Part shown: one piece after another, positions 1 to 59,444 of the stretch
Layout: every line of letters starts with the position of its first letter
Numbering within the stretch: position 1 is the stretch's first letter
Origin: Jiella pacifica
Lineage (GTDB): Bacteria > Pseudomonadota > Alphaproteobacteria > Rhizobiales > Rhizobiaceae
Direction: 5' to 3'
Length of the DNA stretch: 59,444 nucleotides
Assembly: GCF_010500815.1 (NCBI RefSeq)
Contig: NZ_JAAAMG010000028.1
Span: 1-59,444 of the forward strand
Program-made: the position numbers and the translations under genes
Notes under the pieces: model-generated
Databases searched by the model: none
What the model was told of the DNA's origin: nothing
What the model saw: the letters and a program-made list of their open reading frames with translations, nothing else

Positions 1-52
1 GGGCCACGAAGCGCAGACGTTCGTCCATGACGGACCTTTCCATCCACGGCAT
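1..52 (-). pseudogene. IS481-type transposase, N-terminal fragment running off the window
   Basis: Reading the minus strand from an ATG at 52 gives MPWMERSVMDERLRFVA before the window ends. This is the characteristic start of IS481-family DDE transposases, where it precedes the CREFGISRKT helix-turn-helix. Only about 17 residues are visible, so whether the rest of the element is intact cannot be judged. The adjacent repeats at 74-120 fit the end of the same element. Family assignment rests on remembered N-terminal wording. Confidence 0.6.
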
Positions 53-73
53 CAACACCTCCCGCAAAGCGAA

Positions 74-120
74 AAGTGTTACCCATGTCTCCGGTACGAA
101 GTGTCACCTATGTCTCAGGT
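74..120. repeat. Tandem end repeats, probably the terminus of the IS481-type element
   Basis: Two 22-bp units starting AAGTGT (74-95 and 99-120) differ at only four positions and recur with a 25-bp period. Both contain the core ATGTCTC. They lie directly upstream of the transposase start at 52, the place where insertion-sequence termini with repeated transposase-binding sites occur. The exact outer boundary is not certain. Confidence 0.5.
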
Positions 121-281
121 CGGGCACAAGGGTTTCCGGAGACCCCTATTTCCCACGGCGACAGGTGCGGCGACAGGTGTTGGTCGTCATAGGGCATGTG
201 AAGCGCCGGTTCAGCCTCACGAAACCGTCGTCTATCATCGTGCGATGATCTTAAATCCCGGGCGAACGGAGGCCCCTCGAC

Positions 282-629
282 ATGACAGACGACCAAAATC
301 CCGAAAAGCTTGGCTTCGTGCCCTACGACGCCGCGGCGGCGATCGCGCTCGTCAAAGCCGTCTTCCCCCGCTCGACCGCAGAACTCCTGCAACAAAGCAC
401 GGGCGTCCCGATGCGAACCGTCACCCGATGGATCAGCGGCGATTCTCGAATTCCCCCGAAGCTGCTCGGCAAGCTCGAGGAACAGCGAAAGCTGCGATCT
501 GAGTTCTCCGACGAGATCCGCTCGCTCTATGAAGAGATGCGCGACGAGGGATTGACTCGACAGGCCGCCAGGTCCGCGATTCTCGAACTCGCGGCGTCCG
601 GGGAATTCGAGCAAATCGACGAAATCTGA
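282..629 (+). CDS. Small putative DNA-binding protein, 115 aa
   Basis: A 115-residue acidic protein not recognised as a named family. Residues 10-60 (a helical stretch with ...LLQQSTGVPMRTVTRWISG...) have the spacing of a helix-turn-helix, with TVTRWISG as the likely recognition helix. The C-terminal half is charged and helical. A GGAGG at 268-272 lies nine bases before the ATG, which supports the start. It is the first gene of a plus-strand series (282-3683) of phage- or plasmid-like character. A DNA-binding role is inferred only from the helix pattern. Confidence 0.6.
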   Translation: MTDDQNPEKLGFVPYDAAAAIALVKAVFPRSTAELLQQSTGVPMRTVTRWISGDSRIPPKLLGKLEEQRKLRSEFSDEIRSLYEEMRDEGLTRQAARSAILELAASGEFEQIDEI

Positions 630-741
630 GGATCCTCGTGAAATCCCTAAAGCCGTCTTAACCGGCGTCTGCTACCACTAGAGCATCCAGACGAGCCCGG
701 GCGATGCAGGCCCAGTCGTCGCCAATCTGGAGGCTTTCCCC

Positions 742-2271
742 ATGAACAACAAGATCGGCCGAATCGTCGGCAAGCGCCGGCCCCAGCCCGTCGATCCCGA
801 CGACATCGACATGCTCGACGTCCTCCATCAGGACGCTCTCGCTCGCGTTTCGCATGCGAGTGACCGTGCCATCCATCTCGCGAATCCCGGGCTCCCCGAC
901 CGCGTCGACGTCGAACGGTCCCGCCTCGTCGTTATCCGCGCCGGCGATGCGTGGGCGCTGGCTGCGCGGAGGATTGCGACGACGCTGATGATGTCGCGGC
1001 CCGGCGAGTTCGCGACGCGGAAAATCGACGGCAGCCCGAGTCCTCTCGAGCCGGCGGCGGTGATCTCGGCTCTCGCTCAAAACGACGCACTTCTCCGCGT
1101 CTGCGACGACGACGAAATCCCGGAAATCCTCCGCCGCCTCGTCGACGTCGAGATCGACGCGAGGGATATCGGCGAGCCCATCATGACCGAGATCCTCCGC
1201 CGGCGTTTCAGTGCTTCCGACGTCCGGTGGCCGGCGGATCTCGTTGCGACGGAGATCGATTGCCGGATGATCGACCTCGCGATCGAGCAGGGGCGGAGCG
1301 CCGGAGACGCGATCGAGATCCTTCGCATCCTCATCGACGATGCCGATCGGCAGGGCAGCAACGCCGAGGCGGAGGCCCCGGAGCCCCGGCGAGAGGAATC
1401 CGACCACAACGATCCTGTCGTCCGCGTCCTGCAGGCGCCGGCCGCCGACGCCCCCGCGACCACGGCGACGAAGGCCATGTGGCAGGCTTGCGGTGCGATT
1501 GCCGGCCGCGACCTGCCTCTCGTCACCGCGATCACCGATCCGACCGCCGCTCTCGTCGATGAGTGGCCGCATGCCGCCGACGTCGTCCGGAAGCTCTTGG
1601 CGACGGTCCGTTTCGGCGAGGTCGTGAGGCTGAAGCCGACCCTCCTCGTCGGCGCGCCCGGCACCGGCAAGACGAGCCTCCTCCAGGCGATCTGCGAGAT
1701 CCTCGACGTCCCGCACGTGATCTTTCCGTGTGCAAGCAGCGGCGACAACAGCTTTGGCGGGACGCCCGCGAGGTGGCATAGCTCGCAGCTTTCGACGCCT
1801 GGTGAAGCGATCCGGCAGCACGGCGTCGCGAATCCCGTGATTGTGCTCGACGAGTTGGAAAAGGCCGGCAGGCATTGGGAAAATGGGAGCCTCGTCGACG
1901 CGCTGCTCCCGATGCTCGAAGCGCACACCGCCCGAGCATACTATGAGGCGGCGATCGACGCCCAGATCGACCTGAGCCACGTGAGTTTCTTGGCGACGGC
2001 GAACACGCTCAGCATTCCGGCGCCGCTGAGGGATCGCTTCGACATTGTCCGCATGCCTGACCCTGGTCCGGAGCACGTCGGCCCGATCGCCCGCAAGATC
2101 GTCGACGACATCCGGCGCCGGCGCGGACTCCTCGATGGCATGATCACGCCGATCGCCCCGGACGAGGAAGAGCTTCTCCGGAGGGCGTGGAAGGGCGGCT
2201 CGTTGCGACAGCTGTCTCGGATCGTCGAGACGCTCGTCGACGGGCGCGATGCATTCGAAATCCGGAATTAG
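742..2271 (+). CDS. Lon-like AAA+ ATPase without a protease domain, 509 aa
   Basis: The C-terminal half is a AAA+ module: Walker A GAPGTGKT near residue 304, Walker B VIVLDELEK near 366, a sensor-1 ATAN, an arginine finger in PLRDRFD and a sensor-2 region GGSLRQLSRIVETL. The arrangement resembles the ATPase core of Lon, but neither the Lon N-domain nor the Ser-Lys protease domain is present. The first ~250 residues are acidic, partly helical and unrecognised. An RBS TGGAGG lies upstream of the ATG. Such protease-less proteins occur in phages and integrative elements and may act as unfoldases or remodelling motors; the role here is inferred. Confidence 0.8.
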   Translation: MNNKIGRIVGKRRPQPVDPDDIDMLDVLHQDALARVSHASDRAIHLANPGLPDRVDVERSRLVVIRAGDAWALAARRIATTLMMSRPGEFATRKIDGSPSPLEPAAVISALAQNDALLRVCDDDEIPEILRRLVDVEIDARDIGEPIMTEILRRRFSASDVRWPADLVATEIDCRMIDLAIEQGRSAGDAIEILRILIDDADRQGSNAEAEAPEPRREESDHNDPVVRVLQAPAADAPATTATKAMWQACGAIAGRDLPLVTAITDPTAALVDEWPHAADVVRKLLATVRFGEVVRLKPTLLVGAPGTGKTSLLQAICEILDVPHVIFPCASSGDNSFGGTPARWHSSQLSTPGEAIRQHGVANPVIVLDELEKAGRHWENGSLVDALLPMLEAHTARAYYEAAIDAQIDLSHVSFLATANTLSIPAPLRDRFDIVRMPDPGPEHVGPIARKIVDDIRRRRGLLDGMITPIAPDEEELLRRAWKGGSLRQLSRIVETLVDGRDAFEIRN

Positions 2272-2290
2272 CGGGCGAAGGAGGCCCATC

Positions 2291-2596
2291 ATGCAGAAGC
2301 AAGAACTCACGATCGAACTCGACGCCGGATTCTACGGGCGCCTAGCGAAGCTCGTGGTCAGCCAGCGCCGGTTGCCCGTCGAGATCGCGGAGGAGGCGGT
2401 CGGTGTCTACGTCGATGCCTTGGCACCCCGCGACGATCAAGAGACCGTGGAGGTGACCCTGCCGGCATCGACCGTCCAGTACTGGACGCTGCGTGCCGAG
2501 CCTCTCTGCCGCTCGGCCGGGCAAAAACTTGCCGTCCACATTCTCTTGAAGACGATCGAAGCGATGCGCGACGACAGCCGCGAGGCAGGCCGATGA
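2291..2596 (+). CDS. Hypothetical protein, 101 aa
   Basis: The start was set at the ATG at 2291 because AAGGAGG (2278-2284) lies just before it; the open frame itself reaches back into the preceding ATPase gene. The protein has two similar beta-then-helix segments (LTIELDAGFYGRLAKLV and VEVTLPASTVQYWTLRA), a pattern compatible with ribbon-helix-helix-like folds, but no family is recognised. It sits between the ATPase and the phosphoesterase and overlaps the latter by four bases, so the three are probably co-translated. Confidence 0.6.
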   Translation: MQKQELTIELDAGFYGRLAKLVVSQRRLPVEIAEEAVGVYVDALAPRDDQETVEVTLPASTVQYWTLRAEPLCRSAGQKLAVHILLKTIEAMRDDSREAGR

Positions 2597-3300
2597 TCAG
2601 AACCTTTTTCACTGCCGACCACCACTTCGGCCACGAAGGCGTCATCCGAATGTCGGGCCGGCCGTTCGCGAGCATCGACGAAATGAATAGGGAGTTGGTT
2701 GCCAGGTGGAACGCCGTCGTCGCGCCCGGTGACACCGTGTGGCACCTTGGCGACTTCTCATACAAGATGCCCATCGTGGACGCGGAGAAGATCTTCCGGC
2801 TGCTGAATGGCCGCAAGTACCTCGTCGTCGGCAACCATGACCGAGCTTCCGTGCGTGAGTGGCCCTGGGAGTCGGTCCACGACCTCCATGAGATTGCCGT
2901 GGACGGCCGGCGCGTCGTCATATGTCATTACCCGCTCGCCGAGTGGCCGGGTTTTTTCCGCGACGCGATCCACCTCTTCGGACACGTCCACGGCAATCGG
3001 CAGGTCGCGGGCGCCGTGGATGTTGGCGTCGACAACTGGGATTTCCGGCCCGTCAGCCTCGACGAGATCCTTGCCCGCCGGACGCCGCCGCCGATCCCGA
3101 CGAGGACGCTCGAGGCGTGGGAGCGGTCGTTCATCGAACAGGCGAAGGCCGAGGCCGAGAGGCGGGCGCTCGACGAGGTCCTTGGCCAGCGCGTCGATCA
3201 GTCCGGCTGGCGGATCGCGAGACGCGTCGCCGATCTTTCCGACGACGAGATGCGGGCGATCCTCGACGCTCGCGTCCCGGATGGGGGAGACGACAAATGA
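2593..3300 (+). CDS. Calcineurin-like metallophosphoesterase, phage type, 235 aa
   Basis: Residues 1-150 carry the metallophosphoesterase signature: TADHHFGH near the N terminus, LGDFS, GNHD, CHYP and GHVHG, which supply the two-metal ligands of the calcineurin-like fold. The remaining ~80 residues form a charged helical tail. Proteins of this short type are frequent in phages and plasmids; the substrate is unknown. Start and stop overlap the neighbouring genes (ATGA at 2593 and at 3297), indicating translational coupling. Confidence 0.85.
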   Translation: MIRTFFTADHHFGHEGVIRMSGRPFASIDEMNRELVARWNAVVAPGDTVWHLGDFSYKMPIVDAEKIFRLLNGRKYLVVGNHDRASVREWPWESVHDLHEIAVDGRRVVICHYPLAEWPGFFRDAIHLFGHVHGNRQVAGAVDVGVDNWDFRPVSLDEILARRTPPPIPTRTLEAWERSFIEQAKAEAERRALDEVLGQRVDQSGWRIARRVADLSDDEMRAILDARVPDGGDDK

Positions 3301-3683
3301 TGCGCGTCCTCTTCATCACCCTCGCGATCGCCGCCCTCGCCACGCCGGCCCTCTCGGCCGATCGGTTCTCCGGCTACTACAATCGCGAATGCGGCACCCG
3401 CCATGTCTGCGACCTCCGGATCGACCGAACCGGACCGACGCGATGGCGAGTTACCTGGGAGCCGTTCGTCTGGCGCGGCGACAGCAAGCCGGTCTGTCGG
3501 CGTGAATTCTCGGCCCAGATCGGCGGGCCGGCTGGAACCTTCATCGACGGCATCGCGCATGGAAAGGTCGGCGGCGGGTTGGTCGGGATCGTCGATCGCG
3601 GTCTCGGAAAGCTGGAGGTCAGGACGGACGGAGGGTGCGCGGGGATCTTGATGGGCGGCACGTATGAGGCGGTCGGCGACTGA
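3297..3683 (+). CDS. Small secreted protein with signal peptide, 128 aa
   Basis: The protein begins with a clear Sec signal peptide (MMRVLFITLAIAALATPALSA), so the mature protein is predicted to be periplasmic. The mature part is about 107 residues, has four or more cysteines (ECGTRHVC, PVC, GGC) and mixed beta character, and is not recognised. It starts inside the stop of the phosphoesterase; the next codon, at 3300, is also an ATG. It is the last gene of the plus-strand series. Confidence 0.65.
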   Translation: MMRVLFITLAIAALATPALSADRFSGYYNRECGTRHVCDLRIDRTGPTRWRVTWEPFVWRGDSKPVCRREFSAQIGGPAGTFIDGIAHGKVGGGLVGIVDRGLGKLEVRTDGGCAGILMGGTYEAVGD

Positions 3684-3793
3684 GGCGGCAGGGGCGGGCT
3701 ATTATGGGTTATTGGCGGTTTTCGCAAATAAGCGAGAATAGGAAAGCCCTCTGACGCCACTCCGGGGGCTTCGGTCGTTCAGGGACCGGGTGG

Positions 3794-3979
3794 TCACCTC
3801 CGGTTGTCGTCGTGCTCCCGATGAGCGGCGGCAAGCGCTTCCAGTCCGGCGTCGGAAAGGGCGCCGTAGCCGAGCCGGCGGACGACTTGGACGAGCAGCT
3901 CAGTCGCAGTCTCCTCGCTGCCGGCGTCGCCCGGGATGCCGTCGAGCATTTCTATCGTGCGGATGTCCTTCTCACGCAT
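3794..3979 (-). CDS. Small hypothetical protein, 61 aa
   Basis: MREKDIRTIEMLDGIPG... is an acidic helical protein of unknown function. A GAGGA Shine-Dalgarno lies seven bases before its ATG on the minus strand. It was preferred over the longer plus-strand frame covering it because that frame lacks an RBS and has no family-like wording. It probably forms a short minus-strand unit with the 28-residue ORF upstream. Confidence 0.5.
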   Translation of the reverse strand: MREKDIRTIEMLDGIPGDAGSEETATELLVQVVRRLGYGALSDAGLEALAAAHREHDDNRR

Positions 3980-4023
3980 AGTGAATCCTCATTAGTCGTT
4001 GACGAGCGTCTGGCGCTCCCGGA

Positions 4024-4043
4024 GCGGCTCCCGCAAGAGCCGC
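4024..4043. other. Perfect 7-bp inverted repeat between two tiny genes
   Basis: GCGGCTC and GAGCCGC pair around a CCGCAA loop. There is no following T-run, so this may be an attenuator or RNA-stability element rather than an intrinsic terminator. Confidence 0.4.
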
Positions 4044-4053
4044 CCAAGGCGCG

Positions 4054-4140
4054 TCAGGCGACGCCGAGATCCCGCGCCATCAGCGGGAGGGAGGTGGTCC
4101 GGTTGTCGATCCAGTACCGAGGGGCGGTCTTCGGTGGCAT
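4054..4140 (-). CDS. Possible 28-residue peptide
   Basis: The minus strand encodes a 28-residue reading frame starting MPPKTAPRYWIDNRTT and ending DLGVA, preceded by AGGAG seven bases before the ATG. The good RBS is the main support. The peptide is basic at its N terminus, and no function is recognised. It could be a truncated gene start instead of an independent peptide. Confidence 0.35.
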   Translation of the reverse strand: MPPKTAPRYWIDNRTTSLPLMARDLGVA

Positions 4141-4327
4141 CGGGCGGCTCCTGAGTCGTTTCTGCACGTTAGCGTATGTTCTTGTTATGTTCCATATCAG
4201 CATGCGTCGTTGGCTTGGTGCGAATTATTTTAGGTTGAAGTTGCGACCGTTTAGCCGGGATTAACGATTTCATCTGCAATTATAATCCGTTGTCTTTATT
4301 ACATTTACGCAACGGTAACTGCCTGAC

Positions 4328-6013
4328 ATGCTGAGCCTTCACACGAACACGTCGTCGATTTCTAGCCTTCAGACGCTTAGGACAATTTCGTCTGCAGAAG
4401 AGACGGCACAAGGTGCAGTTGCAACCGGACTGCGCGTGGCCGACGCCGAAGATAATGCCGCATTCTGGTCAATAGCGACGACCATGCGCTCGGACTCCTC
4501 AACAACCGCTGCGGTCCGAGACACGCTGGGCCTCGGAAGTGCCATGGTTGATACGGCTTATCAGGGCCTCTCCTCGGCAAAAGACCTGGTATCCGCATAC
4601 AAAGCCAGGCTCCTTGCCGCAAAAACCGATGGCGTCGATCGCGAGAAAATCCAAACGGAACTCGACCAGATCTACAAGCAGATCGAAAGCGTCGCCGATT
4701 CCGCGAGCTTTTCCGGCGTGAACTGGCTTTCGACCGACCTCTCGATGAGTTTGAAGGACATTGGCGACCGGACGACGTCGATCACGGCTTCGATCTCGAG
4801 GACGGCGAGCGGGATCTCGCTTGGCTCAATGTCCGTCGATTTGAATGCCCTCGCGCTCATCAACACCGGCGGCGGCGGCCTCCTGCAGAAAGACTCGGGC
4901 GAATTGGGCGATATCGGCGGCTTCAGCACTGTCAATGTCACCGGGACCGGTCACAACGGCCACGACGACTTCGCCTTCACCGGTCCCGGCACATTGTCGG
5001 CTTCGGACACGATCACCTTCGACATTCTAGTCGACGACAGTCCGGTGGAGGCGGGTGATCTCTATACCGTCGTGATCGATCGGGCTCGCGTCGATGCTGC
5101 CCTCGGTGTCGGCGTTGCCGGAACGATCTCGACGGTTTCTGACTGGGAAGCGGTCTTAGACAGCGCATTCACCGCGCAGGGTATCGACGCCCGGGCCGGC
5201 GGGTTTCACTGGTCTTCCGGTCCGCTGGAGATCTCATCCACAGAGACGTCGGGCCATCCAGGATCGAGCATTACGATCTCGAACGTGGTCTCGACGATCG
5301 GTTCGAACTTTGCGTTCGGTCTCGAAGCCGGACCTCATTTTGAGCACGATAACATGCAGGCAACCGGCACGATGTCGTTCACCAGCGCGTTCACGATGCC
5401 CTCGAACGTCACAGTGATGTTTGACGTCGGGATCGGCTCCGGCGGTCCCTCGACCAAGACGATCGATCGCGACGTCGTGAACACCGCGCTCGGGCGCTCA
5501 GACGCTACGGTATCTTCCGCGGCAGAACTTGCGCAGGTCATCGAATTCGCCGCTTCCGGTTCTGGCCTCGTTGCGACCGCCAGCGGAAGCATGATCGAGT
5601 TCACCGGCGACCCGGCGATGTACGACATTTACGGGAATAACGCCGCGGCGGTCTACGTAGGGAACATCCGGACGAGCGAGGGATACTTGTTGACGTTTGA
5701 TCTAGCGGACGTCGACGTGACATCGTCGAGCGCCGACATTGACGACTACATCGTCGGCGTCGACTACATGCTCGAGCAGATTACTGACGCTGCTGCCGGC
5801 TTGGGCGCAATCCAGAACCGCATCGACGTCCAGACGACCTTCATCGACGCGTCGATCGACCGAATGGATGCCGGCGTGGGCAGGCTCGTCGACGCGGATC
5901 TCGAAGAAGAGTCGACGAGGCTTAAGGCTCTGGAGACGCAGAAGTCGCTTGGCCTCCAGGCGTTGTCGATCGCAAACGCGTCTTCCTCTGTCATCTCGCA
6001 GCTGTTCCGGTGA
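4328..6013 (+). CDS. Flagellin with an enlarged, internally duplicated variable domain, 561 aa
   Basis: The N-terminal D0/D1 region (residues 1-165: SSLQTLRTISSAEETAQG, EDNAAFWSIATTMRSDSST) and the C-terminal D1/D0 region (last ~85 residues: DADLEEESTRLKALETQKSLG, ending SSVISQLFR) match alphaproteobacterial flagellins. Between them are about 310 residues with two diverged copies of a beta-rich unit (near residues 205-335 and 345-465). No hook, chaperone or FlaF/FlbT genes are nearby, so the gene is an orphan. The upstream region is AT-rich with only a weak RBS. The product would be exported by the flagellar type III system. Confidence 0.9.
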   Translation: MLSLHTNTSSISSLQTLRTISSAEETAQGAVATGLRVADAEDNAAFWSIATTMRSDSSTTAAVRDTLGLGSAMVDTAYQGLSSAKDLVSAYKARLLAAKTDGVDREKIQTELDQIYKQIESVADSASFSGVNWLSTDLSMSLKDIGDRTTSITASISRTASGISLGSMSVDLNALALINTGGGGLLQKDSGELGDIGGFSTVNVTGTGHNGHDDFAFTGPGTLSASDTITFDILVDDSPVEAGDLYTVVIDRARVDAALGVGVAGTISTVSDWEAVLDSAFTAQGIDARAGGFHWSSGPLEISSTETSGHPGSSITISNVVSTIGSNFAFGLEAGPHFEHDNMQATGTMSFTSAFTMPSNVTVMFDVGIGSGGPSTKTIDRDVVNTALGRSDATVSSAAELAQVIEFAASGSGLVATASGSMIEFTGDPAMYDIYGNNAAAVYVGNIRTSEGYLLTFDLADVDVTSSSADIDDYIVGVDYMLEQITDAAAGLGAIQNRIDVQTTFIDASIDRMDAGVGRLVDADLEEESTRLKALETQKSLGLQALSIANASSSVISQLFR

Positions 6014-6014
6014 T

Positions 6015-6424
6015 GGAAACAGCGTCTCACGGACCATGACCACAGCATCTGCCGCTCGAGATACAGGGGCGCCGTGTCGGACGGGCCTTGATAGCCGCTC
6101 TGGCGGGCGATCTCCTGCCTGACCTGCGCCCACAATTTTCTGTCCGCCGGCTCCGCATCGCCTCGGGTTCGGGCGGTGAGCCAGGCATGGTCGGGCGGCA
6201 TCTCCAGAAGGAGGCGGCCGGCCTCGGCGACGGCGCGGCGGCGAAGCTGGCGGCGGGCGTCGAGGGTGCGGAGAAGGCGGGCGAACATAACCGAGGATAG
6301 CACGACGCGCCGGGTTTCCGGTGCCGACCTAATCCTCCATCATCCCGAACCTTGGAGCCGAAATCGAACTTTTCAGCGTCCTCGAGCGCGGTGTCGATGA
6401 CCGCGTGCGCTTTTTCGTCGGACA
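6015..6424 (-). pseudogene. Broken or truncated minus-strand gene(s) at the island edge
   Basis: From an ATG at 6424 with a strong GGGAGGA RBS the minus strand reads MSDEKAHAVIDTALEDAEKF for about 40 plausible residues, then loses coding character near 6310. A second frame opening at GTG 6303 (or ATG 6288) reads MFARLLRTLDARRQ and on to about YLERQMLWSWSV near 6030, after which it is simply antisense to the flagellin. This suggests one or two host genes hit by a frameshift and truncated where the flagellin module begins. The function is not recognised. Confidence 0.4.
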
Positions 6425-6442
6425 TTGTGTTCCTCCCAACCA

Positions 6443-6476
6443 GTATGTACGAACAAACTGGAATGTCCGAACATAC
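6443..6476. promoter_or_regulatory. Candidate GntR operator between divergent genes
   Basis: Two direct repeats, ATGTACGAACAAAC (6445-6458) and ATGTCCGAACATAC (6463-6476), lie 18 bp apart, and the outer arms GTATGTACG and CGAACATAC form an 8-of-9 inverted repeat. The site sits about 60 bp upstream of the GntR gene and just upstream of the truncated minus-strand gene, a typical place for an autoregulatory site. Binding is inferred. Confidence 0.45.
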
Positions 6477-6535
6477 GCGGGTCTTGCGACGAGTCAACCG
6501 TCCTGACACGGTCGTCGGTTCATGGAGAATCATGG

Positions 6536-7258
6536 ATGTCGTTCCGCCCGATTTACGCCGAACTTGCTGACGAGCTGATCTGCGGCATACAGAACGGGAC
6601 GTTCCCAGTGGGGGCGCTTCTGCCGACGGAAGTGGAGATCGCGCGTGAGCGCCAGCTCAGCCGTTCGACTGTGCGCGCCGCCTTGAACCGGCTGGTTACG
6701 CTCGGCCTGGTGACGCGCCAGAAGGGTGTCGGGACCCGTGTCGCCTCCAGCGTCGGACATTCGAGCTACGATGCTTCGACGACGTCGATCGAGGAGCTGG
6801 TCCATTTCGGCGCCGCGACCGACAGGCTGATCTTGAGCCGCGAGGAAATCGTTTCCGACGATCGTCTCGCGGCGCGCCTGGGCTTTCGACCGGGGACGCG
6901 ATGGATCCTTGTGAAAGCCCTGCCTTCGGATTTCCTCTCAAACGACCCGCCGATCTGCTGGACGGACAATTACATCGAGCCGCGCTACGCCGACGCCCTC
7001 GACGGCCTGGAAGGCTATCGCGGGCTGATTGCCGACCGGATCGCGGAGCGGCACGGCGTCGTCGTCGACGAAGTGGTCCAGGTGATCCGACCGACGGTCC
7101 TGAGCGATGTTGTGGCCGACATGCTCGACGCCGTGCCCGGTTCGCCTGCCCTCGATATCATCCGACGGTACAGCTCCGCCGGCACGATCGTCTATGTCAG
7201 TGCCAGCCAGCACCCGGCCGATCGGTTCGAGTACCGCATGTCACTGCGTCGCCGCTGA
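6536..7258 (+). CDS. GntR-family regulator with UTRA effector domain (HutC type), 240 aa
   Basis: The start at ATG 6536 follows GGAGA at 6524-6528 and gives MSFRPIYAELADELICGIQNG; the longer open frame adds residues without homologous wording. Residues 5-70 form a winged helix with the GntR motif LPTEVEIARERQLSRSTVRAAL. Residues 95-235 have a UTRA-like ligand-binding pattern. It lies convergent with, and only 84 bp from, the ATPase gene ending the ABC operon. By analogy with FrlR or NagR it may respond to a phosphorylated sugar; that is inference. Confidence 0.85.
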   Translation: MSFRPIYAELADELICGIQNGTFPVGALLPTEVEIARERQLSRSTVRAALNRLVTLGLVTRQKGVGTRVASSVGHSSYDASTTSIEELVHFGAATDRLILSREEIVSDDRLAARLGFRPGTRWILVKALPSDFLSNDPPICWTDNYIEPRYADALDGLEGYRGLIADRIAERHGVVVDEVVQVIRPTVLSDVVADMLDAVPGSPALDIIRRYSSAGTIVYVSASQHPADRFEYRMSLRRR

Positions 7259-7342
7259 AACTGCCGGCTCAGTTCCAAGTCATACCAACCGCCCTAACCG
7301 TTAACCGATGCCCACGATCGTCATGCAGCGGCGACTCGAGTG

Positions 7343-8428
7343 TCATGCCGGGAAGGCCTTGCCGCTGTCAGGATCGAACCAGCGGACGTGGTCCGCCGGA
7401 GCGGTTAGTGCAAAAGGCGTGCCGATGGCAGGTGCATCGTCCGGTTTAACGCTGGCGACCAGCGTCTGTCCGCCGGTGCGGCCAATCACCAGAGTTTCTG
7501 CGCCGGTGAGTTCCACCACCTCGACGTCCATCGACAGGGTGGACCGCGTGTCAGATCTCGCCGGAGCGAGGTGCTCGGGCTTGATGCCGGCGATGACCGG
7601 GCGGCCCGGACCGAGTGTGCTGCGTGAAGCCGCGGGGATCGGAATGAAGCAGCTTCCGCCCTCGGCCTCGAAGCTGTCGCCATTCGCCGAAACGCGCCCC
7701 TCGAGGAGATTCATCGGGGGCGATCCCATAAAGCTGGCGACATAGAGGCTCGCAGGGTGGTCGTAGATTTCGCGTGGCGTGCCGATCTGTTCTACGCGGC
7801 CCTCGCGCATAACCGCGATGCGGGTGGCCAGCGTCATCGCCTCGACCTGGTCATGGGTCACGTAGACGATGGTGGCTTTCAGCTTTTGGTGCAAGCGTTT
7901 CAGCTCGGTGCGCATCTCGGTCCGAAGCTTCGCGTCGAGATTCGACAAGGGCTCGTCGAACAGGAACACCTTGGGATCGCGTACCAGCGCCCGGCCGATG
8001 GCGACGCGCTGGCGCTGGCCGCCGGACAGCTCCGCCGGCTTGCGGGCGAGCAGCGGCTCGATCTGCAGGATCTCGGCGGCACGGCGGACCGCCTCTTCCC
8101 GCTCGGCCTTCGGCACCTTGCGCATCTCGAGGCCAAAGCCGATGTTGCGGGCGACCGAAAGGTTCGGATAGAGCGCATAGGACTGGAAGACCATCGCGAT
8201 GTCGCGGTTCTTCGGATGGACCTTTCGCATGGAGCGGCCGTCGATCAGGATGTCGCCGCCGCTCGGCTCCAGAAGCCCGGCGATGATGTTGAGCAAGGTC
8301 GACTTGCCGCAACCCGACGGGCCGAGAAGAACGAGGAACTCGCCGTTCTCAAGGACGATGTCGATTCCCTTGAGGGTGTCGATCGCGCCAAAGCGCTTCG
8401 TCACGGCGGCGATTTCGAGCGTGCTCAT
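7343..8428 (-). CDS. Sugar ABC transporter ATP-binding protein, MalK/UgpC type, 361 aa
   Basis: The nucleotide-binding domain has Walker A GPSGCGKST near residue 36, Q-loop, signature ELSGGQRQR near 132, Walker B VFLFDEPLSNLDAKLR and the H-loop YVTHD. The C-terminal ~120 residues are the regulatory beta domain of MalK-like proteins. The start is the ATG at 8428, which overlaps the stop of the kinase gene (ATGA); the frame extends upstream but without a fitting start. It is the last gene of the operon and energises the two permeases encoded upstream of it. Confidence 0.93.
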   Translation of the reverse strand: MSTLEIAAVTKRFGAIDTLKGIDIVLENGEFLVLLGPSGCGKSTLLNIIAGLLEPSGGDILIDGRSMRKVHPKNRDIAMVFQSYALYPNLSVARNIGFGLEMRKVPKAEREEAVRRAAEILQIEPLLARKPAELSGGQRQRVAIGRALVRDPKVFLFDEPLSNLDAKLRTEMRTELKRLHQKLKATIVYVTHDQVEAMTLATRIAVMREGRVEQIGTPREIYDHPASLYVASFMGSPPMNLLEGRVSANGDSFEAEGGSCFIPIPAASRSTLGPGRPVIAGIKPEHLAPARSDTRSTLSMDVEVVELTGAETLVIGRTGGQTLVASVKPDDAPAIGTPFALTAPADHVRWFDPDSGKAFPA

Positions 8429-9348
8429 GTCGGATCTTTCAGCGCGTAGAGACGGGGCGTGGTGGAGATCGCCCGCGAAGCGACTGCGATGCCGGCATCG
8501 AGCGCCTCGGCCAGCGGATCGCCCGTCGCGATCCCCATCAGGAATCCTGCATTGAAGACGTCGCCGGCCCCGATCGTGTCGATTACCTCGACAGCAGGTG
8601 CCCATCGGTGAATCAGGCCGCCGTCAGGTGCATGCGCCATTGCCCCGTTGGCACCGAGCTTTGCGACGGCGATGCCATCCGGCCGAAGCTTGCCGCTGAG
8701 CCCCGCGATGCCTGCGGCGATGTCGTCGGTTTCGGCGAGGGCGAGGGTCTCGATCTCGTTGAGGAGCAGGTAGCGGCAACGCGGCAACCAGCCGTGAACG
8801 GTTTCGCGTACCTCTGGGCTCCAGCCGTTCAGAGGCCAGCCGGTGTCGAGGGCGATTTCCACCTCGTGCCGGTCTGCCCAGTCGAACAGCCGGGCATAGT
8901 CGCTCGTCAGGCTGCCCGTCAGAAAGGATCCGCAGACGAGGAGAATGCCCCCCGACAGCGTCTCTGAATTCAGCATCCGCTGGACCGAAGCCCAGGAAAA
9001 CTGCGGCAGATGGCCGCGCGAGGTGAAGAAGGTCCGCTCGCCATTGGGATGGGTGATCCCGACCGAGATGGTCGTCGCCGTTTTCTCGACGGCCCAACTC
9101 TCAGCCCGAGCCCCGAACCCCGCCTTCAGCCACGCGCCGAAACTGTCCGACCCGACATTGGCGAAGATCTCGTGCGACCGGCCGAGGCCGGCCCAGGCGA
9201 GCGCGGTGTTGCCGGCGGCACCGCCGACGCGCAGATCGTCATGCTCGACCATCACTTCGGTGCCCGGCCGAGGCCAGGGCGCGCAGGGGCCGAGGATGAG
9301 ATCGACATTGACGTTGCCGAGAACGGCGAGGGGACGGGACCTGGACAT
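8425..9348 (-). CDS. PfkB-family carbohydrate kinase, 307 aa
   Basis: This is a ribokinase-fold sugar kinase. It starts LAVLGNVNVDLILGP, has the substrate-binding GGAAGNTALAWAGLG and ends with the ATP/anion-hole signature DTIGAGDVFNAGFLMG, whose Asp is the catalytic base. It is coupled by a 4-bp overlap to the ATPase gene and follows the SIS-domain gene. In an frl-like operon this position belongs to fructosamine 6-kinase (FrlD), but the substrate cannot be read from the sequence. Confidence 0.88.
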   Translation of the reverse strand: MSRSRPLAVLGNVNVDLILGPCAPWPRPGTEVMVEHDDLRVGGAAGNTALAWAGLGRSHEIFANVGSDSFGAWLKAGFGARAESWAVEKTATTISVGITHPNGERTFFTSRGHLPQFSWASVQRMLNSETLSGGILLVCGSFLTGSLTSDYARLFDWADRHEVEIALDTGWPLNGWSPEVRETVHGWLPRCRYLLLNEIETLALAETDDIAAGIAGLSGKLRPDGIAVAKLGANGAMAHAPDGGLIHRWAPAVEVIDTIGAGDVFNAGFLMGIATGDPLAEALDAGIAVASRAISTTPRLYALKDPT

Positions 9349-9354
9349 TGCGCC

Positions 9355-10377
9355 TCAGACGATCCCCGTGATCTTCTGCGAGCGGCGCGGCGTGCCGACA
9401 TCCGGCACCCGCCTTGCGGCATGCTGCACCATGAAGCGCTGGGCGACCGGCAGGATCCGGAAGATCGCCGCCGGCCCCTGGGCTTTTGGCAAGCCGAAAG
9501 ACACCGTGCCGGGGACCGGCTCGCCGCCGGAGGCGTCGAAGACGACGACGGGCGAGCCCGCCTCGACGGCGGCTTTCGACAGGCTGCGGACGAGATCGGC
9601 GGCTGCCTCGTCGGCGCAGAACTGGACAAGGCCGACGCGGCCTCCCAGCATCTCCATTGGCCCGTGGCGCAGCTGTCCGCCTTCCAGCGCATAGGCTGGC
9701 TCGCGCGTGAGTTCGGTGAAGCCGAGCGCGATGGCCTCGGCGACGCCGCGCAGCAGGCGGCCGGAGGTGACGACCGTATCGACGCCGGCGAAGGCCTCGA
9801 GTGCAGGTTCCGCGGAGACGTCAGCCGCCTCGCGTATGGCCTCGAGCGCTCCGGCCGCGTCTGCTCCGAGCGCGACGAGGATCGCCAGATGCTGGGCAAA
9901 GGTGATCGTGAGGCTGCGGGTCGCGGCGAAGGCCCTCTCGGTGCCGCCGGCGCCGACGAGGCTGGGGGCGGACTTGGCCAGGCTGGAGCCGCCTTCGAGT
10001 GTGAGGCCGAAGACGTCCTTGGTTTTTCCGGATTGCTCAAGCCAGCGGATGACCTCGCCGCTCTCGCCGGACTGCGAGGTGAGGAGGACGGTCCGGCCAT
10101 CGACGGCAACCGGCGAGACGAGCTGCTCGGACATCGGCACCGCGAAGGCCTCGACGCCCTGCGCCCGGTAGAAAGGCTCCATTGCGCGGCCGACGGCATG
10201 GGAGCCGCCCATGCCAAGCATGAGAAGGCGCCCGGTCTCGTTCAGCGAATTGGCAATGCGCTCGGCAACGGTCCTGCCTGCCTCGAAGGACGCCAGCGCG
10301 TCATCGGACTGGCGCGCCATCTCGCGCTCGATCGCCACCAGCCCCTGGGGGCTGGTCGGATCGCCTGGAAGTGTCAT
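9355..10377 (-). CDS. SIS-domain sugar isomerase/deglycase (GlmS C-terminal, AgaS or FrlB-like), 340 aa
   Basis: Two SIS domains are visible (about residues 35-170 and 195-330). The first has LLTSQSGESGEVIRWLEQSG, and a GTERAFAATRSLTITFAQ stretch corresponds to the GVETSVAATKT region of GlmS; RHGPMEML matches the LKHGP loop. There is no glutaminase domain, so the enzyme is a stand-alone isomerase, deaminase or deglycase of amino-sugar or fructosamine phosphates. It overlaps the permease gene by four bases. Placement next to a PfkB kinase and CUT1 transporter favours a FrlB-like role, as inference. Confidence 0.85.
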   Translation of the reverse strand: MTLPGDPTSPQGLVAIEREMARQSDDALASFEAGRTVAERIANSLNETGRLLMLGMGGSHAVGRAMEPFYRAQGVEAFAVPMSEQLVSPVAVDGRTVLLTSQSGESGEVIRWLEQSGKTKDVFGLTLEGGSSLAKSAPSLVGAGGTERAFAATRSLTITFAQHLAILVALGADAAGALEAIREAADVSAEPALEAFAGVDTVVTSGRLLRGVAEAIALGFTELTREPAYALEGGQLRHGPMEMLGGRVGLVQFCADEAAADLVRSLSKAAVEAGSPVVVFDASGGEPVPGTVSFGLPKAQGPAAIFRILPVAQRFMVQHAARRVPDVGTPRRSQKITGIV

Positions 10378-11219
10378 CCCTTAACTCCACCGGTAGTGAG
10401 GCCGGATATCACGGCCCTTTGCATGACGAGCCCGATCAGGACGGGCGGCAGGGCGGCAAGGATGCCGCCGGTCGCGATGAGGCCGTAGTCGGAGACCCGG
10501 CCGCCGGCGAGATCGGCGATCGCGACGGTGACGGTCTTGGCCCGCTGGTCGGCCGTGAACAACAATGCGTAAAAGAACTCGTCCCAGGCCAGGAGGAAGG
10601 CGAACAGGGCGGTCGTCGCCACGATCGGTTTCGCCAAAGGCAGGGTGACGAGGCGCATCGTCTGGTCGAGCCTTGCTCCGTCGATCATCGCGGCGCTTTC
10701 GATCTCCTGGGGGATGGTGTCGAAGCCGGTCTTCAGGAGCCAGGTGGCGAAGGGCGCCAGGATCGTCAGATAGACGAGCGCCAGCCCGACGATCGTGTTG
10801 AGGAGGCCGAAATGGGCCAGTCCCATGTAGAGCGGCACCGCGAGTGAGACGGGCGGCAGCATGTAGGTCGCGATGACGGCAAAGAGCGACCACTGCACCT
10901 GCGGCGTGCGCGAAACAGCCCAGGCGGACGGAACGGCGACGAGAATGGCGCCGAGCGTCGCAAGCCCGGAAACGAACAGGCTGTTGCGCAGCGAACCGAG
11001 GAACGCTTCGCCGGCGCTGTTGGAGACGAGCGAGACGAGGGTGCCGTAGCGCGACAGATCGAGCGTCTCGGGCCACCAGTGCAGGGGCTGAGCCGACAGG
11101 TCGGTGGCCGACGAGATGCTCATCAGGAAGAGCCAAACGAGCGGCGCGAGGATCACCGCGGACATGACGATGGCGGCGCCGTAGACGAGGCTGCTGGCGG
11201 CGAGCGAGCGACGTTCCAT
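10374..11219 (-). CDS. ABC transporter permease, MalG type, 281 aa
   Basis: The start is the ATG at 11219 (MERRSLAASSLVYGAAIV); the much longer open frame above it is a shadow of the preceding permease gene. About six transmembrane segments are seen. The EAA loop that docks to the ATPase reads IESAAMIDGARLDQTMRLV followed by TLPL. It forms the inner-membrane channel with the MalF-type partner encoded two bases upstream. Confidence 0.9.
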   Translation of the reverse strand: MERRSLAASSLVYGAAIVMSAVILAPLVWLFLMSISSATDLSAQPLHWWPETLDLSRYGTLVSLVSNSAGEAFLGSLRNSLFVSGLATLGAILVAVPSAWAVSRTPQVQWSLFAVIATYMLPPVSLAVPLYMGLAHFGLLNTIVGLALVYLTILAPFATWLLKTGFDTIPQEIESAAMIDGARLDQTMRLVTLPLAKPIVATTALFAFLLAWDEFFYALLFTADQRAKTVTVAIADLAGGRVSDYGLIATGGILAALPPVLIGLVMQRAVISGLTTGGVKG

Positions 11220-11221
11220 CG

Positions 11222-12103
11222 TCAGGCCCTCGATCCGCTGCGCCGCATCAGGGCGATATAGAAGCCCGCGAAGACGGTGACGATCAGCGTGACGATCAAA
11301 GCGAGCGATGCGCCGGAGCCGGCGCGCTGGAAGGAGAAGGCCTCCTGATAGACGAGGATCGAAAGGGTTCGGGTCGAATTGACCGGACCGCCCCGCGTCA
11401 TCACCCAGATGATGTCGAAGACCTTGAAGGCCTCGATGGTGCGCAGGACGAGGGCGATGGTCAGCGGCCCGGCGAGATAGGGCCACAGGACGAAGCGGAA
11501 CCGCGCGAAGGCGCCCGCACCGTCGACGACGGCGGCCGCCTTGATGTCGCGGGGAACGGCCTGCAGGGCTGCAAGGGCGATGAGCGCGACGAGGGGGAAG
11601 TTCTTCCAGCAGTCGGCTGCGACGATCGCCCAGAGTGCCGTGCCGGGCTCGCCAAGCCATGAACGGTATTCCGAGAGAATCCCGAGCTGGGTGAGGAGGC
11701 TGTTCAGGGCGCCGTATTCCGGATTGTAGATCAGCCGCCAGAGCATGGCGTTGACCACGGTCGGCAAGGCCCACGGCAGAATCATCAGTGCGCGCACGAA
11801 GGAACGGCCGCGGAACTGCTGGTCGAGAAGCAGGGCCGCCAGAACGCCGAGCGTCATTTCGGCGGCGACCGAGAACACCGCGAAGACGGCGGTGGTGCGT
11901 AGCGCGCCGAGAAAGGCGTTGCCCGTCAGGAGCTTGGCGTAGTTGGCAAGGCCGACATACTCGCCGGACGTTCCGACTAGGCGGGTATCGGTAAAGGAGA
12001 GGCGTACCGTATCGACCATCGGCCAGCCGACGATCGCGATCATCACGATCAGCAGCGGCAGCATCAGCAACCAGGCGCGGGTGGTGATCCAGGCGCTCGA
12101 CAA
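11222..12103 (-). CDS. ABC transporter permease, MalF/UgpA type, 293 aa
   Basis: It has six predicted membrane helices beginning AWLLMLPLLIVMIAIVGWPM. Its EAA motif is AAAVVDGAGAFARFRFVLWP near residue 200. Length and layout match MalF-type permeases that lack the large periplasmic loop. It follows the binding-protein gene after a hairpin at 12142-12180 and pairs with the MalG-type permease. Confidence 0.9.
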   Translation of the reverse strand: MSSAWITTRAWLLMLPLLIVMIAIVGWPMVDTVRLSFTDTRLVGTSGEYVGLANYAKLLTGNAFLGALRTTAVFAVFSVAAEMTLGVLAALLLDQQFRGRSFVRALMILPWALPTVVNAMLWRLIYNPEYGALNSLLTQLGILSEYRSWLGEPGTALWAIVAADCWKNFPLVALIALAALQAVPRDIKAAAVVDGAGAFARFRFVLWPYLAGPLTIALVLRTIEAFKVFDIIWVMTRGGPVNSTRTLSILVYQEAFSFQRAGSGASLALIVTLIVTVFAGFYIALMRRSGSRA

Positions 12104-12141
12104 GACAGCCTCGTGACTGAAGACGAAAATGGGGAGGGCGC

Positions 12142-12180
12142 AACGTCAGGCGCCGCGCATGATGCACGGCGCCGGACGTT
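12142..12180 (-). terminator. Strong hairpin after the solute-binding-protein gene
   Basis: A 14-bp stem with one mismatch, from AACGTCAGGCGCCG and CGGCGCCGGACGTT, surrounds an 11-base loop. It lies between the binding-protein stop and the permease start on the transcribed strand, with no strong T-run. A partial terminator or 3'-end stabiliser that lets the binding protein be made in excess is the usual explanation. Confidence 0.6.
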
Positions 12181-12195
12181 TTCGGACAGCGACGA

Positions 12196-13437
12196 TCAGA
12201 GGCCGCTGTTGTCGGCGGCCTCTGTGAGCGCCTCTTCGGGGCTTGCCATTCCGAGGATCGCCGACTGGATCGCCAGCTGCAGGGCCTGCGACAGTTCCTG
12301 GTAACGCGGCGTCGTCGGGCGGGGATACATGACGGCAAGAGACTGCTTGGCCGCGGCGACGAGTTCTTCCTGGCCCTTGGTGACGGCCGGGTCGTCATAG
12401 GATGCCTTCCAGATCGGCAGGCTCAGCTTGGCATATTCGTTCTGCACCTTCTGGGAGGTCATGAAGGTGACGTAGTTCCAAGCCTCATCCTTGTGCTGGC
12501 TCGTCGTCGTGACGCCGAGACCCATCGAGCCGTTGACCGCCGAGGCCTCGCTGGTGCCGGCGTGGCCGGGGGCCGGAACGACACCGACCTTGCCGGCGAC
12601 CTTGGATTCTTTCGGGTCGTTGGCCAGGTTGTACATGTAGGTCCAGTTCAGCGCGAAGGCCGCGTCGCCGTTCTGGAAGACCTTGCGAACATCCTCTTCC
12701 AGATATTCCTTGGAATTCGGATTGGTGATGCCGTCCTTCATCGTGCCGGCCATGTATTGCAGCGCCTCGAGGCCGCCGCCTGTCTGGAAGACCGGCTTGC
12801 CGTCCTTGTCGAGGAACGAACCGCCATAGGCTGACAGGATCGTGGTGTAGTCGCAGACAGCGGCTTCGGCCTGCGACCAGCTCCAGACGATCGGCTCGTC
12901 CAGGAGGCCCTTCTCCTTGATGGTCGCGGCCTGGCTCGCCAGTTCCTCCCAGGTCTTCGGCGGAGCCTTGATTCCGGCCTTTTCGAGAATTTCCTTGTTG
13001 TAGAACAGGTATTTGGTGTCGAGGATCCACGGCATGCCGTAGGTCTTGCCGTCGTACTGCACCGTTGTCCAGGCGCCCGGCAGGACGCCGTCCTTCATCT
13101 CCGGCAGGATCTTGTCGGTCTGGTCGACGAGAATGTCGTTGGAGGCGTATTCCGCCGGCCAGATCACGTCGAAGAGCACCACGTCGTAACCGCCGCCCGA
13201 CCCCTGGGCGAGAATCGTCTTGTCGTGCAGGCCTTCATAGGGGACGAATTCGAGTTCGACCTTCAGGTCGGGATTTTCTTTGGTGAAGGCCTCGGTCATG
13301 GCCCGCACGTCGGCTTCGCTGTAGGCAGCCTGTGCCATGAAGAGGGCGCGGAGCGTCGTTTCGGCGAAGGCCGGCGAGGCGAGGAATGCCGCGATGGCGG
13401 CGGCCCCCATGGCGGTTGAAGCGAGACGATGACGCAT
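12196..13437 (-). CDS. Extracellular solute-binding protein, family 1 (CUT1 sugar type), 413 aa
   Basis: A cleavable signal peptide (MRHRLASTAMGAAAIAAFLA followed by SPAFA) precedes a family-1 binding-protein fold, with YDVVLFDVIWPAEYASNDILVD and the typical C-terminal half (KDEAWNYVTFMTSQKVQNEYA). It delivers the substrate to the two permeases encoded downstream. It is the first gene of the operon and diverges from the ROK regulator across a 142-bp gap containing a palindrome. The substrate is unknown. Confidence 0.92.
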   Translation of the reverse strand: MRHRLASTAMGAAAIAAFLASPAFAETTLRALFMAQAAYSEADVRAMTEAFTKENPDLKVELEFVPYEGLHDKTILAQGSGGGYDVVLFDVIWPAEYASNDILVDQTDKILPEMKDGVLPGAWTTVQYDGKTYGMPWILDTKYLFYNKEILEKAGIKAPPKTWEELASQAATIKEKGLLDEPIVWSWSQAEAAVCDYTTILSAYGGSFLDKDGKPVFQTGGGLEALQYMAGTMKDGITNPNSKEYLEEDVRKVFQNGDAAFALNWTYMYNLANDPKESKVAGKVGVVPAPGHAGTSEASAVNGSMGLGVTTTSQHKDEAWNYVTFMTSQKVQNEYAKLSLPIWKASYDDPAVTKGQEELVAAAKQSLAVMYPRPTTPRYQELSQALQLAIQSAILGMASPEEALTEAADNSGL

Positions 13438-13512
13438 GACAGACTCCCCTGGTGAGCTTCGGAGCCGCCATCATGAGCGGCTTGTTGAAGCACGGTTATG
13501 AGTGGTGTACGG

Positions 13513-13539
13513 CATTAATTCAATCAATTTGGATTAATG
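13513..13539. promoter_or_regulatory. Candidate ROK-regulator operator
   Basis: A perfect inverted repeat, CATTAAT (13513-13519) and ATTAATG (13533-13539), lies in the AT-rich divergent region between the binding-protein gene and the ROK gene. Spacing and base content resemble NagC/XylR-type operators. It overlaps where promoters for both genes would be expected. Confidence 0.45.
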
Positions 13540-13579
13540 GTTGCGCGAACGGGCGGCATTGTCAACAGGTGAACAATCG

Positions 13580-14794
13580 ATGACCAGACCACTGCGGATC
13601 CGGGCAACGCAGGGGGCCAATCTCGGCGGTGCCTACGCCCACAACCGGCGCGTCGTCATCGAAGCGCTGCGGCTGAACGGGACGCTGTCACGAGCTGAGC
13701 TCGCACGGGCGACGCGCCTGACCGGCCAGACGGTGTCGAACATCGTTGCCGATCTTGCGGCGGAGGATCTGGTCATCGCGGATGCGCCCGTGCGGATCGC
13801 CCGGGGCCAGCCCGCGCGTCCCTATCGGCTCAACGGCAGCGGGGCCTTCGCGCTGGGTGTCCAGATCGACCGGCACGTGACGCGGGCGGTGGCCGTCGAC
13901 CTTCTCGGCGCGGAGCGTATGCGCCTTGAGATGCCGCTGCCGAATGGCGGGCCGGAGACGGGACTGCCCGTCGTCTACGGGCTCGTCGCCGACACCCGCG
14001 AGCGGCTGGCCGCCCTGGAGCCCGGCGCCGCAGACAGGATCGTCGGCCTCGGCCTGGCGATGCCCGGGCCTTTCGGCCAGGCGCCGCGCGACTACGATCC
14101 ATGGATGATGTCGGCCTGGCAGAACCGCGCCATCGCCGATGAACTGGCCGCCGAGACGGGGCTGGCGGTCACCCTGCAGAACGACGCGGCGGCGGCGGCG
14201 GCGGCCGAGAAGCTGTCGGGTGCTGCGAAAGGCATCGACGATTTCGTCTATCTCTATTTCGGCTACGGCCTCGGCGCCGCCATCTTCGTGCGCGGCGAGA
14301 TCCATTCCGGCAATCACAACAATGCCGGCGAGATCGGCATGGCGCTGCCCTGGATGCCGGATGGGGGCCTTGGTGAGCCGATCGAGCACGGCGTCTCGCT
14401 GGCTTCGCTCTGTCGCTGGCTGGGTCTCGACCCGGCGATGCCCGACCTCTTCCCGGCCATCGACGATGCACTGACGAGCGGAGCGGCCGGCGTATGGCTC
14501 GATGCGGCGGGGGGGCGACTGAAATGGGTGGTCCAGATCCTGGAGACGCTGCTAGACCCCGACACGATCGTTTTTGGTGGAGCCATTCCGCCTTCACTGC
14601 TCGACGCCTTGCGCGAACGCATGCAGCCGCTCCTGCCGTCGCATGCCGACAGGCCAGGAAGAGAACTGCCACGGCTAACGATCGGGGGGGCGGATCCATG
14701 GCTGGTGGCCACGGGAGCAGCGGCCGAACCCATTGCCCGCACCTTCGATCCCCGCTTTTCGGCCATTCAAAACGGCCTCGTCGCGGCCGATTAA
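13580..14794 (+). CDS. ROK-family transcriptional regulator (NagC/XylR-like), 404 aa
   Basis: The ATG at 13580 is preceded by AGGTGA with a seven-base spacer, which makes it a better start than the TTG at 13541. The N-terminal winged helix (residues 20-80; LSRAELARATRLTGQTVSNIV) is followed by a sugar-kinase-like ROK domain (VGLGLAMPGPFG, DDFVYLYFGYGLGAAIFVRG). The usual CxCGxxGC zinc motif is not evident. It probably represses the divergent ABC operon and is relieved by the imported sugar or its phosphate. Confidence 0.88.
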   Translation: MTRPLRIRATQGANLGGAYAHNRRVVIEALRLNGTLSRAELARATRLTGQTVSNIVADLAAEDLVIADAPVRIARGQPARPYRLNGSGAFALGVQIDRHVTRAVAVDLLGAERMRLEMPLPNGGPETGLPVVYGLVADTRERLAALEPGAADRIVGLGLAMPGPFGQAPRDYDPWMMSAWQNRAIADELAAETGLAVTLQNDAAAAAAAEKLSGAAKGIDDFVYLYFGYGLGAAIFVRGEIHSGNHNNAGEIGMALPWMPDGGLGEPIEHGVSLASLCRWLGLDPAMPDLFPAIDDALTSGAAGVWLDAAGGRLKWVVQILETLLDPDTIVFGGAIPPSLLDALRERMQPLLPSHADRPGRELPRLTIGGADPWLVATGAAAEPIARTFDPRFSAIQNGLVAAD

Positions 14795-14942
14795 GGAGCG
14801 ATAATGCGAGACCACGCACGACTCTCTGCAATGTGAGCCGGCCAACGGTGGCTACCCTCTCCCGGCTTCTCGTGACAGCCCGCCATGCCAGGCGCGTCTC
14901 GACCTGGCCGGCTCTCCGTATCTACCGAAGGTCGACGTAAGG

Positions 14943-15173
14943 TCAATGTACGCATCCGGCGAGGACAGCAGGCTTAGGGGCCGATGATTGGCTCCGACGG
15001 TCGATGTGATTGGAAATGATTTTGCGCAGGTTGGCGAGGCTGAAGTCGGTAAAACCCATGACGGCACTGTCGTCGTCGAGGTCGTGGATCCACAGTGCGC
15101 CGTCCTCCAATTCAAGGCCGTCCGCGAGATCCCAAAGCAGCTCTTCGTCTCGTTCCAGCATTCGAGCGGCCAC
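14943..15173 (-). CDS. Small acidic hypothetical protein, possibly truncated, 76 aa
   Basis: The frame reads MLERDEELLWDLADGLELED and continues with an acidic, plausible protein-like pattern (WIHDLDDDSAVMGFTDFSL). It starts at GTG 15173 or ATG 15161 with no convincing RBS, and its first codons abut the barrel remnant that begins at 15175 on the other strand. It may be an intact small gene or the surviving part of a longer one. No function is recognised. Confidence 0.35.
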   Translation of the reverse strand: MAARMLERDEELLWDLADGLELEDGALWIHDLDDDSAVMGFTDFSLANLRKIISNHIDRRSQSSAPKPAVLAGCVH

Positions 15174-15174
15174 G

Positions 15175-15552
15175 AGCGGCAGCTACACCGAGATAGGCGC
15201 TGGCATCTCAATCTGGCAGTCGACCGCGACAGTGCAAACGCCCTTTCTTGCGGCATCGGCATCGAGGCGGAGACGAGCTTCACCCTGGGCACCGCGGTCC
15301 GAAACCGCAGTTCTCGCTGTACTACGAGCACGATTTCGCCGGTGCATCGCAGACGAGCAGCGTCGCCATTGCCGCCGCGAGCGCGACCGACCTGACCAAC
15401 GTCTCGGCCGGCGCACAGGACTGCTTCGCCGTCGGGGCAGGCCTCGGCGTTGCGTTCAGCACCCGGTTTCAGTCCACGTTCCCTACGACTGCGCCTGCGA
15501 CGAGGATACAACGAGCCGTAGGGCGGCCATCGGCATTACAATCCGCTTCTGA
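15175..15552 (+). pseudogene. Frameshifted C-terminal end of an outer-membrane beta-barrel (autotransporter-like)
   Basis: Pieces in different plus frames add up to a barrel C terminus: SGSYTEIGAGISIWQST near 15175, then FSLYYEHDFAGASQTSSVA and LGVAFSTRFQST near 15310-15480, then PYDCACDEDTTSRRAAIGIT ending IRF and a stop at 15552. The alternating hydrophobic pattern and terminal phenylalanine are typical of the last barrel strand. At least two frameshifts separate the pieces, and no upstream passenger or signal peptide is found. Confidence 0.5.
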
Positions 15553-15867
15553 GGCAAATGCCTGCGCAGAACACGGGACATCGTTCAGGTTTTCCGGCTC
15601 ACGACCGCGAAACCGGCCCAGGTTCCGATCCAGATGATGTGCGACGTGTCGCGGGTTCACCTGGCTAATATGACCCAGAGATGGACGCTGCTGCGCGAAG
15701 ATGCGCCGCTCCATCCACAACAGAATTTGGCGCGATCTCGGAGGCTATAGGTGTGACCCCGCGCCGATGGGCGCCGAGGTCTCTTGCCGATTCCCAATCC
15801 GTTCTCTGGTGAAGTCGCCGACGGCCGCTCGAGGAGGGATCCTCATTGGTGCTGGTTTCGGGCCGGT
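15553..15867. other. Intergenic stretch without recognisable gene
   Basis: Several short overlapping frames exist on both strands, but none has an RBS plus protein-like wording. The stretch separates the barrel remnant from the end of the 2-hydroxyacid dehydrogenase gene and is probably part of the same decayed region. Confidence 0.5.
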
Positions 15868-16842
15868 TCAAGCGCCGTTCAGCCTAGCGATGTGGGTTTC
15901 CCAGACGGCCGGGTTTATGAGCGAGGTGGGCTTCTCGCCGTGAAGCACCTTCAGCGTCTCCGTTACCGCCTGCGTGCTCATGCGGATGGCGCTCTCGCGG
16001 GACAGTCCGGCGATGTGGGGTGTCGCGAAGACGCGGTCGTACCGAAGCAGCGGGTGGTCGCGGGGTGCAGGCTCGGGTTCGAAGACGTCGATCGCGGCCG
16101 CCGACGGTCGGCCGGCCTCCAGCCCAGCCAGGAGCGCCCGATCATCGACGACATCGCCCCGCGCTGCGTTGATCAGGATCGCACCCGGCTTCATGCGTTC
16201 GAACAGGGCGGAACCGATCAAACCTCTGGTCTGGGGTGTAGACGGCAGGTGCAACGTGACGATGTCGGCGCGGGCAAAAAGATCTTCCAAAGAGATAGAG
16301 ACGACGAAGTCGTGCTCAAACGGACGGGCGGCATGGCCCACCACCGTCATCGCGAAGGCGGCTTGCATTGCGTCTGCAACGCCCCGACCGATACGCCCGC
16401 AACCGACGACGCCCAACGTCTTCCCGAAGAGTTCGAAGCCACCGTCATAGCCGTTGCGCGCGTTCCACCCTTCGCTCTTCAGCGCTCGGTCGATACCCGC
16501 CAGACCTCGGGCCAGCATCAAGGCCGTCGCAACCACGTATTCGACGACGGACTGCTTGTTGGCGTCGAGGAGGTTGGCGACTGGGATGCCGCGGCTCGTG
16601 GCGGCTTCGACGGGGACGAAGTCGAGGCCGACGCCGTGCCGGACGCACGCTAACAGCTTCGGCGCGTGGTCGAAGATGTCGTCGGGCAGCTTGCGCCGGA
16701 CGATCAGGGCGTCGGCATCCGCCACCAGGTCGTGAAGCGATGTCCCGTCACCGCCCGAACGGTAGTCGTGCGCCTCGCGCAGCGTGGCTTCCGCCTGCGG
16801 ATGCAGCGGGTCGGTGGAGACGATCTTGAAACGGCGGGTCAT
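15868..16842 (-). CDS. D-isomer-specific 2-hydroxyacid dehydrogenase, 324 aa
   Basis: The NAD-binding motif GVVGCGRIGRG is near residue 145. The catalytic set is present: Arg in NAARGDVVDD, Glu in DVFEPEP and His in TPHIAG. Length matches the PGDH/hydroxypyruvate-reductase family. It is the last gene of the minus-strand block shared with the HIBADH-like enzyme, the ABC transporter and the enolase-superfamily enzyme, so it likely oxidises or reduces a sugar-acid-derived hydroxyacid. The substrate is not determined. Confidence 0.88.
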   Translation of the reverse strand: MTRRFKIVSTDPLHPQAEATLREAHDYRSGGDGTSLHDLVADADALIVRRKLPDDIFDHAPKLLACVRHGVGLDFVPVEAATSRGIPVANLLDANKQSVVEYVVATALMLARGLAGIDRALKSEGWNARNGYDGGFELFGKTLGVVGCGRIGRGVADAMQAAFAMTVVGHAARPFEHDFVVSISLEDLFARADIVTLHLPSTPQTRGLIGSALFERMKPGAILINAARGDVVDDRALLAGLEAGRPSAAAIDVFEPEPAPRDHPLLRYDRVFATPHIAGLSRESAIRMSTQAVTETLKVLHGEKPTSLINPAVWETHIARLNGA

Positions 16843-16849
16843 CGAACGG

Positions 16850-17734
16850 CTAACCCTTTGCGCCGGTGCCGTCCGGTGCGAGGCGGGTGATCAGGCTGGA
16901 GGTATCCCACCGGCTGCCTCCGGCTTTCTCGACGTCCGAATAGAATTGGTCGACGAGCGCCGTAACCGGCAGGGATGCACCGCTGCGCTTGGCTTCGGCG
17001 AGGCATATGCCGAGGTCCTTGCGCATGAGCTCTACGGCGAAACCGAAGCCGAACTCGCCGCGGTTCATCGTCCGGCCGCGATTTTCCATCTGCCACGACC
17101 CTGCCGCTCCCTGCGACACGACGTCGAGCATGGCCTCGACGTCCAGCCCGGCGGTCTGGCTGAAATGGATGCCTTCCGAGAGCGCCTGGACAAGCCCGGC
17201 GATGCAGATCTGATTGGCCATTTTGGTGAGCTGACCGGCGCCAGAGGGTCCCATCAGACGGCAACTGCGCGCGAAAGCGTCGATTGCCGGCTTGGCGCGC
17301 TCGAAGGCCGCTTCGTCGCCGCCACACATGACCGTCAGAACGCCCTTCTCGGCGCCGGCCTCGCCGCCGGAGACCGGCGCATCGATGAAGTCGAGGCCAA
17401 GCCCCGTCGCCGTGTCGTGCAACCGCCGTGCGACGTTCGCGGACGCGGTGGTGTGATCGACGAAGATCGCGTCCTTCGTCATCGCCGCGAACGCGCCCTG
17501 CGGACCGGTGGTGACGGCCAGAACGTCGTCGTCGTTACCGACGCAGGCCATGACGATGTCCTGCCCCTCCGCCAGGGCCGCCGGCGTCGGCGCAAGTTGC
17601 CCGCCATTGGCCTCGACCCACTGCCGGGCGCGTTCCTCGGTGCGGTTGTAGACGGTGACGTCGTGGCCGGCGGCGGCCAAGTGCCGCGCCATGTGTCGTC
17701 CCATGACGCCGAGACCGATGAACCCGATTTTCAT
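16850..17734 (-). CDS. 3-hydroxyisobutyrate dehydrogenase-family enzyme (beta-hydroxyacid dehydrogenase), 294 aa
   Basis: It starts with the NAD(P) motif GFIGLGVMGRHMA. The substrate-binding DAPVSGGEAGAEKG is near residue 120 and the catalytic lysine is in GAGQLTKMANQ near 170. This class includes tartronate-semialdehyde reductase and 3-hydroxyisobutyrate dehydrogenase. Beside an enolase-superfamily enzyme it could be a tartronate-semialdehyde-reductase-like step, as inference. It lies seven bases upstream of the hydroxyacid dehydrogenase gene on the transcribed strand. Confidence 0.88.
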   Translation of the reverse strand: MKIGFIGLGVMGRHMARHLAAAGHDVTVYNRTEERARQWVEANGGQLAPTPAALAEGQDIVMACVGNDDDVLAVTTGPQGAFAAMTKDAIFVDHTTASANVARRLHDTATGLGLDFIDAPVSGGEAGAEKGVLTVMCGGDEAAFERAKPAIDAFARSCRLMGPSGAGQLTKMANQICIAGLVQALSEGIHFSQTAGLDVEAMLDVVSQGAAGSWQMENRGRTMNRGEFGFGFAVELMRKDLGICLAEAKRSGASLPVTALVDQFYSDVEKAGGSRWDTSSLITRLAPDGTGAKG

Positions 17735-17767
17735 TTTTCAGCTCCTGTCGTGATAGGTGAGTGACGG

Positions 17768-18643
17768 TCAGCCGCGAGGGCGACGGGTCGGATCGAGCTT
17801 CGAGCGGAGGGCTTCGCCGAGGCCGTTGAAGGCGAGGGAGGTCAGAAGGATCGCGATGCCGGGCACGTACATCTGCTCCGGGGCGATCTCCATGTAGCTG
17901 TAGCCGCGCGCCAGCATCTGGCCCCAGCTCGGATGGGGTGGCTGGACACCAAGGCCGAGGAAGCTGAGGCTGGCTTCAGCCAGAAGCGCGACGGCCAGCA
18001 TCAGGGTGACCTGGACGATGATTGGCTGGATGGCGTTCGGCAGGATGTGGCGGATGATGATGCGCGGAACCGACATGCCGAAGGTGCGCGCGGCGTCGAC
18101 GTAGAGTTCGTTCTTGACGACGATCGTCTGGATGCGGATCAGCCGGGCGATGTTGGGCGAAAAGACGATCCCCACGGAAATCATGGCGTTGGTCAGCCCG
18201 ATGCCCAAGGCGCCCGTGACCGCGACGGCGAGGATGATGCCGGGAAAGGACAGCAGCGTGTCGATCATCCGGCTCACGACCGCGTCGACCCAGCCGCCGA
18301 GATATCCGGCGAGGACGCCGACGGGCAAGCCAAGGACGAGCCCGACGCCGACCGCGAGAAAACTCGCATAGAGCGACATCGGGGCGCCGTAGACGACGCG
18401 CGAGAAGACGTCGCGGCCGAGGTCGTCGGTGCCGAGCGGGTGCGCGGCGTCGGGCGGCATGAGGATGTCCATGCTCTGCTCGATGGGCGAGAACGGCGTC
18501 AGCAGCGGCGCGAAGATCGAGACGATCACCAGCATTGCCAGATAGCCAAGGCAGATGGTCACCCTGAGGTCGGAAAAAATCCAGCCGATCATCCGGCCGG
18601 CAAGGCCTTGGCGAGAGGGTGGTGTTGCGATGAAGTCGGTCAT
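17768..18643 (-). CDS. Peptide/nickel-type ABC transporter permease, DppC-like, 291 aa
   Basis: The start at ATG 18643 overlaps the DppB-like stop by four bases. It has about six membrane helices, the DppC-type N-terminal region HPLGTDDLGRDVFSRVVYGA, and the EAA loop YVDAARTFGMSVPRIIIRHI. It is half of the membrane channel of the family-5 transporter in this block. Confidence 0.92.
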   Translation of the reverse strand: MTDFIATPPSRQGLAGRMIGWIFSDLRVTICLGYLAMLVIVSIFAPLLTPFSPIEQSMDILMPPDAAHPLGTDDLGRDVFSRVVYGAPMSLYASFLAVGVGLVLGLPVGVLAGYLGGWVDAVVSRMIDTLLSFPGIILAVAVTGALGIGLTNAMISVGIVFSPNIARLIRIQTIVVKNELYVDAARTFGMSVPRIIIRHILPNAIQPIIVQVTLMLAVALLAEASLSFLGLGVQPPHPSWGQMLARGYSYMEIAPEQMYVPGIAILLTSLAFNGLGEALRSKLDPTRRPRG

Positions 18644-19590
18644 TTCTTGGCCGCCCGTGGATCGAGCATGACGTAAAGCAGATCGATGATCAGGTTCATC
18701 GTGATCACGATCAGCACCAGGACGAAGACGATGCCCTGAACCATCGGAAAGTCCTTGCTGACCGCCGATGAGACGATCATCGAGCCGGCGCCGGGAATGG
18801 CGAAGACGGCTTCGGTCGCGACGGTGGCGCCGAGCGTGTGGTTGAAGACCAGACCGATGACCGTCAGCAGCGTCAGGGAAACGTTTCGCAAGCCGTGCTT
18901 CCACAGGATGGAGGCCCGCGACAGCCCCTTCGCCCGCAGCGTCCTCGCATATTGGGACGACAGGACCTCGATCATCGCGCTGCGCAATTGCCGGGTGATT
19001 TCGGCGATGCCGGCGGTGGCGAGAGTCAGCGCCGGCAAAGCCGCATGATGCAGGGCGCCCCAGAAGTCCTGGGTGATCGGAACGGCGCCCGTGGTCGGGA
19101 ACCAGCCGAGGCCGAGGGACAGCGTGGCGACGAAGATCATCCCCAGCCAGAAATTCGGCACCGCCACGCCGAGCGACGCGATGCTGGTCGCGGCCCTGTC
19201 CAGCGCCGTCTCGGACTTGGTGGCGGCGAGGATGCCGAGCGGCACGCCGACGACGATCGAGATCAGGAGGGCGAGCACGGCGAGCAGAAGCGTATTGGGA
19301 AGGCGCCGCAACACCTCGTCGAGCACCGGCAGGCCGGTGATGAGCGAGTCCGACAGATCTCCCTGGAAGGCCCCTCCGAGCCACGTCGCATATTGCAGCC
19401 AGACGGGGCGGTCGAGACCGAGTTCCTGGCGGATGGCCGCGATGTTGTCGGCCGTGGCGTATTCTCCGGCGATGACGGCCGCAGGGTCGCCCGGCACCAT
19501 CTGCACCAGCGCGAAAATCGCCACGGTGGCCATGAGGACGACCGGCACGACCTGCAACAGCCGCCAGCCGATCAGACGTATCATCCGCAT
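18640..19590 (-). CDS. Peptide/nickel-type ABC transporter permease, DppB-like, 316 aa
   Basis: The N terminus MRMIRLIGWRLLQVVPVVLM and the following VPGDPA region are standard for DppB proteins. The EAA loop is YARTLRAKGLSRASILWKHG. It lies just downstream of the two ATPase genes, separated by three bases, and is coupled to the DppC-like gene. Confidence 0.92.
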   Translation of the reverse strand: MRMIRLIGWRLLQVVPVVLMATVAIFALVQMVPGDPAAVIAGEYATADNIAAIRQELGLDRPVWLQYATWLGGAFQGDLSDSLITGLPVLDEVLRRLPNTLLLAVLALLISIVVGVPLGILAATKSETALDRAATSIASLGVAVPNFWLGMIFVATLSLGLGWFPTTGAVPITQDFWGALHHAALPALTLATAGIAEITRQLRSAMIEVLSSQYARTLRAKGLSRASILWKHGLRNVSLTLLTVIGLVFNHTLGATVATEAVFAIPGAGSMIVSSAVSKDFPMVQGIVFVLVLIVITMNLIIDLLYVMLDPRAAKK

Positions 19591-19593
19591 GGA

Positions 19594-20622
19594 TCAGGCC
19601 TCCACTTCCTGCGGTTGGAGATCTCGGCGGAACGTCTCGGCGTAATGACAGGCCGCGCGGTGGCCAGGCGCCAGTTCACGCAGCGGCGGCGCTTCGGCGG
19701 CGCATCGCTCGGTGGCGTAGCGACACCGGGTGCGGAAGCGACAACCGGACGGCGGCTTGACCGGGCTCGGCAGTTCGCCTTCGAGCACGATCCGGCGGTC
19801 GGATCGCATGTGGCTGGGGAGCGCCACGGGTTCGGCCGAGAGCAGCGCTTCCGTGTAGGGATGCCGATAGCCATCGGCGAGAACCTCGGCGGGAGCGATC
19901 TCGACGATCTGGCCGAGATACATCACCGCGACCGTGTCGGCGATGTGCTCGACGACGCCGATGTCGTGGGAGATGAAGAAATAGGTGAGGCCGAATTCCG
20001 TCTGCAGGTCGGCCAGGAGGTTGAGGATGTCGGCCTGGATGGAAACGTCCAGCGCGGCGATGGCTTCGTCGCAGACGATCAACGAGGGCTGCAGCGTCAA
20101 CACCCGGGCGATGCAGGCCCGCTGCTTCTGGCCGCCGGACAGCTGATGCGGATAACGATCGGCGAAACCGCCGTCGAGCCCGACGCGTTCGAGCATCTCC
20201 ATGGCGATGGCGTCACGTTCCCGGCGGGGCTTTTCGGCGAGGACGTCGAGCGGTTCGCGCACGGATTTCAGGATGGTCATGCGCGGATCGAGGGCGGCGG
20301 AGGGATCCTGAAAGATGATCTGGTACTGGCGCCGATGCAGGCGAAGGGCCTTCGATTTCAACCCGTAAGGGTCGATCTCGCCGTGCAGGACACGACCCGT
20401 CGTCGGCTTTTCCAGGCAGACGATCGACCGGCCCAACGTCGATTTGCCCGAGCCCGACTCGCCGATCAGACCGAATGTCTCGCCCTGCGTGACGGCAAGG
20501 CTCACCGCGTCGACGGCCGTCAGGAACCTCTTCTGGCCGAGGGGAAAGCGCACGGTGACGTCGTCGACCGTCACGACGGGTCGCGTCGCAGCTGCCGGTG
20601 GCAGGGTCGCGTCGATGATCAT
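19594..20622 (-). CDS. ABC transporter ATP-binding protein, DppF/OppF type, 342 aa
   Basis: The start was set at ATG 20622, which overlaps the stop of the DppD-like gene. It has Walker [11 protein letters not shown]-loop, signature [15 protein letters not shown], a Walker B region [20 protein letters not shown] and the oligopeptide-type C-terminal cysteine cluster ([15 protein letters not shown]). Walker B has DEAIAALD where most relatives have DEPTSALD, a mild deviation. Confidence 0.9.
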
Positions 20623-21683
20623 TGCGTCACTCCCGGCAGGTCCAGTTCCTCGTGCCGGCAGCACCGGACATGCGCCCCGGTGGGAAGGGTATGGATCGGT
20701 TGCGGGACGCGGCATCGCGGGCGGGCGTGGGCGCAGCGGCTCTCGAAACGGCAACCGTGGGGAAATTCGCCGGCCTTCGGCACGCGGCCGGGGATCGACG
20801 GGAGGCGGGACTTGCGCGGCGAGAAGGTCGGCAGGGAACGAAGCAGACCGGAGGTGTAAGGGTGGCGTGGCTCGACCAGGACGTCGTCGATCGCGCCGCT
20901 CTCGACGACTTCGCCGGCATACATCGTGACAAGGCGGTCGCAGGCCTGCGAGACGAGGCCGAGGTCGTGGCTGATGAAGAGGATGGCCATCCCCATGCGC
21001 TGGTTGAGGTCTGCCAACACGTCCATGATCTGGGCCTGGACGGTGACGTCCAGCGCCGTCGTCGGTTCGTCTGCAATCAACAATGCAGGCTCGCAACTGA
21101 TCGCCATGGCGATCATTGCCCTTTGGCGCATGCCGCCGGAGAGCTCGTGCGGGTAGGCCTCGTAGCGCACCGATGGATCGGGAATTCCGACCTTGGCCAA
21201 TGCGTCTATGGCCCGCTCACGCGCTTCCTTGCGGTTGATGCGGAAATGGGCGCGCAGCGTCTCGCTGATCTGCTCGCCGATGGTGAAAACCGGGTCCAGG
21301 GCGCTCATCGGCTCCTGGAAGATCATGCCGATGTGCCGCCCGCGCTTGCTTCGCCACTGGCGCTCGGACAGGCGCAGCAGGTTCTCGCCACGAAACAGCA
21401 CCTCGCCGTCGAAGTGGCTTCCGCTCAGCGGCAGCAGGCCCATCAGGGCGAGGCCGGTGACGGTCTTGCCGCAGCCGCTTTCGCCGACGAGCCCGACGCA
21501 CTGGCCCTTTTCGACCGCGAAGGAAATGTCGCGCGTCACGGCAGTGCGCGAGGCTGCGCGCCCGAAGGAGATGCCGAGGCCGCGAATGTCGAGCAACGGT
21601 TCCGCCGGACCGGCTACGGCCCGGTCCCTCACCGCGCCGAGCCGCGCGGCCTCCGGCCCCGGCTTACTGGCTTGGCTGAGCAT
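20619..21683 (-). CDS. ABC transporter ATP-binding protein, DppD/OppD type, 354 aa
   Basis: The ATG at 21683 follows GAGGTGAAG closely on the minus strand and is preferred to the longer frame. Walker A is GESGCGKTV, the signature is [16 protein letters not shown] and Walker B is [18 protein letters not shown]. The C-terminal Cys cluster [15 protein letters not shown] is present. It forms a heterodimer with the DppF-like protein. Its start lies four bases from the end of the enolase-superfamily gene. Confidence 0.9.
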
Positions 21684-21687
21684 CTCT

Positions 21688-22860
21688 TCACCTCGTGACG
21701 GGGTGCCGCGCAACGGCCTTCTCGTCGACGTCCGTTCCCCAGCCCGGCCGGTCGGGAACGACGAAGGCGCCGTTCTCGATCACCGGTGCGTCGGTCACGA
21801 ATTCGCCCTTCCAGGGCACGTCCTCGATGTCCATTTCCATGATCCGGAAATTCGGCGTCACCGCTGCGAAGTGCGCGCTGATGTGGTCGGCGAGGTGGCC
21901 GTAGAAATTGTGCGGCGCGACGTTCACTTCGTATGTCTCTGCGGCGGCGGCAATCTTGGTGCTTTCCAGGAAGCCGTTCCAGATCACGTCGACGATCGCG
22001 ACGTCCATGGAATAGGCTTCGAGGAAGGGCCGATAGCTGCGTCGGCCGTAGAGCGACTCGCCCGTGGCGATCGGCAGGTTCGCTTCGCGGCGCACGAGCG
22101 CCACCGATTTCGGATCGTAGCAGTCCAATTCCAGCCAGGTCAGGCGGTGATCGCGAAGGGCGCGGGCGAGCTGCAGGTAGCCCTCAGTGCGGAAATGGAA
22201 GTTGGCGTCGAGCATGATGTCCATGTCCGGGCCCGCGCCGTGGCGCAGGGCGGTGAGCTGCCGGTCGAGCGTCTCGAGAACCTTCGGCTGCGGTATGAGT
22301 CCCGGAAAGCCGGATGTCCCGAAACCGGGGCGGAAGGCGGACAGCTGCCCGTCCTCCATCATCATGATGTTCGTCTTCAGTCCCGAGAAGCCGGCCCGCG
22401 CCACTTCGGCACCGATCTCGTGAAAATCGTCGATCGTCCGGAGAGGCGGCTTTCCCAGAGCGTCCGCATACCGCACGCGATAACTGCCGCAATGGGACCA
22501 GTAGACCGGCAGCCTGTCACGCACCATGCCGCCGAAAAGCGCGTGGACGGGGACGCCGAGTTCCTTGGCCTTTATATCCAGCAGCGCATTGCAGATGGCG
22601 GCGACGGCATGCTGGTTGATGCCCGACCAGGCCGGCACGACGGTGGTGTAAAGGACGGCCATGATCCACTCGACCCGTCGCGGATCGAGGCCGATGATCT
22701 TCTCGCCGAGGGCCAGGATGGTGGCCGACAGCCCCGCCGTCCCGACGCTTTCGCTGAACTCGGACCAACCGACGATGCCGTCCGCCGTCTCGATCTTGAG
22801 GAAGGACGTCACGCGCCATCCGGCATCTGCATGCAGAACGGACACTCGTTGGATTCTCAT
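21688..22860 (-). CDS. Enolase-superfamily enzyme, mandelate racemase/muconate-lactonizing type, 390 aa
   Basis: The ATG at 22860 follows GAGGA. Active-site elements of the superfamily are visible: GLKTN (catalytic Lys region), metal ligands in MLDANFHF, LELDCYD and TGESLYG, and the catalytic His in APHNFYGHL. Length matches acid-sugar dehydratases. Embedded in a transporter operon with two hydroxyacid dehydrogenases, it likely dehydrates or epimerises an imported sugar acid. The exact substrate cannot be assigned. Confidence 0.88.
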   Translation of the reverse strand: MRIQRVSVLHADAGWRVTSFLKIETADGIVGWSEFSESVGTAGLSATILALGEKIIGLDPRRVEWIMAVLYTTVVPAWSGINQHAVAAICNALLDIKAKELGVPVHALFGGMVRDRLPVYWSHCGSYRVRYADALGKPPLRTIDDFHEIGAEVARAGFSGLKTNIMMMEDGQLSAFRPGFGTSGFPGLIPQPKVLETLDRQLTALRHGAGPDMDIMLDANFHFRTEGYLQLARALRDHRLTWLELDCYDPKSVALVRREANLPIATGESLYGRRSYRPFLEAYSMDVAIVDVIWNGFLESTKIAAAAETYEVNVAPHNFYGHLADHISAHFAAVTPNFRIMEMDIEDVPWKGEFVTDAPVIENGAFVVPDRPGWGTDVDEKAVARHPVTR

Positions 22861-22914
22861 GGGAAGACATCCTCGGGACGATGGAATGAGACGTGCCGGC
22901 TCGCGCCGAAGGAA

Positions 22915-22936
22915 GGCGCCCCGTGCGGGGGGCGCC
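22915..22936 (-). terminator. Hairpin after the family-5 solute-binding-protein gene
   Basis: GGCGCCCC pairs with GGGGCGCC around a short loop, between the binding-protein stop and the enolase-superfamily gene. No T-run follows, so read-through into the operon is expected. It is placed like the hairpins of the other three ABC operons in the window. Confidence 0.55.
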
Positions 22937-22976
22937 GTACCGTTGGCGAGAGGACGGAAAAATTGACCGCGCGGGG

Positions 22977-24554
22977 TCAGTTCTTCAGGTGGAGGCGGTT
23001 GAATTTCGGCTTGCCCAAGAGGTTGGGCTCGTAGCCACCGACCTTTGGGCTGTAGACCTCGATGCCCGGGACGAATGCCACTTCGCTTGAGAGCGCATGC
23101 TCCAGCGCGGCCTTCTCCATGCGCGCGAACGCGGGCTTGCGCTCTTCCTGGGTCTGGCCGACCAGCGCATCCGCCATCGCCTCGGCAAGCTCCGGAGGCG
23201 GAGGGACGTGACCGGCGTTGTTGGCGCCGTCCTCGCCGTAGACGAACAGGAACCCCTGCACCGGGTCGGGGCGGCCCGTCCATAGCACCATCATCATGTC
23301 GCCCTGACCTTCGACCATGAACCTTTGGTACATTTCGGCACTGGAGGCGGAGATCAGGCGGCAATTGATGCCGACTTGGCGGAGCTGTTCCATGATGACT
23401 TCGCTGCGCTGCTGCGAGGCCTGGTCGGAGTAGCTGAAGAACTCCAGATCCAGCCCATCGGCATGACCTGCCTCCGCCAGGAGTTTTCGCGCCTTTTCCT
23501 GATCGAGCGTGTAGAACTCGTTCAGCCCCTCGTCATGGGCCCAATAGTCGGGTGGCAGCATGGTCTGTGCAACCGTGCCCAGGTTCATCAGGGCTGCCTG
23601 GTTGAAGGCCTGCCGGTCGATCGCATAGTTGATCGCCTGGCGGACGCGGACGTCGTCGAGCGGCGCTTTCCCGTAGTTGAAGACCAGATGGTAGACGGCG
23701 ACCGTCGGAGCGCTGCTGACGACCACGCGGTCGCCGACGCGATCGGCAACCAATTTCTGCTGCGGGTTGAGACGGTAGGCGAAATGGTTCTCGCCGGCGA
23801 TCACCGAGCGCAGGCCCGTGTTGAGGTCGGTGATCACCTGATAGGTGAGGCCGTCGAGATAGGGGATCTCCTCGTCCCAATAGTCGTCGAACCGAACGAG
23901 ATCGATCACCGCGCCGTCGTCCCAGCGCTTGAAACGAAACGCCCCGGTGCCGACCGGATTTCGGTCGCCACCCTCGAAGGCCGCGGGCGAAGCCATCATG
24001 CCCGGTCGATCGGCGAGGATCAGGGGCAGGGCTGTGTTCGGCTGTGACGTGTTCAGCGCTACTTTGTGGGGCCCCAGGACTTCGACGCTCTTCAGGGACT
24101 GCAGGTCACCCTTGGCCGAGGATCGCGGATGGGTCAGGGCGCGCTCGAGATTGGCCTTGACGGCCTCGGCGTCGAAATCGCTCCCATCGTGAAACTTGAC
24201 GCCTTCACGCAGCGTGAAGACGAGCCTGGTCGGGGTTTCGAATTCCCATGCCGTCGCCAGTCCGGGGCGGGGCTGCAGCGTGTCAGGCTCGAAATCGACC
24301 AGCGTGTCGTAGATGGAATAGAGGACCATGTGATCCGAGCCGGCACCGCTGGTGACCGGGTCGAGGCTGGTCGGATTGAAGGGTGCGGCTAGGCGAAGGA
24401 CACCGCCTTTGGTCGCTCCGTCCTGCGCCACGGCGCGTGATGCGATGGTGTTGGGCAGCAACGCCATTGCCGTGCCCGCACCCATCATTTTCAAAAGCTG
24501 CCGTCGGCGAAGGTCAGCCGAGACACTGCCTTGCTGGTCGTTTCCATGCGACAT
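22977..24554 (-). CDS. Family-5 extracellular solute-binding protein with Tat signal, 525 aa
   Basis: The ATG at 24554 follows GGGAGGA. The N terminus has a twin-arginine signal (DLRRRQLLKMMGAG, cleavage after the VAQ region). The mature protein shows family-5 hallmarks: SLDPVTSGAGSDHMVLYSIY, LREGVKFHDGSDFDAEAVKA and VRQAINYAIDRQAF. It is the first gene of the operon and diverges from the GntR/FCD regulator. Family-5 proteins bind peptides, opines, nickel or oligosaccharides; the enzymes here suggest a sugar-acid conjugate, as inference. Confidence 0.92.
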   Translation of the reverse strand: MSHGNDQQGSVSADLRRRQLLKMMGAGTAMALLPNTIASRAVAQDGATKGGVLRLAAPFNPTSLDPVTSGAGSDHMVLYSIYDTLVDFEPDTLQPRPGLATAWEFETPTRLVFTLREGVKFHDGSDFDAEAVKANLERALTHPRSSAKGDLQSLKSVEVLGPHKVALNTSQPNTALPLILADRPGMMASPAAFEGGDRNPVGTGAFRFKRWDDGAVIDLVRFDDYWDEEIPYLDGLTYQVITDLNTGLRSVIAGENHFAYRLNPQQKLVADRVGDRVVVSSAPTVAVYHLVFNYGKAPLDDVRVRQAINYAIDRQAFNQAALMNLGTVAQTMLPPDYWAHDEGLNEFYTLDQEKARKLLAEAGHADGLDLEFFSYSDQASQQRSEVIMEQLRQVGINCRLISASSAEMYQRFMVEGQGDMMMVLWTGRPDPVQGFLFVYGEDGANNAGHVPPPPELAEAMADALVGQTQEERKPAFARMEKAALEHALSSEVAFVPGIEVYSPKVGGYEPNLLGKPKFNRLHLKN

Positions 24555-24612
24555 GAAGATCCTCCCATTTCGCGTCAGCCACATTCATCAGACGTCCTCC
24601 GTGGCGACTTCA

Positions 24613-24628
24613 ATATTATATATAATAT
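24613..24628. promoter_or_regulatory. Perfect 16-bp palindrome, candidate GntR/FCD operator
   Basis: ATATTATATATAATAT reads identically on both strands and lies midway in the divergent region between the family-5 binding protein and the GntR gene. Size, symmetry and placement fit an operator for a dimeric GntR regulator. An AT-rich promoter element is the alternative. Confidence 0.5.
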
Positions 24629-24716
24629 CGACAGAATGGCAACAGGGCCGTTCCGTGGTAATGTCCGGCCAAAGAGGACGCAGAGGGTGCGCAATGACAG
24701 TTCGTAGGGTGATCCC

Positions 24717-25415
24717 GTGAGGCGTGCAGCCAATCTCGAGACAGTCTCGGGGCGTCTGGTCCAGGCGATGCGGCAGGACATCGTTTCAGGCGCCCTGGCG
24801 CCCGGCGCGCGGCTCCGGGTGGATCAGCTCAGCAAGCGCTACGGCGCGAGTCACATTCCAGTGCGCGAGGCTCTGCTCCAGTTGGTCGGGGAAAGGCTTG
24901 CCGTCATCGAGCCGCACAAGGGGGCGGTGCTGCGCGCCGTGACCCCAAAATTCGTCGCCGATATCCACGACACTCGCACGGCGATAGAGAGCCTGCTGGC
25001 GCGTCGGGCAGCGGAGAACATCACGGACGCGCAGTGCGACGAACTTCGAAATTACCAGCTCGCCTACGAAGCCGCAGCCTCTACCCGCGATTTCCAGCTG
25101 ATGTCGAACGCAAACATGGAGTTCCACAGCTATCTTGCCATGGTCGCGGACAACGAAGAAGCCGCCCATCTGCTCGACCAGGGCTGGGATCTGGTCATCA
25201 GCCTGCGCAAACGCTTCGGCATCGGCGACGACCGCGTCAGCGAGATCATCGCGCAGCACCATCAGATCGTGGTGGCGGTCACCGCCCGCGACACTTCAGC
25301 GGCCATCGAGGCGACGCGCCTTCACTGCGAGTCGGCGAGAGACGATCTCCTGACACAGATGCAACGCGCGGAGGCAGATTCGAAGCCGCCGCCGGCCTTG
25401 CTCGATGTTGAATGA
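24717..25415 (+). CDS. GntR-family regulator with FCD ligand domain, 232 aa
   Basis: A GTG start is preceded by AGGGTGA. Residues 8-75 form the GntR winged helix (LRVDQLSKRYGASHIPVREAL). Residues 85-215 are an all-helical FCD domain with conserved metal/ligand-type positions (EFHSYLAMVADN, QHHQIVVAV). Regulators of this type often respond to sugar acids or carboxylates and are placed next to the genes they repress, here the divergent transporter operon. Confidence 0.9.
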   Translation: MRRAANLETVSGRLVQAMRQDIVSGALAPGARLRVDQLSKRYGASHIPVREALLQLVGERLAVIEPHKGAVLRAVTPKFVADIHDTRTAIESLLARRAAENITDAQCDELRNYQLAYEAAASTRDFQLMSNANMEFHSYLAMVADNEEAAHLLDQGWDLVISLRKRFGIGDDRVSEIIAQHHQIVVAVTARDTSAAIEATRLHCESARDDLLTQMQRAEADSKPPPALLDVE

Positions 25416-25440
25416 GCGATTGCCTTGAGGGAAAACATTA

Positions 25441-25474
25441 GGGCCCGACAAATTGAGATCGGTTTATCGACCCT
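25441..25474. repeat. Diverged copy of the 25871-25903 hairpin repeat
   Basis: The sequence begins GGGCCCGACAA and ends ATCGGTTTATCGACCCT, closely paralleling GGGTCCGATAA ... ATCGGCTTATCGGACCCT of the perfect copy about 430 bp away. The pairing is weakened by substitutions, an insertion and a deletion. Confidence 0.4.
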
Positions 25475-25870
25475 CTCTATCGTTCTGTCTTGTATCATTC
25501 TTTTCGAAGTTCAGCACCCACTCGAGGTCATGCTCTCGCAGGGCGCGTTTCCGAATTCTCCGCCAAAACCGGGCGGCGTCGGGCGCTCAAAAATCGAGTG
25601 GCGCTGGCCCGGATCCGCGTGTCGAGGTGGCCCAGCGGGTCCGCAAGTGTGAACGGGCGCCGGGTCCAACGCCGATCGGGCGGAGGCAAGCTCGTAAGCG
25701 TCTGAGATGGCAGCGGAGCGTACTATGAACCGGGGTCATAGCGTCGCGTCGAACCACACGGGCAGCGGGAAACTTTGCCTCGGGGCTCGTCGCGGTCAAG
25801 AAAGGAGCATGCTGAAGAGTGGCGGATGAGATTCACTTGGGGCATCGCAGATGCGGTCCTAGAGTAATTA

Positions 25871-25903
25871 AAGGGTCCGATAACATCGGCTTATCGGACC
25901 CTT
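25871..25903. repeat. Perfect 13-bp inverted repeat with a 7-base loop
   Basis: AAGGGTCCGATAA and TTATCGGACCCTT pair exactly around CATCGGC. It has no adjacent gene to terminate in either direction within about 350 bp, and a degenerate second copy occurs at 25441-25474, so it looks like a mobile or repeated hairpin element rather than an ordinary terminator. Confidence 0.65.
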
Positions 25904-26262
25904 GTGGATGGGTGGATAAACTGCGGGTCAGAAAAGCGAACGATAATGAGATTGCGTTCTTTTCATCCGAGCGCCGGCGGCTCTTCGCCCGATCCTGCCG
26001 GCAGCTCTGCGCCCATTGCGGATGTTCCTTCCTTCTCTCGCGCTGATCGATAGCTGACACCCGCCCGCAAATAAAAGGTTGGCATGCACACCCTCAATGT
26101 GATTGGGGGGACGAGCGTAATCCACGGCTCCGGTCAGAATTGAAAAATAGTGTTGCAAAAAGTACTGCATCCAGCGACGTTGCCGTATGCTGACGTGTCG
26201 CGTGGCGGGATCCGCGAATTAGAGGCCTAAAGCAATGGAAGGGGCCTTTTCTCTTCGGTCAT

Positions 26263-26610
26263 CTAAACCGATGTTGTCGCTGACTGCCATTCTGGGGTGA
26301 CGTCCTTCATAGACGGCGCAGGCAACTGATCGGTTATCCATCGACCCGCCGCCTCCAGATCCTCGAAAGGGTCTACGCCCAGGACGGTTCGGCCGCCGAA
26401 CAACGCTTCGAGATGCCACCTTCCGCGCAACGGCCCGTGAACCTCGTCGTCCAAGCGGACGAAGATCGCCACCAGTTGGCCTCGAACCAACGCAAGAGCT
26501 CCGCAGTGGTCGGCACCGCCTGCGTTGACGGCGATCCGAGATTCAGTGGTGCGTTGTTGCAGCCTCTCTCGAGCTGCGCACGGCAACGGTTCACAAAATC
26601 CCATATCCAT
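26263..26610 (-). CDS. Hypothetical protein, 115 aa
   Basis: It is a soluble, mixed alpha/beta protein (LVAIFVRLDDEVHGPLRGRW, TVLGVDPFEDLEAAGRWI) without a recognised family. The ATG at 26610 has AAGGGG about eight bases upstream. It starts 13 bases after the response-regulator stop, so the two probably form an operon. Confidence 0.5.
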   Translation of the reverse strand: MDMGFCEPLPCAARERLQQRTTESRIAVNAGGADHCGALALVRGQLVAIFVRLDDEVHGPLRGRWHLEALFGGRTVLGVDPFEDLEAAGRWITDQLPAPSMKDVTPEWQSATTSV

Positions 26611-26623
26611 GCACCGGCGCCCC

Positions 26624-27049
26624 TTACGCAGATCTGAGGTTCAACGCATCGATAGCCGTGGCCTTGGCAATGCCAAGTGCCAAACTACCGATGTCGAAAG
26701 GCTTGGCGATTCGCGCGACGTCGTGAAACATCCGGGCCTCATTGTTCAGGCTCCCGGACACGAACAAGACGGGAACCCACCGCTCGAAGCGAATCCGCCT
26801 GATCGCCGTGACGCCGTCACCTCGCGCAAGCTGAATATCGGATGTGATGAGGTCCGGCTGGTGCAACGTCGCCAGCTCGACGGCCCTATCCTCTGTGGAC
26901 GCGGTGCCACAGACCCTGAATCCTAGATCCTCCAGGTAGTCGATGAGGAGCATCCCGATCAAAGGATCGTCTTCGATCACCAAGACCGAGTGGCGCGAAG
27001 CCACTCCCGAGATCGATGTGCGAAGATGTTTTGCAAGAGCTTGCGCCAT
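26624..27049 (-). CDS. Stand-alone response-regulator receiver protein, 141 aa
   Basis: A single CheY-like receiver domain covers about residues 20-130. The acidic pair is in VLVIEDDPLIG, the phosphoacceptor Asp in LITSDIQLARGDG, the switch Ser in LFVSGS and the conserved Lys in IAKPFD. There is no output domain, so it acts through protein contacts or as a phosphate sink. It diverges from the truncated PAS sensor at 27407, a possible former partner. Confidence 0.85.
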   Translation of the reverse strand: MAQALAKHLRTSISGVASRHSVLVIEDDPLIGMLLIDYLEDLGFRVCGTASTEDRAVELATLHQPDLITSDIQLARGDGVTAIRRIRFERWVPVLFVSGSLNNEARMFHDVARIAKPFDIGSLALGIAKATAIDALNLRSA

Positions 27050-27406
27050 CCGGTCCCATCTCTCCGTGCCTGGTTCCAGCCAAACCTGGAGTTTCAGTCT
27101 AACACTTGGAAGAGATGGACGAAATTGCGGATAGTGCGTACGTACAACTACCTATTGGCGGTTCCCAGATGATCAAACGCACGGGTATTTGAAGTTAGCA
27201 AGGGCGTGCTCCGAACGCCAAGTCCTCGTTTCCTCTGGTTGAAACAGGCCTAGCCGGCAGCTCCTCCGCTCCCACGTCTCTTTATGGACGCCGGTTTGCC
27301 GGCGGGAGGACAAGGGCAAATGGTTGCTCAAGGTTTGGCGAAGGGGTTTTCAGAGGCGCCCCCCCCACTCATCGAAGCGCGTTTCGCTTGCGGGGGCGGT
27401 TCAACC

Positions 27407-29011
27407 GTGAGTCTTGCCGTTCGAATGTCGATCGCCATGGTGTTACTGGTGATGTTGACCGCTGCGGCCGTCGGCACATTGATCTATCAGCGCGCAGTCG
27501 CAGGGTCTTTGCCACTCGCCATGGCGAACCTTCGTTCGCACGCTGGGCTTCTCGCTGCGGATCTGTCCGATTACGTCGCCTCGGCGCGTGCCGACGTTCT
27601 CGTCCTTCGCAACATGCCCGGAACGGAAAGCGCCGCGCGATTGGCAGCCGGCTTGCCGATACGTCCCGACACCCGCCCCTTGCCGCAGTTGCAGGATCAG
27701 CTCGCTGCCGAGTTCGATGCCATGCTGCGCGCAAAGCCGTACTATCTGCAGCTTCGTCTCGTCGGCGCCGACACGGAGGGACGCGAGATCCTGCGGACGG
27801 ATCGATCCGGCCCAAACGGATCGATCCGCAGAGTTCGCGGCCCGGATCTGCAGGCAAAAGGCGACCGACCTTATGTTTCGGAGAGCGCCCGGCTTCTGTC
27901 CTGCGAAATCTACGTGTCGCCCCTCAACTACAACAGGGAATACGGCGAACTGGAGATCCCGCGCGTGCCGAGCGTTCGCGTCGCCACGCCCGTCTATGGA
28001 GAGACATCGCAGGCTCTCGGCATTGTCGTCATTAATCTCGACATGCGCCCGATTCTGAAGACGCTTCCGGTAAACAGCCTTGCCGGCGGAACCCTCCTGC
28101 TGGTCGACGAGGTGGTCAACTATCTGATCAATCCGGAGGATCCGGAAAGCCAGTTCGCGTTCGAGAGCGGCGCCCCCGTGCGCGTCCAGGATCGCTGGCC
28201 CTCCCTCGGGGAGATGACCGCAACCGATGAAGCGGCCGTTCGCCAGATCGAGGCTCCCGATGGAAGGCGCTACGGCGCTGCAGCCTGGCCGGTCGAACTC
28301 GGCGGCTTTCGGCGGGTGACGATGCTGGAAGTCGTGCCCATTGAGGTCCTTCTGGCGGAAACGCGAGGCATTGCCGGGTCCAGTCTGTTGGTGGGAGGTC
28401 TTGCCGCGCTCCTCGCGGCTGCCCTGGCCGTCGCCATCAGCGTGTCTTTCGCTAGACCCATCCGGGCAATGACGAAGGCTGTGGGCTCGGCCACGTCCGC
28501 GAAAGTCGGTCGGCTTCCCGTCGACGCGCCCGGAGAAGTCGGGGCGCTGGCGCGGGCGCTTGTTCGCTTCATGGAACGCGAGGCGCTTCTCGGAGCCATC
28601 GTCGGATCCTCCGTCGATGCGATCCTGACGAAGACCCTCGATGGAACCATCACATCTTGGAATCCCGCCGCGGAGCAATTGTACGGCTACGGCGCCGAGG
28701 AGGCCGTCGGCAGGAAGCTGGATTTCATTATCCCGCGGGACCGGCTCCACGAATTTGAAGACATCATGTCTCGCCTGAAAAAGGGCGAGCAGATTAGAAC
28801 GTTCCGCACGACTCGTCTGCACAAGTCGGGAAGGATCCTCGACGTGTCGCTGTCGATTTCGCCCGTCAGAAACCCTCTCGGGGATTGCGTTGTCCTGGAG
28901 CGCAAGAGCCCTTACGGCCTTTGCAGCGACACCATGTCGGAAAGGTCGCACATGTTCGTGACTATCTCCACAGCACCCGCGGCGAGCAACGCCGCCGCAT
29001 GGCCTGAATAG
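27407..29011 (+). pseudogene. Membrane PAS sensor truncated before its output domain
   Basis: After a start near GTG 27407 (ATG 27425 is an alternative) there is a membrane helix (IAMVLLVMLTAAAVGTLIY), a ~270-residue periplasmic Cache-like region, a second helix (SLLVGGLAALLAAALAVAIS), a HAMP-like segment (FARPIRAMTKAVGSA) and a PAS domain (VDAILTKTLDGTITSWNPAA). The PAS ends at about 28895 (LSISPVRNPLGDCVV), where relatives continue into a kinase or cyclase domain. The last ~40 codons only read antisense through the HAD gene. The likely cause is a recombination junction. Confidence 0.7.
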
Positions 29012-29565
29012 CTGTGGAGGCCGCCGGTGAAGCCGATCACTCTCATGCCCGCGGCAAGCCCAGCATGTACTCCGGCGACGCTATCTTCGACGACAAGGCA
29101 CCGCTCGGCCGGAACTCCGCACTCGCGGGCGGCATGGAGAAACACGTCGGGCGCTGGTTTGCCGTGCGCCACCTGGCTGGCCGAGAACACCGCCGGATCG
29201 AAAATCTCCAGCAGACCGCAGCGGGCGAGCGCCTTGCGCAGCTTGGGCAGGGCCGAGGAGGAGGCGACCGCCTTTCGCCCGGGGATCAGCGCCAGCGCTT
29301 CGGCGACCCCGGCGACGGGCTGCAGATCGGTCTCGATCCGTTCGAGCAGAAGCGCATCGGCCTTCTCCAGCAGCCCGTCCGGCCAGGGCACGCCGCGCTC
29401 TTCGGCGATGGCGGCCCAGATCTCCGCCTTCGGCCGGCCGATATAGCCACGGATCAGCGCGGCGGCGGTGATCGGATAGCCCGCCGCGCTCATCAGTTCG
29501 GCATCGATGTCGTTCGACAGGATCTCGCTGTCGACCAGCACGCCGTCGCAGTCGAAGATGATCAT
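28912..29565 (-). CDS. HAD-superfamily sugar-phosphatase/beta-phosphoglucomutase-like hydrolase, 217 aa
   Basis: HAD motif I is FDCDGVLVDSE (nucleophile Asp). Motif II is in VASSSALPKLRKAL, the conserved Lys in HGKPAPD and motif IV in LVVEDSVAGVHAG. A helical cap is inserted after motif I. It is the last gene of the operon starting near 36489 and overlaps the ALDH stop by four bases. It probably dephosphorylates a pathway sugar phosphate or clears a dead-end product. Confidence 0.85.
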   Translation of the reverse strand: MIIFDCDGVLVDSEILSNDIDAELMSAAGYPITAAALIRGYIGRPKAEIWAAIAEERGVPWPDGLLEKADALLLERIETDLQPVAGVAEALALIPGRKAVASSSALPKLRKALARCGLLEIFDPAVFSASQVAHGKPAPDVFLHAARECGVPAERCLVVEDSVAGVHAGLAAGMRVIGFTGGLHSYSGHAAALLAAGAVEIVTNMCDLSDMVSLQRP

Positions 29566-31922
29566 TCGCCGTATGGGACCCAGATGTTCTTCACCTGGGT
29601 GGCTCGGCTGAGGAAGCTCCGCCCCTGACCCTCGGACGAGGTCCAGTCGCGCGCCGCCCCGTCTTCGGTCCAGGTCTGCTTGAGATTGCCCGAGGAAGCC
29701 TCCTCGACCATGCGGCCGCCGGCGGCCGTGCCGAAGTACCAGACGGCATCGACGTCGTCATGCTCGGCCAGCGTCCTGGCGAGGACGTCCCGCTCGCCGG
29801 TGACGATGTTGACGACGCCGCCCGGCACGTCCGAGGTGTCGAGCACCTGATAGAGATCGGTCGCGGCCAGCGGATGGGTCTGCGAGGGCACCGCGACGAC
29901 GCGGTTGCCCATGGCGATCGCCGGCAGGACCAGCGAGACGAAGCCGAGCAGCGGCAGGGCCGTCGGGCAGGCGATGCCGAGGACTCCCAGGGGCTCGTGC
30001 ATTGCCAGCGTCACATGGGCGCTCTTGGTCTGGTGGACGGCACCGTCGAACTTGTCGGCCTGGGCGGCATACCAGAAGATCCGCCGGATCGCCGTCGCCA
30101 CCTCGGCTTTCGCGGCATCGCCGCCCTGGCCGAAGCTCTTCAGCCGGTCCTCGAACTCGGCGGCGCGGGCCGAAAGGTTCTCGGCGAGATAATACAGCAC
30201 CTGTGCCCGGTTGTGCCCGGTCTGGGCGCCCCAGCCGCCGGCCTTGTGGGCGGCCTCGACGGCATTGCGGACGTCCTTGCGGTTGCCGAGGCCGGCGAGA
30301 CCGACCGCCCCCTTGGCGCCGGAAACGCCATAGGAATAGCCGCTGTCCGGTCGCGCCTGCTTGCCGCCGACATAGAGCTTGGCTGTGCGATCGATGGCAC
30401 TTGCCGCCATCTCGGCGACCGGCGTCGCCGACAGCGTGCCGGGCTTCTCTTCCGGCCGCTTCGCCTTCGGAGCGGGATGGGCGAGATAGGCTCCCATGCC
30501 CTCGCGCCCGCCCTCGCGGCCGAAGCCGCTCTCACGGTAGCCGCCGAAGCCGGCGCCGGCATCGAAGAGATTGGCGCAGTTGATCCAGACGACGCCGGCC
30601 TTGACCTTGGCGGCGACGTCGATGGCGAGGTTGATGTTTTCCGACCAGATGGAGGCGGCGAGGCCGTAGCGGGTGTTGTTGGCGAGCGCCACGCCGTCCT
30701 CCGGCGTGCGGAAGGACGTCAGCGTCACCACCGGGCCGAAGATCTCCTCCGAGGAGAGGATCGAGGCGGGCTCGACCTCGGTTGCCAGCGTCGGCGGATA
30801 GAAGCAGCCGGCGGGCGCCTCGCCCTGATGGATGGTCACGCCTTCCGCCCGGCCCTGCTCGACGAGGGAGCGAATGCGCTCGAGCTGCACGGGATGGACG
30901 ATCGCGCCGACGTCGGTCGATTTCTCCAGCGGGTCGCCGATGACGAGGGTCTGCATGCGGCGACGCAGCAGCTCCTCGAAGCGCTTGGCCGCGGCTTCCG
31001 CGACGAGGATGCGCGAGCCGGCGCAGCAGACCTGGCCCTGGTTGAACCAGATCGAATCGACGACCCCTTCCACCGCCGCGTCGAGATCGGCGTCGGCAAA
31101 GACGATGAAGGGCGACTTGCCGCCGAGCTCCAGCGTCAGCCCCTTGCCTGTGCCGGCCGTCTGGCGGCGGATGAGGCGGCCGACCTCGGTCGAGCCGGTA
31201 AAGGCGACCTTGTCGATGCCGGGATGGCCGGTGATCGCAGCGCCGGTCTCGCCGTCGCCGGTGACGATGTTGAAGACGCCTTTCGGCAGGCCGATTTCAC
31301 GGACGATCTCGGCAAGCGCAAGGGCTGTGAGCGGGGTATATTCGGCTGGCTTCAGCACCACCGTATTGCCGGCGGCGAGTGCCGGAGCGACCTTCCAGGC
31401 CAGCATCAAGAGCGGGAAGTTCCACGGGATCACCTGGCCGCAAACGCCGTGCGCCCGCGCGCCGGGAAACTCGTCGGCGAGGATCTCGGCCCAGCCGGCG
31501 TGATGGTAGAAATGGCGGACCACCAGCGGCACGTCGATGTCGCGGCTCTCGCGGATCGGCTTGCCGTTGTCGATGGTCTCCAGCACCGCCAGGAAACGGG
31601 CATGCTGCTGGATGTGGCGGGCAAGCGCGTAGAGGTACTTCGCCCGCTCATGGCCGGGAAGCGCCGCCCAGTCCTTTTGCGCGGAACGCGCGGCCTTGAC
31701 CGCCGCATCGACGTCGGCGGCGGTTCCCTGGCTGACCTTGGCGATCACCTCCTCAGTCGCCGGGTTCATGACGTCGAAGGTCTCGCCGGGCGCGGTGAAG
31801 GCGCCGTCGATGAAGTGTCCGAAACCGGCCTCATGCTTCTTCAGCCAGTCGCGGACGACGCCGCTGTCTTCCGGGGCGGGACCGTAGCTCATCGTCTGCA
31901 TGATGTCCGTGATCGTATCCAT
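29562..31922 (-). CDS. Double-length aldehyde dehydrogenase, ALDH16-like, 786 aa
   Basis: Residues 1-~500 are a full ALDH: IPWNFPL, LELGGKSP with the general-base Glu, GQVCCAGSRI with the catalytic Cys, and EEIFGPVV. The remaining ~280 residues repeat ALDH elements (LGVLGIACPTALPLLGFVSL, GGVVNIVTGERDVLAR) but contain no catalytic Cys, the signature of the ALDH16 class. It probably oxidises the acetaldehyde or other aldehyde released by the neighbouring DeoC aldolase. The start ATG follows GAGGGAAG. Confidence 0.88.
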   Translation of the reverse strand: MDTITDIMQTMSYGPAPEDSGVVRDWLKKHEAGFGHFIDGAFTAPGETFDVMNPATEEVIAKVSQGTAADVDAAVKAARSAQKDWAALPGHERAKYLYALARHIQQHARFLAVLETIDNGKPIRESRDIDVPLVVRHFYHHAGWAEILADEFPGARAHGVCGQVIPWNFPLLMLAWKVAPALAAGNTVVLKPAEYTPLTALALAEIVREIGLPKGVFNIVTGDGETGAAITGHPGIDKVAFTGSTEVGRLIRRQTAGTGKGLTLELGGKSPFIVFADADLDAAVEGVVDSIWFNQGQVCCAGSRILVAEAAAKRFEELLRRRMQTLVIGDPLEKSTDVGAIVHPVQLERIRSLVEQGRAEGVTIHQGEAPAGCFYPPTLATEVEPASILSSEEIFGPVVTLTSFRTPEDGVALANNTRYGLAASIWSENINLAIDVAAKVKAGVVWINCANLFDAGAGFGGYRESGFGREGGREGMGAYLAHPAPKAKRPEEKPGTLSATPVAEMAASAIDRTAKLYVGGKQARPDSGYSYGVSGAKGAVGLAGLGNRKDVRNAVEAAHKAGGWGAQTGHNRAQVLYYLAENLSARAAEFEDRLKSFGQGGDAAKAEVATAIRRIFWYAAQADKFDGAVHQTKSAHVTLAMHEPLGVLGIACPTALPLLGFVSLVLPAIAMGNRVVAVPSQTHPLAATDLYQVLDTSDVPGGVVNIVTGERDVLARTLAEHDDVDAVWYFGTAAGGRMVEEASSGNLKQTWTEDGAARDWTSSEGQGRSFLSRATQVKNIWVPYGE

Positions 31923-31934
31923 GTCCGTCTTCCC

Positions 31935-32945
31935 TCAGGCCAGCGCGTGCCGCGACGAGGCGGCGTAGCGACCGGTGACGTTGTGTTCCAGCTGGCGTTC
32001 GATGTCGCCGAGCATCGAGGAGGCGCCGAGCCTGAAGAGGGTCGGCTCAAGCCAGTCGCGGCCGAGTTCCTCCTTCATCAGGAACTGCCAGTTCAGGGCA
32101 TCCTTGGCCGAGCGCATGCCGCCGGCGGGCTTGAAGCCGACGCTGTGGCCGGTGGCGTCGAGATAGTCGCGCAGGGCGCGGACCATGACGAGGCTGACGG
32201 GGATCGTCGCGTTGACGCCTTCCTTGCCGGTCGAGGTCTTGATGAAGTCCGCGCCGGCCTGCATTGCGATCATCGAGGCGGAATAGACGTTGCGCAGCGT
32301 CTGCAGATCGCCGGTTGCCAGGATCGCCTTCAGATGCGCCTCGCCGCAGGCCTCGCGCATCGCCGATACCTCGTCGTAAAGCGCCGACCAGTTGCCGTTG
32401 AGGACGTGCTCGCGGGTGATGACGATGTCGATCTCGGCGGCGCCTTCGGCGACGGCGTAGCGGATCTCTTCGAGCCGCAGCTTCAGCGGCATCAGGCCGG
32501 CGGGAAAGCCGGTGGCGACGGAGGCGACGGGAATGTCGGTGCCGCGTAGCGCCTTGACGGCATGGGGCACCATCGTCGGATAGACGCAGACGGCGCCGGT
32601 GGTCAGCGTCATGCCCGAGATGCCGAGGCCGTCCATGATGTGGGCGGCGAGCGGACGGCGGGCCTTGGCGCAGAGCCGGCGGACGCGCTCGGCGGTGTCG
32701 TCGCCGGCAAGCGTCGTCAGGTCGATGCAGCGGATGGCATTCAGCAGCCAGGCCGCCTGCCACTGCTTCTTGACCGAACGCCGCGCACCGAGCGAGGCGG
32801 CGCGCCGCTCGGCGGCGCTGCGGTTCACCGCGTGGCCTTCGAACATCTCCGGCGAAAGCTTCATGCCGGGATTGCGGGCGTGGTTCGAGGCGGCATGGGC
32901 GGTCGCTTCCGGTACCGTCACCGCGCGGAGGGATTCAACGGTCAT
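31935..32945 (-). CDS. deoC: Deoxyribose-phosphate aldolase, 336 aa
   Basis: The class I aldolase hallmarks of DeoC are present: CIDLTTLAGDDTAERV near the substrate site, the catalytic region EIDIVITREHVLNGNW, LKAILATGDLQT and the Schiff-base lysine in ADFIKTSTGKEG, then VGFKPAGGMRS. It is longer than E. coli DeoC (about 260) because of ~70 extra N-terminal residues, as in the larger DeoC group. The start MTVES overlaps the regulator stop by 11 bases; ATG 32963 is an alternative. The expected products are acetaldehyde and a triose phosphate. Confidence 0.9.
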   Translation of the reverse strand: MTVESLRAVTVPEATAHAASNHARNPGMKLSPEMFEGHAVNRSAAERRAASLGARRSVKKQWQAAWLLNAIRCIDLTTLAGDDTAERVRRLCAKARRPLAAHIMDGLGISGMTLTTGAVCVYPTMVPHAVKALRGTDIPVASVATGFPAGLMPLKLRLEEIRYAVAEGAAEIDIVITREHVLNGNWSALYDEVSAMREACGEAHLKAILATGDLQTLRNVYSASMIAMQAGADFIKTSTGKEGVNATIPVSLVMVRALRDYLDATGHSVGFKPAGGMRSAKDALNWQFLMKEELGRDWLEPTLFRLGASSMLGDIERQLEHNVTGRYAASSRHALA

Positions 32946-33918
32946 GGGCGTGCTCCATTGCATAGGTTGCGGTTGCCTCGTCGGTGACGAGGATGTTGAC
33001 GAGGCCGGCCTTGAGGGCGCCGAGCGTCACTTCGTGCTTGTCCTGGCCGGCGGCGATGCCGATCACCCGGTCGCGCTGGCGGAGATCTGCGACCGACAGG
33101 CCGATGGTGCGGGCGTCGAGTTCCGGATCGACGATCTCGCCCCGCCGGTTGATGAAGTGGCCGAGGACGTCGCCGACGGCACCGGCCCTGAGCAGGCCGG
33201 CCATTTCCGATTTCTGGATGTTGCCGGACCGCATGAGCACCGAATGCTCGCCGGCAACGCCGAGGGAGAAGGCGAGGACCTGCGCCGAGCGGGCGAGCTT
33301 CAGGACGTCTGCGACGATCCGGTCCTTCTCCAGCACCTCGCGGGTCAGCTTCTCGCCGACGATGGCCGGGACGGGCAGCGGGACCATCCGCCCCTTGCCC
33401 TTGCGGGCAAAGGTCTCGGCGACGTCGTTGTGGTGGGCGATGCCGGGAACCGGGGCGACGGTGCCGTTGATCTGGACGACGGCGACGCCGTCGGCCCAAT
33501 CCGGCGGCAACCAGTGGGCGACGGCGCCCATCGTTCGGCCCCATGAGACGCCGATCACCTGCGGGCGCGGCTTGATCTGCGCCAGATACTGGCCCGCCGC
33601 CTGGGCGACGCCGTCGACGCCTTGGTCGATCGGACCGGGCACCACCACGGCGTCGCGCAGGCCGAAGGTCTCGGCAAGGCCCGTCTCGAGGTCGGGATGG
33701 CGCAGCGTGCGCGGGACGATCTCGATGCGGACCACGCCGAGGTCGCGCGCCTCCTGCAGGAGGCGGCTGACCTGCCAGCGGTTGAGCCCGGTCTCGGCGG
33801 CGATCTCCGTCAGGGTCTTGTCCTGCTGGTAGGTCATGCGCGCGATCTGCACCATCAGGTGCTCGCGGCTCTCGTCCGAGGGAAGGCGACTGGTGCTTCG
33901 CTCGATGTCCTCTTTCAT
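32935..33918 (-). CDS. SorC/DeoR-type sugar-binding transcriptional regulator, 327 aa
   Basis: Residues 20-65 form an HTH (QQDKTLTEIAAETGLNRWQV), and the rest is the SorC sugar-phosphate-binding domain (GVSWGRTMGAVAHWLP, INGTVAPVPGIAHHNDVAET, VTDEATATYAMEH at the end). It overlaps the FGGY-kinase gene upstream (ATGA) and the deoC start. SorC proteins include B. subtilis DeoR and E. coli LsrR. The three GATGTGA-N7-TCAC sites before the operon are its most likely targets, as inference. Confidence 0.9.
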   Translation of the reverse strand: MKEDIERSTSRLPSDESREHLMVQIARMTYQQDKTLTEIAAETGLNRWQVSRLLQEARDLGVVRIEIVPRTLRHPDLETGLAETFGLRDAVVVPGPIDQGVDGVAQAAGQYLAQIKPRPQVIGVSWGRTMGAVAHWLPPDWADGVAVVQINGTVAPVPGIAHHNDVAETFARKGKGRMVPLPVPAIVGEKLTREVLEKDRIVADVLKLARSAQVLAFSLGVAGEHSVLMRSGNIQKSEMAGLLRAGAVGDVLGHFINRRGEIVDPELDARTIGLSVADLRQRDRVIGIAAGQDKHEVTLGALKAGLVNILVTDEATATYAMEHAHDR

Positions 33919-35438
33919 TCCGCGGGCTCCTTCGACGGTCCGTCGGACAGGGCATGCAGGATGGGCGTCAGCGTGTCGACCGCCTCGCGATACTGGGCAA
34001 GAAGTCGGCGGTATTGCGCATGGCGGGCCGGGTCGGGCTCGGCGTGGCGGACGGGCGCGCGCAGCGCCGCGGCAGCCTGGGTGAGATCCGGCCAAAGGCC
34101 GAGACCGACGGCCGCCGCGAGGGCGTTGCCGTAGAGGGAAAGATTGTCGTCCTCGGCGATGCCGACCGGCTTGCCGATGGCGTCGATCGTTGCCTGCAGC
34201 CAGACCGGATTGCGCATGATGCCGCCGGCCATGACGATCCGGTCGACGGCAACGCCCTGGCGTTCGAGGTCGAACACCACGTTGGCCGCGCCGAGCGCCA
34301 CGGCGGTGACGGCGGCGCGGTAGATGTGGGCCCGCGTGTGGGACAAGGACAGGCCGAGGAAGGCGCCGCGCAGCCGGGCATCGCGATAGGGCGTGCGGTT
34401 GCCCATCCAGAAGTCGAGGGCGAGGAGGCCGGTCATCTCCGGCTCGATCGCTTCGGCAGCCTGCAACAGGTCGGAAAGCGCGCCGTCCTCCATCCCGAAG
34501 ATGTCCTGCGACAGCCATTTCAGGATGGAACCGGCCGAGACCTGCCCGCCCTCGATCATCCGGAGCCCTTGGGTCAGGGCGTTGGGGTAGGGCCCCCAGA
34601 CGCCTTCGACGGGCATGCCGTCGTCCGGCACCTGGGTGAGGTGGACGTTGGAGGTGCCGCCGATGAACAGCATGGCGCCGGGCTCGACGCAGTCGGCGCC
34701 GAAGGTGCCCATATGGGCATCGATACCGCCCTGCACGACGATGGGCCTGCCACGCAGGCCCCATTGCGCAGCGACATCGGGATCCAGCGGCGCAATGACG
34801 CCGCCAATGTCGACGATGCGCTGGGGCAGCTTGTCCGCGAGTTCGGGAACCCCGAAGGCTTCGTAGAGATCTTGGCAGAAGGCGCGGACTCTACTGTCGT
34901 AGTTCCATTTGCAGGTGGCGTTCATCAGGGAGCCGGCCCACTCGCCGGTCAGGCGGAAATTGACGAAATCGAGCGCCTCGCAGACGACGTCGCTGCGGCT
35001 CCAGATCTCCGGCTGGTTGCGCGCCAGCCACATCGCCTTCGGGACCAGCCATTCAACGGCGTTCGACCCGCCAGCATAGGCGAGGACGGGATGTGTCACG
35101 CTGTGCGACGCCGCCGCCTCGGCAGAGGCCCGCGCGTCCATCCACAGGATCGCCGGGCCGACGGGCCTGCCCCGGCGATCGCAGACGACGACGGTGGAGG
35201 AGAAGGTGGCCGTGGTGATCGCCGCGATCTCGGGGTTGCCGGCTTCGGCGAGGACCTGCGGCACGACGGTGCCGAGCGCCCGCCACCAGTCCTCCGGATC
35301 CTGCTCGGCCCGGTTCGGCGGCAGATGGCGCGTCGGATAGGCCGCTTCGCCCTTGGCGACGATGCGCTTCTTCTCGACGTCGAAGACGCCGGCGCGCGCA
35401 CCGTTGGTGCCGAGGTCGAGTGTCAGGACGGTGGTCAT
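33915..35438 (-). CDS. FGGY-family carbohydrate kinase, 507 aa
   Basis: The N-terminal ATPase motif is LTLDLGTNGARAGVFD. The substrate region has TTATFSSTVVVCDRRGRPVG and ILWMDARA. GGTSNVHL and VMAGGIMRNPVWLQ mark the second nucleotide-binding half. It is not close enough to a named kinase to fix the substrate. Co-location with DeoC, a SorC regulator and an alcohol dehydrogenase suggests that it phosphorylates the ketose or deoxy-sugar that DeoC later cleaves. The ATG follows GAGGAGG. Confidence 0.87.
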   Translation of the reverse strand: MTTVLTLDLGTNGARAGVFDVEKKRIVAKGEAAYPTRHLPPNRAEQDPEDWWRALGTVVPQVLAEAGNPEIAAITTATFSSTVVVCDRRGRPVGPAILWMDARASAEAAASHSVTHPVLAYAGGSNAVEWLVPKAMWLARNQPEIWSRSDVVCEALDFVNFRLTGEWAGSLMNATCKWNYDSRVRAFCQDLYEAFGVPELADKLPQRIVDIGGVIAPLDPDVAAQWGLRGRPIVVQGGIDAHMGTFGADCVEPGAMLFIGGTSNVHLTQVPDDGMPVEGVWGPYPNALTQGLRMIEGGQVSAGSILKWLSQDIFGMEDGALSDLLQAAEAIEPEMTGLLALDFWMGNRTPYRDARLRGAFLGLSLSHTRAHIYRAAVTAVALGAANVVFDLERQGVAVDRIVMAGGIMRNPVWLQATIDAIGKPVGIAEDDNLSLYGNALAAAVGLGLWPDLTQAAAALRAPVRHAEPDPARHAQYRRLLAQYREAVDTLTPILHALSDGPSKEPAE

Positions 35439-35469
35439 CCGGGCCTCCTCTCCCGAACGTCCGTCCGGC

Positions 35470-36489
35470 TCAAGGCCGGAACAGGACCTTCGAGAAGTGG
35501 ATATCCCGGGCGTCGAAGCGGCGGAAGATCTCCGGCAGTTCCGACAGGTCGAGATCGTGGGAGATCATGAACTTCCACTTCAACTCGCCCGTTCCGAACT
35601 TCTCCAGCGTCGTCGTCCATTGCGGGCCGGGGAAGGGGGCGCCGAAGCTATTCCACGAGCCGTGCAGCGAGATTTCCTGGCGCAGGAAATACTGGAAGGT
35701 CTTGTTGTCGAGCTTCACGTCGGGCACGGGGATGCCGATGAAGGCGACGTGGGCGCCAGGGGCCCCGAGCATCACCGCGCCGTTGATCGTCGCGTCGATG
35801 CCGACGGCCTCGATGACGACATCCGCCTTCATCGTGTTGGCGGCGAGGTCCTTCGACAAGACCGTCGTCGTCGCGCCGGCCTCCCTCGCAAGCGCCAGCT
35901 TTTCCTCGGAGACGTCGACGGCGACGATCTCTGACGCGCCCATGATGCGCATCCACTGAATGGCGTAGAGGCCGATCGGGCCGCAGCCCATCACGCCGCC
36001 GATCTTGCCGACGGTCATGCCGCCGGCCTTCCAGATCGCATGCAACGCGATCGAGGCCGGATCGGTCATGGCGATGGCGCGCGGATCGACGTGCTGCGGG
36101 GCCTTCAGGAGGTTGCCGACGGGGATCGCGACATATTCGGCATAGGCGCCGTCGCGGCGGCTGCCGAAATAGTCGTAGTCCTTGCAGCGCGAGAAGTTGC
36201 CGGTCTTGCACTGGTTGCATTCATAGCAGGGGAGAAGCGGCGCCACAGCGACCAGCTCGTCCTTCTCCCAGCCTGTCACGCCGTCGCCGATCTCGGTGAT
36301 GTGGCCGGAAAATTCGTGGCCGGTGATCAGCGGCATCTTCCAGGCGCCCTTGACCAGCATCCGCGGCAAGTCCGAGCCGCAGACGCCGACCGAGGCGACG
36401 CGGACGACGACCTCGCCCTTGCCGGCGACCGGCTTGTCCCGCTCTTCGAGGCGGATGTCCTTCGGGGCATGGAGAACGATGGCGCGCAC
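35470..36489 (-). CDS. Zinc-dependent medium-chain alcohol/polyol dehydrogenase (GatD/iditol type), 339 aa
   Basis: The GTG start at 36489 has GGGAGGC upstream; the frame above it runs through the operator region. The catalytic zinc ligands are in GVCGSDLP and GHEFSGH. The structural zinc site CYECNQCKTGNFSRC is intact and the Rossmann motif is GVMGCGPIGLYA. It is the first gene of the operon reaching to the HAD gene and is controlled by the direct-repeat array just upstream. It probably oxidises a sugar alcohol to a ketose. Confidence 0.9.
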   Translation of the reverse strand: MRAIVLHAPKDIRLEERDKPVAGKGEVVVRVASVGVCGSDLPRMLVKGAWKMPLITGHEFSGHITEIGDGVTGWEKDELVAVAPLLPCYECNQCKTGNFSRCKDYDYFGSRRDGAYAEYVAIPVGNLLKAPQHVDPRAIAMTDPASIALHAIWKAGGMTVGKIGGVMGCGPIGLYAIQWMRIMGASEIVAVDVSEEKLALAREAGATTTVLSKDLAANTMKADVVIEAVGIDATINGAVMLGAPGAHVAFIGIPVPDVKLDNKTFQYFLRQEISLHGSWNSFGAPFPGPQWTTTLEKFGTGELKWKFMISHDLDLSELPEIFRRFDARDIHFSKVLFRP

Positions 36490-36506
36490 GGTTTGCCTCC
36501 CTTGCA

Positions 36507-36592
36507 GATGTGATCGATCGTCACCGATGTGATAATCCGTCACGAATGGTGATGCAAGTGCATTTTCCCGGATGTGACGCAAAATCACATCC
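36507..36592 (-). promoter_or_regulatory. Array of three GATGTGA-N7-TCAC operator sites
   Basis: GATGTGA-N7-TCAC occurs at 36507-36524, 36526-36543 and 36571-36588. The third extends to a perfect inverted repeat GGATGTGA-N7-TCACATCC (36570-36592). The first two have a 19-bp period. The array lies 18 bp upstream of the alcohol-dehydrogenase start and begins 9 bp after the end of the upstream FGGY gene, so it should govern the six-gene operon with the SorC regulator. Confidence 0.65.
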
Positions 36593-36600
36593 GTGATGAT

Positions 36601-38151
36601 TCATGCGTCCGCCGACAGCCGGCGGTTCATCCGCTCAAACAGCGGCGACAGGGTCTCGAGCGCATCGATGTAGCTGTCGACGTAAGGCTCGTAGGCCGCG
36701 GTGATCTCAGGCCGGGCTTCGGCGACGACGCGGGTCTGGCCGGCAAAGCGCCGGGCGGTCTCGCGCAGATCGGGGAACAGGCCCACCGCATGGCCGGCGA
36801 CGATGGCGGCCCCCAGCGTGCCGAATTCCTCGCGGTCCATGCAGCGATATTGAAGCCCGAGCGTGTCCGCCTTGATCTGGCGAAGCACGTCGGACCGCGC
36901 TCCGCCGCCGATATTGACGGCGAATTTCGGATCGTAGCCGGGCGCGATCTCGCGCACTGCCCGCAGATAGAGTGCGTACTCGTAGGCGATGCTCTCCATG
37001 ATCGCGCGGACCATGTGCGGCTTCTCGTGCCGCCAGGTGAGGCCGAGAAAGGCGCCGCGCATGTCGGGATCGTTCGGCGTGTTGCGGCCGGAAAGGTGCG
37101 GCAGAAAGATCAGCTTTTCCGAGCCGGGCGCGATCGAACCTGCCGCCTTGGCGAGCTCGTCATAGGGATTGACGCCGAGGCCCTCCCATTCGGCCTTCTC
37201 GCGCGGCGAGAGCGTGTCGCGGAACCAGCGAAGATTCAGCCCGCCGCCGGCGACATAGGCCATCGGGAAATAGAGGCCCGGCACGACATGCGGGCAGGTC
37301 ATTAGGCAGCGATAGGTGGTGTCGGTGCCGAAACGGTCGATCACGGTGGCAAAGACCGAGGCCGTGCCGGAGGTGTCGAAGACGACGCCGGGATCGACGA
37401 GACCACCGCCAAGGACGTTGGCACTCTGGTCGCCGCAGCCGGCGGCGATCGGCGTTCCGGCAGCGAGCCCCATCGCCTCCGTCCATTGGGGCAGGACGGA
37501 GCCGACGATCTGCCAGGGCTCGACGATCTTCGGCAGTTTCTCGGTGGTCAGGCCGAAGCGGGCGAGGAGTTCCTCGTTCCAGACGGCATGCTCGCTGCTG
37601 CCGAAGCCGGAGAAGACGAGGTAGGTCCGGTCCATGAAGGCGTCCTTGCCCTTCAGCCCGGCGAGCTTGCCGGCGACGTAGCCGGCCGGCTGGATGAAGC
37701 TGGCGATGCGATCCCAGGTTTCGGGATGATCGCGCCAGTAGAGGATCTTCGGGGCGTGGTTGAAGGCGAGCGCCATGCCGCAGGTGCGGATGATGTCGTC
37801 CTCGTGCGGGCGCAATTCGTCGAGCCAGGGGGCGCAGCGGGTGTCGAGCCAGCTGTCGTAATGGGTCACAGGCCGCCAGTCGGCGTCGACGGCCATGATG
37901 CCGGCCATCTGGCCGTCGAGCGCGATCGCCGCGATGCGGTCGGGCGCAAGGCCGGAACGGGCCATCGCCTCGCGGACGGTATTGACCACCGAGGTGAAGA
38001 TTTCCTCGGGGTCCTGCTCGACCTCGCCGGCGCGCGGATAGCGCAGGATCGATTCCTCGAAGGCCTCCCCGACCAGGCGTCCGTCGCGATCGTAGATGCC
38101 CGTCTTGGTGCCGGTCGTGCCGATGTCGACGCCGATGACATGGTCCGTCAT
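36601..38151 (-). CDS. FGGY-family kinase, xylulokinase-like, 516 aa
   Basis: The ATG at 38151 follows GGGAGGAA. Motifs are VIGVDIGTTGTKTGIYDRDG, ALDGQMAGIMAVDADW, HYDSWLDTRCAPW, DTSGTASVFATV and NIGGGARSDVLRQIKAD. The layout is that of COG1070 pentulose/hexulose kinases. It lies downstream of the reductase-like and RpiR genes, separated from them by an inserted-looking palindromic repeat, and upstream of the operator array of the next operon. The substrate is unassigned. Confidence 0.88.
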   Translation of the reverse strand: MTDHVIGVDIGTTGTKTGIYDRDGRLVGEAFEESILRYPRAGEVEQDPEEIFTSVVNTVREAMARSGLAPDRIAAIALDGQMAGIMAVDADWRPVTHYDSWLDTRCAPWLDELRPHEDDIIRTCGMALAFNHAPKILYWRDHPETWDRIASFIQPAGYVAGKLAGLKGKDAFMDRTYLVFSGFGSSEHAVWNEELLARFGLTTEKLPKIVEPWQIVGSVLPQWTEAMGLAAGTPIAAGCGDQSANVLGGGLVDPGVVFDTSGTASVFATVIDRFGTDTTYRCLMTCPHVVPGLYFPMAYVAGGGLNLRWFRDTLSPREKAEWEGLGVNPYDELAKAAGSIAPGSEKLIFLPHLSGRNTPNDPDMRGAFLGLTWRHEKPHMVRAIMESIAYEYALYLRAVREIAPGYDPKFAVNIGGGARSDVLRQIKADTLGLQYRCMDREEFGTLGAAIVAGHAVGLFPDLRETARRFAGQTRVVAEARPEITAAYEPYVDSYIDALETLSPLFERMNRRLSADA

Positions 38152-38234
38152 ATGCCTGTTCCTCCCGTAATGTCCGACGAGCCGGCGGGTCCTCCACCGC
38201 CGATGGCTCGTCTCGCGCAATTCGTCGGCGCGCT

Positions 38235-38336
38235 AGAGCGGGATGAGATGAGCCCCGCTCATCGTCCCGCTCTATCTTCCTGTTTGCGCATGATCGTTTC
38301 CGAAAACCGGTTCCCACTTTTCGGGATCATGCTTTA
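38235..38336. repeat. Rhizobiales-type intergenic palindromic repeat
   Basis: Two hairpins are joined. AGAGCGGGA pairs with TCCCGCTCT (38235-38273). GCATGATC and GATCATGC (38288-38332) enclose CCGAAAA/TTTTCGG. The wording TTTTCGGGATCATGCTTTAG is familiar from dispersed palindromes of rhizobial and Brucella-like genomes. Its last bases provide the TAA stop of the reductase-like gene on the minus strand. Confidence 0.7.
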
Positions 38337-39911
38337 GCCCGTCAGCCCCGCCTCTTTCGCCGCGTTCCAGCCTGGCGCCGGGGTCAGCGGCAGGTCGCGG
38401 CGCTGCGGGTAGATGACGATCTTGCCGGAGACGGTGCCATCGGCCACCGATTTCAGCGCCTGGGGCAGGGCATCGAGGCCCGCCACCGCCGCGATGTTGG
38501 CGGACAGATCGAGGGTGCCATTCTCCACCCGCGCCAGCACGTCGCGCATGTCGGCGACCGAGCAGCCGGTAGAGCCGGTCAGCCGCAGGCCGGTGAGGGC
38601 GACGGCGGCAAGGTCGATCTCCAGCCGCTGGCCGTAGGGAAAGCCCGCGAAGACCGCTAGCAGGCCATCCGGCGCGAGCCAGCCGGCCGCATCGGCGACG
38701 GCGGCCGGGTCCGGCGCGACCACGACCACGTCGTCGAGGCCATCAGGCGCGTATTCGGAAATCGCCTGCGCCAGCCCCTCGTTGCCGACGACCACGAGGT
38801 TTCGGCCGGCGGACCGGGCGAGGGGGGCGAAGTCGCGTTCGAGGTCCGACAGCCGCTGGCCCTTGCGCGACGAGGCGATGATCGTCTCCGGGCCGTCTTC
38901 GTGCTGCAGCAGCCGATGGACGTGGATCCGCCCCATCGCGCCGCCCGCGCCGTGAACGAGCGCCACTCCGCCGGGGCTGACGTCGAAGCGCTGCCGAGAA
39001 GGCGCGAAGGCGGTGGAAAGGTCGCGCTCCGTGGTGCCGAGGAAGCTCAGATGGTCGTAGTGGACGCGGGCCGGATCGAGCCTGACCTTGCCGGGCGAGG
39101 GCGAGCGGCGGCCCTGAAGCAGGAGGCCGCCCGTCGCCAGCATGTCGCCGAGGCGCGAGAGCTGCGCCACCGTGAGATCGCCGAGCGCGAGGATGTCGTC
39201 GAAAGGCCCATCTATATGGGCGAGATCATCCGCCCGGGTCGCCGGCCGGCCGTTCATGAAAGCAGGCGCCTCGCCGACGACCGTCACCGCGGACCAGTCC
39301 GGCAGTTCGGCGAGGTCGAAATCGGCATCGGGGCCGCTGACGATCAGCGCCGTGCCGCCGGCCTTCCACTCCTGCCGGGCATTGGGGCGCCAGGCGCGCT
39401 CGGCGCAGCCATAGGGCTCCAGCAATGCGATCGCCGCCGCAGACAGGTGTTCCGGCACGTCGAGCACGTAGTCCGCCAGCGCCTCCGGACCAAGGCGCAG
39501 ATACTGAGCGAAGCCGCCGGGCAGATCCATGCCGATGATGCGCCGCTTGCCTGCCATTCGGATCGCCGGCTGCAGGCCGAGCCGCTGGCCGGGCCGGAAG
39601 CGCTCCGTTTGATTTGCGCCGACTGCGTGCACGCGCAGGCACACCTCGTGGCCGAGGATCGTGTCCACCGCTTCCGTCGTGCCGGAAAACAGTGGGTGGT
39701 TCGGCCCCATGCGCACCACCTTGATGTCGGAGGAGCAGATCGACACGGCCTCGACCCTGGCGATGACCTCGTCCGGCCGCGGACCGGCCATCGGCGCGTC
39801 TTCCGGCTCGGCCGTCATCAGCGCCTCGAAGGAGCCGCCGCGATGGGGCCAGTGGCGGTTGATCGTGCCGTCGGTCTTGCCGTTGGTCAGGCTGGCTTCA
39901 GTCGGTTTCAT
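38334..39911 (-). CDS. Medium-chain dehydrogenase, sorbose-1-phosphate reductase-like, 525 aa
   Basis: The N-terminal zinc-ADH-like part has VSICSSDIKVVRMGP and ILGHEVCLRVHAVG, but the structural Cys-x2-Cys cluster is absent. The C-terminal half contains Rossmann-like stretches (LVHGAGGAMGRIHVHRLL, DDVVVVAPDPAAVADAAG). At 525 residues it is longer than ordinary ADHs, in the manner of L-sorbose-1-phosphate reductases. The start at ATG 39911 lies inside the RpiR gene end. The stop is supplied by the palindromic repeat, so the C terminus may be altered. Confidence 0.75.
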   Translation of the reverse strand: MKPTEASLTNGKTDGTINRHWPHRGGSFEALMTAEPEDAPMAGPRPDEVIARVEAVSICSSDIKVVRMGPNHPLFSGTTEAVDTILGHEVCLRVHAVGANQTERFRPGQRLGLQPAIRMAGKRRIIGMDLPGGFAQYLRLGPEALADYVLDVPEHLSAAAIALLEPYGCAERAWRPNARQEWKAGGTALIVSGPDADFDLAELPDWSAVTVVGEAPAFMNGRPATRADDLAHIDGPFDDILALGDLTVAQLSRLGDMLATGGLLLQGRRSPSPGKVRLDPARVHYDHLSFLGTTERDLSTAFAPSRQRFDVSPGGVALVHGAGGAMGRIHVHRLLQHEDGPETIIASSRKGQRLSDLERDFAPLARSAGRNLVVVGNEGLAQAISEYAPDGLDDVVVVAPDPAAVADAAGWLAPDGLLAVFAGFPYGQRLEIDLAAVALTGLRLTGSTGCSVADMRDVLARVENGTLDLSANIAAVAGLDALPQALKSVADGTVSGKIVIYPQRRDLPLTPAPGWNAAKEAGLTG

Positions 39912-40809
39912 TCTGTCGCCTTGCATTGCGGCTCTGCTGGATGAACGGATCGCCGCGCCGGACGGCGGCGGCCGAAGCGTCGAAATCGTGGACCGCGGCC
40001 AGCGAGTAGAGGACGTCGATCGCCAGGAGCTGGCCGAACTTGCTGACCATGCTCTCGTAGATCGGCTCGTCTCCCGCCGGCATGTAGCCGGCCGGGGTGA
40101 TCAGCGTGACGTCGGCCTGGCGGGCGAGCGGCGATTCGGCGAATGCGGTCAGCGCGATCGTCGCGGCGCCGGCCTGGCGGGCGGCGGTCAGCGCCATCAC
40201 GGTCTGGTTGGTGCGGCCGGAATCGCTGATGGCGATGGCGAGCGCGCCCGGATGCATCGAACCGGCGATCAGGAGCTGGTTGTTGCGGTCACGGTGGAAG
40301 ATCGCCGGCTTGCCGATCCGGGCGAAGCGCAAGAGCGCGTTCTCCGCGGCGAGCGCGGAAAGTCCGGCGGCGAAGAAGTAGAGGACGTTTGCCTTGCCGA
40401 TCATCCGCGCGGCCCGTTCCAGCGCCTCCGGGTCGAGGGTCGACAGGCAGGCCCGCGCCACGTCCGCGTTGCGATGGGCGACCTTGGTGAGGATCGAGCC
40501 CGCCGTGTCGTTTCGGCCGATGTTCTCGTAGATCAGGCCCTCTTCCGGCGATTGCCCCCTTTGCGTGAAGCCGGCGCCGCCCTCCTCGGCGAGGCGCAGC
40601 TGGAAGGCGCGATAGTTCGGCAGGCCGATGCCGCGGACGAAGCGGCTGATCGAGGCTTCCGAGACATCGCAGGCGGCGGCGAGCTGCTTGATGTTCATGC
40701 CGCGGGTCTCGGGCCGGGCGAGGATGGCGTCGGCCACCTGCTGCAGCGTCGGCTTCAGGCTGCCGCGCAGGCTCTGGATGTGTTCGAGAATGCCGAGTGC
40801 GGCGCTCAT
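39898..40809 (-). CDS. RpiR-family transcriptional regulator, 303 aa
   Basis: The ATG at 40809 was chosen over a TTG at 40863. An N-terminal HTH_6 domain (LQQVADAILARPETRGMNIK, VSEASISRFVRGIGLPNY) is followed by a SIS domain (FFAAGLSALAAENALLRF, AIAISDSGRTNQTVMALTAA). It is divergent from the CUT2 transporter and overlaps the reductase-like gene downstream. It likely senses a sugar phosphate and controls both directions. Confidence 0.9.
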   Translation of the reverse strand: MSAALGILEHIQSLRGSLKPTLQQVADAILARPETRGMNIKQLAAACDVSEASISRFVRGIGLPNYRAFQLRLAEEGGAGFTQRGQSPEEGLIYENIGRNDTAGSILTKVAHRNADVARACLSTLDPEALERAARMIGKANVLYFFAAGLSALAAENALLRFARIGKPAIFHRDRNNQLLIAGSMHPGALAIAISDSGRTNQTVMALTAARQAGAATIALTAFAESPLARQADVTLITPAGYMPAGDEPIYESMVSKFGQLLAIDVLYSLAAVHDFDASAAAVRRGDPFIQQSRNARRQNETD

Positions 40810-40882
40810 CTGCCTGCCGATCGTCCTGCCGGTCGCGCTTTCGCGAAGTTGCGAGTTGGCCAAAAATTGCCACCACAGAAAG

Positions 40883-40897
40883 TTATTTTCAAGATAA
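40883..40897. promoter_or_regulatory. AT-rich near-palindrome, candidate RpiR operator
   Basis: TTATTTTCAAGATAA matches its own reverse complement at 12 of 15 positions. A related half, ATTATTTTTA, follows directly, and a perfect GACATGTC lies at 40909-40916. All are in the AT-rich gap between the RpiR gene and the CUT2 binding-protein gene. Confidence 0.4.
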
Positions 40898-41020
40898 TTA
40901 TTTTTATGGACATGTCATTTTCATGTTGTTAGCCTTCTCCGATCGGACCTGGACCGGGAGGCCCTTCCACGATTGGGAAGGTCGGGATCAGCTCCGCTCA
41001 GCTTTTCGGGAGGAGAAGAC

Positions 41021-42037
41021 ATGTTCAAGAACATCATCGGGTCGTCCATCCGCCGCGCCGCGCTGCTTGCCGGAGCGGTCGTGGTGATGACCGCCAGCGC
41101 CTCGGCCCAGGACGGTTCCGGGCGCACCTACGTCTATGCCTCGCAGCTGCAGGGCCATCCCTATCTGCTCGACAGCCTTCTCGGCATGGACTACGCCCAG
41201 AAGCAGTTCGGCGTCACCGTCGAGCGGATCGGCCCGCAGGGCTGGGATCCGGTGGCCGGTGCAGAGGCGGTCGAGCAGGCCATCGCCCGCAAGCCCGCCG
41301 GCATCATCACCACGCTCTGGGAGCCGGGTGCCGTGCCGGGCATTCGCCGCGCCATGGAGCAGGGAATTCCGGTGGTGGTGATCGAGGCCGTGACGCCGGA
41401 CGACGGCGGCGCGCTGACCTTCATCGGCCTCGACAACTACGCGGCCGGCGTCGACACCGCCAAGGAACTGATCGAGCGCGGCGGCAAGTCCGGCAGCTAT
41501 GTCGCCTCCGGCAACTGGGGCGCCTCCAACACCGACGCGAAGTTCAAGGGCCTGACCGAGTATCTGGAGGCGAACAGCGACTGGAAGCTCGCCGGTCGGA
41601 TCGACGACAAGGCGACCACCTCGACCGCCATCGACGCGGCCAAGACGATGTTCAACACCTATCCCGACATCAATGCGGTGATCGGCCTCGACAGCTCCTC
41701 CGGCACCGGCATCTGCCTCGCCGCCGAAGAGCTGGAGAAGGACATCGCCGACCTTACCGTGATCGTCCACGATCGCGAGGATCCGGTGCTGGAGTGCATC
41801 CAGGACGGCGTGATCGACGCGTCGATCGTCAACAAGACCGCGCTGCAGGCCTTCATGGCAGTCCAGATGCTCGAAGCCTACAACGATCAGAAGATCGGCC
41901 TCGCCAACGTCCCGATCTCGGCGGACAACAAGGCGGCGGGCGTCAATCCCTTCCCGGCCCAGATCTACATGGGCACCGAGGTGATCGACGGCGACAACGT
42001 CGACCAGTTCACCCGCGCCAACCTGCCGAAATACTGA
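41021..42037 (+). CDS. CUT2 sugar ABC transporter solute-binding protein, 338 aa
   Basis: The ATG at 41021 follows GGGAGGAGAAG. A signal peptide (residues 1-28, ending SASAQ) precedes a ribose-binding-type periplasmic fold: YVYASQLQGHPYLLDSLLG, GIITTLWEPGAVPGIRRAME and IVNKTALQAFMAVQMLEAY. It is the first gene of a four-gene transporter operon with one ATPase and two permeases. The substrate is probably a pentose, hexose or polyol, judging from the neighbouring kinases. Confidence 0.92.
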   Translation: MFKNIIGSSIRRAALLAGAVVVMTASASAQDGSGRTYVYASQLQGHPYLLDSLLGMDYAQKQFGVTVERIGPQGWDPVAGAEAVEQAIARKPAGIITTLWEPGAVPGIRRAMEQGIPVVVIEAVTPDDGGALTFIGLDNYAAGVDTAKELIERGGKSGSYVASGNWGASNTDAKFKGLTEYLEANSDWKLAGRIDDKATTSTAIDAAKTMFNTYPDINAVIGLDSSSGTGICLAAEELEKDIADLTVIVHDREDPVLECIQDGVIDASIVNKTALQAFMAVQMLEAYNDQKIGLANVPISADNKAAGVNPFPAQIYMGTEVIDGDNVDQFTRANLPKY

Positions 42038-42044
42038 TCCTGTC

Positions 42045-42070
42045 GGGACCGTCCGCAAGCGGGCGGTCCC
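42045..42070 (+). terminator. Hairpin after the CUT2 binding-protein gene
   Basis: GGGACCGTCCGC and GCGGGCGGTCCC pair with one G-T wobble and a very short loop, eight bases after the stop codon. No long T-run follows. The ATPase gene starts 55 bases later, so partial termination or 3' stabilisation is likely. Confidence 0.6.
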
Positions 42071-42124
42071 TCTCGTCGTCCTCGGGCTCGTGAAGGGCCC
42101 GCAGGCATTTCCACGGGAGGCTTC

Positions 42125-43654
42125 ATGTCCGTCGCCGGAACCCTGCCGCATGCCCAAACCAGTTCGGTCGCGGCGCAGCCGATCCTCAGCCTGTCGCGCG
42201 TCAGCAAGAGCTACGGCGCCGTCCAGGCGCTGCGCGAGGTCGGCTTCGACGTCGCCCGCGGCGAGGTGCATGCCATTCTTGGCGAGAACGGCGCCGGCAA
42301 GAGCACGACGCTGAAGATCATCCATGGCGAGATCGAGCCCGACGAAGGAGAGATCCGTCTCTCCGGCCGGGTCACCAGCGCGTCCGACCGGGCCGAGGGC
42401 GACATCGCCATGGTCCATCAGGAACTGGCGGTCTTCGCCAACATGTCGGTGGCCGAGAACATCTTCGTCGGCCGGATGCCGCGCCGGGGCGGGCGGATCG
42501 ACTTCGCCAGGATGCACCGCCGGGCCGCCGAACTCCTCGAACTGTTCGGCGTGCAGGTCGACACCCGCGAAATCCTCGGCCAGCTGACCCCCGGCCAGCA
42601 GCAGATCGTCGAGATCCTGCGGGCGGTGGAAAGCGACGCCAGCCTGCTGATCCTCGACGAGCCGACCTCCGGCCTCAACAATCGCGAGGCCGAGACGCTG
42701 ATGGCGCTGATCAAGCGCCTGCGCGAGAGCGGCCACACGATCCTCTACGTCTCGCACCGGCTGCCCGAAGTGCTCGAGATCGCCGACGACATCACCGTCC
42801 TGCGCGACGGCCAGTTCGTCGAGACGCTGCGCAACGAGGGCCTCAGCGAGGACGACCTGATCAGGCGCATGGTCGGACGCGACCTCGGCCCGGTGGCGGT
42901 GTCGGACCTGTCGTCCGTCGCTGCGGCACCGGTCGCACTGGCCGTCAAGGGCATGAGCCTTTCCGGCGCCTTCGAGGACGTGACGATCGACGTGCGCAAG
43001 GGCGAGATCGTCGGCGTCTTCGGCCTGGAAGGCTCGGGTGCCGAACCGTTCTCGCAGGCGCTCTTCGGCATCGTTCCGCCGACGTCAGGCAGTCTCTCGC
43101 TGCTCGGCAAGCCGGTCCGCGACGTCTCCCCCGCCGGCCTGATGCGCCGGGGATTGGGATATCTCAACGGCAACCGCAAGGAAGCCGGCCTCTATATGGA
43201 CCGCACCATCGCGGACAACGTCTCGGCGCCTGTGCTCGACCGGTTCTCGCGCCTCGGCCTCGTGGATGCCGGCAAGGTCGACGAACTCGCCCGAACCGAC
43301 ATCCGCCGTTTCGCGATCCGCGTCCCGGGGCCGGAGGGACGACCGCGTGAACTTTCCGGCGGCAATCAGCAGAAGGTGGCGATTTCCGCCTGCCTCGCCA
43401 ACGCGCCGGAGGTGATCGTCCTCAACGAACCGACCCGCGGCGTCGACGTCGGCGCCAAGGCCGAGCTGCACGACGTCGTGCGCAACGAGGCGGCGGCCGG
43501 CAAGGCGCTGCTCGTCTTCTCCTCCGATCTGCCGGAGTTGCTGCGCCTCGTCCATCGCATCGTCGTCATGCGCTCGCGGCGGGTGGCCGGAGAGGTCGGA
43601 GGGGCGGACATGACCGAAGCGGCCGTCATGGCGCTCGCCGCCGGCAACCGCTGA
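42125..43654 (+). CDS. CUT2 sugar ABC transporter ATP-binding protein (RbsA/XylG type), 509 aa
   Basis: Two nucleotide-binding domains in tandem. The first has Walker A GENGAGKST, a degenerate signature LTPGQQQIVEIL and Walker B LLILDEPTSGLN. The second has a non-canonical Walker A region (GLEGSGAEPFSQALFG), the signature ELSGGNQQKVAISACL and VIVLNEPTRGVDVGAK. This asymmetry is normal for the family; VLNEP in place of VLDEP in the second site is a further change seen in some members. It powers the two permeases encoded downstream. Confidence 0.93.
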   Translation: MSVAGTLPHAQTSSVAAQPILSLSRVSKSYGAVQALREVGFDVARGEVHAILGENGAGKSTTLKIIHGEIEPDEGEIRLSGRVTSASDRAEGDIAMVHQELAVFANMSVAENIFVGRMPRRGGRIDFARMHRRAAELLELFGVQVDTREILGQLTPGQQQIVEILRAVESDASLLILDEPTSGLNNREAETLMALIKRLRESGHTILYVSHRLPEVLEIADDITVLRDGQFVETLRNEGLSEDDLIRRMVGRDLGPVAVSDLSSVAAAPVALAVKGMSLSGAFEDVTIDVRKGEIVGVFGLEGSGAEPFSQALFGIVPPTSGSLSLLGKPVRDVSPAGLMRRGLGYLNGNRKEAGLYMDRTIADNVSAPVLDRFSRLGLVDAGKVDELARTDIRRFAIRVPGPEGRPRELSGGNQQKVAISACLANAPEVIVLNEPTRGVDVGAKAELHDVVRNEAAAGKALLVFSSDLPELLRLVHRIVVMRSRRVAGEVGGADMTEAAVMALAAGNR

Positions 43655-43668
43655 GAGGGGAGGGGATC

Positions 43669-44661
43669 GTGACCGTGACCCAGAGACTGGACGACACCCC
43701 CGCACGCAAGCACAAGCCGCTCCTCGCCGGCAACGGCTTCGGCTCGAATATCCTGGCGCTCGCGCTGGTGACGCTCGCGATCTTCGCCTTCCTGGCACTG
43801 ACGCGGCAAAATTTCGCCACCTGGCAGAATCTCAACTCGATCCTGTTCGGGGTGTCGATCGACTTCCTGGCGATCGTCGGCTTCACCTATGTGATGGTGA
43901 TGCGCGAGATCGACCTTTCCGTCGGATCGGTCTTCGCCTTCACCGGCACGCTGACCGGCGCGCTTCTCGTGGGCGGCTGGGGCTTCTGGCCGGCGGCCGG
44001 TGTGGCGTTGCTGGCAGCCGCGGCGATCGGCTTCGTCAACGGCTTCCTCGTCGTCCGCTTCAACATCAACTCGCTGATGCTGACGATCGGCTCGATGCTG
44101 CTCGTGCGCGGCCTTTCCAACGTCCTGGCAAACGATCTCGGCGGCCAGACCTATCCGCGGGCCTTCCGCAGCCTGGCGCGGACCAACCTCTTCGACATCC
44201 GCATCACCATCGTCGTTATGATCGTACTCGTGCTGCTCGCCTGGGGCTTCCAGCGGCGCGCGGCGCTCTATCGAAAGATGTGCTTCATCGGCGAGAACGT
44301 GAAGTCGGCGACCGTCCACGGCATCCAGGTCGGCACGATCAAGATCCTGGCCTTCGTCGCCAGCGCGATGACGGCCGGCGTCGCCGGCATCTTCACCGCC
44401 TCGCGCATCACCCATGCCGACGTCCGCATGGGTCTGGGGCTCGAATTCGTCATGGTCACCGCCGCGATCATCGGCGGCGCCAGCCTTTACGGCGGCAGGG
44501 GCGACCTGCGCGGCTCGGCGCTGGGGCTCCTGCTGCTGGCGCTCGTCCTGAACGGGATGATCATGTACGACATCGAGCCCGTCTTCCAGCAGTTCGTCAT
44601 CGGCGCGTTGTTGATCGCGACCGTCGCCTTCGACACCGTTCTCAACCGTCGCGGCCAGTGA
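43669..44661 (+). CDS. CUT2 ABC transporter permease 1 (RbsC-like), 330 aa
   Basis: A GTG start follows GAGGGGAGGGG. About nine hydrophobic segments are seen. The family signature is MVMREIDLSVGSVFAFTG near residue 80, with AAIIGGASLYGGRGDLRGSA near 265. The next permease gene starts eight bases after its stop, and the pair should form a heterodimeric channel. Confidence 0.92.
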   Translation: MTVTQRLDDTPARKHKPLLAGNGFGSNILALALVTLAIFAFLALTRQNFATWQNLNSILFGVSIDFLAIVGFTYVMVMREIDLSVGSVFAFTGTLTGALLVGGWGFWPAAGVALLAAAAIGFVNGFLVVRFNINSLMLTIGSMLLVRGLSNVLANDLGGQTYPRAFRSLARTNLFDIRITIVVMIVLVLLAWGFQRRAALYRKMCFIGENVKSATVHGIQVGTIKILAFVASAMTAGVAGIFTASRITHADVRMGLGLEFVMVTAAIIGGASLYGGRGDLRGSALGLLLLALVLNGMIMYDIEPVFQQFVIGALLIATVAFDTVLNRRGQ

Positions 44662-44668
44662 GGGCGCC

Positions 44669-45691
44669 ATGAGCAGCATCCGCAAGACGTCCTTCCTGCG
44701 CTCGGCACGGCTGGAACAGGAGACGCTGACCTTCACGGTGGTGATCCTTCTGGCCCTCGTGCTCACATCGATCTCGCCGGCCTTCCTCGATCCGAACAAT
44801 CTCGCCTCGCTGCAGACGGCCGTGGCGCCGAATCTGATCGTGGCGCTCGGCATGATGACGCTGTTCATGATCGGCCGTTTCGACCTGTCGGTCGGCGCGG
44901 TGATGGGCATTTCCGGCATCGCCTCGGCGATGGCGCTCGATGCGGGCATGCCGGTGCCCGTAGCCTTTGCGACCGGCATCATGACGGGCGCGGCGATCGG
45001 CGCGTTCAATGGGCTCCTGGTCGCCTATCTCGGCATCAATCATCTGATCGTCACGCTCGGCGTCCTCTACATGACGCGCGGGGTGATCGAGGTGGTGATG
45101 TCCGGCCAGCAGCTCGGCGGCTTCACCTCGTTTCCCGAAGGCTTCAGCATGCTCGGCCAGTGGGGCTTCGGCGGCCTGTCGGGTATCTTCCTGTTCTCGC
45201 TGATCCTCTGCATCGGCTTCGAGGGCTTCATGCGGCTGACGCTGCCGGGGCGGAAGCTGTTGTTCCTCGGAGGCAATCCGGTGGCGGCGGAGGCGATGGG
45301 CATCGCCCGCCGGCGCACCGAGTTCTGGTGCTTCGTCCTGTCGGGTGGGCTGGCAGCGCTCGCCGGCGTCCTGATGACCGCCCGCGTCGGCATGGCCAAC
45401 CGCTACATGGGCGACGGGCTGGAAATGCAGATCTTCATCGCCTGCCTGATCGGCGGTGGCTCGATCGCCGGCGGCAAGGGCTCCTATGTGGGCGCGCTGG
45501 CGGGGGTACTGTTCGTGACGCTTCTCACCAACGCCTTCAATCTCCTGCTGGTGCCGTCGGAGTGGCAGGCGGTGGTGATCGGCGCCGTCCTCGTCCTCGT
45601 GCTCGTCGCCGACGGTATCATGGTGCTGCGCAAGCGCGGCCGGCCGTGGCGCAACATCCTCGGCCTCTGGCCGTCGCGCCTAGCGACCTGA
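44669..45691 (+). CDS. CUT2 ABC transporter permease 2 (RbsC-like), 340 aa
   Basis: It carries the same architecture as its partner: MTLFMIGRFDLSVGAVMGIS, NHLIVTLGVLYMTRGVIEVV and IACLIGGGSIAGGKGSYVGA. It is the last gene of the transporter operon and ends 46 bases before a strong bidirectional terminator. Confidence 0.92.
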   Translation: MSSIRKTSFLRSARLEQETLTFTVVILLALVLTSISPAFLDPNNLASLQTAVAPNLIVALGMMTLFMIGRFDLSVGAVMGISGIASAMALDAGMPVPVAFATGIMTGAAIGAFNGLLVAYLGINHLIVTLGVLYMTRGVIEVVMSGQQLGGFTSFPEGFSMLGQWGFGGLSGIFLFSLILCIGFEGFMRLTLPGRKLLFLGGNPVAAEAMGIARRRTEFWCFVLSGGLAALAGVLMTARVGMANRYMGDGLEMQIFIACLIGGGSIAGGKGSYVGALAGVLFVTLLTNAFNLLLVPSEWQAVVIGAVLVLVLVADGIMVLRKRGRPWRNILGLWPSRLAT

Positions 45692-45737
45692 GCGCCGGGC
45701 TGCCGTTGCTAGCATCCGAAGATCGAACCGGTCAAAG

Positions 45738-45767
45738 AAAAGGGCGGCCCCGCGGGGCCGCCCTTTT
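45738..45767. terminator. Bidirectional intrinsic terminator
   Basis: AAAAGGGCGGCCCC and GGGGCCGCCCTTTT pair perfectly over 14 bp with a two-base centre, giving a T-run on each strand. It lies between two convergent genes (permease on plus, SDR on minus) and can serve both. Confidence 0.9.
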
Positions 45768-45789
45768 CGCATTCGAAGAGCCGATGCCT

Positions 45790-46566
45790 TCATTCTTCCA
45801 AGGGGTTGCCGCTGACGAAGCCGCCGTCGACCTCGAGGCACATGCCGGTGACATAGGCGGCCGCAGGCGACGCGAGGAACAGACAGGGTCCGACGAGATC
45901 GGCCGTCGTGCCCCAGCGGCCGAGCGCGGTGCGGCGCGAGACAGCCTCCTCGCCGAAGGGCACCGACCAGATCGGCTTGGTCATGTCGGTCTTGTGGTAG
46001 CCCGGCGCGACGGCGTTCACCCGGATGCCCTCGCGTCCCCATTTGTGGGCAAGGGCGCGAGTCAGGCCAAGGACGCCGGTCTTCGAGGCCGTATAGGCCG
46101 GAACGCCGGGATCGGCCATGTAGCTCAGCATCGAGGCAATGTTGACGATGCTGCCCTTCGCCTCGGCCAGCCGGTCCTTCAGGCCGATCGCCAGGCGGAA
46201 CTGGCTGTTGAGGTTCACCTCCATGGTGTCGAGCCAGATGTCCTCGTCCCACTCCGCTCCGCCGCGCGCGATGCCGGCGCCGTTCACCAGCACGTCGCAG
46301 CGCGTCTGCCTGACGCAGAAGGCCTTCACCGCCTCCCGGTCGCGCACGTCCAGCACTTCGAAGCGCAGACGCGGGTCTTCCCGCTTGAGAGAGGCAATCT
46401 TTTCCACCGAGGACCCGAGGGCTGTCACGTCAGCGCCGAGAGCGACGAAACCGCGGGCGATGTCGAGGCCGATACCGCTCGTCGCACCGGAGGAGATCAC
46501 GTGCATGCCGGCGAAAAGATCGCTGCGGAAGCTGCCAAGCAAAGTGTCCGTTGCAATTGCGTCCAT
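45790..46566 (-). CDS. Short-chain dehydrogenase/reductase, 258 aa
   Basis: The cofactor motif is SSGATSGIG near residue 26. The NAG segment is LVNGAGIA and the catalytic Ser lies in NIASMLSYM with YTASK. The C-terminal AAYVTGMCLEVDGGFVSG is typical of classical SDRs. The ATG follows GGGAGG. It is the last gene of the operon descending from the binding protein at 53477. It may interconvert a polyol and a ketose, as inference. Confidence 0.9.
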   Translation of the reverse strand: MDAIATDTLLGSFRSDLFAGMHVISSGATSGIGLDIARGFVALGADVTALGSSVEKIASLKREDPRLRFEVLDVRDREAVKAFCVRQTRCDVLVNGAGIARGGAEWDEDIWLDTMEVNLNSQFRLAIGLKDRLAEAKGSIVNIASMLSYMADPGVPAYTASKTGVLGLTRALAHKWGREGIRVNAVAPGYHKTDMTKPIWSVPFGEEAVSRRTALGRWGTTADLVGPCLFLASPAAAYVTGMCLEVDGGFVSGNPLEE

Positions 46567-46579
46567 TCCGAGCCTCCCT

Positions 46580-47647
46580 TCAGGCCAATTGCCGCAGCGC
46601 TTCAGCCACCATGTCGGGCGAAATGCGGATCGGCTCGTTGTCCATGAGATCCCCCGGGCGGCAGGCGCGCTCCCCCACCTTGCGGAGCTTTTCGTCCGTC
46701 ACTTCGGTGATGCCGATCTCCGCCAGCGTGGTCGGCAGGCGCACCGAGCGGCAGTAATCCCGCACCTTCGCGAACTCTTCGTGCTGGCCGTGAATCAGGA
46801 GCGTGCCGAGGACGCCGATCGCCACCTTCTCGCCATGCAGGTAGCCGTGCACGTCGTGAAGCTCGCAGAGCCCGTTATGGATGGCATGGGCGCCGGCGAC
46901 GCCGCCGGACTCGAAGCCGGCTCCCGAAAGAAGGATGTTCGCCTCGACAACTTTCTCGAACGCTGGGCCAGCGGTGTCGGCATCGCATTCCTCCAAAGCC
47001 TTGGCGCCGTGTTCGACGATGGTATCACGACAGAACCTCGCAATCTCGAAGGCCAGCGGCGACCCGTGCGTGCCCCAGCAGTTCGGCGCGTCGGCGATGC
47101 GCGAACTCTCCGCTTCGTACCAGGTCGCCAGCGCATCGCCGATGCCGGCCGCTAGGAAGCGGGCCGGGGCCCTGGCGACGATCTCGGTGTCGACGAGGAC
47201 GAGATCGGGATTGCGCGGCAGGAAGTAGTCGTAATCGACCGTGTGATGCTCGGTGTAGACCACGGCAAGCGCCGAGCAGGGCGCGTCGGATGCGGCGATG
47301 GTCGGCACGATCACCGTCGGCAGGCTCCCGAGGCGAAACGCGGCCGCCTTGGCCGTGTCGAGCGCCTTGCCGCCGCCGATGCCGATGACGAGATCGGCCC
47401 CGGCTGCCTTGCCGGCCTCGACGCCCCGGCCGATTTCGGCCTCCGAACATTCGCCGCCATGGATGAGCAGCGTCGTCTCGAGCGGCTGGACGCCATCCCG
47501 CACGGACGGCTCGAGGAAGGACGAGACGTTGCCGTCGAGAATGACCAGGGCCTTCGTTCCAAGGCTCTTGGATTCCTCGCCGAGCCGGGCGATCAGCCCC
47601 GGCGCCTGGATATAGCGGCCCGGAAAGCGGGCTCCCTTAATGTACAT
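46580..47647 (-). CDS. Iron-containing alcohol dehydrogenase, glycerol-dehydrogenase (GldA) type, 355 aa
   Basis: The NAD site has GIGGGKALDTAKAAAF and PTIAASDAPCSALAVVY. Metal ligands are in AAGIGDALATWYE (Asp), AGAHAIHNGL (His) and GYLHGEKVAIGV (His). The ATG at 47647 (MYIKGARFPGRYIQ) follows GGGAGGAA; the open frame above is a shadow of the SDR. It is flanked by two SDR genes in one operon and probably oxidises a sugar alcohol or its phosphate. Confidence 0.9.
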   Translation of the reverse strand: MYIKGARFPGRYIQAPGLIARLGEESKSLGTKALVILDGNVSSFLEPSVRDGVQPLETTLLIHGGECSEAEIGRGVEAGKAAGADLVIGIGGGKALDTAKAAAFRLGSLPTVIVPTIAASDAPCSALAVVYTEHHTVDYDYFLPRNPDLVLVDTEIVARAPARFLAAGIGDALATWYEAESSRIADAPNCWGTHGSPLAFEIARFCRDTIVEHGAKALEECDADTAGPAFEKVVEANILLSGAGFESGGVAGAHAIHNGLCELHDVHGYLHGEKVAIGVLGTLLIHGQHEEFAKVRDYCRSVRLPTTLAEIGITEVTDEKLRKVGERACRPGDLMDNEPIRISPDMVAEALRQLA

Positions 47648-47658
47648 GTGTTCCTCCC

Positions 47659-48423
47659 TCACCAGCAGGTGTAGCCGCCGTCCGCCAGGACGATGGATCC
47701 GGTCATCAGGCTCGCCGCTTCGGATGCCAGGAAGAGGACGACGGCGGCGACCTCGTCGGGCCGGCCCATCCGGCCTTGCGGCGTCCCGCCGACCCAGTGT
47801 CGCATCAGCTCCGGATCGTCGTAGACGTAAGCGTTCATCTCGGTCTCGATGTAGGTGGGCGCCACCGCATTCACCCGGACGCCGCGCGGCGCCCATTCGG
47901 CCGCCAGCGAGCGCGTCAGCTGGTGCACCGCCGCCTTCGAGGCGTTGTACTGGGCCTGCTCCTGCGGGCGGTTGACGATGAAGCCGGACATCGAGCCGAT
48001 ATTGACGATGGAGCCGGCCTTGCGCTCCAGCATTTGCTTGCTGAAGGAGCGGCAGCACCAGAACAGGCCGTTGAGGTTGATGTCGATCACCGAGCGCCAG
48101 ACGTCGTCGCTCATCGTCTCGGCAGGGACGTTCGAGCGGGCGATGCCGGCATTGTTCACCAGCACGTCGACATAGGAGTATTTGCCGGCGAGCGTTTCGA
48201 CGGCCGCGGAAGAGGTAACTTCCAACTGATCGGCGACGACGTCGTGGCCTTTGCCGCGCAGCGTCGCGGCGGAAGTCTCGGCCGTCTCGCCGTTGCGGTC
48301 GGTAAGGATCACCCGGGCGCCGGCCTCCGCCAGCGCCTCGCAGGTGGCAAGGCCGATGCCGCGCGCGCCGCCCGTTACCAGAGCGGTGCGCCCGGTCAGC
48401 CGGAAGCGGTCCATGTAGTTCAT
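47659..48423 (-). CDS. Short-chain dehydrogenase/reductase, 254 aa
   Basis: TALVTGGARGIGLATCEALA carries the cofactor motif. NNAGIARSNVP, the catalytic NIGSMSGFIV and YNASKAAV follow, with the C-terminal SIVLADGGYTCW. The start at ATG 48423 follows GGGAGA. It lies 16 bases downstream of the FGGY-kinase gene. D-arabinitol, sorbitol and similar polyol dehydrogenases belong to this class; the substrate here is not known. Confidence 0.9.
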   Translation of the reverse strand: MNYMDRFRLTGRTALVTGGARGIGLATCEALAEAGARVILTDRNGETAETSAATLRGKGHDVVADQLEVTSSAAVETLAGKYSYVDVLVNNAGIARSNVPAETMSDDVWRSVIDINLNGLFWCCRSFSKQMLERKAGSIVNIGSMSGFIVNRPQEQAQYNASKAAVHQLTRSLAAEWAPRGVRVNAVAPTYIETEMNAYVYDDPELMRHWVGGTPQGRMGRPDEVAAVVLFLASEAASLMTGSIVLADGGYTCW

Positions 48424-48439
48424 CGAGTGTCTCCCGAGG

Positions 48440-49945
48440 TCAGGCACCTGGCGCATCGAGCGCGTCGAGGTCGTCGTAAAAATCTTGGGCCGTTGCATAG
48501 AGGCGGTCGAAGATCGGCTGCATCCGGGCATAGGTCTCGGCCCAGGCTGGCTCCGGCCGGACTTCGCGCGTGTGGCGGACGATCCGCGCCGCTGCGGCAT
48601 CGAGGTCCGCATCGGCGCCGGTCGCGACGGCGGAAAGGATCGCGCAGCCGACGAGGCCACATTCGGCCTCTTCGGGGATGAGGATGGTCTTGCCGTAGAT
48701 GCTGGCCTTGATCCGCAGCCAGAGGTCGGCCTTCGCGCCGCCGCCGGACGCGATCAGCACCTCGGGCACGGTGCCCGTCGCCCGCTCCATGATTTTCAGA
48801 TGACGATTGACCGCAAAACCGACGCCTTCGAGCACGGCGCGATGCATCTGCGGCAGTCCGTGACGGGCTGACAGGCCGAAGAACTGGGCCCGCGAATTGC
48901 GGTGTTCGCCGAGCCGCTCGCCGACGAGATAGGGCAGGAAGAACAGCGCCTCGGCCCCAGCCGGCGCAGCTTCGGCCATGGCCAGCGTCTCGGCATAGCC
49001 GACCGCGTCGTCGTGGAAGGTCCGGCGGGCCCAGCGGGCGCTGTCGCCGCCCGCTTCGAGCAGCACGAAGGCGCCCCAGTTGCCCTCGGGCGTCCCGACA
49101 TTGCTGATCTCGGCGTCGAGAACCGGCTTCTCCGCGATGAGGGTGACGATCGACGAGGTGCCGGCGACCTCCGAGGCGAGGCCCGGCCGGCAGACGCCGG
49201 AGCCGAGAAGCGCGACCGGATAGTCGCCCCCGCCGACCAGTACCGGCGTTCCCTCGGCAAGTCCGGTCTCCGCGGCGGCCGACCGCGTCACCCGGCCGAG
49301 GATCTCCGACGGCAGGCGGATCGGCGCCATCATCGAAATGTCGAGGCCCAGACGATCGAACACCGTCTTGGACCACGTTCCGGTCGAAGCATCGACGAGG
49401 AAGGAGCAGGCCGCATCCGTCCAGTCCATCGCCCGCTCGCCGGTCAGCTTGAGATTGACGAAGTCCTTCGGCATCATCACGCTCGCGGTCCGGCGATAGG
49501 CCTCCGGATCGTTGTCGCGCAGCCATTGCAGCTTGAAGGCCGGCCAGGCCGGCGTCGGCGGATTGGCGGTCAGCTGCAGCCAGTCGGCGAGGGCTTCTTT
49601 GGCCTCGAAGGCGCGGACATGGTCAAGCGTGCGCTTGTCGTTCCAGAGTGGGACCGTGTCGCGGGTCGGTTCGCCGTCGGCATCCACCAGCACCGTGCCG
49701 TGCATCTGGCCGCAGGCGCAGACCGCGGCCACCGTGTGGCCTTCGCCGCGGGCGTGGTCCGTGACCTCGCCCAGACAGGCCTTCGCGGCGTCCCACCAGT
49801 CCTTTGGCCGCTGCTCGGACCAACCGAAGGCCGGAACGATCTGGCGATATTCGCGGGCCGCGACGAACAGCACCCTGCCGTCCGGGCTCATCAGGGCGGC
49901 ACGGGTCGATCCCGTGCCGATGTCGATTGCGACCGTCGTTTCCAT
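48440..49945 (-). CDS. FGGY-family kinase, xylulokinase-like, 501 aa
   Basis: The N terminus VAIDIGTGSTRAALMSPDG, the xylulokinase-type ACGQMHGTVLVDADG, PLWNDKRT, EVAGTSSIVTLI and the C-terminal VLIASGGGAKADLWLRIKAS are seen. The start at ATG 49945 is two bases from the permease stop. The operon order transporter-kinase-dehydrogenases suggests phosphorylation of a ketose made by the neighbouring polyol dehydrogenases. Confidence 0.9.
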   Translation of the reverse strand: METTVAIDIGTGSTRAALMSPDGRVLFVAAREYRQIVPAFGWSEQRPKDWWDAAKACLGEVTDHARGEGHTVAAVCACGQMHGTVLVDADGEPTRDTVPLWNDKRTLDHVRAFEAKEALADWLQLTANPPTPAWPAFKLQWLRDNDPEAYRRTASVMMPKDFVNLKLTGERAMDWTDAACSFLVDASTGTWSKTVFDRLGLDISMMAPIRLPSEILGRVTRSAAAETGLAEGTPVLVGGGDYPVALLGSGVCRPGLASEVAGTSSIVTLIAEKPVLDAEISNVGTPEGNWGAFVLLEAGGDSARWARRTFHDDAVGYAETLAMAEAAPAGAEALFFLPYLVGERLGEHRNSRAQFFGLSARHGLPQMHRAVLEGVGFAVNRHLKIMERATGTVPEVLIASGGGAKADLWLRIKASIYGKTILIPEEAECGLVGCAILSAVATGADADLDAAAARIVRHTREVRPEPAWAETYARMQPIFDRLYATAQDFYDDLDALDAPGA

Positions 49946-49947
49946 GA

Positions 49948-50934
49948 TCAGCGACGGAAGAGGGTGGAGCCGTTCTGAATCAGCACGGCGACGACGATGA
50001 TGACACCGAGATAGACCTGCTGGTGGTAGCCCGGCACGCCGGCGAGATTCATGATGTTGCCGATGACGCCGAGGATCATCACGCCGATGAAGGTGTTGAT
50101 CACACCGCCGCGTCCGCCCATCAGGCTCGCCCCGCCGATGACGACGGCGGCGATGACGTCGAGCTCGTTGCCGGCGCCGACCGAGGCCGAGCCGACGCCC
50201 GAGCGCGAGGTGATCAGAACGCCGGCCACCGCGGCGAGGGCCCCGGAAATCACATAGACCGACAGCACGTACCACGGCACCGAAATGCCGGAGAGGCGGA
50301 CGGCTTCTTCGTTCGAGCCGATCGCCTTCACCAGCCGGCCGAAGCGGCTGTAGTTGAGGATGATGAAGGCCAGCGCGAAGAGACCGATCATCAGGACGGC
50401 GGGGTTCGGGAAGCCGAGGCTGAAGGACGTGCCGAACGCCTGCAGCGGCGCTCCGGCCGGGCCGGGCATGATCGGCTGGCCGTTCGACAGGATCAGTGCG
50501 AAGCCGCGCGCTGCCGTCATCATGGCGAGCGTGATGACAAAGGCCGGCAGGCGGAAGAAGGCGATCAGCGCGCCGGAGATCAGCCCGCAGGCGGCGCCGA
50601 TTCCGATGGCCATCAGGAGGGCGACCGGGAGAGGATAGGACTGGATGAGAACGGCCGCGGAGACCGAGCCGAGGGCGGCGATGGAGCCGACCGAAAGATC
50701 GATGCCGCGGGTCAGGATGACGAACAGCATGCCGATCGCCATGACGCCGATCCCCGACATCTGTCGCAGGACGTTCATGACGTTGCGCTCGGTCAGGAAG
50801 GCGTCGGACTGTTCCTGCGCCACGATCAGGAGCAGGACGAAGATGATGACGGTGCCGTATTGGCGAAACGCCTTGCCAAAGTTGAATCGGCTTCGGGCCG
50901 GCGTCTCGTTGATGGTTGCCGCGTTGTCCGTCAT
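49948..50934 (-). CDS. CUT2 ABC transporter permease (RbsC-like), 328 aa
   Basis: Signature segments are FVILTRGIDLSVGSIAALGS and AAVVIGGASLMGGRGGVINT. About eight to nine hydrophobic helices are seen. It overlaps the ATPase gene by four bases. There is only one permease gene in this operon, so the channel is presumably a homodimer, unlike the two-permease transporter at 41021-45691. Confidence 0.92.
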   Translation of the reverse strand: MTDNAATINETPARSRFNFGKAFRQYGTVIIFVLLLIVAQEQSDAFLTERNVMNVLRQMSGIGVMAIGMLFVILTRGIDLSVGSIAALGSVSAAVLIQSYPLPVALLMAIGIGAACGLISGALIAFFRLPAFVITLAMMTAARGFALILSNGQPIMPGPAGAPLQAFGTSFSLGFPNPAVLMIGLFALAFIILNYSRFGRLVKAIGSNEEAVRLSGISVPWYVLSVYVISGALAAVAGVLITSRSGVGSASVGAGNELDVIAAVVIGGASLMGGRGGVINTFIGVMILGVIGNIMNLAGVPGYHQQVYLGVIIVVAVLIQNGSTLFRR

Positions 50935-52436
50935 GCCCGGCCCTCCGTGCCGCTCTGCCGATGACCGGTCATCGACAGCGTCAGCAGCTTTTCTTCTTTG
51001 AATTCATGAGGCTGCAGCTCGCCCCGAAGTCGCCCTTCGCCCATCACCAGCACCCGGTCGCAGAGCCCGAACAGTTCGGCATGTTCGGAGGAGATGACGA
51101 TGACGGCCTTCCCCGCCGAGGCCAGCTGATGGATCAGCGAATAGATCTCGGTCTTCGCACCCACATCGACGCCGCGTGTCGGCTCGTCGAGGATGATGAG
51201 GTCGGGATCGGCGTTGAACCACTTGGCGAGCACCACCTTCTGCTGGTTGCCGCCGGAGAGGCTCGACACCGGATCGTTCATCGAGCCGAGCTTGATGCGC
51301 AGGGAGCGGATCAGCCTCTCGACGACGCTGCGCTCGGCGCTCGGCTTGAAGAAACCGGCGCGGGTGATCGGCCCGCTCTTCGCCATGGTGGCGTTCTTGC
51401 GGATCTCCATGTCCAGGACGACGCCCTGGCTCTTGCGGTCTTCCGGCACGAGGCCGACGCCCTGCTTTACGGCATGGCGGGGGGAGCGGGGGCTGTAGGC
51501 GGCCCCCTTCAGCAGCATCGTGCCGCCGCTGATCCGGTCGGCGCCGAATATCGCCCGTGCGACCTCCGTCCGGCCGGAGCCGACGAGCCCGCCGAGACCG
51601 ACGACCTCGCCGCGACGGATCGAGAAGCTGACGTCGCGGACGCCGTTCGGCAGGGTGAGGCCGTCGATCCGCAGCACTTCCTCGCCGATGGCGGTCTCAG
51701 GCTTGTCGCCGAACAGCTGCGACAGCGGCCGGCCGACCATCATGCGGATGAGTTCTTCGACGGGGGTCGAGGCCGGCGTGACCGTGCCGACGCGCTGGCC
51801 GTCCTTCATGACGGTGATGCGATCGGCGATCTTGTAGATCTCGTCGAGCCGGTGGGAGATGTAGACGATGCCGACGCCCTCGGCGCGCAGGCCCTTGATG
51901 ATCTCGAGCAACCGTTCGGCGTCGCCGCTGGCAAGGACGGCCGTCGGTTCGTCGAAGACGATCGCCTTGACGTCGCGCGAAAGGGCCTTGGCGATCTCGA
52001 CCACCTGCTGATGGGCGACGGCGAGATCGGCGACCTGCGTGCGAGGGGATATGTCGAAGCCGAGCCGCTCGATCAGCGCGCGTGCGCGCTCGTTCAGCCG
52101 CGGCCAGTTGATGCCTTGCGGCAGGGCGCCGAGGAAGATGTTCTCGGCGACCGACAGGTCGGGCGCCAGCGCCATTTCCTGATGAATGACCGAGATGCCG
52201 CGCCTTATGGCGTCGGTCGGGCCGGCGAGGCGGATCTCCTCGCCTTCGATCAGCGTGCGACCGGCATTCGGCCGCATCTCGCCGCCGAGAACCCGCATCA
52301 GGGTGGACTTGCCGGCGCCGTTTTCGCCGACAAGCGCGTGTACTTCGCCGGCGTGAAGGTCGAAGTCGACGTCGGTCAGCGCGTGGACGCCGGCGAAGGA
52401 CTTGGTGATGTTCTCAAGCTGAATCAGGGCCGTCAC
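50931..52436 (-). CDS. CUT2 sugar ABC transporter ATP-binding protein (RbsA type), 501 aa
   Basis: A GTG start at 52436 is spaced eight bases from AAGGGG; GTG 52445 is the alternative. The first half has GENGAGKSTLMRVLGG, a degenerate signature LAVAHQQVVEIAKAL and AIVFDEPTAVL. The second half has GLVGSGRTEVARAIFG, SLSGGNQQKVVLAKWF and LIILDEPTRGVDVGAK. Tandem domains of this form are standard for CUT2 transporters. Confidence 0.92.
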   Translation of the reverse strand: MTALIQLENITKSFAGVHALTDVDFDLHAGEVHALVGENGAGKSTLMRVLGGEMRPNAGRTLIEGEEIRLAGPTDAIRRGISVIHQEMALAPDLSVAENIFLGALPQGINWPRLNERARALIERLGFDISPRTQVADLAVAHQQVVEIAKALSRDVKAIVFDEPTAVLASGDAERLLEIIKGLRAEGVGIVYISHRLDEIYKIADRITVMKDGQRVGTVTPASTPVEELIRMMVGRPLSQLFGDKPETAIGEEVLRIDGLTLPNGVRDVSFSIRRGEVVGLGGLVGSGRTEVARAIFGADRISGGTMLLKGAAYSPRSPRHAVKQGVGLVPEDRKSQGVVLDMEIRKNATMAKSGPITRAGFFKPSAERSVVERLIRSLRIKLGSMNDPVSSLSGGNQQKVVLAKWFNADPDLIILDEPTRGVDVGAKTEIYSLIHQLASAGKAVIVISSEHAELFGLCDRVLVMGEGRLRGELQPHEFKEEKLLTLSMTGHRQSGTEGRA

Positions 52437-52472
52437 GGGCCGCACCCCTTGCGTTTCGCGATGTCGAAACGG

Positions 52473-52506
52473 CGGTGATCGCCGGGCCTGAACCCGGCGA
52501 TCACCG
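52473..52506 (-). terminator. Strong hairpin after the CUT2 binding-protein gene
   Basis: CGGTGATCGCCGGG and CCCGGCGATCACCG pair perfectly over 14 bp around a six-base loop, five bases after the binding-protein stop. No T-run follows on the minus strand. It is the clearest member of the post-binding-protein hairpins in this window. Confidence 0.7.
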
Positions 52507-52511
52507 GACGA

Positions 52512-53477
52512 TCAGAAGACCGAGTCGGGCTTGTAGTACTGGTCGACGTTGTCCTTCGTCACGGCGGCCGGGTCCGTAAAGGTGTACTTGCCGAGGTTCT
52601 GCTCCTCGCCGTTCAGCGCCTTGACGCCGATGTCGACGGCCATCTTGGCGAGGGCGGCCGGATCGTTGAGGCCGGTGGCGCCGTATTCGCCGTCCTTGAT
52701 CATCTTGTAGGCTTCCTTCTGGCCGTCGGCGGCGGCGACGAGAAGCACGCCGTCGAGGCGACCAGCGGCCTTCAGGGCCTCGCGAGCGCCGATGACCATG
52801 GAGTCGTTCTCGCCGAGCACGACGTTGATGTCCGGATGAGCGGTCAGAAGATCTTCCATGGCGGTCAGGCCGCCGTCGGTCGACCAGCTGCCCCAACCCT
52901 GACCGACGACGGAGATGTCGGCGTGGCCGTAATTGGTCAGCTGGGCCTCCATCAGGCCGGAAAGTACGCCGGTGCGGCGGGCCTCGCCGACGAGATTGCC
53001 CTTCTGGCCCGAAACCAGCGCGATCTTGAGCGGCTTGCCGCCGGTTGCCGTCGCCAGCCACTGGCCGACCAGCTTGCCATTTTCGGCGTTCGACGCTGAC
53101 ACATTGGTGATGAAGTTGGCGGATGCGTCGAGCATCGAGTCCATCGCCACAACCTTGACGCCTTCGGCCGTCGCCGCGTTGACCGCGGGAACCAGGCCGA
53201 GCGGATCGCGCGGGTTGACGATCAGGACGTTGACGCCGGCGGCGATCATGTCCTCGATGTCGCCGATCTGCTTGACCATGTCGTTCTGGCCGTCGGCGGT
53301 GCGTACGTCGCAGCCGGCCGCCTCGGCCGCATCACGGGCGGCGGCTTCCTGGGCCGCGAAGTAGGGCGCATCGAGCGTGTACATCGAGACGCCGACCGAG
53401 CACTTCTCCTGTGCCATTGCGGCAGACGTCATCACCGTGGCGCCCAGAAGGGCACCAGCGAAAATCGCGAGCTTCAT
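52512..53477 (-). CDS. CUT2 sugar ABC transporter solute-binding protein, 321 aa
   Basis: The ATG at 53477 follows GGGAGGT. The signal peptide MKLAIFAGALLGATVMTSAA precedes a ribose-binding-like fold (SMYTLDAPYFAAQEAAARDA, VLIVNPRDPLGLVPAVNAAT, VLGENDSMVIGAREALKAAG). It is the first gene of the seven-gene operon ending at the 45738 terminator and is divergent from the cupin-isomerase operon. Confidence 0.92.
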   Translation of the reverse strand: MKLAIFAGALLGATVMTSAAMAQEKCSVGVSMYTLDAPYFAAQEAAARDAAEAAGCDVRTADGQNDMVKQIGDIEDMIAAGVNVLIVNPRDPLGLVPAVNAATAEGVKVVAMDSMLDASANFITNVSASNAENGKLVGQWLATATGGKPLKIALVSGQKGNLVGEARRTGVLSGLMEAQLTNYGHADISVVGQGWGSWSTDGGLTAMEDLLTAHPDINVVLGENDSMVIGAREALKAAGRLDGVLLVAAADGQKEAYKMIKDGEYGATGLNDPAALAKMAVDIGVKALNGEEQNLGKYTFTDPAAVTKDNVDQYYKPDSVF

Positions 53478-53605
53478 TTTGACCTCCCAATCAAGGCCCG
53501 GCGGCAGCACAGTTTCCGGACATGGTGTCGGGAGACCTGTGGCGGCGGGCACAACATCGGAGGCTAATCCGGCAAAACGAGCGCGTCAACGACTCGAACA
53601 AAAAA

Positions 53606-53620
53606 TGTAGTGAAATTACC
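53606..53620. promoter_or_regulatory. HexR-like box in the divergent promoter
   Basis: TGTAGTGAAATTACC matches the published HexR consensus TGTARTWWWAYTACA, as remembered, at 13 of 15 positions. It lies between the CUT2 binding-protein gene and the cupin-isomerase gene, and the latter operon ends with a HexR-like RpiR regulator. Binding is inferred. Confidence 0.55.
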
Positions 53621-53702
53621 AAACAGGTTGCGGAAGCCGGAATGAAGGGCGTAAACTCGGCTTCAAACGTATTTAAGTTACAAGAAATGGAGGATTGAGG
53701 TC

Positions 53703-54338
53703 ATGCGCGTAGCCGAGCCACGGCGCTGCGACATCTCCGTCGCGACCGGAATGCTGGTCAATGGCGATGGGCACTACCGGAAGACCTATCGCGATCTGGC
53801 GGGTCTTTACGCCGACGCAGCCGGCTTCGAGGCGATCCTCGCGGAAAAGGCGGACAAGGTCGCCTACGAGGTCACGTCCTACACGCCCGGAGAAAAAACT
53901 TCCGACCTGATCATGGGCGTCACGCGCATGGAGCCCGGCAAGGTCGGGCGCGAGTTCTTCCTCACGCGCGGTCACATCCATGCCAGGGGTGACCGTCCCG
54001 AGATCTACCATACCCTGTCGGGGCGAGGGGTCATGCAGCTCGAAAGCCCGGGCGGCGAGGTCAGGCTGGTCGAGATGGGGCCGCAGCAGGTCTGCTACGT
54101 GCCGCCCTTCTGGATTCACCGCTCGGTCAATATCGGCTCCGAGGACCTGGTGATGTTCTTTTCCTACCCGGCCGACTCCGGCCAGGACTACGGCATCATC
54201 GAGCGCTCCGGCGGCATGCGCGTCCGCGTCATGGACGACGGGAAGGGCGGCTATGTCGCCGAGGAGAATCCGGCCTGGCGCGAGCGCAGCGCGGCGGAAG
54301 TCGATGCGATCCTCTCCGGCGAGGCGATGGCCGCATGA
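53703..54338 (+). CDS. Cupin-type glucose-6-phosphate isomerase, 211 aa
   Basis: The cupin metal site is seen in REFFLTRGHIHARGDRPEIY followed by H, with the HxH, Glu and second His arrangement of the archaeal/rhizobial cupin phosphoglucose isomerases. The total length also fits. TGGAGG lies upstream of the ATG. It would interconvert an aldose and ketose phosphate; whether glucose 6-phosphate is the true substrate is open. It is the first gene of a tightly coupled six-gene operon. Confidence 0.85.
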   Translation: MRVAEPRRCDISVATGMLVNGDGHYRKTYRDLAGLYADAAGFEAILAEKADKVAYEVTSYTPGEKTSDLIMGVTRMEPGKVGREFFLTRGHIHARGDRPEIYHTLSGRGVMQLESPGGEVRLVEMGPQQVCYVPPFWIHRSVNIGSEDLVMFFSYPADSGQDYGIIERSGGMRVRVMDDGKGGYVAEENPAWRERSAAEVDAILSGEAMAA

Positions 54339-54979
54339 GTGACGCTTTCGCCGAAATCGCGAAGATCGGCGTCGTGCCGGTCATCGCTATCGAGAGTATC
54401 GACCACGCCGTGCCGCTCGCCGACGCGCTGCTCGAAGGTGGCCTCGGCGTTGCCGAGATTACCTTCAGGACCGAAGCCGCCGCCGACGTCATGGCCCTGC
54501 TCAGCGACAAGCGGCCGGAGCTTTTGCTCGGGGCCGGGACGGTGCTGAACCCCGATCAGGTCAAACGTGCCGTGAGTGCGGGTGCCGCCTTCGCCCTCGC
54601 GCCGGGGTTCGATCCTGCGGTCGTCGAAGCCGCCGAGGCGGCAAGCCTGCCCTTCGCACCCGGCATCATGACGCCCTCCGACATTTCCCTCGCGACGGCT
54701 CGCGGCTGCCGCCTGATGAAATTCTTCCCGGCAACGCCCGCCGGAGGCCCTTCGATGCTGAAGAACATCAGCGCCCCCTTCGCGCATCTGCAGGCAAAAT
54801 TCATCCCGACCGGCGGCGTTACGCTGGACACAATCGCGGACTGGCTGTCCCTGCCGGAGATCGCGGCGGTGGGCGGAACCTGGATCGCCAAGGCCGAGGA
54901 CATGCGCGCCGGCGACTGGCAGGCGATCGCCGCCAAGGCGCGTGCCGCCGTCGCCCGTGCTAGGGAGTTGCGCCCATGA
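54335..54979 (+). CDS. eda: 2-dehydro-3-deoxyphosphogluconate aldolase (KDPG/KHG aldolase family), 214 aa
   Basis: Active-site residues of Eda are in place: Glu in VAEITFRTEAA, the GAGTVLN loop and the Schiff-base Lys in RLMKFFPATPAGG, followed by TGGVTLDTIADWL. It is coupled to the genes on both sides by ATGA overlaps. It splits a 2-keto-3-deoxy sugar-acid phosphate into pyruvate and an aldehyde. No Edd-type dehydratase is seen nearby to feed it. Confidence 0.88.
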   Translation: MSDAFAEIAKIGVVPVIAIESIDHAVPLADALLEGGLGVAEITFRTEAAADVMALLSDKRPELLLGAGTVLNPDQVKRAVSAGAAFALAPGFDPAVVEAAEAASLPFAPGIMTPSDISLATARGCRLMKFFPATPAGGPSMLKNISAPFAHLQAKFIPTGGVTLDTIADWLSLPEIAAVGGTWIAKAEDMRAGDWQAIAAKARAAVARARELRP

Positions 54980-55929
54980 GCCGCTATCAGCCCGCCGAAA
55001 GGCCGACCTTCTATTTCATCGGCGTCACCACGGGCAAAAGCTCGATCATGAAGGTGTTTCCCGCCTGGGCGCGGGAACTCGGCCTCGGCGACGCCGAGAT
55101 GAGAGGCATCGACTTTCCCCTGCATGCCGAGCCCGCCGCCTACCGCGAGGCGGTGGAATTCATCCGCGACGATCCGCTGTCGCTCGGCGCGCTGGTCACC
55201 ACCCACAAGATCGACCTCTTCAACGCCTGCCGCGACCTTTTCGACGTGATCGATCCCTTCGCTGTCCTGATGAAGGAGACGTCCTGCATCTCGAAGAGGG
55301 ACGGCAGGCTCGTCTGTCACGCCAAGGATCCGATCTCCTCCGGCCTGTCGATCGACGGCTTTCTCGGCGAGGGCTACTTCGCCCGCACAGGGGCCGAGGT
55401 CTTCTCGATCGGCGCCGGCGGCTCGACCATCGCGCTGACCTGGCATCTCATGCGCAAGGAGCGCGGCAATGACGTGCCGGCGCGCATCGTCGTCTCCAAC
55501 CGCTCGCAGCCGCGGCTGGACGAGATCCGCCACATCCATTCGCAGATCGAGAGCGACGTGCCTGTCGACTACGTCCTCGCGCCGACGCCGGCAGACAACG
55601 ACGCCGTCCTTCCGGCCCTGAAGCCGGGTTCCCTGGTGATCAACGCCACCGGCCTCGGCAAGGACGCGCCGGGATCGCCGCTGACGGACGCCGCGGCGTT
55701 CCCGCGCGAGGCAGTCGTGTGGGACCTGAACTATCGCGGCGACCTCGTCTTCCTCGATCAGGCGCGGGCGCAGGCGCAAAAGCAGGGACTCACCATCGTC
55801 GACGGCTGGACCTACTTCATTCATGGCTGGACGCAGGTGATCGCGGAGGTGTTCGACATCTCCATCGGCACCGACGCCGCAACCATCGACCGCCTGACCG
55901 ACATCGCCCTCAAGGCCGCGAAGGGCTGA
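54976..55929 (+). CDS. Shikimate/quinate dehydrogenase-like protein, 317 aa
   Basis: The N-terminal substrate domain has LGALVTTHKIDLF, with the Lys in the position of the catalytic Lys of shikimate dehydrogenase. The NAD(P) domain has EVFSIGAGGSTIALTWHLM and INATGLGKDAPGSPLTD, and near the end WTYFIHGWTQVIAEVF. It is larger and more divergent than AroE. In this catabolic operon it is probably a paralogue acting on a sugar-derived ketone or hydroxyacid. Confidence 0.75.
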   Translation: MSRYQPAERPTFYFIGVTTGKSSIMKVFPAWARELGLGDAEMRGIDFPLHAEPAAYREAVEFIRDDPLSLGALVTTHKIDLFNACRDLFDVIDPFAVLMKETSCISKRDGRLVCHAKDPISSGLSIDGFLGEGYFARTGAEVFSIGAGGSTIALTWHLMRKERGNDVPARIVVSNRSQPRLDEIRHIHSQIESDVPVDYVLAPTPADNDAVLPALKPGSLVINATGLGKDAPGSPLTDAAAFPREAVVWDLNYRGDLVFLDQARAQAQKQGLTIVDGWTYFIHGWTQVIAEVFDISIGTDAATIDRLTDIALKAAKG

Positions 55930-55933
55930 GGCG

Positions 55934-56878
55934 ATGGCCCGCATCCTCATCACCCCGCGGTCGCTGACGGCGGCGCCGCCGGCCGAACTCGGACGGCTGC
56001 GGCAGGCTGGTCACGAACTCATCTTCTCGACGGCCGGCCAGACGCCGGACGAAGCCGAACTCCTTCGGCTCGTGCCGCAGGTCGAGGGCTGGCTCGCCGG
56101 CGTCGAGCCGATCTCGCCGGCGGTGATCGCCGCTGCGGACCGGCTTCACGTCATCAGCCGCAACGGCTCCGGCGTCGACAATCTGCCGTTGGCCGACCTC
56201 GAACGGCGCGGCATCCGGGTCGCCCGGGCGATGGCTGCAAATGCGACGGGCGTCGCCGAACTCGCCGTCGGGCTCTGCGTCGCGGCCTGCCGCAATCTGC
56301 CGGAGGTCTGCCACGGCGTTCGCGGCGGCGGCTGGCCGCGTCCGAAGGGGCGGGAGATCGAAGGCGCGGTCGTCGGCGTTGTCGGTGCCGGGGCGATCGG
56401 TCGCAAGGTCGCCGGCATTCTCGCCGAGTTCGGCGCAAAGGTCCTCGCTCTCGATCCGTTTCGGCCTGACCTTGGCCGGCTCGCCGGGCGAGTCCGCTAC
56501 GTCGAAAGAGCGGAGCTCTTCGATGGCGCGGACATCGTCACCCTGCACTGCCCGATGTCCGCCGAAGGCGCGCCGCTCATCGACGCGCCCACGCTCGCAT
56601 CCATGAAAAGGGGGGCGATCATCGTCAACACCGCCCGGGCCGGCCTGATCGACGAGGCCGCGCTCGTCGCCGCGCTCGACGAGGGGCGGATTGCCGCCTA
56701 TGCCACGGACGTCTTCGAGCCGGAGCCACCGGCTGCGGGTGGGCTCGCAGCCCATCCAAAGGTCATTGCGACCAGCCATATCGGCGGCCTGACCGACGAA
56801 AGCGTCCGGCGCGCCACGGACCTGGCAGTCGACAGCCTGCTGCAGCATCTCGGCGAAGCCTGCCATGTGGCTGGCTGA
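55934..56878 (+). CDS. D-isomer-specific 2-hydroxyacid dehydrogenase, 314 aa
   Basis: The Rossmann motif is VGVVGAGAIGRKVAG. The catalytic residues are Arg in NTARAGLIDE, Glu in DVFEPEP and His in TSHIGG. It starts four bases after the previous stop. It belongs to the same superfamily as the enzyme at 15868 but to a different context, and likely handles a phosphorylated or free sugar-acid intermediate. Confidence 0.88.
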   Translation: MARILITPRSLTAAPPAELGRLRQAGHELIFSTAGQTPDEAELLRLVPQVEGWLAGVEPISPAVIAAADRLHVISRNGSGVDNLPLADLERRGIRVARAMAANATGVAELAVGLCVAACRNLPEVCHGVRGGGWPRPKGREIEGAVVGVVGAGAIGRKVAGILAEFGAKVLALDPFRPDLGRLAGRVRYVERAELFDGADIVTLHCPMSAEGAPLIDAPTLASMKRGAIIVNTARAGLIDEAALVAALDEGRIAAYATDVFEPEPPAAGGLAAHPKVIATSHIGGLTDESVRRATDLAVDSLLQHLGEACHVAG

Positions 56879-57728
56879 GCACCCCCTCGACGCACCGCTT
56901 CGCGAGGTCCTTGCGGCACCGCCGGGCGCGCGTGTCCAGCTGTTCTGGCTGGGGCAGGCCGGCTTCGTCGTCGAGGGGGGCGGCCGGCGCGTGGTGATCG
57001 ATCCCTATCTGTCGGATTCGCTGGCGGAGAAGTATCGCGGCGCGCGCTTTGCCCATGTCAGGATGATGCCGGCGCCGGTCGAGCCTTGCGAGATCCTCCA
57101 TGTCGATGCGATGCTCGCCACCCACGCCCACACCGACCACCTCGATCCGGGAACGCTGCCGCAGCTCCTTGCGAATAACCTCGATGCGCCGTTGATCGTG
57201 CCGAAATCGGCCTTGGCGGTGGCACTGCAGCGCTCCTGCGTCCCCAAGCAGCGGCTGATCGGCATCGACGCTGGCGAAACATGCAAATGGCCGGGACTGT
57301 CGATCACTGCGGTGCGGGCCGCTCACGAGACGCTGGAACGCGACGACCAGGGCTTCTACCGGTTCCTCGGCCTTGCCGTTCGCCTTGGTGGCGCCACGGT
57401 CTATCACTCCGGCGACACCGTGCCGTTCGACGGTCAGGTCGAGGAGGTGCGTGAGCTGAATGCCGATCTCGCCTTGCTGCCGGTCAACGGCCGGGATGCC
57501 GTCCGGGCATCGAACGGCGTCCCCGGCAACATGAGCGTGGAGGAAGCGCTGGATCTCTGCCGCGCCACCGGCATCGGCGCCATGATCGCTCATCATTTCG
57601 ATCTCTTCGCCTTCAACACAGTCCCGCGGGAAACGGTCGAGGCGCTTGCAAGCCGGTCGGATCTGCCCCATGCGGTGGCGGCCCGGCTCGACCGCTTCTA
57701 TAGTCTCGGGCCAGAGCAGACAGGCTGA
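56865..57728 (+). CDS. Metallo-beta-lactamase-fold hydrolase, UlaG-like (lactonase type), 287 aa
   Basis: The metal-binding motif is ATHAHTDHLD near residue 85. Further ligands lie in YHSGDTVPFDG and IAHHFDLFAFNT. The overall wording resembles UlaG, the L-ascorbate-6-phosphate lactonase, and related UPF0173 enzymes. The gene overlaps the hydroxyacid-dehydrogenase gene by 14 bases. A lactonase step between an oxidised sugar phosphate and its acid would fit the operon. Confidence 0.8.
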   Translation: MWLAEHPLDAPLREVLAAPPGARVQLFWLGQAGFVVEGGGRRVVIDPYLSDSLAEKYRGARFAHVRMMPAPVEPCEILHVDAMLATHAHTDHLDPGTLPQLLANNLDAPLIVPKSALAVALQRSCVPKQRLIGIDAGETCKWPGLSITAVRAAHETLERDDQGFYRFLGLAVRLGGATVYHSGDTVPFDGQVEEVRELNADLALLPVNGRDAVRASNGVPGNMSVEEALDLCRATGIGAMIAHHFDLFAFNTVPRETVEALASRSDLPHAVAARLDRFYSLGPEQTG

Positions 57729-57732
57729 GACT

Positions 57733-58614
57733 ATGAACAAACCGGCGGATACGGCACTGCCGCGCAACATGCTCGAACTGGTCCGGGTGATCCGCACCGA
57801 TCTGCGCAAGTCCGACCGCAAGGTGGCGGACGCGCTGCTCGACGATCCCCATCGCATCCTCAACTCGACCGTCGCCGAGACGGCCGAGATCGCCGAGGTC
57901 AGCCAGCCCACCGTCTTGCGCTTCTGCACCGCGATCGGCTGCGACGGCTTTCAGGACTTCAAGATCCGGCTCGCCCAGAGCCTTGCACTCGGCACGCCGG
58001 CGACCCAGTCTGCCATCATCGAGGAGGACACGCCGGAAGAGGTGGCGGCAAAGATCTTCGACTACACCATGACCTCGCTCGACTGGGCGCGTCACAAGCT
58101 CGACCTCACCCAGATCAACGCCGCCGTGGAGCTGATCCTGACGGCCCGCAGCCTCGAGATCTTCGGATACGGCGCCTCGGCGATCGTCGCACAGGATCTG
58201 CAGCAGAAGTTCCCGCTTCTGGGGCTGCCCTGCCATGCGACCATGGACAGCCACCAGCAGCTGATGGCCGCCTCGATGATGCGGCCGGGCGACGTCGCCG
58301 TGACGATCTCGAACACCGGCACCACGCTCTCGATCATCGAACTGGCGCGTCTGGCGCGCGAGCAGGGCGCCAAGGTGATCGCCATCACCGGCGCCTCGCA
58401 GACGGCGCTCGCCAACTATGCCGACATCCTGATCAACGTCGAGACCCTCGACAATACCGACCTGTTCACCCCGACGACGTCGCGCATCGCCGCGCTGGTG
58501 ACTGTCGACATCCTCTCCACCCTTGTCGCCAGGCGCCTCGGCCGGGTCCAGAACCAGCGGCTCATCCGGATGAAGCGCTATCTTGCACAGGTGCGCAAGA
58601 GCGGACTTTTCTAG
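57733..58614 (+). CDS. RpiR-family regulator, HexR-like, 293 aa
   Basis: The start at ATG 57733 lies four bases after the previous stop; the RBS is weak. The HTH_6 domain (LRKSDRKVADALLDDPHRIL, EVSQPTVLRFCTAIGCDGFQ) is followed by DFKIRLAQSLALGTP and a SIS domain (FGYGASAIVAQDLQQKFPLL, VTISNTGTTLSIIELARLA). The wording parallels HexR, which senses 2-keto-3-deoxy-6-phosphogluconate, the substrate of the aldolase in the same operon. It probably controls the operon through the box at 53606. Confidence 0.88.
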   Translation: MNKPADTALPRNMLELVRVIRTDLRKSDRKVADALLDDPHRILNSTVAETAEIAEVSQPTVLRFCTAIGCDGFQDFKIRLAQSLALGTPATQSAIIEEDTPEEVAAKIFDYTMTSLDWARHKLDLTQINAAVELILTARSLEIFGYGASAIVAQDLQQKFPLLGLPCHATMDSHQQLMAASMMRPGDVAVTISNTGTTLSIIELARLAREQGAKVIAITGASQTALANYADILINVETLDNTDLFTPTTSRIAALVTVDILSTLVARRLGRVQNQRLIRMKRYLAQVRKSGLF

Positions 58615-58635
58615 CCAGAGCGTCGGGCGGGAACT

Positions 58636-58651
58636 CGGAATCGCTATTCCG
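58636..58651. terminator. Short hairpin after the HexR-like gene
   Basis: CGGAAT and ATTCCG pair around CGCT, followed by TTTGT on the plus strand. The stem is only 6 bp, so this is a weak terminator candidate at the end of the operon, directly before the IS630 remnant. Confidence 0.35.
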
Positions 58652-58692
58652 TTTGTCGACCAAGTCTGATTCTGTGGTGCCGACGGCGCGCC

Positions 58693-59295
58693 ATGGGGAA
58701 AGCAGTTGTATCGGATTTACGACTTCGGATCGTGCGAGGCTTCGAGGCGGGCGGGGCGGGTCGCTCAATGGTGGCGGGGCTCGAAGGAGGCCATCGACGG
58801 CGGTGCGGGGTGCAGGCCCGCTATGCCGCAACGGGGTCCGTGGCACCGCTCAAGCAAGGCAGCCTGGCGGGAACGGGCAAGCTCGGCCCCTATCAAAAAG
58901 CCATCATCGAGAAGGTAAAGGCAAATCGGACATCACGATGCCCGATCCTGCCGCCTGGCTCGAGGCGCAGCATGGGGTGATGGTCGATCCGTCAAAGCTG
59001 TCCAAGTTCCTGTGCCGGGCGGGGTTCACGTATAAATAGCGCTGCTGGCATCGGAGCAAGAACGCTGCGATGTGAAGGCGCCCGTCGTGAATGGCGCGAC
59101 CGCCGCCAGCCCTTCATGCGCCGGCAGCCGGCGCGGCTGGTGTTCATCGACGAAATTAGCGTGAAGACCAATATGACGCCGCTGCGCGGCCGCCGCCTGA
59201 GGGGCGAGCGCCTGCGAGCCGATTCGCCATTCGGCAATTGGAAGACCCAGACCTTCGTGGCCGGCCTGCGCTGCCATGAACTTGTCGCGCCATGA
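58693..59295 (+). pseudogene. IS630-family transposase, broken by frameshifts
   Basis: Fragments in different frames reconstruct an IS630 transposase. MGKAVVSDLRLRIVRGFEAG comes first, then KLGPYQKAIIEKVKA, then DITMPDPAAWLEAQHGVMVD and LSKFLCRAGFTYK with a stop at 59037-59039. After that comes RLVFIDEISVKTNMTPLRGR (first catalytic Asp), SPFGNWKTQTFVAGLRCHEL and a stop at 59295. Several frameshifts and the missing final Asp/Glu part make it inactive. Confidence 0.8.
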
Positions 59296-59341
59296 TCTGA
59301 GGTGGTACCGGTTTCCCGGCTCTTGCGCAGGTTGTGTGGTT

Positions 59342-59443
59342 TTACGCGGCCAAGAGGAGTCGACGGCGCAAGAGATCGAGGTTCCCACGTCCGTACATTG
59401 AGCGCTTGAGAAGTTTGAGCTTGGTGACCTGGCCCTCCGTTTG
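59342..59443 (-). pseudogene. ISL3-family transposase, C-terminal fragment entering the window
   Basis: The minus strand reads QTEGQVTKLKLLKRSMYGRG, then NLDLLRRRLLLAA and a stop. This is the well-known C-terminal end of ISL3-family transposases. Only about 33 residues lie inside the window, so intactness cannot be judged. Confidence 0.75.
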
Positions 59444-59444
59444 G

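Follow-up and report, generated by a model that had tools for sequence, protein, structure and literature searches.

A divergent polyol-associated gene set in Jiella pacifica as a possible accessory Entner-Doudoroff-type module

The window, a stretch of 59,444 nucleotides of Jiella pacifica, contains two divergent operons, which were read from the open reading frame list and from profile scans (Table 1). From the promoter outwards, the minus-strand operon encodes a solute-binding protein (SBP), a CUT2 ATPase, a permease, an FGGY kinase, the short-chain dehydrogenase SDR2, a GldA-like iron-type alcohol dehydrogenase and SDR1. The plus-strand operon starts with a cupin phosphoglucose isomerase, followed by Eda, an AroE-like protein, a D-2-hydroxyacid dehydrogenase (HADH), a metallo-beta-lactamase-fold (MBL) hydrolase and an RpiR/HexR-like regulator. 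Its genes overlap by 4 bp (cupin/Eda and Eda/AroE-like) or 14 bp (HADH/MBL), or are separated by 4 bp (AroE-like/HADH and MBL/RpiR). An earlier note on this DNA had described the same gene set in two divergent operons, with tight coupling by overlaps and 4-bp gaps and without a dehydratase gene; the reading frames, profile scans and plus-strand coordinates bear this out, and no dehydratase gene was found within 45738..58614. The palindrome at 53607-53619 is absent from that note. By eye, the contig end had suggested transposase fragments, but a Pfam scan of two frames there returned no family and this reading was dropped.

Table 1. Features of the two operons and of the promoter region between them.
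Feature	Position	Strand	Evidence
SDR oxidoreductase SDR1, putative polyol dehydrogenase	45790..46566	-	PF13561 166.7 bits
GldA-like iron-type alcohol dehydrogenase	46580..47647	-	NF006941 glycerol dehydrogenase subfamily 411.5 bits, cut-off 336
SDR oxidoreductase SDR2, putative polyol dehydrogenase	47659..48423	-	PF13561 217.5 bits
FGGY carbohydrate kinase, xylulokinase-like	48440..49945	-	PF00370 178.6 bits, PF02782 106.2 bits
CUT2 permease	49948..50934	-	ORF; named by eye and context; 97% identity over the match to a Jiella pelagia locus
CUT2 ATP-binding protein	50931..52445	-	ORF; named by eye and context; 95% identity over the match to a Jiella pelagia locus
CUT2 solute-binding protein (SBP)	52512..53477	-	
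Candidate operator GTAGTGAAATTAC, RccR/HexR-type palindrome in the divergent promoter	53607..53619	none	
Cupin phosphoglucose-isomerase family protein	53703..54338	+	PF06560 189.7 bits, cut-off 20.7
KDPG aldolase (Eda)	54335..54979	+	TIGR01182 228.9 bits, cut-off 156.05
AroE-superfamily oxidoreductase (AroE-like)	54976..55929	+	
D-2-hydroxyacid dehydrogenase family protein (HADH)	55934..56878	+	PF02826 172.8 bits, PF00389 62.7 bits
UlaG-like MBL-fold hydrolase, putative lactonase	56865..57728	+	PF12706 90.1 bits
RpiR-family regulator with SIS domain, HexR/RccR-like	57733..58614	+	PF01418 72.9 bits, PF01380 72.6 bits

The cupin passes the PF06560 cut-off and contains the three histidines and one glutamate of the cupin phosphoglucose isomerases; H91, H93, E100 and H139 are invariant in an alignment of 23 sequences, and we take them to be the metal ligands. 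Eda passes the curated TIGR01182 cut-off and shares the KFFPA, PTGG and GG[ST]W motifs, presumably the Schiff-base lysine and phosphate-binding motifs, with a stronger Eda elsewhere in its own genome. The FGGY kinase falls below the cut-off for xylulokinase XylB (TIGR01312, 345.2 bits against 380.25) and the RpiR protein below that for HexR (NF008451, 253.4 bits against 296). The same is true of the MBL protein and the UlaG lactonase family (NF008688, 44.8 bits against 306); its residues H87, H89, D91, H92, H154, D184, H243 and H244 are invariant over 19 aligned sequences. For the AroE-like protein, no Pfam family was found at E 1e-3, and its scores miss the NCBIfam cut-offs (33.1 bits against 413 for the best; 31.1 against 200.2 for aroE TIGR00507). 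It was found to have the AroE fold, and its K78 and D118, each at least 90% conserved, align with the AroE of its own genome; we assume that they form the catalytic Lys/Asp dyad of the superfamily. The clade has a mean column identity of 76% over 35 sequences, yet it is sporadically distributed.

Gene presence and absence were counted from tblastn matches; the best 80 of 356 stretches had been kept, so that the sample leans to close relatives. Setting aside six loci that lie close to contig ends (L020, L042, L067, L069, L076 and L081), short or duplicate loci (L001-L003, L090-L092, L095-L099, L084 and L085) and L103 and L104, there are 84 evaluable AroE-like loci, the window included. The cupin is present in 81 of them, FGGY in 76, RpiR in 75, and all three in 67. 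The gene set thus recurs as a unit in scattered proteobacteria, and the linkage is not chance, because the same genes are found together in dozens of genomes. Such a co-occurrence search had been put forward in the earlier note, and the joint recurrence supports its view of a single linked two-operon system.

The presence of the remaining genes is nested, with Eda confined to loci with HADH and HADH to loci with MBL (3 exceptions in the 84 loci). All three are present in 55 loci and all three are missing in 7, of which every one retains cupin and FGGY and six retain RpiR. This nesting suggests the step order FGGY, cupin, AroE-like, MBL, HADH, Eda, with which the order previously envisaged (kinase, isomerase, oxidation, lactonase, aldolase) agrees; no step had been assigned to HADH there. 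Independent-pairs tests on the tree gave 5 supported pairs for Eda against HADH (median p 0.25) and 4 for HADH against MBL (median p 1). The Eda reading frame of L080 is shortened to 95 codons. GlcD-like FAD oxidases occur in 7 loci, including three of the six with MBL and without HADH (L054, L074 and L093), but we do not rely on them as HADH substitutes since they are also present in four HADH-bearing loci (L024, L027, L028 and L039). DeoC, a second FGGY, Ldh_2, a TauD-like dioxygenase, an alpha/beta hydrolase and a HAD phosphatase (its family in 23 loci) are neighbours in subsets of loci only, and the substrate is not fixed by them.

At 57 of 85 loci the palindrome GTAGTNNNACTAC occurs, with at most one mismatch, no more than 320 bases upstream of where the cupin matches; 50 shuffles give an expectation of 0.1. 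Relative to length, 77 sites fall in 0.497 Mb of sequence upstream of AroE-like genes and 10 in 1.215 Mb elsewhere. According to PMC5489143, Pseudomonas RccR is a KDPG-binding RpiR regulator with 15-bp operator sites of the TGTAGT-N3-ACTACA type; the window palindrome matches this operator, as judged by its 13-bp core against the sites published there. Because this is the operator of a KDPG-binding protein, KDPG is probably both an intermediate and the inducer of the pathway. By the same analogy, the RpiR protein would bind the palindrome between the operons; the association of RpiR presence with operator presence across loci has a Fisher p of 0.076.

A fold search aligned the SBP with the solute-binding protein VEIS_2079 (4ry9) at 58% identity over 297 residues, a likeness that concerns the protein alone. 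We take the ligand of 4ry9 to be D-talitol; a full-text literature search found no paper on VEIS_2079. Our guess is that the substrate is a hexitol of the talitol, altritol or allitol type. One and the same KDPG arises on 2,3-dehydration of 6-phospho-gluconate, -mannonate, -allonate and -altronate, so no epimerase would be needed and a KDPG route would be sensible for C2/C3-epimeric sugars. This fits such a substrate, although it does not prove it.

With a confidence slightly short of even, we read the locus as an accessory module of Entner-Doudoroff type through which a sugar alcohol is catabolized, ending in KDPG cleavage. Every reaction here is predicted, starting from the computed gene set, its conservation, its nested content and the conserved palindrome. 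The polyol would be taken up by the CUT2 importer, oxidized to a ketose by the SDR and GldA-like enzymes, phosphorylated by the FGGY kinase and isomerized to an aldose phosphate by the cupin. The AroE-like enzyme, in the place of Zwf, would then form a lactone, most economically at the C1 hydroxyl of the pyranose form, which the MBL enzyme would open. HADH would adjust C2, dehydration would yield KDPG, in most hosts probably via an Edd encoded elsewhere, from which Eda would release pyruvate and glyceraldehyde-3-phosphate. The RpiR protein would act as an RccR/HexR-type repressor on the palindrome and be released by KDPG. HADH is a member of the conserved set without a clear job in this scheme. 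The predicted action on C1 also differs from that of the sugar-active relative 5-ketofructose reductase, which according to PMC7954740 acts on an internal carbonyl; a second AroE-family protein described there is inactive on that enzyme's substrate.

The earlier note had left two alternatives for the missing dehydratase, namely a gene elsewhere or a new activity in one of the families present. The first holds for J. pacifica, whose genome encodes Edd outside the operon (G000:C6:149290-151092, 1054.9 bits against a cut-off of 708.25), and for most of the others: since 72 of the 77 genomes tested, this one included, hold an Edd above the cut-off, the missing dehydratase is mostly explained. It does not cover two Afifellaceae MAGs (L057 and L061). 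In both the operon is complete, no Edd was found over 1e-100 and just two proteins belong to the IlvD/EDD family. These two count against our main scheme, and so does the unlinked Edd itself, which would be odd if Edd is used, as most loci carry Eda inside the operon. When the 8 kb around 92 loci were searched with five reading frames, the PF00920 matches of the J. pacifica genome, an IlvD/EDD-family gene was found near the operon at one locus (L088, 3.6 kb downstream of AroE-like, on the opposite strand and beyond another regulator gene); at L110 the frame used may not be that of the gene.

These observations bear on an Edd-independent origin of KDPG, which we consider unlikely. The 1,2-enediol formed by the cupin would lose the C3 hydroxyl to give a 3-deoxyosone phosphate, the AroE-like enzyme would make a 3-deoxy-aldonolactone phosphate, MBL would open it, HADH would oxidize C2 and Eda would cleave the product. 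Such a route gives every enzyme a job in the nested order, in which MBL, HADH and Eda follow one another and HADH directly precedes Eda, and it needs no dehydratase, in keeping with the two MAGs and the single linked case in 92 loci. An enediol elimination of this kind by a cupin isomerase has no precedent known to us, however; Edd is present in nearly all the genomes anyway, the two MAGs may be incomplete, and substitutes would be required in the minimal loci, which lack HADH and MBL. The full claim that the operon is self-contained, with the cupin/AroE-like pair removing the C3 oxygen by enediol elimination and NAD-dependent dismutation to the lactone ahead of MBL, HADH and Eda, seems to us slightly more doubtful still.

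Equally doubtful is that the AroE-like enzyme has as its target an internal hydroxyl of the sugar phosphate, at C3 or C5, so that kinase, cupin and AroE-like would deliver a central hexose phosphate by epimerization, with MBL, HADH and Eda as auxiliaries. The seven loci lacking all three, and the internal carbonyl used by 5-ketofructose reductase (PMC7954740), speak for this; the 55 loci with the complete set and the KDPG-sensor-like palindrome would be left unexplained. An aldolase acting on another 2-keto-4-hydroxy acid, such as 2-keto-3-deoxypentonate phosphate, in a pathway that bypasses KDPG and in which HADH would use the product of the cleavage or the precursor of that product, would suit the xylulokinase-like FGGY, the HAD phosphatases and the GlcD-like oxidases, but it is likewise improbable, as the operon Eda keeps the motifs of the stronger Eda and the palindrome matches that of the KDPG sensor.

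If our main scheme holds, the module resembles the Entner-Doudoroff pathway (Zwf-Pgl-Edd-Eda) in its order of aldose-phosphate oxidation, lactonase and KDPG aldolase and in a HexR/RccR-type regulator. It differs in using an AroE-like protein for Zwf and an MBL-fold hydrolase for Pgl, in the extra 2-hydroxyacid dehydrogenase, in the unlinked Edd (one doubtful case in 92 loci) and in being fed from a polyol via an FGGY kinase and a cupin isomerase. The regulator has the HTH_6 and SIS architecture of RccR and HexR and a promoter palindrome with the core of the RccR sites, whereas it scores below the HexR cut-off, belongs to a catabolic operon and has KDPG as a predicted ligand. The AroE-like protein shares its fold with 5-ketofructose reductase of Gluconobacter and Tatumella, which acts on a sugar, but their identity is about 20% in structural alignment and that sugar is unphosphorylated. 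The MBL protein is, like the L-ascorbate-6-phosphate lactonase UlaG, an MBL-fold hydrolase with a presumed lactone substrate, although it scores far below the UlaG cut-off and lies in a different operon. The earlier note knew of no matching pathway; full-text literature searches on the gene set and substrate, covering few subscription journals, likewise found no paper describing it.

The nested gene content provides a concrete step order and the palindrome a direct handle on KDPG as inducer, while the genomes that lack Edd offer a way to answer the question of the dehydratase. An Edd-free route, if true, would be a new way to KDPG and a new activity in the AroE superfamily. If the main scheme is true, an uncharacterized AroE-superfamily clade, conserved yet sporadic, would have a role in sugar metabolism, and Entner-Doudoroff chemistry would have been recruited to polyols epimeric with the common sugars.

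The operon pair is a real, conserved catabolic module, of which no description was found in the literature searched. Its arrangement as two divergent operons, as proposed in the earlier note, is borne out by the open reading frames of the window (contig 21 of a 5.77-Mb genome) and their profile matches; neighbouring plus-strand genes overlap or are separated by 4 bp. By score, the cupin protein and the KDPG aldolase (Eda) are ordinary members of their families, and the FGGY kinase and the UlaG-like hydrolase (MBL) fall under the cut-offs of the named-family profiles XylB and UlaG, respectively. Of the transporters in the fetched loci, the closest belongs to Jiella pelagia (L009; permease 97% and ATPase 95% identity). 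The nearest structure to the solute-binding protein is VEIS_2079, whose putative ligand is D-talitol.

Searching with the AroE-like protein gave 356 genome-contig stretches that encode relatives, from which the best 80 (identity 70-87%) were kept; 15 plasmid records, S. meliloti pSymB among them, also carry relatives. The protein is rare in evenly drawn genomes: 3/398 in the phylum (the window's own counted), 7/385 in the class (counting the own genome and one 31% relative) and 1/300 in the order of genome G249, which is G249 itself. Of the 84 loci with sufficient flanking DNA (window included), 81 contain the cupin gene, 76 the FGGY gene, 75 the RpiR regulator gene, and 67 all three together. 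Since these genes recur across the loci, one of the refuting conditions set in the earlier note, a lack of joint conservation of the two operons, does not hold.

Several loci contain variants. In one genus, three genomes have a TauD-family dioxygenase adjoining the FGGY kinase, and the nearest solved structure to the L094 protein is a phenoxypropionate dioxygenase. The operon form in L062 and L070 is minimal: its importer is of a different type (SBP_bac_1 and BPD_transp_1 families), and an alpha/beta hydrolase adjoins the FGGY kinase. Loci similar to L084 (S. meliloti pSymB) have a gene related to DeoC and an additional FGGY gene. The version in L089, a Shinella zoogloeoides plasmid, is diverged and rearranged, with two xylose-isomerase-like TIM barrels and an inositol monophosphatase family gene.

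In the window, a second sugar operon adjoins the pair; two of its families, F17 and F24, both also occur near the AroE-like operon in L008, L018, L049, L053, L059 and L065. About 31 kb from the pair, an enolase-superfamily gene lies within a peptide-type ABC operon; some members of this family are sugar-acid dehydratases. Two of the short frames at the contig end gave no family in the Pfam scan.

Positions of features in the window and in variant loci
Sequence	Position	Feature	Basis
Window	21688-23364	Enolase-superfamily protein (mandelate racemase/muconate lactonizing type)	
Window	29562-45691	Second sugar operon	
Window	within 29562-45691	Double aldehyde dehydrogenase, 786 aa, two PF00171 stretches	Pfam
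Window	within 29562-45691	DeoC/LacD-family aldolase	Pfam
Window	within 29562-45691	SorC-type sugar-binding regulator	Pfam
Window	within 29562-45691	Two FGGY kinases	Pfam
Window	within 29562-45691	Two zinc-type alcohol dehydrogenases	Pfam
Window	within 29562-45691	CUT2-like importer	by eye
Window	53607-53619	Sole palindrome copy within one mismatch	
Window	58653-59444	Short transposase-like frames immediately 3' of the regulator gene	by eye
L062	2095-9109	Minimal operon form	
L084	15654-17952	Operon continuing past the regulator into deoC and an FGGY kinase	
L094	12229-13107	TauD-family dioxygenase	
L100	6089-6955	TauD-family dioxygenase	
L101	6310-7191	TauD-family dioxygenase	

The presence of Eda, the D-2-hydroxyacid dehydrogenase (HADH) and MBL is nested. 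All three are found in 55 of the 84 loci, HADH with MBL in 13, MBL alone in 6 and none in 7; HADH stands alone in two (L029, L100) and Eda with HADH occurs in one (L079), so that no locus has Eda without HADH. Where the spacing was measured, the cupin and AroE-like matches of loci without Eda are at most 75 bp apart, except in L080, which keeps a 95-codon Eda remnant. This distribution hardly looks like the result of a single event, because at least 18, 11 and 8 changes are needed for Eda, HADH and MBL, respectively, on a quick AroE-like protein tree. Supported branches hold just 5 of the 18 independent Eda pairs (sign test median p 0.25) and 4 of the 11 HADH pairs (median p 1). On the simplest reading, the nested content would reflect a linear pathway in which the final steps are easiest for other enzymes of the cell to cover. 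All 28 tested genomes whose loci lack the operonic Eda encode another PF01081 protein over the cut-off, with a best match of E <= 4e-59 in 27 and 4.6e-25 in the genome of L063.

The dehydratase that the earlier note found missing is mostly an ordinary matter of a 6-phosphogluconate dehydratase (Edd) encoded elsewhere in the genome: not counting a plasmid record, and counting a repeated genome a single time, 72 of the 77 genomes tested have an Edd over the TIGR01196 cut-off. The five without such a match are the Afifellaceae MAGs of L057 and L061, the MAGs of L051 and L069, and L033, whose two partial matches on two contigs (positions 2-224 and 230-600) look like one gene divided by assembly. 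The genomes of L057 and L061 each encode two IlvD/EDD-family and three PF01081 proteins. An IlvD/EDD-family gene is close to the operon in only 1 of 92 loci (L088, a Marinovum plasmid), on the opposite strand and past another regulator gene. The MAGs in which no Edd was recognised, and the scarcity of Edd genes next to the operon, leave some room for an Edd-free reading.

In 57 of 85 loci, the 320 bases that precede the cupin match contain the palindrome GTAGTNNNACTAC with no more than one mismatch, compared with 0.1 per set of shuffled sequences. At the same threshold, the 0.497 Mb lying upstream of AroE-like genes contain 77 sites, and the remaining 1.215 Mb of the loci contain 10. L084 has a strict site 55 bp before the SDR gene heading its longer operon and a second before a divergent solute-binding protein gene, and in seven loci resembling it (L031, L038, L040, L044, L046, L048 and L078) the AroE-like gene is preceded by strict sites at a distance of 4-5 kb. 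Pseudomonas RccR is described as binding KDPG and two 15-bp sites, TGTAGTTTTACTACT and TGTAGTAAAACTACA, upstream of aceE (PMC5489143). Against this comparison, the co-occurrence of RpiR and palindrome is not significant (both in 62 loci, RpiR only in 16, palindrome only in 2, neither in 3; p 0.076). Taken as a whole, the module is most likely an Entner-Doudoroff-type polyol pathway controlled by KDPG.
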